Source: Thermoanaerobaculia bacterium
Lineage (GTDB): Bacteria; Acidobacteriota; Thermoanaerobaculia; Multivoradales; JAHZIX01
DNA length: 39,810 nt
Assembly (NCBI GenBank): GCA_027069135.1
Contig: JALXFE010000489.1
Coordinates: forward strand, 1 to 39,810
Direction of reading: 5' to 3'
Shown here: positions 1-39,810 of the stretch, piece after piece
Numbering within the stretch: position 1 is the stretch's first letter
How the letters are laid out: each line of letters starts with the position of its first letter
The notes under the pieces: generated by a model
Seen by the model: the letters and a program-made list of their open reading frames with translations, nothing else
Told to the model about the DNA's origin: nothing
The model's database searches: none
Position numbers and translations under genes: made by a program

Positions 1-1
1 A

Positions 2-1216
2 ACCTCTCGGTTGCGCCGGCAAGCGGCAAAGGCGGAGTATCAGCCCCAGGCGTCTCTTTCAATTCGGGCAACCGAGTTTGAGAACCCCATGGTGATCACT
101 CCCATTCACGGCTTCACCCCGGGATTCACTCCGGCGGTGGATAGCACGATCTTTCAAGGCTCCCTCGATCTCAGCCTGCTCCTCTATGACGGCAAGGCTC
201 GCCGCTCTTCGGTCACCCAGAGTGAGGCCCAGGTGGAAGCGGCGGTGCATACGGTGTCCGACGCCCGCCAAGAGGTCGTGGCGCGGACCCTTCGCCTCTA
301 CTTGCAGATGCTCGGCGGCGGGGAATCTCTACGAGCCCACGATCTGAGGCTCGAGGCTCTGCGATCGGAGGCGACCCGGGTCGAGGACTACTTCTCGGTG
401 GGCCGGGTCGCCGAAGTGGAGGTTCTTCGTATCGCCGCCGCCGTGGCCGACGCGGAAGCGGAACGAGTCCTGCTGGCAGCGGATCAGGAGAGCGCGGAAC
501 GGGACATGGCTCGGTGGCTCGGTCTCACTGCCGAGCGGGTTTCGTCCGATGCGCTGCAGCGGGTCGCGCTCAATGACCGGAGCCTGCCGAGTCGGCAATC
601 CCTGCTCGACGCCGCCTCAAAGGCGAACCTCGGACTCCGGCAAGCGCGAGCTCGGGTGATGGCCTCCCAAGCGGAGATCGGGATCGCTCGAGCCCTAAAA
701 AAGCCGACCCTCGCCGCGGTGGCCAATGTGACGGACTTCGGAAGCTCGCAGGGCGACTTCACGTCCGAATGGTGGGTCGGATTTCGCCTGGCGGTGCCCC
801 TCTATACCGGAGGCCGGTCCGCCCTCAAAATCGGTGGCGCCGAGGCCGCCCATGACGAGGCCGTGCAGCGACTCCGAGAGGCCGAACAGCGCTTAGCCGA
901 ATCCGTGGATCACGCCATCGCCGCCTGCCGGGCCACCCTGGCCCGGGAAACAAGCCTCGGCGCTGCCGTTAAAGGATTCGCCGCCGTGGCCGAAAGCGAA
1001 CGGCTACGCCTTGAAAACGGCGTGGGCATTCCCGCCGACTTCCTCGACGCCGAAGCCGATCTCCTAAACGCCAAAGCCCATCTCGCCCTGGCCAGAAACG
1101 CGACCCTCCTCGCTCGAATCGAGCTAGCCCGGATTCTCGGCCAGCTCGATTCCGCGTGGGTCGCTAAGGCCCTGCGGCGGGCCGACCCGGAAGAGGCGGA
1201 AGGAGCCACCTTGTAA
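2..1216 (+). CDS. TolC-family outer-membrane efflux protein, 5'-truncated by the window edge
   Basis: The frame is open from base 2, so the N-terminus (signal peptide and first helices) lies outside the window; the TTG at 11 is probably not the true start. About 405 residues remain. The protein has the Ala/Glu/Arg-rich long-helix pattern of TolC-type channels, with two half-repeats. Each half has heptad-like helices followed by a short beta segment with a Pro/Leu-Tyr turn (for example LAVPLYTGGRS in the second half). TolC proteins trimerise as the outer-membrane and periplasmic tunnel of RND or ABC exporters. It is the only + strand gene on the left and converges on the DyP gene, so it belongs to a different operon, probably with an adaptor and pump outside the window. 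Family assignment is firm; the substrate is unknown. Confidence 0.85.
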   Translation, partial: TSRLRRQAAKAEYQPQASLSIRATEFENPMVITPIHGFTPGFTPAVDSTIFQGSLDLSLLLYDGKARRSSVTQSEAQVEAAVHTVSDARQEVVARTLRLYLQMLGGGESLRAHDLRLEALRSEATRVEDYFSVGRVAEVEVLRIAAAVADAEAERVLLAADQESAERDMARWLGLTAERVSSDALQRVALNDRSLPSRQSLLDAASKANLGLRQARARVMASQAEIGIARALKKPTLAAVANVTDFGSSQGDFTSEWWVGFRLAVPLYTGGRSALKIGGAEAAHDEAVQRLREAEQRLAESVDHAIAACRATLARETSLGAAVKGFAAVAESERLRLENGVGIPADFLDAEADLLNAKAHLALARNATLLARIELARILGQLDSAWVAKALRRADPEEAEGATL

Positions 1217-1246
1217 GCGGTACGTCGCCAGGGCTGAGCTCGGCTT

Positions 1247-1263
1247 CGCTCTTCGAAGGAGCG
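1247..1263. terminator. Hairpin between convergent genes (possible bidirectional terminator)
   Basis: CGCTCTT-CGA-AGGAGCG forms a 7-bp stem with one G-T wobble and a 3-nt loop. It lies between the stop of the + strand TolC gene (1216) and the stop of the minus-strand DyP gene (1350). There is no clear T-tract on either side, so intrinsic termination is only a possibility. Confidence 0.3.
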
Positions 1264-1342
1264 CGGAGATGGCGATCACCGAACGGGATTTCTTGGAGTG
1301 CAAGGGTACCGCAGGTAGGAACAGGTTGCTGCTACTGCCTCT

Positions 1343-1360
1343 CGGTAGCTCAGCCTACCG
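1343..1360 (-). terminator. Hairpin spanning the DyP stop codon
   Basis: CGGTAG-CTCAGC-CTACCG is a perfect 6-bp inverted repeat with a 6-nt loop containing the TGA stop of the DyP peroxidase gene. No T-run follows. It resembles the arrangement at the response-regulator stop (24567-24585), where a hairpin also includes the stop codon. Confidence 0.25.
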
Positions 1361-2738
1361 GCTTTACCGACGCCATGTATCGAAGCGCCGTCACGCTCGG
1401 GAAGAAGACGTAGGCCGCGCCCCGGGTGTTGACGAAGCGCTGGAACCCCTCCACCACGATGTTTCCATCGGAGTCGGGAATCTCGAACTGGCTGCTGTCC
1501 TCGATGTTCGCACCGAGGAGGGGATCCTGGCTGTCGGCCAATAGATCTGCAGCGAAGGTGCTCCCGTTGATCCAAGTCGACATCAGGAACTCGAACTGGT
1601 TGAAGAGGTCGCTGCAGATGAACAAGCCCAGGAGGCCGCGCTCCGCGTGCTCATTCTTGTCGGCACCCGGCACAAACTCTGGCCCGTAGGGCATTCCCCG
1701 CCGAATGATCCGGTGCTCGTGTCCGAGGCCGGCTGCCGGCACCGGCTGACTGCGGGGGTTGGTGCGCCGGGTATGGGAGCCGATCGGGCACCTCAGGCCA
1801 GATGAGTCGTCATAGATATCTGGGTGCAATTGGGTCGGAACGTAATCAAAGTCGCTGTACTCGAGCTCCGGGATCGGCGGATCGCTTTGTGGCGCGTCCG
1901 GAGACAGCTCGAGTGGCACGCCGTCGCGCCACCTCCCGCACAGCTTCGCGGCAAGGATCTCCGGATCGATCGTATCCGCGTTCGATTGCAGGAAGCGCTC
2001 GAATCCGACCACGTCCTGCTCTAGGACGCGGAAGGCAGCAAAGCTACCGTTGAGGCCGATCTCACCTGGCGTCGGGACGTTGTAGTTCCCGCCCTCGAGG
2101 ATCAAGAACTGATCGGGGTTGACCTCGGGCTGCATATCCGGCTTCCTCGGGAATGCGCCACGGATCGTGGGTTGCGAGATGCCGTCCTTGTACCCGAAGT
2201 GAACCTTGCCGTCCGGCAGGGCACTACCATCGAAGCTCGACAGCTCCTCGAAGGCGCCTCGGCTGGCGAAGAGCTCCCGCAGCCGATCTGACTGCGCTTT
2301 CAACTCTCCGCTGTCTTCGCAATGGAGGCAGACGAGGACATCCACCTCCGGTGATGCCAGCTGCCCGGTCCAGTGCTCGGGTGCGCTGGCGCCAGTGTCG
2401 CCCACGAACTCTGCCCTCTTCACCGCTCCCTGGCGAAAGGAAGTGAAGCTGCGGAACGATTCCTCTGGATCCTCCACGACCTCGAGACGCTCGATACCCT
2501 TGAAGGTGAGACCGACGTTGAGGCAATAGGCTGGTTTCTCCCCGTCCGGCCAGAGAGCCGCGCTGGTTACTTGGAGCCCGTCCCCGTCGCGGTCCACCAG
2601 TTCCCTGAGAACGCCGCGGGCTGCTGCCGGGTTGCGAACGGCTAGGACGAAGTGCCGCACCAAGCTCATTCGGTAGCCGCGCAGAATCAAGCCCTGGATA
2701 TCGCTCATGTCGAGCCTGCCATTTCTTTGGTCTTTCAT
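1350..2738 (-). CDS. DyP-type haem peroxidase
   Basis: This 462-residue protein belongs to the dye-decolourising peroxidase family, which uses H2O2 to oxidise bulky or aromatic donors. The family signature GxxDG is present as GYKDG (catalytic Asp185). The proximal haem-ligand motif is CPIGSHTRRTNPR with His322, and a distal Arg region follows (HRIIRRGMPYG, about 342-352). These motifs match the longer DyP subgroup rather than the short Tat-exported EfeB type. No signal peptide or Tat motif is visible, so it is probably cytoplasmic unless exported by another route. ATG at 2738 is preferred because AGGAGAAC sits just upstream; the longer open frame to 2870 overlaps the neighbouring gene. It lies 23 bp downstream of the accessory gene at 2762-3262 and is likely co-transcribed with it. 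The physiological substrate cannot be told from sequence. Confidence 0.92.
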   Translation of the reverse strand: MKDQRNGRLDMSDIQGLILRGYRMSLVRHFVLAVRNPAAARGVLRELVDRDGDGLQVTSAALWPDGEKPAYCLNVGLTFKGIERLEVVEDPEESFRSFTSFRQGAVKRAEFVGDTGASAPEHWTGQLASPEVDVLVCLHCEDSGELKAQSDRLRELFASRGAFEELSSFDGSALPDGKVHFGYKDGISQPTIRGAFPRKPDMQPEVNPDQFLILEGGNYNVPTPGEIGLNGSFAAFRVLEQDVVGFERFLQSNADTIDPEILAAKLCGRWRDGVPLELSPDAPQSDPPIPELEYSDFDYVPTQLHPDIYDDSSGLRCPIGSHTRRTNPRSQPVPAAGLGHEHRIIRRGMPYGPEFVPGADKNEHAERGLLGLFICSDLFNQFEFLMSTWINGSTFAADLLADSQDPLLGANIEDSSQFEIPDSDGNIVVEGFQRFVNTRGAAYVFFPSVTALRYMASVKPVG

Positions 2739-2761
2739 GATCGTTCTCCTAATCGAAATCT

Positions 2762-3262
2762 CTATTGATACTGCATTAGTCCCTGGGAGTTCCTGAGAAT
2801 CTGCACCACTGGCAAAGTGGGATATGCCGAGTAGAACAAGAGTGGCTCCGGGTTGTGGACCAGCAACCATTGGCCGAAGGCCTGCGCGTTCTTCTGCACC
2901 GGTACGACGCCGGCTGGATGCTCTACGAAGTTGAGCAAGAGATCGAACAGGTCGCCGATGTTGTTCACGAAGTCCTGTACGTAGGCCTGGAAGTCGCCGT
3001 CGTAGGCGGTGACCACTGCAAGCTTGGTGGGGTAGGGCTCGGAATCCTGTTCACGCTCATAGTCGAGAAAGAAGAACCGTGCGAAGTGCACTGTGCCGAC
3101 TTTGTCGAGAGCTCGGCTGGCACCCCCTTTGGAGTCCGCAGTCAGAAGTACTCTGATCTCCGCTGCGCTCTTCCGTACTGGCTCCTTGAGAGTAAGAATC
3201 AAGTCCAATGGGCTTTGGACGGGTGCGGCCGTCGGCGTGTCTGTGGTGCTTTCTTCGATCAT
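2762..3262 (-). CDS. DyP-associated accessory protein (stand-alone version of a domain seen in large DyP fusions)
   Basis: This 166-residue protein has no signal peptide. Its core, TVHFARFFFLDYE (about residues 56-70) followed by LAVVTAYDGDFQAYVQDFV (about 80-100), matches the pattern HFAR-x-x-x-LD ... YDG-x-x-x-Y-x-x-DF. I associate that pattern with the N-terminal region of long multidomain DyP peroxidases; this is from memory of the family, not a search. Start ATG 3262 has a strong GGGAGGA site. It directly precedes the DyP gene (23 bp) on the same strand, so it probably acts with the peroxidase, perhaps in substrate or lipid binding. The function is unproven. Confidence 0.6.
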   Translation of the reverse strand: MIEESTTDTPTAAPVQSPLDLILTLKEPVRKSAAEIRVLLTADSKGGASRALDKVGTVHFARFFFLDYEREQDSEPYPTKLAVVTAYDGDFQAYVQDFVNNIGDLFDLLLNFVEHPAGVVPVQKNAQAFGQWLLVHNPEPLLFYSAYPTLPVVQILRNSQGLMQYQ

Positions 3263-3653
3263 AATCTTCCTCCCTTTTCAGGCGGGTCTTCCGTAATGTT
3301 TCCTTCTATCCTCGCTTGGGTCACTCGCTTTCCTCGCAAGCACGCGGCCGGTGCAACGCCGGTACTTGGTGGTGTCCACTGCCCTCGGCATCGATCATTC
3401 TGAGTTGCGAGCCGTGGCGGCGAATCTGATGGATTGGAGTTGTCCTTTCTCTTTGGACGGCGAGGTGCGTCCCGAGAGCAGTCCGGACCCGATGATCGCT
3501 TTGGCCGGAATAAGCACCGTCGGTAATAGCGGGGGATCGGGTCGTGAATCCAGGCGGAAGATCGGAGGCGAACCAGAAGTTCGTCGAGGTTCTTCCTTCA
3601 GCAGAGTCACAGCCCGATCCCGCTCTGAGCCAGACCGAGCTTCGTACCGACTG
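3263..3653. other. 391-bp gap between TULIP-like and DyP-accessory genes
   Basis: I see no convincing gene here. Short open frames exist on both strands but lack ribosome binding sites and family features. On the minus strand 3336-3350 (CGGCCGCGTGCTTGC) keeps the GG-N10-GC core of a sigma-54 promoter but is otherwise poor. A weak inverted repeat (GTCC-N9-GGAC) lies at 3442-3458. The gap could hold a leader or a weak second promoter for the DyP pair. Confidence 0.4.
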
Positions 3654-4331
3654 CTAGAGACAAAAGGGGAGCTCCTTTCCGATCAGGTCGTTGAATACGG
3701 GCTTCAGGGCGTCAGCGACCTCCCCTTTGATCGCGTCCCCAAAAAGCACGTCGATCAGATCGATCAAGGGTTGCAGGAACGAGTTGAAGATCCCCAGGCC
3801 GTCGATCTCCACCTTGATGTCGTCGTAGTCGAGACTAAGGCTCTTGACCTTGAGTGCAGTGAAGCACGAGCTGCCGACCGAGAGCTCGGCGGTGTAGGTC
3901 AGGTTGCCCTGTCCGGTCACTCCCTTGGCGGTGGCCTTGCCCGAGATTCCAATGCTCTCTTTGACCACGCCGCATTCGGCGCTCACGCTGCCGCCAATCT
4001 TGGCGGAGAGGCTCGAGGACAGCTTCGCGGCTAGCTTCATGGTGCCCGTCACTGTCGTTTCTCCCGAGCTCTCCATGGACTCGACGGTGAGTGACTGGAT
4101 CACCAGAGAACTGAGCCCCTTCATATTCTTGATGTTGTACTTTGCCTTGACCTTCGCTGTGCAGATCCCTAGGTTGATCTTGCCGAGAGTCTCTTTTCCT
4201 GAGAGAACCTCGTCCCAGGGGTCTAGTCCGGCGTCCTCGATGTAGGTGGGCAGGCTGGCATTGAGGATGGGCAGGAGCTTCTCGATCAACGCGTTCAGGG
4301 TCTCTTCGATCCCGTCTGTCTTGGCAGTCAT
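3654..4331 (-). CDS. TULIP/takeout (JHBP)-like lipid-binding protein candidate
   Basis: This 225-residue protein has no signal peptide. An N-terminal amphipathic helix (about residues 8-30, ALIEKLLPILNASLP) is followed by alternating beta strands rich in Val, Ser, Thr and Gly. Two of these resemble the animal takeout pattern: VKAKYNIKNMKGLSSLVIQSL, then strands of the G-x-G-x-L-T-Y type. It ends in a C-terminal amphipathic helix (about 185-220, LQPLIDLIDVLFGDAI then ADALKPVFNDLI). The order helix, long twisted sheet, helix fits the TULIP superfamily, whose members carry lipids or hydrophobic ligands in an elongated tunnel. Two Cys residues (CGVV, SSCF) are notable. ATG 4331 has AAGGA upstream; the ATG at 4355 lacks a site. 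It is the first gene after a sigma-54-type promoter and precedes the DyP pair. Fold assignment is by eye and needs structural confirmation. Confidence 0.4.
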   Translation of the reverse strand: MTAKTDGIEETLNALIEKLLPILNASLPTYIEDAGLDPWDEVLSGKETLGKINLGICTAKVKAKYNIKNMKGLSSLVIQSLTVESMESSGETTVTGTMKLAAKLSSSLSAKIGGSVSAECGVVKESIGISGKATAKGVTGQGNLTYTAELSVGSSCFTALKVKSLSLDYDDIKVEIDGLGIFNSFLQPLIDLIDVLFGDAIKGEVADALKPVFNDLIGKELPFCL

Positions 4332-4495
4332 GGTTCCGTTTCCTTTTTGGATCATTGTCGGCAGGTCGTGATTACGCTCTCGTCTTCGCGGATGGGCCTC
4401 GTACGGTTCCTCTTCGGTGTCAGTTTCAGCGGCGACGGCCGCCGCGTGGACTCACCGTTCGACATCCTGTCGGCGGGTTTGTACGGTCCTCTTCA

Positions 4496-4510
4496 GCAAA
4501 GGCCATGCCA
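4496..4510 (-). promoter_or_regulatory. Sigma-54 promoter candidate P3 (TULIP-DyP cassette)
   Basis: The minus-strand sequence is TGGCATGGCCTTTGC, one mismatch (C to T at the sixth position) from TGGCACG-N4-TTGC. The GG and GC dinucleotides are 10 bp apart as required. Transcription would begin near 4484, about 150 nt before the ATG at 4331. An inverted repeat lies 91.5 nt upstream (4594-4609). Confidence 0.6.
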
Positions 4511-4593
4511 CGCTCCATCGGCCGTCGCGAAGTCGGGGAAACCGCAATTACAAAGGGTTCCGTGCGGTCCGAACGATGATCGAGGGGTGCGTA

Positions 4594-4609
4594 CTATCCG
4601 ATTGGATAG
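4594..4609. promoter_or_regulatory. Inverted repeat, candidate activator site upstream of P3
   Basis: CTATCCGATTGGATAG is a perfect 6-bp dyad with a 4-bp spacer. Its centre is 91.5 nt upstream of the P3 element, the same distance as the dyad of P1. A 13/16 match (CTATTCCATCGGATAG) occurs in the leader of the porin gene at 24327-24342. Confidence 0.45.
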
Positions 4610-4647
4610 AAGGCTTTATCTGTTCCGATAGAGGGAAAGCTCGCCGG

Positions 4648-4800
4648 TCAAGTGATCAGGTCGTCGTGGACGAAACGTAGCAGGTCGCGCTCGGTGAAGA
4701 TGCCAGCCAGTCGGCCGTCCTCTATCACCAAGAGGCAGCCGTGGCCTTCTTCCCGCGGGCGCGCGCCCCCGTCCGCCCCGGAAGCGGTGAAAGGAGCCAC
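4648..4800 (-). pseudogene. C-terminal remnant of a CBS-domain protein
   Basis: Reading the minus strand from 4800, the frame gives a run ending GHGCLLVIEDGRLAGIFTERD, then LLRFVHDD and a TGA stop at 4650-4648. This is the second half of a CBS domain (VxEDGRLxGIxTERDLLR), a module that usually binds adenosine nucleotides and regulates enzymes or transporters. A TAG stop at 4806-4804 closes the frame upstream, so only about 50 codons remain (a GTG at 4800 is the only possible start). It lies 43 bp after the P1B-ATPase gene. I read it as a decayed fragment; expression as a micro-ORF is possible but less likely. Confidence 0.55.
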
Positions 4801-4843
4801 TTCCTAAACAGCGCGGCCTCAGAGCTGACCGCAGCCTGACTCG

Positions 4844-7360
<2,517 letters not shown>

Positions 7361-7465
7361 CAGCTTTTCTCCTCGGTTCGGCAACCTTTGAGGGTCGTCA
7401 GAAGCGGTCTCTCCGCTGTCCTGGTTCTTCTTCGGGGCATCAGCGTACTCAACCCGCGCCCTTTT

Positions 7466-7756
7466 TCAGACTCCGGCGCCGCCCATGCCCGAAGATCCCA
7501 CGGCACGGCGGGCAAACAAGTTGTAAAGCGGCACCCATAGGAGCGCAACGTACCAGCCGTAGGCGTAGGATTCCACGAGCCCCAAGAAAAACGTTCCCGG
7601 GGTGAGCCAGGTGAATTCTGGCAGCAGGGCCTGCCAGGCCTTGTACATGGCAAAGCCCGGAAAAACGAGACCGAAACCGACACATAGGATGAAACTAATT
7701 GCGAGAAAAAGGCTCGCTGTGTGGCCTATGGTCGATAGGGAAATCTTGTTTGACAT
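7466..7756 (-). CDS. Small membrane protein, DUF5676-like
   Basis: This 96-residue protein has two predicted membrane segments, about residues 13-37 and 56-82. It ends with the family-like motif YVALLWVPLYNLFARR. Small two-helix DUF5676-type proteins are commonly found beside copper P-type ATPases, and that is the position here: between the ICMT-like gene and the Cu(+)-ATPase. The start at 7756 has GGAAGGAA upstream. The function is unknown; family assignment is from motif and neighbourhood. Confidence 0.65.
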   Translation of the reverse strand: MSNKISLSTIGHTASLFLAISFILCVGFGLVFPGFAMYKAWQALLPEFTWLTPGTFFLGLVESYAYGWYVALLWVPLYNLFARRAVGSSGMGGAGV

Positions 7757-7778
7757 GATTCATATTCCTTCCGATAGA

Positions 7779-8449
7779 TTACATCTCAACAGAACCCTCA
7801 TCCAGGATCGGTTTCGAACCGAAGCGCGGAATCCAGCGTGGCGTACCGCTGGCATAAAGAGCCCAAGCTTCACCGAGCTCTTCGGCAACTTCTCGCTCTT
7901 CACGCAGGGCCAGACGAACATAAACCGTTACCAGGACTGGGAACATCACGGCGGTTACGAGGGTAGGCCACTGAAGCAGAAAACCAGCCATGATCACGAT
8001 AAAGCCGATGGACTGAGGATGACGGACCGAGGCATACGGCCCGGCGGTCGCCAGAGTGCCGTCGCGCTGGGCTCGGTAGAGCACCCTCCATGCCGAGGCG
8101 AGTAGAACGAAGCCGGCCACGATCAGCACATTGCTCACGAGATGGATCGGATTCAGGTGAGGATTGCCTTCAAACCCTAGAAACTTGTACCAGATATGGC
8201 CCGCGTCATGAGTGAGAAAATCGACACCGGGATATTTCTTGGCGAGCCACCCGGAGAGTAAATAAATAGTCAGTGGAAAACCATACATCTCGGCAAAGAG
8301 CGCGATGATGAACGCGGAGAAGCTTCCGAAAGTCCTCCAGTCGCGCGGGGTCTTCGGCTTGAAAAAGCTGAAAGCGAAGATGATGAAGATGGCCGAGTTG
8401 ATGAATACGAGCAGCCACAGGCCATATGCCGGCATGTCCTGTCCATGGC

Positions 8450-8453
<4 letters not shown>
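7779..8453 (-). CDS. Isoprenylcysteine carboxyl methyltransferase (ICMT)-family membrane protein
   Basis: This 224-residue protein has four or five membrane segments (about 11-30, 44-66, 104-122, 150-178). The C-terminal half carries the SAM-binding signature of ICMT/phospholipid methyltransferase-like proteins: GPYASVRHPQ (138-147), the acidic REERE (184-188) and a Tyr...TPRW end (200-207). The usual chemistry is SAM-dependent methylation at the membrane interface, but bacterial members near metal-efflux genes have no known substrate. The start is GTG at 8453, overlapping the RND stop codon as GTGA, which implies translational coupling. A linker of about 45 residues with FLTHDAGH before the catalytic part is unexplained. 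Confidence 0.8.
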
Positions 8454-12316
<3,863 letters not shown>

Positions 12317-12351
12317 GTCGGCTCCTCAATTGGATCAGATACATCGAGCGT

Positions 12352-13764
12352 TCAATTCTTCTCGGCGCCGTGGGCGTGGCTTGGCGCCGGGCCACCGCCC
12401 TCGGGGTTCATCATGCTGGGCTTGGCCTGGATTTGGAGGGCGCTGTCGATCTTGAAGTTGCCGTTGACCACGACCAACTCGCCCTCGCGCAGGCCCTCTT
12501 CCACGACGTAATACCCCGCTGCCTTTGGCCCGAGGGTGACTTCGCGTCCTTCATAAACTCCTGGCTGGTCCGGAACCCGGACGTAGACCACAGCCCGCTT
12601 GCCGGTGAGCAGCGGTGCCGACGCCGGGATGACCAGCGGCGGCTCTTGCGACTGTGAGGCGTCGTCAACGTAGCCCAACGACTCGGCACTCACCAAGGGG
12701 TTGCCGCAGATCGGGCAGCGGCCGGGGTTTGAGCGCATGATCTCCGGATGCATGGGGCTGATCCACTTGCCTGCGAGGTCCGTGCTGGTCACTTTTCCTT
12801 CGGCGGTAAGTTGCGGCCGTACGACGGCACGCACGAACATTTCCGGCTTCAGCCGACCCTCACGATTCTCGACGTTTACCCGGACTTTGACGGTACGCGT
12901 CGCCGGATCGAGGACCGGGTCGATGAACGAGATCCTTCCCTCGAAGGGCTCACCGGGAAAGGCCTCGACCTCGATCCGGACTTCCTGGGCGTAGCGCAAC
13001 CAACCGAGATCCGATTCGTAGGCATCGAGTTGGACCCAGAGGTGGGACAGATCTGCGATGGTGTAGATCCGGCTGCCAGTATCGACGTACATGCCCTCCT
13101 GGGCGTTCTTATGGATCACGATGCCGCTCATCGGCGAGTAGATCGTCAGATGTTCTCGAGGTTTGCCACCGGCTTCGATCTCAGCGATCTGCTCGGGGGT
13201 CAGGCCCCAAAGGCGGAGCTTTTCGCGAGAGGTCTCGACCGTGGTCTTGACCCGTTCCCGCAGCACCGAGACATTGCTCCTCTCGAGGCTCTTCGCCGTC
13301 CGCAAGGCCTGGATCAGCTCTTCCTGGGCTGCCAGAAGCTCCGGGCTGTAGAGGTAGACCAGGTGATCACCCTTCTCGACCGGGGCGCCGGTGAAATCGA
13401 CGAAGAGCCGGTCCAGACGACCGGGGACGTAGGCGGTGATATAGGCGAGCCGGGTCTCGTCGTAGGTCACTTTTCCCACCATCCGGATCTCGACGCCGAC
13501 GAGCTTACGCTCGACGGGACGGGTCTGAATCTCCGCCAGCTTCTCGGCGGCCGGCGTCAGCCGAACGGCCCGCGGCCCGAGCCCCCCCGAAGCTTCGTGA
13601 GAGCCGTGGGCCCCGGCCCCTTGGGCCTCGCCGGACTGCTCGGCGCTCATCTCGACCGGGGTTTTCCCGCTGCCTGTCCCGGGCCCACCGCCACCGCGAA
13701 GGAGATAGCCGAGGACGAGGGCAGCTACGAACACGGCGGCGAAGGGAAATAGTTGCTTCTTCAT
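12352..13764 (-). CDS. CusB-type periplasmic adaptor with internal heavy-metal-binding module (system 1)
   Basis: This 470-residue protein links the inner-membrane RND pump to the TolC channel. An N-terminal membrane anchor (5-23) is followed by a Gly/Ser/His-rich linker, a barrel-sandwich half (about 100-140), an alpha-hairpin (140-195) and the second sandwich half (205-240, YSPMSGIVIHKNAQEGMYV). Beta-barrel and membrane-proximal parts follow. A heavy-metal-binding module, WISPMHPE...CPICGNPL (334-357), lies inside the C-terminal half rather than at the N-terminus, and its usual first Cys is Ser336. The ATG overlaps the stop of the TolC gene by 4 nt, and the RND gene starts 35 bp downstream. 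Copper delivery is inferred. Confidence 0.9.
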   Translation of the reverse strand: MKKQLFPFAAVFVAALVLGYLLRGGGGPGTGSGKTPVEMSAEQSGEAQGAGAHGSHEASGGLGPRAVRLTPAAEKLAEIQTRPVERKLVGVEIRMVGKVTYDETRLAYITAYVPGRLDRLFVDFTGAPVEKGDHLVYLYSPELLAAQEELIQALRTAKSLERSNVSVLRERVKTTVETSREKLRLWGLTPEQIAEIEAGGKPREHLTIYSPMSGIVIHKNAQEGMYVDTGSRIYTIADLSHLWVQLDAYESDLGWLRYAQEVRIEVEAFPGEPFEGRISFIDPVLDPATRTVKVRVNVENREGRLKPEMFVRAVVRPQLTAEGKVTSTDLAGKWISPMHPEIMRSNPGRCPICGNPLVSAESLGYVDDASQSQEPPLVIPASAPLLTGKRAVVYVRVPDQPGVYEGREVTLGPKAAGYYVVEEGLREGELVVVNGNFKIDSALQIQAKPSMMNPEGGGPAPSHAHGAEKN

Positions 13765-15134
13765 GGGCGAGTTCCTATCGTGGGTTTGGGATCTGCGATT
13801 CCCGGATCCGCCAAGGGTCGACCCGCGAGCATCTCTGCCTCGGCGAAGCGCTGCTCGCGATCGGCCACACCGCGCTCGAAGGAAAGCTGGAATTCCAGCA
13901 GCAGGCGCTGGGCGTCGATGACATTGAGGAAGTCTTCCTTGCCCGCTTCATAGCCCACCTGGGCGACCTCGAGGGACGCCTCCGCCAGGGGCACCAATGT
14001 GTCGCGAAAGAGGTCGATTTTCCGCTCAGCATCGTGGAATTTGAAGAGCACGAGCTTCAACCTTGCCTCGAGGGTGTTTTCGGCATCTTCTCGGAAGCCT
14101 CTTTGCGCCTCGCGACGCCTTCCGGCCTCGCGAACTCCGGCCCGATATTTCGATCGCCAGATCGGGACGCTGACCGAGACCTTCGCCACCAGGGGATCTC
14201 TTCCACTACCGGGCAGATTCGGGGCCAGGGCGCTACCGGTGTCGACCCAGTCGAGACCGACCTTGAAGTTGGGCCGGAAGTCCTTGCGAGCCAGCTCGAT
14301 GGCCTGCTCCTCCCGGGCGATCTCGAAATCGAGACGCCGTAGCTCCGGACTGTGCTCGGTCATCGCATCCAAGACCTCTTGGTCGTCGAGCTCGATCTCC
14401 CGAACCGGCAGGGCCTTCGGCCAAGGCACGGGGGCGTCAACGGGACGACCGAGGGCCCCGTTGAAACCTGCGATGATCGGTTCTCGGAGGGCCTCGAGGG
14501 TGCGTTGGCGATCATCGAGCTTACCCAACTCCACCTGTGCCTTGATCACCCCGGAAACCGGCGCGCCGACCATGAAGTTGGCCTGGGCAACACTCTCCAG
14601 GTGCTTCAAGAGAGAGATGTTGTCTTCGGTGATGGCGATTGCCCGAGCCAGGTAGTAGAGCTCGTAGTAGGCGTTCTTGACCTCGAAGAAGAGCCGGAGC
14701 TTGGCCGCCTGATACTGCTGCTCCGCTGCGTTGGCAGCCTCTGAGGCCACCGCGCTGCGCAGGCGCAGCTTGCTCAGCCAAGGAAAAACCTGAGCGATGC
14801 CGAGCCTCTGCTCTTGCGGCCCGACCCGGGTCTCCACCTCTTCGATGAAGTAGGCGTAGTTGAAGGTTGGATCCGGCAAGGTTCCCACCTGCTCAATCTT
14901 CTCGAGCGCTGCCTTAAAGCGATCGAAGGCCGCTTCGAGGCCCGGATTCGTGAGGGTGGCATAGAGGAGATAGTCTTCGAGCCGGGAGCTCTCGCCGAGG
15001 ACGGGGAGGTGGGGCTCGTCCGGGTCACCGGGAGGCACCGCCTCGAGGAGGCTCGGATGAAGCCATCCGATTCCGAAAAGGATGATCAGAAGCATGCCGA
15101 ACCGGACGGGGATCGAGTGAGAAATCTTGAACAT
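13761..15134 (-). CDS. CusC/TolC-type outer-membrane channel (system 1)
   Basis: This 457-residue protein has an N-terminal hydrophobic signal segment (about 11-31). Two TolC half-repeats follow, each built of long charged helices around beta segments (PDPTFNYAYF near 97-106; VAKVSVSVPIWRSKY near 313-327). It should trimerise in the outer membrane as the exit duct for the adjacent adaptor and RND pump. The order TolC, adaptor, RND with 4-nt and 35-bp junctions is a standard CusCBA/CzcCBA operon. No lipobox Cys is evident, so the mature N-terminus is probably not acylated. Confidence 0.9.
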   Translation of the reverse strand: MFKISHSIPVRFGMLLIILFGIGWLHPSLLEAVPPGDPDEPHLPVLGESSRLEDYLLYATLTNPGLEAAFDRFKAALEKIEQVGTLPDPTFNYAYFIEEVETRVGPQEQRLGIAQVFPWLSKLRLRSAVASEAANAAEQQYQAAKLRLFFEVKNAYYELYYLARAIAITEDNISLLKHLESVAQANFMVGAPVSGVIKAQVELGKLDDRQRTLEALREPIIAGFNGALGRPVDAPVPWPKALPVREIELDDQEVLDAMTEHSPELRRLDFEIAREEQAIELARKDFRPNFKVGLDWVDTGSALAPNLPGSGRDPLVAKVSVSVPIWRSKYRAGVREAGRRREAQRGFREDAENTLEARLKLVLFKFHDAERKIDLFRDTLVPLAEASLEVAQVGYEAGKEDFLNVIDAQRLLLEFQLSFERGVADREQRFAEAEMLAGRPLADPGIADPKPTIGTRP

Positions 15135-15171
15135 GGTGATGCCTTCTAGTCGAGCGTCGGCGCCGACGGGA

Positions 15172-15510
15172 TCAGAGCGCCTGGGGGCCTTCGCCTCCGT
15201 TACGGATCTTTATCGCCCGATCGACAGGGGTGACGAATACGATGCCGTCTCCGCCGTAGCCGGTCCGTGCCGAGTCGACGATGACTTGTAATAGCCCATC
15301 GACCTGCTCCGCACGGCAGACGATCTCCACCTTGCAGGCCTCCTCAGTCTTGGAGAGGTCGTTGGGGGCGAGACCTGAGAGATGCCGTTGGTAGCCATAG
15401 CCCACCCCGTGGACCTGAGACACCGTGACGCCGGGGGCTCCAGCCTTCCGGAGCCTCGGCAGGACGTCGTCGATCTTGCGGGTTCGTACAAAGGCTTTGA
15501 TGAGTTTCAT
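15172..15510 (-). CDS. PII-like signalling protein associated with metal efflux
   Basis: This 112-residue protein has the PII fold pattern. The start MKLIKAFVRTRKIDDVLPRLRKAG matches the first strand and helix. The C-terminal signature TGYGGDGIVFVTPVDRAIKIRNG matches the PII B/C-loop region that binds nucleotide. The T-loop region (about 36-55, GVGYGYQRHLSGLAPNDLS) lacks the usual uridylylated Tyr context, so GlnD-type control is not supported. A distinct PII group (described as PII-NG) occurs beside heavy-metal RND operons, and this gene lies 37 bp upstream of the TolC gene of CusCBA system 1. It may sense nucleotide or metal state for the efflux system; this is inference. ATG 15510 has AGGAG at good spacing. 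Confidence 0.85.
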   Translation of the reverse strand: MKLIKAFVRTRKIDDVLPRLRKAGAPGVTVSQVHGVGYGYQRHLSGLAPNDLSKTEEACKVEIVCRAEQVDGLLQVIVDSARTGYGGDGIVFVTPVDRAIKIRNGGEGPQAL

Positions 15511-15553
15511 GGTTCTGCTCCTCTCGAGACCGCTGGGTTCCGGGGGGTCTACT

Positions 15554-15874
15554 TCATCGAGACAGATCTGCCACGACCCTCTCGATCTCTTTTTTCACGG
15601 AGCTGAGCAGGGCGGGCGTTACTTCGCTTCCTTCGAGATGAGTCGCGGCCGTGAGGTAGACGTCGAAGGCCAGTCTCTGGAGGTCCGCCGCCGCCCGCTT
15701 GCCGGAACCGAGGCCGAGTCCGCCGAACTCGTCGAGGGATTGGTGAAGTCGCCCGTAGAGGCCGGCCACAAACTGACGGTTCACGCCGTCGGCTCCAAGG
15801 TGCCGTCGGAGCGTGGGTTCGAGGGCTTTCATGAGATAACGGGTCTGCCGTTCGATGTCCGTACCTTGTCTCAT
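15554..15874 (-). CDS. Uncharacterised small helical protein
   Basis: This 106-residue protein has no signal peptide, membrane segment or Cys. It appears all-helical and charged: ERQTRYLMKALEPTLRRHLG, then NRQFVAGLYGRLHQSLDEF, then a long C-terminal helix. I do not recognise the family. I use ATG 15874 rather than the longer frame to 16048, because a sigma-54-type promoter sits at 15901-15915 inside that extension; the ribosome binding site (GGTG) is weak. It is the first gene of the P2 operon, 43 bp before the PII-like gene. An alternative ATG is at residue 15. Confidence 0.55.
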   Translation of the reverse strand: MRQGTDIERQTRYLMKALEPTLRRHLGADGVNRQFVAGLYGRLHQSLDEFGGLGLGSGKRAAADLQRLAFDVYLTAATHLEGSEVTPALLSSVKKEIERVVADLSR

Positions 15875-15900
15875 TGCGGTTCTACACCCAGATTGTGGAA

Positions 15901-15915
15901 GCAAGGAACGCGCCA
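15901..15915 (-). promoter_or_regulatory. Sigma-54 promoter candidate P2 (PII-CusCBA1-CopA operon)
   Basis: The minus-strand sequence is TGGCGCGTTCCTTGC, one mismatch (A to G at the fifth position) from TGGCACG-N4-TTGC, followed by TT. Transcription would start near 15890, only about 16 nt before the ATG at 15874. An inverted repeat is centred 93.5 nt upstream (16001-16016). Confidence 0.65.
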
Positions 15916-15998
15916 AGAGGGGACGAAGAAGAGGTTGGCGCTCCCAGACGGGAAATCCGTATCTCCGAGCGGCCGCGGTGGCTTCGAACCGGCCTTGA

Positions 15999-16016
15999 CT
16001 CTTGCGCTCTTGCAAG
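15999..16016. promoter_or_regulatory. Inverted repeat, candidate activator site upstream of P2
   Basis: CTCTTGCGCTCTTGCAAG contains the dyad CTTGC-N6-GCAAG. It shares CTCTTGCG-N4-TGCRAG with the dyad upstream of P1 (24492-24509), at nearly the same distance from the promoter. Confidence 0.5.
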
Positions 16017-16077
16017 CCAGACCGGCCGGCGTACTCGCGGCGATGCACGCTCCAGATCTACCATCCCGGTGGTGTCT

Positions 16078-16106
16078 TCTGAGCTGGGGATGAATCTGAG
16101 CTGGGG
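16078..16106. repeat. Short direct repeat upstream of P2
   Basis: TCTGAGCTGGGG occurs at 16078-16089 and again at 16095-16106, a 17-bp period, in the non-coding region downstream of the membrane-protein gene. It may be an additional protein site or chance. Confidence 0.35.
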
Positions 16107-16143
16107 GGTAAATCAGCTGTGTACTGGAGGCGGGATCGCCTGG

Positions 16144-16617
16144 CTATTTCTTGGCCGAGGCGACGAAGAGGTCTGAGCGAACTCTGCTCCTGCGCCCCAG
16201 ATAGATGATCAGGGGCGGCAACAGCAACCATTGCAGGAGCGGTGAAACGCCCCACACTCCCAGTCGAGGCATAGCTGGGGCATATGCCCAGGCGCCCACG
16301 ACCTCGGTGTTGAGCCATTCGCTGAAGGCTGTGTAACCGAAACCGAGGGAGGTGAAGATGGCGATTGCCGGCAGAATCGACTTCCTCCGCCACCAATCGC
16401 GGCCGTGAAAGAGGATTGCCGTGATCCAGAAGGCACCTAATAGGATCAATAGGTCACCGCCCGTGCAGTGGAGGCGGGTCCACAAGACATGGCCCGCACC
16501 GAGCCGGTGGTCGGTGTAAAGGGGGGATTGGGCGAATTCCCAGAAGCCGTTGAGCAGCGCACCCCAACCGATCAGTTTCAGCTCCGTCCGCAATACCCGG
16601 AAACTCTTAATATTCAA
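16144..16617 (-). CDS. Uncharacterised small membrane protein with conserved His/Trp/Glu motifs
   Basis: This 157-residue protein has four likely membrane segments. Motifs include GALLNGFWEFAQSPLYT (about 18-34), LHCTGGDLLILLGAFW (about 48-63), GYTAFSEWLNT and WAYAPAMP (about 88-115), and SPLLQWLLLPPLI. I recognise this as a recurring family of small membrane proteins in metal-related gene islands but know no function. No good ATG exists. The TTG at 16617-16615 overlaps the TGA of the upstream gene (TTGA), suggesting coupled translation; this start is a proposal, and the longer frame to 16830 would run through the preceding gene. It is the last gene of the P1 electron-transfer operon. Confidence 0.6.
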   Translation of the reverse strand: MNIKSFRVLRTELKLIGWGALLNGFWEFAQSPLYTDHRLGAGHVLWTRLHCTGGDLLILLGAFWITAILFHGRDWWRRKSILPAIAIFTSLGFGYTAFSEWLNTEVVGAWAYAPAMPRLGVWGVSPLLQWLLLPPLIIYLGRRSRVRSDLFVASAKK

Positions 16618-17183
16618 GGTCTTGGCGTTCGGCCGTTGGAAATGGAAGGATATCGTCCGAGAATTCTTCGGACGAATTTTCTTGTTCGACGCTCCAACTT
16701 GCCGGGCTTGAGCACCTCGGTGGTCCAGCCACACCAGACCGGCTCGTCGGTGGCACCATCGCGCATGGTCAGAAAGAGGGTGCCCTGGGCGAAGGAGCCG
16801 CTGAGAAGCTCGAACTCCCCGGTGTCCCAATCGTATTCGTTGAAGGGCAAGGGCAGGGGGCGCGGCCTTTCGCCGACGACATAAGCCTCCAAGCTCGAAG
16901 CGTTGTACTGGATGATGAAGTCGGGCCGGGTGTCTCCCGTGCTCTTCACGTATCCCATCCTTGACAGCTGGAGCTCGATTTCTCGCCCCACAATAGCATC
17001 GATGCTCTCACCAGGAATCGCCGCCTCCCCGGGCGGCGGGCCGAAGCTCTCCAGACCAAAGGTTCTATAGCCCGATAGGTCGGCATCCCGGTGCAGGGTC
17101 GTCCAGACCTTGGCCTGCGCTGGAAATGGCAACAATGCGATCGAGGCGATGATCAAAACAAGTCCGGGATACCAGTTCTTCAT
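16614..17183 (-). CDS. DUF4136-type secreted protein
   Basis: This 189-residue protein has a signal peptide (1-25, cleavage after PAQA) and no lipobox Cys. It shows the DUF4136 pattern: a strand near DADLSGYRTFGLE (33-45), IVGREIELQLSRMGY (about 64-78), PDFIIQYNASS (86-96), then an acidic linker, GTLFLTMRDGATDEPVWCGW (about 133-152) and a basic helix. DUF4136 proteins are periplasmic or lipid-anchored with unknown function. AGGTGAGG precedes ATG 17183. The gene follows the hexahaem cytochrome by 70 bp and overlaps the next start. Confidence 0.75.
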   Translation of the reverse strand: MKNWYPGLVLIIASIALLPFPAQAKVWTTLHRDADLSGYRTFGLESFGPPPGEAAIPGESIDAIVGREIELQLSRMGYVKSTGDTRPDFIIQYNASSLEAYVVGERPRPLPLPFNEYDWDTGEFELLSGSFAQGTLFLTMRDGATDEPVWCGWTTEVLKPGKLERRTRKFVRRILGRYPSISNGRTPRP

Positions 17184-17253
17184 GATAGATCCTCACCTTC
17201 TGATAAGCGTTCGAAAATTCAACTCGCCACTCCATCCTTCCTTGTCCGGGACC

Positions 17254-18657
17254 CTACCAGTCGAGCTCATCTTCCGCCGGATACAGGCTGTGTAGATAGC
17301 TGACCAGATCGTCGAGCTGGCCCTCCGTCAGACGATCACCGAAGCCCGGCATAGCGAGCGGCGGTTCCGGCCCGTCCGGCTCGAGCTTGCCGACCTTCGG
17401 CACGCCAATACGGATACGGTCTTTCAGTTCCGCACGAGTGTAGCCTTCCTTGACATAGATCAGCGACGGCACCTGTTCCCCCGACTCGGAATTTCTGTTG
17501 GGAACACCTCCCGTCGCATCGACCCCGTGACAGCCGCGGCAGCCGTAACGCTTGAAGAGAATCTCCCCTCGGCGCTCCGGAGATGGCTCGTCGAGAACCG
17601 TGATCGTCCGCTCGTGGATTCGCCGAAGGAAGAGGATCAGCGAATGAGCCTCGGCTTCGGTGAAATCGAAATCCGGCATCACCGTGCCGGGGGTCACGGC
17701 CCGTGGCTCACGGAAGTGGGCGACGAGCCAACCTTCCGTTCGCCGGGTCACCACATGATCGAGGGGTGGACCGACCTCCCCTCCCGCACCGGAGATCTGA
17801 TGGCAGCCGATGCATCCCTTGGCTCGGAACAGGCGCCGACCCGTCTCCGCGCTCTCGAGGATGCGCCGGGAGGCGTGGTAGCCCGAGACCTCCGGCCGAC
17901 GACGGCTCAACATCAGGAGGGTCAGCGCCTTCGCGTCGTCTGGTGAGAATCCGTACCGGGGCATCGCTGAATCGGGGACGACCTGAGCGGGATCGAGAAA
18001 GTGCTGCATCAGCCATTCCGGGCTCCGCGGTCTGCCGTTGATCTGCCGATCGAGATCGGGCGCCAACCCACCACCCCAGCCGTCGAGCCTGTGGCAGCCT
18101 CGGCACCCAGCCTCCTCGAAGAGCTCAGCTCCGCGCGCCAGTCGGGGAGCCGCAGGATTGTCGGACGGATCATGACAGCCGCCGCAACTCGCCTCGACGA
18201 AGTCCAGAGGCAACATCGGACGATCCCAGAACGGCACGTCGCCGTGGGCCTCTCTCGCGCTGGTGGCACGGCCTTGGCCGGCATGGCAGACCGTACATCC
18301 GAAGCGCTCGAACGGATGAACGTCATGGTCCGGATGGTAAGCGAAGGGTTGTCCGGCGCCGGCGTAGGTGGCGTCGTCCACCCCCAGATGGCAGGAGATG
18401 CAGCGGTCGACGGTATCGAGCTCCGGGACCACGATCTGCGCCAGCTCGATCGGTCGCTCCCGGGCCTGACGCCGCTCTTCCACGGTCGTGCCTCGGGCGA
18501 TCTCGAGGTCGCGGAAGCTTTCCTGGTAGGAGCGCCATTCTCGCCTTTCCTCCCTGAGGAAACCGGCGACCACGAGGACCATCAAAGCTAAGGCCAGTAG
18601 CGCGAAGGTAAGGGTCGGCAGGCGCGGTTCGGTGGGAGGTGATTTCAAAGACGCCAT
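17254..18657 (-). CDS. Hexahaem c-type cytochrome, bc-complex partner
   Basis: This 467-residue protein is anchored by one N-terminal membrane helix (about 14-33), with the remainder periplasmic. Six CXXCH sites are visible: CISCH 86-90, CTVCH 121-125, CGGCH 158-162, CRGCH 185-189, CIGCH 282-286 and CRGCH 373-377. The first three lie close together like a multihaem block. The last three each open a class-I cytochrome c domain with a Met-containing loop (SAMPRYGF, GTVMPDFDF, LAMPGFGD). It starts 3 bp after the cytochrome b stop, so it is very likely the cytochrome c1 equivalent accepting electrons from the Rieske/cytochrome b unit. The number of haems greatly exceeds a normal c1. Confidence 0.9.
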   Translation of the reverse strand: MASLKSPPTEPRLPTLTFALLALALMVLVVAGFLREERREWRSYQESFRDLEIARGTTVEERRQARERPIELAQIVVPELDTVDRCISCHLGVDDATYAGAGQPFAYHPDHDVHPFERFGCTVCHAGQGRATSAREAHGDVPFWDRPMLPLDFVEASCGGCHDPSDNPAAPRLARGAELFEEAGCRGCHRLDGWGGGLAPDLDRQINGRPRSPEWLMQHFLDPAQVVPDSAMPRYGFSPDDAKALTLLMLSRRRPEVSGYHASRRILESAETGRRLFRAKGCIGCHQISGAGGEVGPPLDHVVTRRTEGWLVAHFREPRAVTPGTVMPDFDFTEAEAHSLILFLRRIHERTITVLDEPSPERRGEILFKRYGCRGCHGVDATGGVPNRNSESGEQVPSLIYVKEGYTRAELKDRIRIGVPKVGKLEPDGPEPPLAMPGFGDRLTEGQLDDLVSYLHSLYPAEDELDW

Positions 18658-18660
18658 GGC

Positions 18661-19902
18661 TCAGCCCCCCGCCGCCCAGGGCCAGACCCAATCCCAATTC
18701 GGACCCCGGAAGAAGGTGGCGATAACGGTCAGAATCGCCAGCGCCAGCAGCACCAGGAGAAAGGTCCCGTTGGCCAGCCAGCGCTCCCGGGCGAACCAAC
18801 GCCCGATACCGACCCTCCGCCGGTCGAGGTAGGGAAGCAGGATGAGGGCAAGGACGAGGGCTCCGGGAATGATCACCCCACCCAGAAAGGCCGAATGAGC
18901 CACAAGCTCCTGCAAGGCAAGGAAATACCACGGTGCTTTGGCGGGATTCGGCGGGTGAATCGGATTCGCAAGCTCCTCGAGGGGCGCGTCGAAGAAGATC
19001 GCGAGGAGCAAGACGACGGAAAAGGTGCCGACGAAGAGCAGGACCTCACGGATCAGGAGGTGGGGCCAGGCGAAGACTTCCTTACCGGGGTCGCGGCCCA
19101 CATAGGGCGTCGAGCTCTCGGTCAAGGCCATCAGACCGTAGCTTTTCTGTGGCGGCGGAGCCTCTCCTTCCTCGACCGTGGGCTGATCTTCATCGGGATG
19201 GGCCAGCCCACCGTCTTTGCGGATTCGGTAAAGATGAACGGCGATCATGAGAATCGCCGCCGCCGGCAGTACGACGACGTGCAGAACATAGAAGCGCAAT
19301 AGCGACGCCTGACCCACGATGTTGCCACCGAGGAGCGAAAAGCGGGTGAGCTCACCTACCCCGGGTGCGTAGGCAGCAATGCTGGTGCCGACCGTGATCG
19401 CCCAAAAAGCCAGCTGGTCCCATGGCAAGAGATACCCCGTGAAGCTCAGAAAAAGAGTCAGCAGAAAAAGACCTACACCCACCCCCCAATTGAACTGGCG
19501 GGGTGCCTTGTAGGCGCCCATCAGGAAGACCCGCGCCATGTGCAGCACTATCGCGACCACCATCAGATGGGCTGCCCAGCGGTGGCAGTTGCGCAATAGC
19601 ACCCCCGCCGTAACCACAAAGGAGAGATCTCTAACGCTGTCGTAGGCCCGCTCCACCGAGGGAACGTAGTGGAACATCAGAAGAACACCGCTGACCACCA
19701 GGATGATGAACAGGTAAAGAGTGATCAGCCCCAGGCCGAAAGTACGGGTCGGCCGCAAGCTGTCGCGCCGGACTTTGGCCGGATGCAGGTGGAGCAGGAA
19801 GCTCGACACCATCGCCTGAGCTCGCCCGAGGTTGGTCTTTGGAATGCCGACCCGGAACACTGACCGGTAGACCGTCTGCCAGAATCGACGGAAGGGGTTC
19901 AT
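18661..19902 (-). CDS. Cytochrome b (b6-type N-terminal domain fused to subunit-IV-like part)
   Basis: This 413-residue protein is the quinol-oxidising membrane core. Haem ligands are His107/His121 and His208/His223, spaced 14 and 15 as in b6-type proteins rather than 14/14 as in mitochondrial bc1. Further b6-like features are [20 protein letters not shown] and YRIRKDGG. The Cys that binds the extra haem in b6f is absent (region RTFGLG). The C-terminal part resembles subunit IV with three more helices. The Qo-site PEWY motif reads APWY (323-326), so its Glu is replaced by Pro324. The ATG overlaps the Rieske stop by 4 nt. Quinol is probably the donor, perhaps menaquinol; this is inferred. Confidence 0.92.
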
Positions 19903-20462
19903 GCTTGCTCACCTCCGCCGCGATCCTCCAGGCCTTTCCCCCCCGACCCAACCACCAGGAATTCTTCCGGGGAAACGGAGCGGCCACGGTCGATGACCAG
20001 ACGTCCGTCACGGGCCTGGGCGATACCAAAGCTATCGAGGGCACGCGGTGCCGGCCCGGAAAGGACGTTTCCATCCTCATCGAAGAGGCTGCCGTGGCAC
20101 GGACAACGATAGCCTGAGTCGGCACGGTTGACCGTACATCCCAGATGGGTGCAGATCCCCGACATGGCTCTAAAGCCGTCGCCTTTGCGGATCAGAAAAG
20201 TGCGGATCTCGTCCAGAAAAGCGACAGAGCCATCGCTATAGTCCTCGGGTTTGCCGGCGCGGAATCGCTGGTTGGGTTCGTCGAGGAGGTTTGGCAGAAG
20301 TCCCCGCATCCCGGCGAGGGTGGCGGCGGAGAGCGAACCCAGAGTACCGATCCAGCCGAAGACCAAGAGTACGAAATCACGGCGGCGCCATTTTCTCCCG
20401 GTCTTGAGGCTGCGGCCCTCGGGTGAGGGCTCTTGGCCGACGACCGGTAAGGATTTGCTCAT
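19899..20462 (-). CDS. Rieske [2Fe-2S] protein of the bc-type complex
   Basis: This 187-residue protein has a twin-arginine-like motif (RRRDFVLL, 26-33) before a single membrane helix (31-52) and a C-terminal Rieske domain. The cluster ligands are in CTHLGC (Cys104, His106, Cys109) and CPCHGS (Cys120, Cys122, His123), the disulfide-containing type found in bc1/b6f complexes. ATG 20462 has GAGGAG upstream and overlaps the preceding stop as ATGA; the longer frame to 20540 runs into the neighbouring gene. It should move electrons from quinol at cytochrome b to the hexahaem cytochrome. Confidence 0.93.
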
Positions 20463-22291
20463 AGCACGATCTCCTCTACTCGTTCCATGGTCACTGCTCC
20501 GACCGGGCAGCGCTCGGCACATAGCCCGCAGCGGATGCACCGTGTCTCGTCCTTCAGGATGGCGGCGAAACGACCCGCTACGGGAAGGGTGCCGTAGCGA
20601 GCTTTAAGCACACTTTCGAGGGCACGATGCTGCGGCAGCCCGGCGCTATCCACAAGGCTCAGGCAATACTCCGGACAGACATCCACACAGCCCCCACAAG
20701 CGACGCAGGCGTCGCCGTCAAAAACCGGACTGATATGGCATTCGAGGCAACGTAAGGCCTGCCGACGGGCTGCGGCCTCCGGGTATCCCTGTTCGACTTC
20801 TGTAACGCCGATGCGGCGATCGACGCCGATCTTGGGCGGCTCCCGGCGGGAGGGAGCCAGCAGGCCTTCGGCGACGCGGCGACGCGGTAGGATCGTCGCG
20901 CGGTAGCGACGAGAGGCTTGTGTTTCCACCTCGCCGAGGTAACTAGCGATCGATCGCGCGGCGCGGCGACCTTCGGCGACGGCATGGATTACGTTGCGCG
21001 GGCCGAAGGCGAGGTCGCCGCCGGCGAAGACTCCCGGTCGGGTCGTTTCGAGAGTCTTGGAGTCGCATACCAGGGTACCGCGGGGCGTCGCCTCGAGCCC
21101 GTCCTGGGGACGGATCCACGACAGCTCCGACGACTGCCCGATGGCGAGAATCACGGTGTCCGCCGGGACCGTCTCCTCGGATCCTTCCCGAAAGACGGGG
21201 TTGAAGCGACCCGTCTTATCAAATACCGATTCGACTCGGGTCAGTTCGACCCCGGCCACCCTACCGTCCTGCCCCAGGAAACGGCGGGGCCCCCAACGGG
21301 GGTGGATACGGATTTTCTCCTCGGCGGCGTCTTCGATCTCGGGTCTAGAGGCGGGCATCTCCTGCAGATCTTCCAGGCAGAAGACATCGACCTCTCTCAC
21401 TCCGGAACGCAGCGCCTGACGGGCCGCGTCCATCGCTACCTGCATGTGCTCACCTCCACCGCGGGCCGGCGGGCCGTCTGTCTGGCGCAGCGCCGAGCGC
21501 GCAGCGTCGAGGGCGACATTGCCACCGCCGATCACGACGACACGATGGCCGAGTTCCACCCGATAGCCGAGATGGTGGTTCAGTAGGTAGTCGACGGCAG
21601 ACAGCACGCCGTCGAGCCCGGCACCGTCGATCTCTAAGGAGCGGCTCCGGTGGGCGCCGATGCCGAGGAAGACCGCTTCGAAGCCCTGTCCGAAAAGATC
21701 TTCGAGGGCGAAGCTCTGACCCAGTCTCTGCCCGGTTCTGAGCTCGACGCCGAGGCCGAGAATCGCTCCGATCTCCGCTTCGATGATCCGTCTCGGCAGG
21801 CGGTACTCCGGGATGCCCAAAGTCAGCATGCCGCCAGCCTTGGGAGACGCTTCGAATACCGTGACCCGGTAACCTCCGAGGGCCAGATCGTGGGCACAAG
21901 AGAGCCCCGCCGGGCCGGCACCGACGACCGCAACGCGCCGCCCAGAGCCATCCCCCGGCTGCCGCTCAGGCTCCGCTGAATGGCCTGCTCCCGACTCGGC
22001 ACCATATCTCTCGCAGACGAAGCGCTTCAGTGCCCGGATCGATATCGCTTCATCGAGGTCCGCACGCCGGCATTTCATCTCGCAAGGGGCGCTGCAAATC
22101 CGACCGCAGATCGAAGCGAAGGGATTGGGCGCCCGGGCGACACGGTAGGCGTCTTCATAGCGGCCTTCGGCGATCGCCCTTACGTAGGCGCCGGCGTCGG
22201 TGTGGACCGGACATCCCTCCCGGCAGAGGACCTGACGACTGAAGTAGCCAACGTCCGGAATGCTGACCGAAGAAACGTCGGGGGAACTCAT
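20459..22291 (-). CDS. GltD-like NAD(P)-dependent flavoprotein with N- and C-terminal iron-sulfur centres
   Basis: This 610-residue protein combines three parts. Residues 15-95 form a GltD-type N-terminal Cys-rich domain (CREGCP, then CGRICSAPCEMKC). Residues 118-460 form the two-dinucleotide-binding oxidoreductase (FAD motif VVGAGPAGLS near 122-131; NAD(P) motif VVVIGGGNVALDAA; GVFAGGDLAFG near the end). The C-terminus carries two [4Fe-4S] ferredoxin motifs (CVACGGCVDVCP and CIRCGLCAERCP). Such proteins move electrons between NAD(P)H and iron-sulfur or other carriers. Co-transcription with Rieske and cytochrome b (4-nt overlap) suggests it feeds or drains this chain on the cytoplasmic side. 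The ribosome binding site (GGATC) is weak. Confidence 0.88.
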   Translation of the reverse strand: MSSPDVSSVSIPDVGYFSRQVLCREGCPVHTDAGAYVRAIAEGRYEDAYRVARAPNPFASICGRICSAPCEMKCRRADLDEAISIRALKRFVCERYGAESGAGHSAEPERQPGDGSGRRVAVVGAGPAGLSCAHDLALGGYRVTVFEASPKAGGMLTLGIPEYRLPRRIIEAEIGAILGLGVELRTGQRLGQSFALEDLFGQGFEAVFLGIGAHRSRSLEIDGAGLDGVLSAVDYLLNHHLGYRVELGHRVVVIGGGNVALDAARSALRQTDGPPARGGGEHMQVAMDAARQALRSGVREVDVFCLEDLQEMPASRPEIEDAAEEKIRIHPRWGPRRFLGQDGRVAGVELTRVESVFDKTGRFNPVFREGSEETVPADTVILAIGQSSELSWIRPQDGLEATPRGTLVCDSKTLETTRPGVFAGGDLAFGPRNVIHAVAEGRRAARSIASYLGEVETQASRRYRATILPRRRVAEGLLAPSRREPPKIGVDRRIGVTEVEQGYPEAAARRQALRCLECHISPVFDGDACVACGGCVDVCPEYCLSLVDSAGLPQHRALESVLKARYGTLPVAGRFAAILKDETRCIRCGLCAERCPVGAVTMERVEEIVL

Positions 22292-22297
22292 CGGATC

Positions 22298-22708
22298 CTA
22301 GTCCCCTTTCTGTTCGGCCTTCTTCTTTGCGATCAGGTCCTTCTTGCGAATCGATGAGTCGTAGGCCAGGAATTGGTAGATCTTCTTACCTTCTTTGGGC
22401 GAGATTCCGCTGCCGGGCTTGCGCATCATGCGCTTGACGTAGCGCGACCATTCGTCCGGCAGTGCATAGTCGGAGTTGATCGGCCGGGCCAGGGTGTGGC
22501 ATTTCGAGCAGCGGGCCGCAAAGACCTTGTAGCTCTCCTTCATTTCCGCTGGATAGGACGAGATATCGATCGTCTTCGGGCCGCTGTCGAAGCCCTCCAG
22601 ACGTTCCTCACTCGAAGGTGCTTGAGCGAGGAGACCACCGCTCACAGCTAGGAGGAAGGCCATGGCTACGGACATGGCCACGGGCACGAGAATCTGTTGT
22701 TTCGTCAT
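22298..22708 (-). CDS. Monohaem cytochrome c, c-551-like
   Basis: This 136-residue secreted protein has a signal peptide (1-29) and one haem site, CSKCH (67-71). The pattern YKVFAARCSKCHTLARPIN, then WSRYVKRMMRKPGSGISPKEGKKIYQFL, resembles small cytochromes of the P840 c-551 type, with a Met in the RMMRK stretch as likely sixth ligand. A Lys-rich tail (KKKAEQKGD) could dock on acidic partners. The ATG overlaps the previous stop by 4 nt, with AGGAG upstream. It is likely a soluble electron carrier for the bc-type unit. Confidence 0.85.
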   Translation of the reverse strand: MTKQQILVPVAMSVAMAFLLAVSGGLLAQAPSSEERLEGFDSGPKTIDISSYPAEMKESYKVFAARCSKCHTLARPINSDYALPDEWSRYVKRMMRKPGSGISPKEGKKIYQFLAYDSSIRKKDLIAKKKAEQKGD

Positions 22709-23136
22709 TCGTTATTCTCCTTCAGGTAGCGGAGCACGGCTCGTGCCTGCTCGCCGGTCAAGTTGGCCCGCACCCGCATGTGGGTGACGATCAGGTCCCA
22801 CTCGGCGTCGGAGTGCTCTTTGGGGTACCGCTCCGAATGGCAGGAACCGCAATTCCAGGCGAAGACCTTGGCTCCGTCGAGAACCGTCTTCGAACCTACC
22901 GTCTTCGAACCTACCGTCTTCGGACCTCCAGTGTCCGGTAAAGTCTGCTCCGAAGGGTCGGCCTCACTGTCTCCAGGAGTAACTGGCTCTTCTGCAACAA
23001 CTGGCTCTTCGGCAGCGGCTTGGTCTTCGGCAGCCGCCGTCTCTTCGGCGAAGGTCAGGGGTGTGATCACCGCGAGCATCGTCGAAGTGCTCCCCGCCAC
23101 CACGGCCGTCGTCATCCACTTTTTCCAATTTTGCAC
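22705..23136 (-). CDS. Monohaem cytochrome c with Glu/Ala-rich and repeat linker
   Basis: This 143-residue secreted protein has a GTG start at 23136 (GAGGAG upstream) and a signal peptide ending near 30. A low-complexity acidic linker (31-85) includes AEEPV repeats and a VGSKT repeat encoded by a 15-bp tandem repeat. It is followed by a short haem domain with CGSCH (96-100) and a Met in THMRVRANL. The sequence AWNCGSCHSERYPKEHSDAEWDLI is typical of small diheme-peroxidase-like or c-type carriers. It is likely a tethered periplasmic carrier in the same operon. Confidence 0.82.
   Translation of the reverse strand: MQNWKKWMTTAVVAGSTSTMLAVITPLTFAEETAAAEDQAAAEEPVVAEEPVTPGDSEADPSEQTLPDTGGPKTVGSKTVGSKTVLDGAKVFAWNCGSCHSERYPKEHSDAEWDLIVTHMRVRANLTGEQARAVLRYLKENNE
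22883..22927. repeat. 15-bp tandem repeat, three units
   Basis: ACCGTCTTCGAACCT occurs three times end to end, the last with one change. It encodes a VGSKT-type peptide repeat in the linker of the cytochrome at 22705-23136. Length variation between strains is likely. Confidence 0.85.
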
Positions 23137-23180
23137 GGGTTTCTCCTCTATCGACTCTCGTCAATCTCGTTCCTACTTTC

Positions 23181-24296
23181 CTAGAACCCCACCGCGAACA
23201 TCGCGATCACGGCGTTTTCCGCATCTCTCTCGGATTCCTCGGTCCTCTCCCAGGCAGCTCGCAGAACTGTAGAACCGGTAAAGTAATAGTTGATCCCGAA
23301 AGACGTTTGGTCGATGCTGTTTCCGGCCCAAGCCAGATTGGCGAAGCGTCCTACCGCTTCTACTTTGTTGAGGGCATAGACCGGAATGATGCTGAGGCGG
23401 ACAGATGCCTGCAGGTACCAGGAATCCGCTTCTTGGGCGGGAAGGGTGCTGCCATCGCCGGCCAGTCGATCCGTCTCGGTGTCCAGCCATTCAGCGCGGA
23501 GATCGAAGAGATCGTGGTGGTAGGCAAAATCGAAGCCCGTCATCGAAGAATCGAGCTCGCCGGCGTCGTCATAGCTGCCTTCAAAGGACGAGATTCCGAT
23601 CTCAAAGCCGCGCGCCGGCACCACCGAGATCCGCCCGCCGGCGGCGAGGTCGCCGGTATTGGAGGAGGCGCCGCCAAAGGAGAGGAGCTCCTCTCCTTCA
23701 TCGTCGGCACCGGCTTCGCTGGCCTCGCTCTCCGTGCCTTCTTCTCCGTGCGCTTGAGGGATCCGAAGACCGTTGCTAAGGAAAACGGAATAGTTGAAGC
23801 GCCGATTGCCTTCGCCGAGCGGCACTCCGCCACGCAGCTGCAGGCCCGTCTGGTTGAAAGGGATCAGGCTGCGATCGTGCTGGTAGGGCAGGGGAAACGT
23901 CGGGAGCTTGTTGATCCAGGCGGGATGAATCCGTTCGATGAATGTGCCGAAGGGTGTCAGGAATCTGCCCATCACCACGGTGAGCCGATCATTGACCAAC
24001 CAATCCAGCTGGGCGTACTCGAGACCGGTTTCCAACTCCTCGTCTTCGAACTCGAACTCGACCTCGGCCTCGAAGAGGAATTCGTCGCTGATCCGGTAGA
24101 GGAAAATCGGCACAAAGGCAGAGTTGAAGCTCGCTTCTGTCGAGTCCGAGTCCTCGAAGGTCGTGAAGCCGTACCCGGTCAGGAGAAAGCGATTCTCGGG
24201 GGCCGGTACGGCGTTGTCCTGGGCCCAGGCGGGGGCTCCGAGCACCACAAGTAAAGCCGCCGATAGCACGACGGCGGCTGGCTTGAACACAAACAT
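23181..24296 (-). CDS. Outer-membrane beta-barrel porin-like protein
   Basis: This 371-residue protein has a signal peptide (1-25, APAWA-QD) and a barrel pattern of alternating hydrophobic residues. Its final residue is Phe (AVIAMFAVGF), the usual recognition signal for outer-membrane assembly. Segments such as AQLDWLVNDRLTVVMGRFLTPFGTF resemble phosphate-selective porin O/P-like and DcaP-like proteins. An acidic loop (about 180-200, EEGTESEASEAGADDEGEE) could bind cations. It is the first gene after the perfect sigma-54 promoter P1 and precedes the cytochromes, so a role in substrate or metal entry to the electron-transfer chain is plausible. ATG 24296 has AGGAG. Confidence 0.78.
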   Translation of the reverse strand: MFVFKPAAVVLSAALLVVLGAPAWAQDNAVPAPENRFLLTGYGFTTFEDSDSTEASFNSAFVPIFLYRISDEFLFEAEVEFEFEDEELETGLEYAQLDWLVNDRLTVVMGRFLTPFGTFIERIHPAWINKLPTFPLPYQHDRSLIPFNQTGLQLRGGVPLGEGNRRFNYSVFLSNGLRIPQAHGEEGTESEASEAGADDEGEELLSFGGASSNTGDLAAGGRISVVPARGFEIGISSFEGSYDDAGELDSSMTGFDFAYHHDLFDLRAEWLDTETDRLAGDGSTLPAQEADSWYLQASVRLSIIPVYALNKVEAVGRFANLAWAGNSIDQTSFGINYYFTGSTVLRAAWERTEESERDAENAVIAMFAVGF

Positions 24297-24326
24297 AGGT
24301 GTCTCCTCTTCCTTTCGAAGCTGTTC

Positions 24327-24342
24327 CTATTCCATCGGATAG
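24327..24342. promoter_or_regulatory. CTATCC-type imperfect dyad in porin leader
   Basis: CTATTCCATCGGATAG matches the P3-upstream palindrome (4594-4609) at 13 of 16 positions. It lies between the inferred P1 transcription start and the porin ATG. Confidence 0.3.
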
Positions 24343-24395
24343 TGAGCCTCGACAGCCCGTAGATGGATGTGAGCTGGCTCCGATCAGAGCGAAGA

Positions 24396-24410
24396 GCAAG
24401 GCCCGTGCCA
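24396..24410 (-). promoter_or_regulatory. Sigma-54 promoter P1 (porin-cytochrome-bc operon), exact consensus
   Basis: The minus-strand sequence TGGCACGGGCCTTGC is an exact match to TGGCACG-N4-TTGC and is followed by T. Transcription should begin near 24384, giving a leader of about 88 nt before the porin ATG at 24296. It lies in the gap right after the gene for an NtrC-type sigma-54 activator. A dyad is centred 91.5 nt upstream (24494-24509). Confidence 0.85.
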
Positions 24411-24491
24411 TCAGGTATAACGCTCGCGCAAAGGGTTCTTGGCCCGAGAAACCGCGTTCCTCAAAGAATCCGGAGCCCTGTCCCCTGGGAT

Positions 24492-24509
24492 CTCTTGCGA
24501 ATCTGCGAG
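24492..24509. promoter_or_regulatory. Inverted repeat, candidate activator site upstream of P1
   Basis: CTCTTGCGAATCTGCGAG contains CTTGC-N6-GCGAG, an imperfect dyad. It shares CTCTTGCG-N4-TGCRAG with the site upstream of P2. Its centre lies 91.5 nt from the P1 element, typical for an enhancer-binding protein. Confidence 0.5.
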
Positions 24510-24566
24510 TCGATGCGGGAGCAAATCTTTCAGCGATGCAAGTCCCAAGGTGATCGGCAGAGACCG

Positions 24567-24585
24567 TGAGGCCGTCACGGCCTCA
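24567..24585 (-). terminator. Hairpin at the response-regulator stop codon
   Basis: TGAGGCCG-TCA-CGGCCTCA is a perfect 8-bp stem with a 3-nt loop, GC-rich, and it includes the TGA stop of the regulator gene. No T-run follows, so it may be a weak terminator or an mRNA 3'-end stabiliser separating the regulator operon from P1. Confidence 0.45.
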
Positions 24586-25935
24586 GTCTGCTGTGGAGTC
24601 GAGTCGCTGCAATCGGCGGTAGAGGGTCGATGCGTTGATACCCAAGAGGCGCGCCGCTTCCTCTCGGTTGCCGCCGGTGGACTCAAGCACCCGGCGGATG
24701 TGCTCCCCCTCGTAGGCCCGGACGGCGCAGCGGAGATCCTGCGAAAGCTCACCGCTTCCTCCGGAGCCGGTGAGCTCTTGGGGAAGATCCTCGAGGGCCA
24801 GACAAGTCCCGTCGGTGAGAAGCACCGCCCTTTCGAGCGCATTTTCAAGCTCACGGACATTTCCCGGCCATTCGGCGCTCATCAGCGCTCGCAGCGCCGG
24901 GTCGTCAACGCCGAGCACGCGCTTCTTGAGGCGTGCATTGATCCGCGCGAGGAGATGTTCGATCAAGCCGGGGATATCCTCGCGGTGCTCGCGCAGTGGC
25001 GGCAAAGGGATCTCCAGAACCCGGATGCGGTAATAGAGATCCTGGCGAAAACGCTCGGCTCGAACCTCCAGGTGCAGATTTCGGTGCGTTGCGGTAATCA
25101 GCCGCAACCGGATGCGGATAGGTCGAGTGCCCCCTACCGGCATGACCTCGCTCTGCTCCAGAGCGCGCAGCAGTTTAGGTTGCAACTCAAGGGGGAGCTC
25201 GCCGATCTCGTCGAGGAAAAGTGTCCCGCCGCTGGCCAGCTCGAACATGCCAGGTTTGTCGCGGATCGCACCGCTGAACGCGCCCTTTCGGTAGCCGAAG
25301 AGTTCACTCTCCATCAGCTCTCGGGGTAGAGCCGCGCAGTTGACCGCCACGAAGGGGGCGTCCGGTCCCTTGCCGAGTTCATGAATCGCTCGTGCGACGA
25401 CTTCTTTGCCGGTGCCGGTCTCGCCGGTCACCAACACCGTGGTATCAGTTTTCGCGACACGGTGGATCAATCTCTTGACCTCTCCCATCGCCGGACCATC
25501 GCCGACCAGCCGTGTCCCTTCATCCGCCCGGGATACGTTCCGACGTAGGAAACGCAGCTCACGCATCAGAAGGCGCCGTTCCAGGCAACGCCGGACCCGG
25601 ACCAAGAGCTCCTCATGCTGGAGGGGCTTGAGAAGATAGTCTGCCGCTCCCTTGCGGAAGGCTTGGACGGCGCTATCCAACGAGCCATACGCCGTGACCA
25701 GAAAAACAGGAACTTCCGGGTGCTCGACCGCGAAGTGATGGATCACTTCCACACCGTCGATGCCCGGCATCGACAGGTCACACAGCACTAGATCTGGTTC
25801 CTCCTTATCGGCGGCCTTGAGGCCCTCCTCGCCGGTCGCAGCGGTTCGGCAGTGGTATCCCTCTTCCCGCAACAGGCTTGCCAAGTCTTCGCGAAAGAGA
25901 TCTTCGTCATCGACGATCAGAATTTGAGCCGTCAT
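24583..25935 (-). CDS. NtrC-family sigma-54-dependent response regulator
   Basis: This 450-residue protein has a receiver domain (1-120) with phospho-acceptor Asp53 and acidic pocket Asp9/Asp10-Glu11. The AAA+ domain (about 143-370) has Walker A GETGTGKE (171-178) and Walker [14 protein letters not shown] (236-248), and the Arg-finger region follows. A Fis-type helix-turn-helix ends the protein ([20 protein letters not shown]). The sigma-54-contacting loop reads GAFSGA (218-223) instead of GAFTGA, a conservative Ser for Thr change. It shares 1 nt with the kinase stop codon (TGATG), so the two are cotranslated partners. The gene lies just upstream of promoter P1 and probably activates it, and P2/P3 by motif similarity. 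Confidence 0.95.
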
Positions 25936-27818
25936 CAGAGGACCCTCGTTGTTTCTTCGCCATCGGAGAATCCGACGCTTTCCCAGGGTAGAGAAATCGT
26001 GAAGCAGGTCCCCTCACCGGGCTCACTGCGTACATGAATGTCCCCGCCATGGGCTTCGATAAGGCTTTTCGAAAGGGAGAGTCCCAAGCCGACCCCCTGC
26101 TTCTTGGTAGTGAAAAAGGGCTCGAAGATTCGCTTCCTGACCTCCCGCGTGAGGCCCAGTCCCGAGTCTCTGACCTTGAGTTTGATGCCGCTGTCGGTGG
26201 AAGTCGAGGCAATGTGGACCGTTCCCCCGCTCGGCATGGATTCCACCGCGTTGAGAAGCAAGTTGACGAGGACCTGGACAAGTTGATCGCGTACCCCCCG
26301 GATCTCTGTTGAAATCCCGGACAAGTCTCGATCGAACGTTACATCTCTCGCTCTACGGTCGAGGCGAATCAGGTTCACCGCTTCCTTGACCATGTCGTCC
26401 ACCTTGCAGACTTCCCACTCCGCCGAACGGTTGCGGGAGAAGAGCGAGACGTTTCTCACTGTGCGCCCAATTCGCTCGACATGATTCTTGAGCAGGGCGA
26501 GACTCTCGTCGAGGAATGCAGGATCGCGTTGGCGCTCGAGGCGTTTCAGACGTGTGGTAAGAGAAGCTAGAGGGTTACCGATCTCGTGGGCCAGTCCCGC
26601 TGCGAGCTGCCCCAGGAGTGAGAGCTTGCCGGCATGGACTGTTTCGGCCTCGAGGGCCTTGCGCCGAGTGATGTCTTCGACCAACTCGACGACCTGGAAA
26701 ACTCGGCCGTCCTCGTCTTTCACCGGTTCTGCAATATGTCGTAGGTATCGCTCACTACCATCATCTCCGACCACGCGACGCTCTGCCTCGGTAGGTCGGC
26801 CATCCTCCAACACTTGACTCGCAACACATTGTGGGCACCCGCCCTCAGTTCGAAACAGAGGACAGGCGTTGCCACGAACCTCCGGGCGCCAGCTCAACCA
26901 TCGCGCCGCTCGCGGGCTGAACCACTGGACCCTCAGCCCTGGTTCGATGACTAGCATCCCCATTCCGGCCGCGTGGACTGTTCCTTCGAGCCGCTCGTGT
27001 TCGAGGATCGCCTCCCGGGCCACCTTCGCCACTTCCTCCTGGCTGTCCCGCAATCGACCGCTTAGGAGGGATGTCAAATAGGACGCGACGAGCACCAGCA
27101 CGAGGAGCGAGAGACTCTTCCCAGCGATGAAGTTCGGGTCATAGGAAGCGTGGCTCAGACCCGCCGTAGGGACCTGCCCGTGGGCCAACTCGTTTCCGGG
27201 TCCCCCCTCGAGATGAGGAAAGAGCCCGAATGAGACATGCGGCAGCAAATGAAAAGCCTCGCCGATCACCAGCAGGCCGAACAGCAGGCAAGCTATCGCT
27301 GCGACGCCGAAGGCCGCTCGCCGGGGAAGAAGGATAGCCGCGACGATAACCGGGAAGACGTAGGCGAGATAGAGCGGGTTCTCGATCCCGCCGGAGGCGT
27401 TCAAGAGCCCCGTCAGTACTAGCAAATCGACCACGATCTGGATGCGTACCTGGCGCTCGGGATCAGACCGGCGCTCGATCAGCCGGCTAAAGATAGCGTT
27501 CGAAACCACGAGGACCAAGATCCACCCGAGGAGCCAAGGAAGGCTGGAGTAGGGAAGGAGCCCTGCGATCGGGATGGCGATTAGCACCAGGGTCACAATG
27601 GCGAAAGCGGCGGTCCAGCGCAGCTGTACCAGCCATCTCGCGTGTTGCAGAAGCCGAGATTCACGGTTCGGAAGCTGCATCGTGCCGGAGGGGCCCCGAG
27701 GCGGCGGAAAAGCCGGCCCCCGGAGCTTCCCCAGGCGCCACATTAAGAGGAAGACCAGAACGAGGGACAGGTAGATGCAACTGAGAAGTCGCAGCTGATG
27801 AAAGATCTCGGGGTTCAT
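25935..27818 (-). CDS. Membrane sensor histidine kinase with RegB-like membrane region and PAS domain
   Basis: This 627-residue protein has several N-terminal membrane helices (about 8-27, 68-110, 128-188, 236-253), with GGIENPL at 143-149. It resembles the GGxxNPF quinone-binding heptad of RegB/PrrB redox kinases. A PAS-like domain follows (275-385) with Cys319, Cys328 and Cys331 (CPLF...GGCPQC). The dimerisation/phosphotransfer helix has AHEIGNPLASL with His411. The ATPase domain follows, with N box, DSGLGL and GVGLGLSLSK motifs. The partner is the NtrC-type regulator whose start overlaps its stop. A redox (quinone) or thiol/metal signal is inferred from motifs only. AAGGA precedes ATG 27818. 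Confidence 0.93.
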   Translation of the reverse strand: MNPEIFHQLRLLSCIYLSLVLVFLLMWRLGKLRGPAFPPPRGPSGTMQLPNRESRLLQHARWLVQLRWTAAFAIVTLVLIAIPIAGLLPYSSLPWLLGWILVLVVSNAIFSRLIERRSDPERQVRIQIVVDLLVLTGLLNASGGIENPLYLAYVFPVIVAAILLPRRAAFGVAAIACLLFGLLVIGEAFHLLPHVSFGLFPHLEGGPGNELAHGQVPTAGLSHASYDPNFIAGKSLSLLVLVLVASYLTSLLSGRLRDSQEEVAKVAREAILEHERLEGTVHAAGMGMLVIEPGLRVQWFSPRAARWLSWRPEVRGNACPLFRTEGGCPQCVASQVLEDGRPTEAERRVVGDDGSERYLRHIAEPVKDEDGRVFQVVELVEDITRRKALEAETVHAGKLSLLGQLAAGLAHEIGNPLASLTTRLKRLERQRDPAFLDESLALLKNHVERIGRTVRNVSLFSRNRSAEWEVCKVDDMVKEAVNLIRLDRRARDVTFDRDLSGISTEIRGVRDQLVQVLVNLLLNAVESMPSGGTVHIASTSTDSGIKLKVRDSGLGLTREVRKRIFEPFFTTKKQGVGLGLSLSKSLIEAHGGDIHVRSEPGEGTCFTISLPWESVGFSDGEETTRVL

Positions 27819-27855
27819 CGAATCCTTTGCTTTCTGGTTATTTCACCGCATCTCC

Positions 27856-30264
27856 TCAAAATCGAATCGTCAGGCCACTGCCGAGCCCGTAGTCGGAATG
27901 CCATTGCACCAAAAGGTCAACTCGTTGGCTTAGGGCATAGGACATCCGCGCGAAGCCTTCCCACCGGTTGAGGGTGTCGTATTCGATTTCCGCCAAGGCT
28001 CCCAAACGCGGTGTCAACTGGAACATTTTGTCGAGCGTCAGGCGAGCCTCGCTGTCGCTGTCGATCCACAGTCTGGAGGCGACATTGAAAGGCAGTAGGT
28101 ACCGAATTCCGACGACGCCTCTGGGATCTTCGATCTCGTCGTCGGTACCTTCGACATCCAGACCCGCGAAGTAGGTGAAAAACCGGTTGATGTATCGATC
28201 CCAGGTGAGAATCACCTCTCCCTCGGTGCCGTCAACGTCCTGCCAGCCGATCTCCCACTCGGCCATCAGGATATTGCGGCTATTCTCCGCCATGACGGAA
28301 CCGAAGGTCATATGACTCATCAACTCGGCCCCGCCGAAGGAGTACCAATGCTCTTCATAGAGCTTGGAGCGAACCGCCTGAGCCTCCGACGACGGCACGA
28401 AACCTTGGTAGGACACCACGCGGGCCATACCGGTCTTCATGTGGTAGAGAAGATGGCAGTGGAAGAACCAGTCGCCGAACTCGTTGGCATCGAATTCGAT
28501 AACGGTGGTAGACATCGGTTCGACGTCGACGGTGTGCTTGAGGGGAGAGAAGTCCCCCTGTCCGTTGAGGACCCGAAAGAAATGTCCGTGTAGATGCATC
28601 GGATGATGCATCATCGTCCGGTTGATCATGATGAAGCGGACAACCTCTCCCTTCTTGATCTCGATGTCGTCGCTTTCTGAAAGCGGCTTGCCGTTTAGGA
28701 ACCACACGTAGCGCTCCATATCGCCATCGAGGGTGAGGCGGACCTCCCGCACCGGTTTTTTTGGATCGAGAGCCGTTGAAGTCCGGGCCCGCAGCTGACG
28801 ATACGGAGGCCATGGGCGCTCGGCGCTCATGCCGTCCGCCGCCACCTCTTCCCGGGAAGCGAGGTCGGACGCCAGCCACCCGAAGGCTCGACCGTAGCCT
28901 TTTCCTCCTCGGTCCGAGTCCGAGGCAAGACTCTTTCGTCCCATGGCGGCATTGGCCTCTGCCATCGGCGGATCCATAGAAGCATCAGCCATCGCTGGGT
29001 GATCCATTGTCATCTCCCCCGGATCCGGGTCCTCCGACTCTATCGAACCTCCATCCATCGAACCTCCATCCATCGAACCCTCTGCCATCCCCCCGGGCCC
29101 TTCCATGCTCATCCCCATCATATTCATCCCCGGGGAATCGAACCTGCCGGCATCGACCTCGGCCTCGGGCATGCCCATACTCCCGGCTGGCGTCAGGGCG
29201 AGCACCTGCTTCGCCGAGACCGGGCCCATGGGGCGATACAGGTTGGGATACGGCACGGTTGGCGCCGCATGTTTCTCTCCTTCACCGAGCCAGACGCTGG
29301 TGTAGCCCGACGCGTCGTGGGCGGTGGCGCGAAGCTCGTAAGACCCACCCTTGGGAATGCGCACTAGAACATCATAGGTTTCGGCAACGCTGATCAACAA
29401 CCGATCGATTTGGAACGGTTCGACGTCGATACCATCGGCACTAACCACGGTCATCGGGCCACCCGCGAACTCGATATGGAAGAAGCTCGTTGCCGAACCG
29501 TCGATCAACCGCAGCCGAACGAGCTCTCCCGCCGTTGCTGGCAGGCTCGACTCGGGCTGGCCGTTGGCCAGAAACCTGTCGTAGGCGACGTCTGCCAAAT
29601 CCATGGCCGGCATGCGCCGTAGCTCACGTGAGAAATAGTCGCCGAGCATGCCGAGGCGTGCGGCACCGAGGATACTCTGGCCGGTGCCGCGCTCTACCGC
29701 GAACCACTCACTGCCCCGCCGAAGCGTGCGCAGGATCGCTTTGGGGTCAGTATCGCTCCAATCGGAAAGAAGCACCACATGGTCACGATCCGAAGCGTCC
29801 GCCTCACCCTGTCGCGGCGAGACCACGATGGAACCATAGACTCCCCGCTGCTCTTGAAGCTGGGTGTGAGAGTGATACCAATAAGTACCGCTCTGGCGCA
29901 ATAGAATCTCGAAGGTAAATGTGGTGTGAGGTGCGATGGGAGGAAAGCTGAGGTTGGGGACGCCGTCCATGCCCGGAGGGACCAGCAAACCATGCCAGTG
30001 GATCGAGGACTCGACATCCATTTCGTTGTGAACGAGAATCCGGGCGACATCGCCCTCCCCGAAGCGCAGCGTCGGACCCGGAACCCCACCGTTAATCGTC
30101 ATTGCGGTAGCCGGGCTCCCGGTAATATTCACCGTTCCCTGGGCGATGGTCAACTCGTACCGGACCTCGTCCGCGGCCAGCGGTAGGTCACCCAGAGCCA
30201 CTATCCAGAAGGCGAACAAGAACAGGGCTCGGGCTGCGAGAATCCGTCGAACGCGCTCGATCAT
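27856..30264 (-). CDS. Multicopper oxidase with Met-rich insert and CopB-like C-terminal domain
   Basis: This 802-residue protein has a signal peptide (about 1-32) and three cupredoxin domains carrying all copper motifs: HWHG (89-92), HSH (131-133), HPMHLHGH (554-561) and HCHLLYHMKTGM (602-613, type 1 site with axial Met). Residues 363-441 hold 16 Met in SMDGG/MxMxG patterns like CueO/PcoA Cu(+)-binding segments. From about 625 to 802 the sequence leaves the oxidase and resembles CopB/PcoB outer-membrane barrels: AEWEIGWQDVDGTEGEV, GVVGIRYLLPFN, LTLDKMFQLTPRLGALAEIEYD, ending in Phe. This is a PcoA-PcoB-like fusion likely oxidising Cu(+) and possibly tethered to the outer membrane. Its ATG overlaps the upstream stop as ATGA. 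Confidence 0.9.
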   Translation of the reverse strand: MIERVRRILAARALFLFAFWIVALGDLPLAADEVRYELTIAQGTVNITGSPATAMTINGGVPGPTLRFGEGDVARILVHNEMDVESSIHWHGLLVPPGMDGVPNLSFPPIAPHTTFTFEILLRQSGTYWYHSHTQLQEQRGVYGSIVVSPRQGEADASDRDHVVLLSDWSDTDPKAILRTLRRGSEWFAVERGTGQSILGAARLGMLGDYFSRELRRMPAMDLADVAYDRFLANGQPESSLPATAGELVRLRLIDGSATSFFHIEFAGGPMTVVSADGIDVEPFQIDRLLISVAETYDVLVRIPKGGSYELRATAHDASGYTSVWLGEGEKHAAPTVPYPNLYRPMGPVSAKQVLALTPAGSMGMPEAEVDAGRFDSPGMNMMGMSMEGPGGMAEGSMDGGSMDGGSIESEDPDPGEMTMDHPAMADASMDPPMAEANAAMGRKSLASDSDRGGKGYGRAFGWLASDLASREEVAADGMSAERPWPPYRQLRARTSTALDPKKPVREVRLTLDGDMERYVWFLNGKPLSESDDIEIKKGEVVRFIMINRTMMHHPMHLHGHFFRVLNGQGDFSPLKHTVDVEPMSTTVIEFDANEFGDWFFHCHLLYHMKTGMARVVSYQGFVPSSEAQAVRSKLYEEHWYSFGGAELMSHMTFGSVMAENSRNILMAEWEIGWQDVDGTEGEVILTWDRYINRFFTYFAGLDVEGTDDEIEDPRGVVGIRYLLPFNVASRLWIDSDSEARLTLDKMFQLTPRLGALAEIEYDTLNRWEGFARMSYALSQRVDLLVQWHSDYGLGSGLTIRF
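29043..29079. repeat. 15-bp tandem repeat coding for SMDGG units
   Basis: TCGAACCTCCATCCA is repeated twice with a third partial copy. On the minus strand it encodes the SMDGG repeat of the oxidase Met-rich segment. Confidence 0.85.
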
Positions 30265-30572
30265 TCCGCCTTCGTCCCGAGTTTGACTTCGATTGCGACC
30301 CGTTGGCCGTCCTTCTTCTCATACACCACGACCGTCCTCTCGCCAGCAACAACGTCTTCGCGGGAACTTGCGTCCTCGCCCCGCGAGAAGGACGTCGCCC
30401 CAGTGAGCAAGAATCTCTCCCTAGCGCCCTCGACGGTCACCAGGATGATCTGCGTTTCGTCGATCGACTCGATCGTTCCTTTCGCATCGTGTTTATGGCC
30501 CTCGTGGGCGAAGCCAGGAATGGTCAGCAGTAGGCCAGCAAGCAGGGGGATCGCCAAAATCATGGTTCTCAT
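30261..30572 (-). CDS. Small secreted His-rich protein next to the multicopper oxidase
   Basis: This 103-residue protein has a signal peptide (1-22). It is followed immediately by HEGHKHD, a likely N-terminal metal-binding motif, and a small beta-rich domain (GTIESIDETQIILVT, FLLTGATSFSRG, RTVVVYEKKDGQRVAIEVKL) of OB-like or DUF5666-like appearance. I do not recognise a named family. The ATG at 30572 is favoured because the GAAGGAG site lies inside the longer frame to 30590. It overlaps the oxidase start by 4 nt, suggesting a periplasmic copper-binding or partner role. This is inference. Confidence 0.65.
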   Translation of the reverse strand: MRTMILAIPLLAGLLLTIPGFAHEGHKHDAKGTIESIDETQIILVTVEGARERFLLTGATSFSRGEDASSREDVVAGERTVVVYEKKDGQRVAIEVKLGTKAE

Positions 30573-30600
30573 GGTTGTTCTCCTTCTCATGGGATCTGAG

Positions 30601-31227
30601 TCAGTGGTGATGTTTTTCTTCGTCTGTCGGGGGTGTCGGCTCGGAGCCGCCGGCTAGAAACCGTTCCATCTCTTGCTCCCTCTCGACCTCCTCCCGGCTG
30701 GTGGGGTTGAAACGTTTCATTTCTTTGAGCTCCCGTTTACTGATCTGAGGTAGGCGGCGGATGAAGTGCACCAGGCCCCAGCTCTCGTCACTCTCTTCCC
30801 CGGAGGCGCTACCCCAGGCCGGCATGCCGGTCAGTTTGATGCCGTTTTCGATGATCCAGAAAAGCTCGCCATCCGAAAGGTCTTGGGTTGCCGCTAGCGT
30901 CATGTCCGGAGAGCGGGGGTAGAGGCCACGGCCCAGGGCGGTATCGCCCTTGCCGTCGTTGCCGTGGCAGGAGGCACAATGGTCCGCCCAATGGCGCATG
31001 GCCTCGACCCTCAGTTCTTCGCTGGCCGGCACCGGATTTGCGCGCTTGCGGGCGGCCCGGGGAATCAAGTGGTGACGGGCTGTGCGCGCGACCTTCGCTT
31101 CGAGAGCGGGAGGGTCGGGGCGCGCCGAAACACCGCTCAGAGCGAATCCCACGACGGCGACGACTGCCAACGCACCGGCGACGGCGAAGGAGTAAAGCAA
31201 CAACCTTGCGGGTTTATCTAGAATCAT
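30601..31227 (-). CDS. Membrane-anchored monohaem cytochrome c
   Basis: This 208-residue protein has an N-terminal membrane helix (about 9-31) and a class-I cytochrome c domain with CASCH (84-88). A Met ligand lies in LTGMPAWGS (about 134), and the YPRSPDM loop is typical of c6/CcoP-like domains. The C-terminus is charged and ends in KHHH. Its place between the DUF3347 gene and the multicopper oxidase suggests it takes electrons from the oxidase or donates to it. GGAGG precedes ATG 31227. Confidence 0.85.
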   Translation of the reverse strand: MILDKPARLLLYSFAVAGALAVVAVVGFALSGVSARPDPPALEAKVARTARHHLIPRAARKRANPVPASEELRVEAMRHWADHCASCHGNDGKGDTALGRGLYPRSPDMTLAATQDLSDGELFWIIENGIKLTGMPAWGSASGEESDESWGLVHFIRRLPQISKRELKEMKRFNPTSREEVEREQEMERFLAGGSEPTPPTDEEKHHH

Positions 31228-31257
31228 GATGGTCCTCCAGGGTTGTCGGTCTCAGCA

Positions 31258-31806
31258 TCAGCCATCGACGATCTCACCGCAGGTGGGCATGGCTTGCCCG
31301 AAGTAGGGATTGCCGATCTCCCCCCCGGGCTGCAACCAGGATTTCTTGACCATGGGGCAGTAGGCGACCGCCGGAAGATCTCCCGTCGCCAGTTTGCGGA
31401 AACGCACCAGAGCTTTCGACAGTGGGTATAGAGCCTCCCGGGCGGCCCCGAGATCTGAAGCCTCAGCAAGACGGGTTGCGGCTTGCGACATCTCCGGCAG
31501 GATCTGCCGAGCCGCTGCGGCTTGGTCGAGGTGGACGCCCGCTTTCTCGGCACTGAAATCTTGACTCAGCGCCTCCGCGGTATCAGCGATAGCCTTGGCA
31601 TGGGCGGCGAGCCCCTCGGTGCCGTCCGCCAGGAGGGTCTGCCGAATCTCCTCGTAATGGCCCAGGATACCGCTGAAGGATAGGTCGCCTCGCAGGTCCT
31701 GGTCGTGGTCTGTTTCCCCAGCTCCGGCAAAGGCATTCGAAGCCGCGAGGAAGGTGAGGGTCACAGCGGCCACGGCCCGGGGAAGCTTTTCTCTTACTGC
31801 TTTCAT
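31258..31806 (-). CDS. DUF3347-type secreted protein
   Basis: This 182-residue protein has a signal peptide (1-26). It contains a helical bundle (GILGHYEEIRQTLLADG to the ALYPLSKALVRFR helix) and the diagnostic C-terminus YCPMVKKSWLQPGGEIGNPYFGQAMPTCGE. This is the DUF3347 signature also found at the C-terminus of some CusB-like adaptors, probably binding copper through Cys/Met. ATG 31806 is preferred for its AAGGAG spacing and the immediate signal peptide; an ATG at 31875 overlapping the RND stop (ATGA) would add 23 residues. It occupies the position that CusF has in other operons. Confidence 0.82.
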   Translation of the reverse strand: MKAVREKLPRAVAAVTLTFLAASNAFAGAGETDHDQDLRGDLSFSGILGHYEEIRQTLLADGTEGLAAHAKAIADTAEALSQDFSAEKAGVHLDQAAAARQILPEMSQAATRLAEASDLGAAREALYPLSKALVRFRKLATGDLPAVAYCPMVKKSWLQPGGEIGNPYFGQAMPTCGEIVDG

Positions 31807-31871
31807 ATTCATGACTCCTTTTTTCTTAGAGCGGGCGCCTTCGCGGCCACCCACGGTGATCGATTCGTGAT

Positions 31872-34800
31872 TCATGCGAGAGCCGAGCCCTCGGGTGCTT
31901 CTTCATCGTCGGTGTCTTCAGGGTGAGTCGGGTCCTCATCGTCAGCAAAGAGGGGTGTCTTCTCGAGGCTGATGCCCCGCCAGATGAAGTAGATCGCCGG
32001 GAAGACGACCAGCTCCGCCACAAACGAGGTGAAGACCCCGCCGACCATGGGGGCGGCGATGCGCCGCATGACGTCGGAGCCGGTGCCGGTGGCCCATAGG
32101 ATGGGCACTAAGGAGAAGAAGGTGGCGGCGACGGTCATCATCTTGGGTCGGATGCGCTGCACCGCGCCGTGATCGACGGCCTCCCGCAGGTGAGAGAAAG
32201 TGACCATGCGGCCCTCTTGCTTCCACCGGTCATAGGCGATATCGAGGTAGAGCAACATCACCACTCCGGTCTCCGCCGCCAACCCCGCCAGGGCGATCAG
32301 GCCGACGATGACCGCCACCGACCAGTTGTAGTCTAAGAAGTCCAACAACCAAACCGAACCGACCAAGGAAAAGGGAATCGCCGACAAGACGATGGCGGTC
32401 TTGATGATCGATTGGGTATGGAAGTAGAGGATCAGAAAGATCAGGAAGAGGGTGATGGGTACGATGATGAGGAGGCGCGCCTTGGCCCGCTCCATGTACT
32501 CATATTGCCCCGACCAGAAGATGGTGTAGCCGGGCGGCAGCTCGACCTGGGCAGCGACCTCCTCCTTGGCCCTTTCCACCCAGGAGCCGACGTCCACGCC
32601 GCGCAAGTCGACGTAGATCCAGGCGTTGGGTCGGGCGCCTTCGGATTTGATGCCCGGCGGTCCGTCCCGCAATTCGAGCTTGGCGAGCTGGCGCAGGGGC
32701 ACCTGCCCCCCCATGGGGGTCGCCACCAGGATCTCGCCCAGAGCTACCGGGCTGTCGCGCAACTCTCGCGGATAACGCACATTGATGGGATAGCGTTCGA
32801 GCCCCTCGACGGTCCAGGAGACGTTCATGCCGCCGACGGCGGAACGGATCACATCTTGGATATCCCCAACCCTGATACCGAAGCGGGCGGCGGCCTTTCG
32901 ATCGATATCGAAGTCGAGGTAGCTGCCCCCCATGACCCTTTCGGCGTAGGCGGAGAGCGTTCCCGGCAACGGCTTTACCACCGCTTCGACGCGCTTGGCA
33001 ATGTCCTCCAAAGTGCGTAGATCCGGGCCGCCGATCTTGATCCCTACGGGCGTTTTGATACCGGTGGAAAGCATGTCGATGCGGGTCTTGATGGGCATCG
33101 TCCAGGCGTTGGTAAGGCCCGGAATCTGCACTGCCCGATCCATCTCGGCGATGAGCTGGTCGCGGGTCAACCCCTCTCGCCACTCGCTGGGATCCTTGAG
33201 CACGATGGTGGTCTCGATCATCGACAGGGGCGCCGGATCGGTGGCGGTTTCGGCGCGGCCTACTTTGCCGAACACGGTTTCCACCTCCGGGAAGGTACGG
33301 ATGATCTTGTTGGTCTGCTGCAGGATCTCCTTCGCCTTGGTGATGGACAGGCCCGGGAAGGTCGTCGGCATATAGAGCAGATCTCCCTCCCACAAGGGTG
33401 GCATGAACTCCGAGCCGATGCGCTGCATGGGAATAACCGTCACCGCCAACAAGACGATCATGGCCACGATCACCGACCATCGCCAACGCAGCGCCAGATG
33501 GAGGAGCGGCGTGTAGAGGTAGCGCAGCAGCCGCGACACCGGGTGCTTGGCCTCGCCGTGAATCTTGCCGCGCACAAACCAGAACATCAGCACCGGCACC
33601 ACGGTCACCGCCAGGATCGCCGACATGCCCATGGCGTAGGTCTTGGTGAAGGCCAGAGGGCTGAAAAGCCTCCCTTCCTGAGCTTGGAGGGTGAACACCG
33701 GCATGAAGGAGACGGTGATCACAAGAAGGGTAAAGAAAAGCGTCGGGCCGACCTCCTGCGCTGAACGCAGGATGATCTCGAAGTGACTTCTCTTACCTTG
33801 CCACTCCTCGTAATGCTTGTGGGCGTTCTCCACCATGATGATGGCGGCATCCACCAGCACCCCGATGGAGATGGCGATCCCCCCCAGCGACATGATGTTC
33901 GCCCCCAGCCCTTGCCAGCGCATGAGAATGAACGCCAGCAGAATCGACAGCGGAATCGACACGATGGCGACGAAGGCGGAACGGAAATGGAAGAGAAAGA
34001 GGATACAGATCAACGAGACGACGACGAGCTCCTCGATCAGCGTATCGGTGAGGGTCGCGATGGAACGTTCGATCAGGCCACTGCGGTCGTAGGCGACCTC
34101 GATCTCGACATCGTCCGGCAGACCCGCCTTGAGCTCCTCCAATTTTTTCTTGACCCGCTGAATCGTCGTCCGGGTATCCGCGCCGGAGCGCACCACGACG
34201 ATGCCGCCGACGGTCTCGCCCTCACCGTTCCAATCCGCCAGCCCGCGACGGATCTCCGGTCCGATGACCACCCGAGCCACGTCCTTGAGGAGCACCGGAA
34301 CGCCCCCCGGGCCAACGGCGAGGACGATGTCCTCGAGGTCGCTGACACCCTTGATGTAGCCCCGCCCGCGGACCATGTACTCCCGTTCGGCCATCTCCAA
34401 GAGACGGCCGCCGACGTCGATGTTGGATTGTTGAATCGCCTGCTTGATCGTCTTGAGCGGCATGCTGTAGGCCCGCAGCCGTACCGGATCGACCTCCACC
34501 TGGTATTGGCGCACGAAGCCGCCGATGGAAGCGACCTCCGAGACGCCGTCCACCGACGACAGGCCGTATTGCAAGTACCAATCCTGGAGGCTGCGCAGCT
34601 CCGCCAAAGAGCGCTCGGGAGAGTTGAGGACATACATGAAGGCCCAACCGACGCCGGTGGCGTCGGGGCCGAGCTGGGGCGCGACCCCGGGGGGCAGCTT
34701 GCCCGCCAGCCCGGACAGGTATTCGAGGACCCGCGAGCGAGCCCAATAGAGGTCCGTGCCGTCCTCGAAAATCACGTACACGAAGGAGAAGCCGAAGAAG

Positions 34801-35057
34801 GAATACCCCCGCACCACCTTGGCAAACGGCACCGACAACATCTTGGAGGTCAGGGGATAGGTGACCTGGTCCTCGATCACCTGCGGAGCTTGGCCAGGAA
34901 ACTCGGTGTAAATGATCACCTGGACGTCGGATAGATCAGGAATGGCGTCGACGCGGGTTTCGCGAATCGACCACACGCCGCCTAAGACGGCGAGCAGGAG
35001 AGCCACGACCACCATTAGCTGGTTCTTGAGAGACCATTCGATGAGACGGTTGAGCAT
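31872..35057 (-). CDS. cusA: CusA-type heavy-metal RND pump (system 2)
   Basis: This 1061-residue protein has canonical length and motifs. It contains DAIPDLSDVQVI (37-48) and helix-4 GGIAISIGVLVDAAIIMVENAHK with Asp403 and Glu410. The later AETGVVML and RIRPKMMT supply the remaining proton-relay residues, and the metal-site Met residues occur in LLYMPTT and IDMLSTG. The third Met of E. coli CusA (WRPGMT) corresponds to WREGLT here. It uses proton influx to drive Cu(+)/Ag(+) or related cation export through adaptor and TolC. GGGGGA precedes ATG 35057. This pump is the conventional counterpart of the divergent one at 8450-12316. Confidence 0.95.
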   Translation of the reverse strand: MLNRLIEWSLKNQLMVVVALLLAVLGGVWSIRETRVDAIPDLSDVQVIIYTEFPGQAPQVIEDQVTYPLTSKMLSVPFAKVVRGYSFFGFSFVYVIFEDGTDLYWARSRVLEYLSGLAGKLPPGVAPQLGPDATGVGWAFMYVLNSPERSLAELRSLQDWYLQYGLSSVDGVSEVASIGGFVRQYQVEVDPVRLRAYSMPLKTIKQAIQQSNIDVGGRLLEMAEREYMVRGRGYIKGVSDLEDIVLAVGPGGVPVLLKDVARVVIGPEIRRGLADWNGEGETVGGIVVVRSGADTRTTIQRVKKKLEELKAGLPDDVEIEVAYDRSGLIERSIATLTDTLIEELVVVSLICILFLFHFRSAFVAIVSIPLSILLAFILMRWQGLGANIMSLGGIAISIGVLVDAAIIMVENAHKHYEEWQGKRSHFEIILRSAQEVGPTLFFTLLVITVSFMPVFTLQAQEGRLFSPLAFTKTYAMGMSAILAVTVVPVLMFWFVRGKIHGEAKHPVSRLLRYLYTPLLHLALRWRWSVIVAMIVLLAVTVIPMQRIGSEFMPPLWEGDLLYMPTTFPGLSITKAKEILQQTNKIIRTFPEVETVFGKVGRAETATDPAPLSMIETTIVLKDPSEWREGLTRDQLIAEMDRAVQIPGLTNAWTMPIKTRIDMLSTGIKTPVGIKIGGPDLRTLEDIAKRVEAVVKPLPGTLSAYAERVMGGSYLDFDIDRKAAARFGIRVGDIQDVIRSAVGGMNVSWTVEGLERYPINVRYPRELRDSPVALGEILVATPMGGQVPLRQLAKLELRDGPPGIKSEGARPNAWIYVDLRGVDVGSWVERAKEEVAAQVELPPGYTIFWSGQYEYMERAKARLLIIVPITLFLIFLILYFHTQSIIKTAIVLSAIPFSLVGSVWLLDFLDYNWSVAVIVGLIALAGLAAETGVVMLLYLDIAYDRWKQEGRMVTFSHLREAVDHGAVQRIRPKMMTVAATFFSLVPILWATGTGSDVMRRIAAPMVGGVFTSFVAELVVFPAIYFIWRGISLEKTPLFADDEDPTHPEDTDDEEAPEGSALA

Positions 35058-35075
35058 CGCTTGAGTCCCCCTTAC

Positions 35076-36707
35076 CTAATGACCGGAGTGATCGGTCGCG
35101 GTCGCGGCCATCGGATCGTTCATGCCGCGGTCCACGATCATCTTCTGGATCGCTTCACGCAGCTTGGATTCGGAATCGAGGAGAAATTGAGCCGAGGTGA
35201 CGACCTCCGTGCCCGCTTCGAGACCGCTCAAAACCTGGGTGTAGCCTTGGGTCTCGTGGCCGATGATCACCTCCCGGGGTGCGAAACGACCCTCACCGAG
35301 GGCCTCCACCACGACGCTGCGTTGCCCGGTACGCAGCACTGCCTGGGCCGGCACGGCCACCGCATCGCGGACGATCACCGGTTGAAATTCCACCGTGGCG
35401 TACATTCCCTTGCGCAGTCGTCCGCCGGGGTTGGGCACTTCGATCTTGGCCCGCATCGTGCGGGTCTTCTCCGACAGCTCGGGCTCGAGAAAGCGCACCT
35501 TGCCGTGGAATGCCTCCCCGGGAAAATACGACAACTCGATCTCGGCGGGGGTTCCCTCACGGATCCAAGCGACCTGATCTTCGAAGACCTCGGCCGAAAT
35601 CCACAGACTCGACAGGTCGGCGATGTGGAAGATCTCCATACCCGGTTTGACCGCCATGCCTTCGAGGCCGGCCATGCGCTTCATGACCAAGCCGCTGGAA
35701 GGTGCCGCCACCTTGAGAGTGCGGAAAACCTCGCCGGTTTCTTCCAAGATGGAGATTTGCCGGGGCGAGATATCCCAGTAGCCGAGCCGGGTGCGGGCGG
35801 ATTCCACGAGAGACTCGGCCCGTTCCCGCGCATCCTGGGGCGCATCGGCCAGTTGCCGCGCAAAATCGAGGGCCGAGAGAAGCTCCTGCTCCGTCTGCAC
35901 CAGCTCCGGCGAGTAGACCTCGAAGAGCGACTGCCCCCGCCGCACCTTCTCCCCGACATAGTTGACATAGACCTTCTCGACCCAACCGGAATATTTGGTG
36001 GTCACGGTGACCATGCGTTGTTGGTCGTACTCCAAGTAGCCGACGGTGCGAATCAGTTGCGTGAGGTCTCGGCGCTCGACTACCTCGGTGCGCACATTCA
36101 TGTTCTGCACCACCGCCGCGTCGATCCGAACCGTCGCTGCGGAATCCACCGTGCCATCTGCCCCACTTCCCGCCCCATCGGCGTAGACCGCCACGTAGTC
36201 CATTCCCATACTGTCCTTGGCGGGCACCGGCGAGGTGATCGTCGGATCCATGGGATTGCGGTAAAAGAGAAGCTCTCGCTCTCCTGAAGGCGTCTTCGAG
36301 GACGGCGTCGACGGCGGTGGGGTCGCGACCAATTCGAGGCCGTCGATGGGGCACTCCCCGGGCTCGTCTTCCACGATATTCGGATGCTCGGGGCAGACCC
36401 AACGCTGCTGCGAGGCGGCGTGATCATGGGCTCCGACGGTTTCGTCCATGCCCCGAATGGGCACCATATCCATGCCGCAGATCGGGCAGGGACCGGGACC
36501 GTGCTCCAGGACGTGGGGATGCATGCCGCAGGTCCAAAGCTGGCCGTCCGTTTCGGTGCCGTCATGGGCGGCTGGAGAAGCCGCCTCCTTGCGAAGACCG
36601 AGCAGATCCTGTGGCAGGAGCTGCGCTAACAACACCCCGGAGACGACGGCCACAAGGAGCAGAATCGCCCAGCGCAAAGTCTTCTTGCGGTTCTTTTTAT
36701 CGGTCAT
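35076..36707 (-). CDS. cusB: CusB-type periplasmic adaptor with N-terminal heavy-metal-binding modules (system 2)
   Basis: This 543-residue protein has a membrane anchor (11-30) and a His/Cys/Met-rich region. Module 1 (58-84) is LWTCGMHP...CPICGMDMVPI. Module 2 (103-128) is RWVCPEHP...CPIDGLELV, where the last Cys is Asp122. The CusB-type segment 148-176 is FYRNPMDP...SMGMDY. Sandwich, alpha-hairpin and barrel domains of the adaptor follow (GWVEKVYVNYVGEKVRRGQSL; APSSGLVMKRMAGLEGMAV). It ends in a His (DHSGH). The gene overlaps the TolC stop by 11 nt and lies 18 bp before the RND gene. Confidence 0.93.
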   Translation of the reverse strand: MTDKKNRKKTLRWAILLLVAVVSGVLLAQLLPQDLLGLRKEAASPAAHDGTETDGQLWTCGMHPHVLEHGPGPCPICGMDMVPIRGMDETVGAHDHAASQQRWVCPEHPNIVEDEPGECPIDGLELVATPPPSTPSSKTPSGERELLFYRNPMDPTITSPVPAKDSMGMDYVAVYADGAGSGADGTVDSAATVRIDAAVVQNMNVRTEVVERRDLTQLIRTVGYLEYDQQRMVTVTTKYSGWVEKVYVNYVGEKVRRGQSLFEVYSPELVQTEQELLSALDFARQLADAPQDARERAESLVESARTRLGYWDISPRQISILEETGEVFRTLKVAAPSSGLVMKRMAGLEGMAVKPGMEIFHIADLSSLWISAEVFEDQVAWIREGTPAEIELSYFPGEAFHGKVRFLEPELSEKTRTMRAKIEVPNPGGRLRKGMYATVEFQPVIVRDAVAVPAQAVLRTGQRSVVVEALGEGRFAPREVIIGHETQGYTQVLSGLEAGTEVVTSAQFLLDSESKLREAIQKMIVDRGMNDPMAATATDHSGH

Positions 36708-38112
36708 GATCTTGACTCTCCTGCAAAGGATTCAAGGAACGGGCGATCGCCCGTTCGAGCTGTGCGAGGGCTACCGCTAGATCCGTACGGGTTCGCGCGG
36801 TCGCGGTCTGGACATCGAAAAGCACGACTTCGGCATCCAAGAGGTCGACGGCATTCAGCTTGCCGGTTCTATAGGCCGTCTCTGCCGAGCGCAGAGCCTC
36901 TCTCGCCTGTATTCGGAGGACCGTTTCGAGCAGGTGCCAATGCTCGAAGAGCAATGGCATGCGGGCGGTGAGGTCGCCGATCGAACGTTCGATCCCGGCG
37001 AGGATCCGCCGCTTGTCCTCTTCGGCGGCCCAGCGGTTGGCCTGGGCCTCCTCCACTCCGGCTTCGAGCTTGCGCCGCCACACCGGCAAATTTAGGGAGC
37101 CGGTGAGCGCGAAGACGTCGTCACCGTTGTCTGGCGGAGGGCTGAGGCGACCGGCACGATCCTCCCGACGCCCAACCGCGGTATAGGAAAGGCCTAGGGT
37201 GACGTCCGGACGGAAGGCCTTGCCGGCGAGGTCGATGAGGGCCCGACGCGCCGCGATTTTCGCGTCCGCTGCCGCCAGCTCCGGGCGCTGCCCCAAAGCA
37301 TCTCGGCGCAAGCCTGCGCGATCGAAAACCAGCTCTCGGGGTTCGGGTACCGTCAAGGCGCCTACGGGCAAGTCCGCAGGTCGGTCCCGCAACGCGTTCA
37401 AGGCAGCCAACAAGGAGGCGCGACGCTCCGGGATTTCGAGCAAACGGGTATCGATGCGGGTGATCTGCGCCTGGATTCGAACGATCTCCTGCTGCAACCC
37501 GTTGCCTGCCGCGTAGCGCGCTTGGGCTGCCTTTTCGAAACGCACCAAAGTCCCACGTTCCGCCTTGACGATGCCTTCGTGGGAATCGAGAAAGCTCAGC
37601 TCATAGGCAAGCCGGCGCCCTTCGGTGAGCATCTCGAGACGGATCGCCTCGACCTCCGCCTCAGCGGCGGCGGCGGTGTACAGGGCTGCCTGTTCCTTGA
37701 GCGCTAGCTTGCCGAACCAGGGGAGCTTTTGCCGGATCGCAGCACTGAGCTTCTGCGGCCCGACCCGGGTTTCCGGTGGCAGCACGAAGAGGGTCAAGGC
37801 CGCGACCGGATCGGGGAGGGCGCGCACCTGGGGCGCCCGAACGGCCGCCGCGGCGGCGAGCTGTCTAGCCCGGGCGATATCAGGATTGCGCTCCAGGACC
37901 TCGCGCACAACCTCGCGTAGCGCGATGGGCTCCAGGGCCTGAAGCAAAGCCCCCGCCGGCTCCCCCCCGGTTTCCGAGCCCGAAATTTTCTCGCCTGGGA
38001 TTTCCTGTGCTGGAGTCTCCGGCTGGGCGATGGCCGGGGCACAAAAAAAGGTCGCCAAAAGCATCGTCGTCTGGCTCGCGACGAGCCAGGACACAAACTT
38101 CCGATGAAGCAT
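36697..38112 (-). CDS. cusC: CusC/TolC-type outer-membrane channel (system 2)
   Basis: This 471-residue protein has a signal peptide (about 1-29, ending APAIA-QP) and an acidic linker. Two TolC half-repeats follow (PDPVAALTLFVLPPETRVGP, then VFALTGSLNLPVWRRKL as the second beta segment). It begins a standard TolC, adaptor, RND operon and should form the outer-membrane duct. AAAGGAGA precedes ATG 38112. A small hairpin lies in the leader (38141-38157). Confidence 0.9.
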   Translation of the reverse strand: MLHRKFVSWLVASQTTMLLATFFCAPAIAQPETPAQEIPGEKISGSETGGEPAGALLQALEPIALREVVREVLERNPDIARARQLAAAAAVRAPQVRALPDPVAALTLFVLPPETRVGPQKLSAAIRQKLPWFGKLALKEQAALYTAAAAEAEVEAIRLEMLTEGRRLAYELSFLDSHEGIVKAERGTLVRFEKAAQARYAAGNGLQQEIVRIQAQITRIDTRLLEIPERRASLLAALNALRDRPADLPVGALTVPEPRELVFDRAGLRRDALGQRPELAAADAKIAARRALIDLAGKAFRPDVTLGLSYTAVGRREDRAGRLSPPPDNGDDVFALTGSLNLPVWRRKLEAGVEEAQANRWAAEEDKRRILAGIERSIGDLTARMPLLFEHWHLLETVLRIQAREALRSAETAYRTGKLNAVDLLDAEVVLFDVQTATARTRTDLAVALAQLERAIARSLNPLQESQDHDR

Positions 38113-38140
38113 GATTCTCCTTTCGAGTAGATTTCGCCGA

Positions 38141-38157
38141 GCGTCTCAAAGAGACGC
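38141..38157. promoter_or_regulatory. Perfect 7-bp hairpin/dyad in the leader of TolC system 2
   Basis: GCGTCTC-AAA-GAGACGC is a perfect inverted repeat between the Cys-rich protein gene and the TolC gene. It could be an operator, an attenuator stem or an mRNA stability element; no T-run follows. Confidence 0.4.
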
Positions 38158-38182
38158 GGCACGCACTACGCCGAGTTGAGAA

Positions 38183-38638
38183 TCAAATGAGGAAAGCGCT
38201 ATGGAGCGTGTACAGAGGCTGAGGGGCGGGTTGCAGGGCCTTGTGAGGGTCGCGATCCATCCAATGAGCCTGGACGACCGGCACGACCACCGAGCCCACG
38301 GGCTCGAGGACGACCTTGAGAACGAAACCGTAGGAAGCCGAGATGGCAGGAACGCCGGTGGCTTCCGGATCCGGTGCCGTAGAGATAGAGCAGCAGTCGC
38401 CAGGACCCGCCAGAGAGGTGACGGAGGGACACGGCGCCGACTGCCCGGTGGTTTTCATCGTCGCCGAGCAGTGATCTTCGGTCATAGAATCTTCGGCTGC
38501 GGCTTTGCCCGGGCCTGACATTCCAGCCATCTGCGCGAGCTCACAACGATCCTGCGCACAGCTGCCACAGAGCGACGCGGTGAGCGGCGCGGTGAGAAAC
38601 AGCAGGATGAGGGCTCCACAGAGCGTACGAATTGCCAT
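38183..38638 (-). CDS. Secreted Cys/Met-rich protein of unknown function
   Basis: This 151-residue protein has a signal peptide (about 1-20). The mature N-terminal half carries many Cys, Met and His residues: CGSCAQDRC, MAGMSG, DHCSATM, APCPSV and GDCCS. The C-terminal half is hydrophobic and beta-prone (GFVLKVVLEPVGSVVVPVV) and ends YTLHSAFLI. The Cys/Met content and position as first gene before CusCBA suggest a periplasmic copper-binding role. I recognise no family. The start is uncertain: ATG 38638 or 38641 give the cleanest signal peptide, while the open frame extends to 38770 across the divergent promoter region. Confidence 0.6.
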   Translation of the reverse strand: MAIRTLCGALILLFLTAPLTASLCGSCAQDRCELAQMAGMSGPGKAAAEDSMTEDHCSATMKTTGQSAPCPSVTSLAGPGDCCSISTAPDPEATGVPAISASYGFVLKVVLEPVGSVVVPVVQAHWMDRDPHKALQPAPQPLYTLHSAFLI

Positions 38639-38768
38639 CATCTGGAGTGTAGCCGGCACCATGATGGAACGCAAGCGCGAGCGATGGGACAGGCAGCGAG
38701 GTTCGACTCTGATACGATTTCTTCTATGTTGATGCAGCGTATTTCTTGATGCCACGGGGGACAGGTTC
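38639..38768. promoter_or_regulatory. Divergent intergenic region
   Basis: These 130 bp separate the minus-strand Cys-rich/Cus operon from the + strand ELWxxDGT gene and must hold the promoter of at least the 38.6-24.6 kb operon unless transcription enters from outside. I see no sigma-54 element here. AT-richer hexamers around 38705-38755 could serve as sigma-70-type boxes but none is clear. Confidence 0.4.
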
Positions 38769-39810
38769 ATGCTTCCTGGAAAAGCTCGATGGCTCCATAA
38801 AGCTCTTGGGTACTCGTTTACCCTGGGGCTCTTGGCCCTGACGTTGCCCGCGTGGGCGGAGCCGGCGGAGGCCGGGCGGTTGGTGCGGGATCTATTGGAG
38901 GGGCAAGACGATGGGTCGCTACCTCTCTATTCTGCAATAGCCGGTCTCGGCGAGGAGGTCTTCTTCGCAGGCGTCCAATCCGGAATCGTGGGATTGTGGA
39001 GAACAGGGCGAGAAGGGGGCCCCCCGGAGCTTGTGACGACGGTCTCGGTAACGCCCCGGCAGTTGACCCCGACGGGCTCGAGGCTCTGGTTTCGGGACCG
39101 GCAGGAAGAGTTCTTGGTCACGGACGGCACCCCCGGAGGCACCCTCTCCGCAGCGGCGCATTTGCCGTTGGATCAACAACCGACGTTTCCCTCGGACCTG
39201 GTCAAAGTCGGCGAATCCCGCTGGCTCTTTCTCGCCCAATCGCTGGCCACCGGAAGGGAACCGTGGGTCACAGACGGCACCAGCAAGGGCACTCGGGTAC
39301 TGGATCTCAATCCCGGGCCCGCCGACTCAATCTCCTTTAGGACAGCGAGTATCGGCAACCTTGGGACCGCCGCCATGTTCTTCGCCTCGACGCCTCAGGG
39401 AGCAGGTCTCTGGCGCTCGGACGGTACGCAGACAGGTACCGTGAGATTCACGTCCATCCCAGATGCCTTCGATTCCTTCCTCGGTACCGTCCACGGTGGA
39501 CGAAGCCTCCTCCTGATGCGGCGCCCCAACGGAGCCTCGAGATTCTGGAGCACCGACGGCACCGACGACGGCACCTTCCCCCTGAATTTCCCCGGGGGTT
39601 TCGAAGGTCGGTTCTTCCTCATCACCGAGTCCGTGTCCGAGGAGGGCTGGCTCCTATTCATCGAACCTTTGGGCGACGGCGAACGCCTACCGTGTGAGAT
39701 CTGGAGGACCGATGGCACGGCCAGTGGAAGCCGAAAGGTGATCGACTTCGGCACCCTGGCGGCTTCCCAGGAGGGCCTTCAGACGACCTGTCCCCGTTCC
39801 GTGGTGGCGG
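38769..39810 (+). CDS. Secreted ELWxxDGTxxGT-repeat protein, 3'-truncated by the window edge
   Basis: The frame is open from ATG 38769 (GGGGGA upstream) to the window end, giving 347 residues. A signal peptide spans 1-30 (LPAWA-EP). The rest shows repeats of the ELWxxDGTxxGT type: FLVTDGTPGGT (115-125), PWVTDGTSKGT (165-175), LWRSDGTQTGT (214-224), FWSTDGTDDGT (259-269) and IWRTDGTASGS (311-321). They are spaced about 45-52 residues apart, as in beta-propeller-like surface proteins. The full gene is probably much longer. It is transcribed away from the metal block and seems functionally unrelated; it marks the right boundary. Confidence 0.88.
   Translation, partial: MLPGKARWLHKALGYSFTLGLLALTLPAWAEPAEAGRLVRDLLEGQDDGSLPLYSAIAGLGEEVFFAGVQSGIVGLWRTGREGGPPELVTTVSVTPRQLTPTGSRLWFRDRQEEFLVTDGTPGGTLSAAAHLPLDQQPTFPSDLVKVGESRWLFLAQSLATGREPWVTDGTSKGTRVLDLNPGPADSISFRTASIGNLGTAAMFFASTPQGAGLWRSDGTQTGTVRFTSIPDAFDSFLGTVHGGRSLLLMRRPNGASRFWSTDGTDDGTFPLNFPGGFEGRFFLITESVSEEGWLLFIEPLGDGERLPCEIWRTDGTASGSRKVIDFGTLAASQEGLQTTCPRSVVA

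Follow-up and report, generated by a model that had tools for sequence, protein, structure and literature searches.

Which promoter drives the copper-type efflux genes in the window, by which we mean the whole 39,810-nucleotide stretch of Thermoanaerobaculia DNA analyzed here, and which activator would act on it? An earlier note on this DNA had singled out one candidate, a sigma-54 element lying on the coding strand at 15901-15915 and one mismatch away from the consensus. We call this element P2. Judging from comparisons with related genomes, we put a probability of roughly 0.85 on P2 being the sigma-54-dependent promoter of an operon encoding ORF106, a PII-like protein and the CusCBA1 pump, activated by the regulator encoded at 24583-25935 through a pair of tandem dyads.

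The P2 element and the genes behind it

The -24/-12 element TGGCGCGTTCCTTGC is present at 15901-15915 on the minus strand, the strand that encodes both the genes downstream and the large genes around the element. It differs from the consensus TGGCACGNNNNTTGC by an A-to-G mismatch in the -24 element, which counts against P2. Some 270 nt separate a membrane-protein open reading frame, which ends at 16144, from ORF106, and the element lies within this gap; the ATG of ORF106 (15874-15872) is 41 nt downstream of it. Because sigma-54 promoter geometry puts the C of GC at -12, transcription would start 12 nt after that base, near 15889 on the minus strand, and the predicted leader of about 15 nt agrees with the 16 nt or so claimed earlier. 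The window contains no Rfam element.

By itself, the consensus score of P2 would be weak rather than decisive evidence, because 0.72 such one-mismatch sites are expected per window, close to the 0.6 that the earlier note had estimated. Five sites with at most one mismatch are present, a count reached in 0 of 100 shuffles, and a site as good as P2 fell within the 110 nt before ORF106 in 0.075% of shuffles. It is comparison among genomes that settles the promoter call.

The element does lie directly upstream of the first gene of the operon, as had been claimed, although that gene is ORF106 (15554-15874, minus strand) and not the PII gene itself. ORF106 encodes a 106-aa companion protein and is conserved in six genomes. 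It has no strong ribosome-binding site and no Pfam or NCBIfam match; we regard it as a real gene because it recurs, at 48-73% identity, in five further genomes from the same order. The family is unnamed, with members of about 100 aa directly beside the regulator and distant forms in G008, G078, G093 and G117. A search of 396 genomes that sampled the phylum evenly returned only the window's own copy; the family is limited to a small number of genomes within the order and to the distant forms next to the regulator. In G008 (L094:230-2104), the ORF106-like frame reads without a stop into an outer-membrane-like protein, which may reflect either a fusion or a sequencing effect.

The genes that follow, all on the minus strand, encode a PII-like protein (15172-15510; PF00543, 1.8e-19) whose translated T-loop lacks the YRGAEY signature, the outer-membrane factor CusC1 (13761-15134; PF02321), the adaptor CusB1 with a heavy-metal-binding domain (12352-13764; PF16576 and PF19335), the RND pump CusA1 of the CusA/CzcA family (8450-12316; TIGR00914, over cut-off), an ICMT/PEMT-like membrane methyltransferase (7779-8453; PF04140) and CopA, a copper-type P-type ATPase (4844-7384; TIGR01511, over cut-off). 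Of the PII-CusCBA1-CopA operon proposed in the earlier note, the PII-CusCBA1 part does stand behind P2; the place of CopA in it seems less certain because about 395 nt separate CopA from the methyltransferase gene.

Beyond CopA, a third sigma-54-like element, TGGCATGGCCTTTGC, is found at 4496-4510 on the minus strand, 141 nt before an open reading frame at 3654-4355. At an enhancer-like distance from it lies a perfect palindrome, CTATCC-N4-GGATAG (4594-4609), which differs from the dyad described below and has a one-mismatch copy in the leader of another promoter, P1 (24327-24342). At up to two mismatches, this palindrome is not above chance.

A conserved core promoter with a tandem enhancer

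Orthologues of the regulator occur at 75-86% identity in four genomes (G024, G018, G002 and G029) and at 58-62% identity in nine more. ORF106 is encoded a short way downstream of the regulator in the first four and in G060, and GG-N10-GC precedes it in these five genomes as well as in one duplicated copy in G029. Loss of this motif from relatives had been named beforehand as an observation that would speak against the promoter; the motif is retained in every orthologous region. Its position is also kept: five of the six copies (G024, G018, G002, G029 and the G029 duplicate) have it 40-41 nt from the start of ORF106, and G060 has a different start geometry. Across the six genomes compared, which are few and mutually non-independent, pairwise identity is 78% inside the core element, versus 31% upstream and 36% downstream of it.

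In G029 the promoter has been duplicated together with its enhancer (L090:7730 and L090:7771-7908); the two copies share 83% identity over 205 nt, and the second precedes CusCBA1 and a broken copy of ORF106.

The alignment of relatives reveals two further conserved blocks. Both are palindromes of the form CTTGCA-N4-TGCAAG, set 32-33 bp apart, and the nearer one ends about 85 bp before the -24 element. At P2, the proximal dyad CTTGCAAGAGCGCAAG (16001-16016, minus strand) has one mismatch to this form and lies 101 nt upstream of the -24 element. The distal dyad CGTGCATCGCCGCGAG (16034-16049, minus strand) is degenerate, aligns with the distal dyads of the relatives and is 33 bp from the proximal one. 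These conserved positions, about 101 and 134 nt upstream, are inside the range of roughly 80-150 bp that is usual for the sites of sigma-54 activators.

The same arrangement is found at P1, a sigma-54 element with zero mismatches at 24396-24410 (minus strand) that would belong to the same regulon, with a proximal dyad CTCGCAGATTCGCAAG at 24494-24509 and a distal dyad CTTGCATCGCTGAAAG at 24527-24542, both on the minus strand. The dyad that had been described as shared between P1 and P2 is thus real, but each promoter carries two of them, 33 bp apart, and not one. We rejected the idea that P1 and P2 are DNA duplicates, as they have no significant DNA similarity.

When all 4096 hexamers were compared with a four-base spacer, 8 of the 14 regions adjoining the regulator or ORF106 had CTTGCA as an exact half-site and 1 had the next best hexamer, a count that is descriptive because the consensus came from part of the same regions. 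Genome-wide pattern searches provide the independent test of the dyad. Throughout the 7.2 Mb of the window's own genome, the tandem-dyad pattern matches at P1 and P2 only. Across 72 genomes, it matched the neighborhood of the regulator in four, adjoining the regulator in G008, G024 and G060 and lying at the duplicated promoter, 7.5 kb further on, in G029; five scattered matches fell elsewhere, and a reversed control pattern gave 17 matches in the same search. A strict pattern combining dyad and promoter matched twice in 148 genomes, each time beside an orthologue of the regulator. The dyad together with a sigma-54 element had 12 matches in 387 kb of regulator neighborhoods, compared to none in 1.43 Mb of control loci. 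Of the 12, two fall at other places in the G004 cluster, including one that heads its CusCBA operon, and another is about 900 nt upstream of the PII gene in G003.

The proposed activator and the alternatives to it

The regulator linked to these sites is an NtrC-type response regulator encoded at 24583-25935 on the minus strand, about 9 kb from P2, with receiver (PF00072), AAA+ sigma-54 activation (PF00158) and Fis-type HTH (PF02954) domains. The position of the phosphorylated aspartate is conserved, and the recognition region of the HTH is nearly invariant among the orthologues, which fits a single shared DNA site. The loop that contacts sigma-54 reads GAFSGA in this regulator and in five orthologues and GAFTGA in eight others. 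The departure from GAFTGA weighs against this regulator as the activator, although GAFSGA is listed among the loop variants expected to keep activity (PMC4641369). The GAFSGA form is common to the orthologue subgroup that has ORF106, and the more distant orthologues retain GAFTGA. Next to the regulator is the gene for its partner histidine kinase (25935-27818, minus strand), which combines a PilS-like membrane part (PF25323), a PAS domain (PF13426) and a kinase core (PF00512 and PF02518). The window's genome has one sigma-54 gene (PF04552, E 1.7e-65), in an open frame of 604 aa.

We propose that the kinase responds to a signal, most probably an excess of copper or silver, by phosphorylating the regulator, which would then bind the two CTTGCA-N4-TGCAAG dyads, three helical turns apart and about 101 and 134 bp upstream. 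From there it would remodel the sigma-54 RNA polymerase waiting at 15901-15915, and transcription would proceed from near 15889 into ORF106, the PII-like gene, CusCBA1 and possibly CopA. The same regulator would also drive P1. Gene content makes a copper or silver signal plausible: the cluster encodes CopA, CusA/CzcA pumps and a multicopper oxidase.

The best surviving alternative, which we consider unlikely, keeps P2 as a true sigma-54 promoter and assigns it to another enhancer-binding protein, such as the nitrogen regulator NtrC acting on the PII gene. PII genes are classic NtrC targets, which favors this reading, and the window's genome offers many NtrC-type regulators to choose from (86 first-look candidates). 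However, the dyad adjoins orthologues of the 24583-25935 regulator even in genomes (G008, G078, G093 and G117) with no PII found in the vicinity and a strongly diverged ORF106. The restriction of the tandem dyad to P1 and P2 in the window's genome also argues against a different activator.

Slightly less probable still is that P2 is a minor promoter and that most transcription of the operon reads through from P1 or from the membrane-protein gene upstream, or else comes from a sigma-70 promoter. The genes from P1 to CopA do all share one orientation, and a scan of the minus strand ahead of P2 revealed nothing resembling a terminator. Yet P2 has a gap of its own with a full conserved enhancer, relatives that lack the inserted genes keep the same promoter between the regulator and ORF106, and no sigma-70-like match was found near P2. 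Transcription from further upstream may be an additional input to the operon. That the P2 match is a chance occurrence can be dismissed for practical purposes despite the background rate of one-mismatch sites, as it is refuted by the position-specific conservation and by the conserved tandem enhancer at fixed spacing.

The inserted genes lie behind P1 (17254-24296) and form a putative respiratory cluster (cytochrome b, a Rieske protein, cytochromes c and an FeS-flavoprotein) along with a predicted barrel protein. The cluster sits between the regulator and ORF106 and is missing from that place in relatives; it was probably inserted there and came under the control of the same regulator. We looked for a relationship between this barrel protein and the barrel behind the G008 promoter, and rejected it when no link was found.

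Comparison with known metal-responsive systems

Experimental work on promoters is scarce in the phylum Acidobacteriota, and activation of P2 by the linked regulator is a precise prediction of regulation there, made at the level of sequence. By assigning a definite activator and enhancer to a PII-like gene beside a metal pump, the prediction opens the role of PII-like proteins in metal efflux to a direct test. It also illustrates how comparison can turn a motif call with a single mismatch, made on raw sequence, into a firm promoter assignment. The enhancer sequence, the PII-like/RND target, the subgroup of activators with GAFSGA and the family of ORF106 companion proteins look undescribed. A literature search that missed most subscription titles returned no paper on sigma-54 enhancers of Acidobacteriota, which is weak evidence of absence. 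More tentatively, the locus could represent a separate Acidobacteriota class of sigma-54 metal-stress circuit, in which a PilS-like kinase and a GAFSGA regulator use a private CTTGCA-N4-TGCAAG tandem enhancer beside a PII-like metal sensor, with the undescribed ORF106 acting on the circuit itself.

Among known systems, the two-component system CorSR of Myxococcus xanthus, with its copper operon curA, comes closest. Its regulator has the same receiver, sigma-54 activation and Fis-type HTH domains (PF00072, PF00158 and PF02954), and it is likewise linked to a multicopper oxidase and a CopA ATPase, in addition to a cytochrome c-like protein (PMC3707914). Four putative sigma-54 promoters have been predicted ahead of target genes in the M. 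xanthus copper cluster, and neither binding sites nor inverted repeats turned up when the main text of that paper was searched (PMC3707914). We do not class the window system as CorSR because kinase architecture and targets differ. CorS combines a periplasmic sensor and HAMP with a single transmembrane segment, whereas the window kinase is PilS-like with PAS and has no HAMP match, and the curA operon lacks the PII-like gene and the CusCBA pump that the window operon contains.

The pairing of a PII-family gene with a metal pump recalls PII-NG, in which a divergent PII-family gene shares an operon with the RND metal pump CzcABC, for example GSU2134 of Geobacter sulfurreducens (PMC7726332). The window's PII-family gene, a PII-NG candidate, similarly adjoins CusCBA1 and lacks the classical T-loop signature. 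The Geobacter operon differs in being reported as Fur-linked and cobalt-induced, with no sigma-54 control mentioned (PMC7726332).

ZraSR, which responds to zinc and lead, is also a metal-related sigma-54 two-component system, and the window regulator scores against the ZraR model, but at 374 bits it is far below the equivalog cut-off of 760 bits. The enhancer layout has a counterpart in the NmpR regulon of M. xanthus, where several operons are activated through pairs of NtrC-type dyads that lie upstream of a sigma-54 element (PMC11841059). NmpR answers to another signal, and its consensus, GCGCA-N5-TGCGC, differs from the CTTGCA-N4-TGCAAG dyad of the window. Taken as a whole, the design of the circuit is a familiar one.

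Follow-up and report, generated by a model that had tools for sequence, protein, structure and literature searches.

In a window of 39,810 nucleotides (the whole stretch of DNA that was analysed) from a Thermoanaerobaculia bacterium, three sigma-54 promoters (P1, P2 and P3) are each preceded by an inverted repeat at nearly the same distance, which raises the question of whether these dyads are enhancer sites and whether a single activator, encoded at 24583-25935, acts on all of them. An earlier note on this DNA had claimed both, arguing that equal spacing is what an enhancer-binding activator would require and is hard to explain by chance. Direct reading of the sequence bore out the positions of the dyads, their distances of 91.5 (P1), 93.5 (P2) and 91.5 nt (P3) from the sigma-54 elements and the fact that the P3 dyad differs from those at P1 and P2 (Table 1).

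The three operons run leftward, and the dyads and sigma-54 elements ahead of them all lie on the minus strand. Judged by GG and GC ten bases apart in a TGGCAC-N5-TTGCW-like sequence, the -24/-12 elements were exact at P1 and P3 and had one mismatch at P2, and such an element is kept downstream of the dyads in relatives, as for sigma-54 promoters. At each promoter we also found a second, distal copy of the dyad, which had been missing from the earlier description: P1 and P2 are arranged as (CTTGCA-N4-TGCAAG)x2 with copies 33 nt apart, and P3 as (CTATC-N6-GATAG)x2 with copies 22 nt apart (P3-type consensus CTATCCGATCGGATAG). The P1 dyad is imperfect, with one broken pair, and the extra CT that had been included in its span (24492-24509) is also present at P2. 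Upstream activating sequences (UAS) of enhancer-binding proteins are dyad-symmetric, as a rule come at least in pairs, and precede a -24/-12 element in helical phase with it; tandem pairs were present at all three promoters, with the P1/P2 type placed at 49.5-103.5 nt with a period of 10.5-11, and the phase was not significant for the P3 type. A perfect 9-bp inverted repeat (the GAGGCCGTCACGGCCTC region, at about 24566-24586) was also seen at the 3' end of the activator gene and is possibly a terminator-like hairpin.

Table 1. Dyads, promoter elements and genes at P1, P2 and P3
Feature	Sequence	Position (strand)	Remarks	Basis
P1 proximal dyad	CTTGCGAATCTGCGAG (minus strand CTCGCAGATTCGCAAG)	24494..24509 (-)	centre 24501.5	sequence reading, pattern match, member of model R1
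P1 distal dyad	minus strand CTTGCATCGCTGAAAG	24527..24542 (-)	33 nt upstream of P1 proximal	pattern match, R1
P1 sigma-54 -24/-12 element	TGGCACGGGCCTTGCT	24395..24410 (-)		sequence reading, pattern
P2 proximal dyad	CTTGCGCTCTTGCAAG (minus strand CTTGCAAGAGCGCAAG)	16001..16016 (-)	centre 16008.5	sequence reading, pattern, R1
P2 distal dyad	minus strand CGTGCATCGCCGCGAG	16034..16049 (-)	33 nt upstream of P2 proximal	pattern match, R1
P2 sigma-54 -24/-12 element	TGGCGCGTTCCTTGCT	15900..15915 (-)		sequence reading, pattern
P3 proximal dyad	CTATCCGATTGGATAG (minus strand CTATCCAATCGGATAG)	4594..4609 (-)	centre 4601.5; attributed to the C181 activator
P3 distal dyad	minus strand CTATCGGAACAGATAA	4616..4631 (-)	22 nt upstream of P3 proximal
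P3 sigma-54 -24/-12 element	TGGCATGGCCTTTGCT	4495..4510 (-)		sequence reading, pattern
Sigma-54 activator		24583..25935 (-)	Response regulator / AAA+ / HTH_8, GAFSGA loop	Pfam PF00072, PF00158, PF02954; orthologue co-occurrence
PilS-like/PAS histidine kinase		25935..27818 (-)	inferred partner of the activator	Pfam; adjacency kept in relatives
P1 operon		16614..24296 (-)	outer-membrane porin-like protein, two small c-type cytochrome-like proteins, GltD-like oxidoreductase, Rieske, cytochrome b, cytochrome c protein, DUF4136	Pfam; extent inferred from gene order
First gene after P2		15554..15874 (-)	106 aa, no Pfam match	conserved
Rest of P2 operon		4844..15510 (-)	P-II-like protein, OEP/HlyD/CusA-type RND, ICMT-like, CopA-type ATPase	Pfam and NCBIfam; order kept in relatives
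First gene after P3		3654..4355 (-)	233 aa, no Pfam family

Among 148 other genomes of the class, we found 13 orthologues of the activator (58-86% identity, with the best paralogues at 48% or less). Tandem pairs recur at the loci L024, L025, L026, L027, L029 and L030, with 91.5-94.5 nt between the sigma-54 element and the centre of the proximal dyad and 32-33 nt between the copies, and in an alignment of P1 and P2 with these relatives the dyad columns held 1.59 bits of information compared with 0.62 in the remainder. More distant orthologue loci carry the same dyads at 103.5 (L185), 83.5 (L186), 82.5 (L189) and 49.5 nt (L190), which are roughly whole-turn displacements; the helical phase of the P1/P2-type spacings gave R = 0.83-0.87 at a period of 10.5-11, in a test to which the conserved 93-nt cluster contributes most. 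When relatives were searched for CTTGC-N6-GCRAG at this spacing, as the earlier note had proposed, a dyad with at most one mismatch followed by a sigma-54 element 45-110 nt on was present at 10 of the 12 orthologue loci with enough sequence, compared with 0-1.5% per locus in Markov shuffles; such counts across relatives are not independent, because the sites share descent. L028 (orthologue at 61%) had no dyad nearby, and at L187 there was only one dyad, next to a sigma-54 element of poor quality. Several further tandem pairs were found in G003 (L180). At L026 (genome G002), an extra perfect CTTGCA-N4-TGCAAG dyad lies upstream of the tandem pair (2919-2934) and is a possible third site.

Taken singly, CTTGC-N6-GCRAG was not enriched in the whole genome (45 strand matches, compared with 40 for the reversed-pattern control); on these sequence comparisons, what is above chance is the tandem form, the position relative to sigma-54 elements and the conservation. 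The tandem model R1, which like its P3-type counterpart R2 was trained on most of the sites that it recovers, gave E < 0.01 in the bacterium's own 7.17 Mb genome only at P1 (6e-7) and P2 (1e-8). Across 149 genomes of the class, a strict dyad-N70..100-sigma-54 pattern matched five times, always within the 14 orthologue-bearing genomes (hypergeometric 3.5e-6), and matches to its reversed control were scattered over other genomes. Perfect dyads were likewise present in 8/14 orthologue-bearing genomes, compared with 10/135 others (Fisher 1.8e-5). Outside the training set, the R1 match at G029:C23:55599 precedes OEP/HlyD/RND genes orthologous to those of P2, and on G042:C151 the element is flanked by divergent sigma-54 elements and precedes the operon orthologous to the other efflux operon of the window. 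The R1 matches G042:C82:5966 and G008:C112:2502 were not counted, as no convincing sigma-54 element was found at the expected distance.

At P3, the evidence leads to another activator. Perfect 6-bp dyads arise by chance at p = 0.016 within about 2 nt of the claimed distance and at p = 0.38 anywhere in 140 nt, so that the P3 dyad alone is weak evidence. Its tandem pattern (up to 2 mismatches) was found at only 4 places in 148 genomes and nowhere with the reversed control, and a sigma-54-like element lies downstream of all four, at 91.5, 70.5, 105.5 and 105.5 nt. In G001 and G028, the P3-type element is directly 3' of a gene for an FHA-GAF or GAF-containing sigma-54 activator. The bacterium's own orthologue of this gene (G000:C181:23761-25689, 63%) is followed, 43 nt past its 3' end, by CTATCTCTTCGGATAG and CTATCCGATCCGTTAG and then by TGGCACAGGCCTTGCT, a sigma-54 promoter, and gene and tandem element are arranged likewise at the orthologues of the C181 activator in G007, G015 and G022. 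Since R2 has just two matches in the own genome, at P3 and at the C181 site, and since the element adjoins FHA-GAF activator genes, P3 is best read as a predicted enhancer of the FHA-GAF-AAA+-HTH_8 activator encoded on C181. R2 also matched a near-perfect tandem on which it was not trained (G024:C162, 8e-8), where the nearest sigma-54 element is about 226 nt off. P3-type spacing ranges from 65 to 106 nt in relatives, and the equality of the P3 and P1 distances is therefore largely coincidence, which cautions that equal spacing need not mean a common activator. Loci of the P1/P2 type mostly keep to 91.5-94.5 nt. The single-activator reading holds for P1 and P2 and fails for P3. The gene after P3 was found in 1 of 78 related genomes (G029, 52%), where neither a sigma-54 element nor a CTATC dyad was seen upstream of it. 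In the presumed P1 leader, CTATTCCATCGGATAG at 24327-24342 is one mismatch from a P3-type dyad; with no tandem partner and an R2 E of 0.45, it was rejected as a P3-type site and is probably due to chance.

It is extremely unlikely that the dyads are chance inverted repeats whose equal spacing was selected by eye. Some 6-bp dyad does occur in 38% of 140-nt stretches and the single motif lacks genome-wide enrichment, but such an origin is contradicted by the conservation of dyads around a diverged spacer, and it leaves aside the tandem form, their repeated position at orthologous sigma-54 promoters and the unique genome-wide matches. The P1/P2 dyads might instead serve some activator other than the neighbouring one, considering that the activator protein has 42 or more matches in the own genome, hence over 40 candidates, and that adjacency is not proof. 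We consider this very unlikely, as in most genomes with the orthologue the element lies 3' of this very gene, and as it is depleted where the orthologue is absent; in this lineage, UAS frequently lie immediately 3' of the gene for their activator.

It is also very unlikely that the activator 24583-25935 serves all three promoters, with P3 as a variant of the P1/P2 site that has diverged. All three sites are indeed 5-N6-5 dyads, have CT..C/G..AG ends and are nearly equal in spacing, but the P3 type has its own consensus and its own 22-nt period and sits beside genes for FHA-GAF activators, both in relatives and on C181, and R1 has no match at P3 just as R2 has none at the P1 or P2 UAS. The reading that we favour, with a probability of about 0.88, is that the dyads are the promoter-proximal halves of tandem UAS for NtrC-like sigma-54 activators, with P1 and P2 served by 24583-25935 and P3 by the C181 FHA-GAF protein. 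Of the original proposal, enhancer sites of a sigma-54 activator are strongly supported at all three promoters, and control by 24583-25935 is retained for P1 and P2 and given up for P3.

Dyads, tandem form, promoter elements, conservation, co-occurrence and gene content are observations made on the DNA itself, and from them we infer protein binding, phosphorylation, looping and an inducer. The activator has the receiver, AAA+ sigma-54 and Fis-type HTH domains of a Group I (response regulator) bacterial enhancer-binding protein, with a loop that reads GAFSGA for GAFTGA, and P1 and P2 probably answer to this regulator encoded next door. The kinase 25935-27818 would phosphorylate it, and two dimers would then occupy the pair of 16-bp palindromes (CTTGCA-N4-TGCAAG), which lie some three turns of the helix from each other, assemble the AAA+ ring and, by looping of the DNA, reach the sigma-54 polymerase from sites near -118 and -151, counted from the start. 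In this way the porin/cytochrome b/c/Rieske operon would be switched on from P1 and the 106-aa/P-II/CusCBA-like/CopA operon from P2, so that this two-component regulator most likely induces both a metal efflux and a cytochrome b/c operon. Copper or a related metal, a natural guess from gene content, would most likely be the inducing condition. P3 would work in the same mode, with the C181 activator on tandem CTATC-N6-GATAG.

Seven loci in related genomes encode relatives of the 106-aa protein (29-73% identity), and in several relatives its gene comes first after the UAS. G079 has a similar cytochrome/Rieske set after the activator gene, and upstream of the kinase the window holds a copper-resistance-type multicopper oxidase and a second CusA/CzcA operon. 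A P-II-like signalling protein (15172-15510, minus strand) lies within the heavy-metal efflux operon, a place that is kept in relatives. The CusA/CzcA-family RND pump (8450-12316, minus strand) has 1288 aa, about 240 aa more than the TIGR00914 model, and is matched in two stretches, suggesting that it carries an internal insertion.

In architecture and predicted mechanism, P1, P2 and P3 are classical NtrC-type enhancers. At glnA, the NtrC enhancers are tandem palindromes about 100-150 nt upstream of -24/-12, on the same helix face. The NtrC half-site is of the TGCACC type, whereas that of the P1/P2 elements is TTGCA, and the activator scored 414.6 bits with the NCBIfam equivalog for NtrC, compared with a cut-off of 558.6. 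ZraSR of enterobacteria is a sigma-54 two-component metal regulator; ZraR has a similar domain order (structure 1ojl matched over 140-444) but differs in motif and regulon, and since the activator reached only 374.4 of the 760 bits set for the ZraR equivalog, it is not ZraR. By domains and operon type, the nearest functional parallel that we found is CorSR of Myxococcus xanthus (PMC3707914), a two-component system with a Response_reg/Sigma54_activat/HTH_8 regulator and a copper-tolerance operon with predicted sigma-54 promoters. CorS has a periplasmic sensor with HAMP, whereas the kinase 25935-27818 is PilS-like with PAS, and the main text of that paper mentions no tandem sites, repeats or binding site. 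According to the main text on the Desulfovibrio vulgaris sigma-54 regulome (PMC4641369), activators there control one to four operons each, their sites are found near the activator gene and GAFSGA is a tolerated functional variant of the GAFTGA loop. Small regulons, GAFSGA and sites near the activator gene are thus common to both cases, but organism and motifs differ, and neither copper nor TTGCA/TGCAA appears in that main text. A literature search returned no report of the P1/P2-type or P3-type motif.

Genomes of this lineage carry dozens of sigma-54 activators, and this analysis, starting from raw sequence alone, provides candidate DNA sites and target operons for two unstudied ones. Tentatively, and at somewhat less than even odds, the P1/P2 system may be a novel class-wide sigma-54 metal regulon, in which a PilS-like kinase and its activator, acting through paired CTTGCA-N4-TGCAAG, would co-induce CusCBA/CopA efflux and a cytochrome b/c-Rieske electron-transfer operon. 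If true, this regulon would link metal detoxification to a dedicated respiratory chain across the class.
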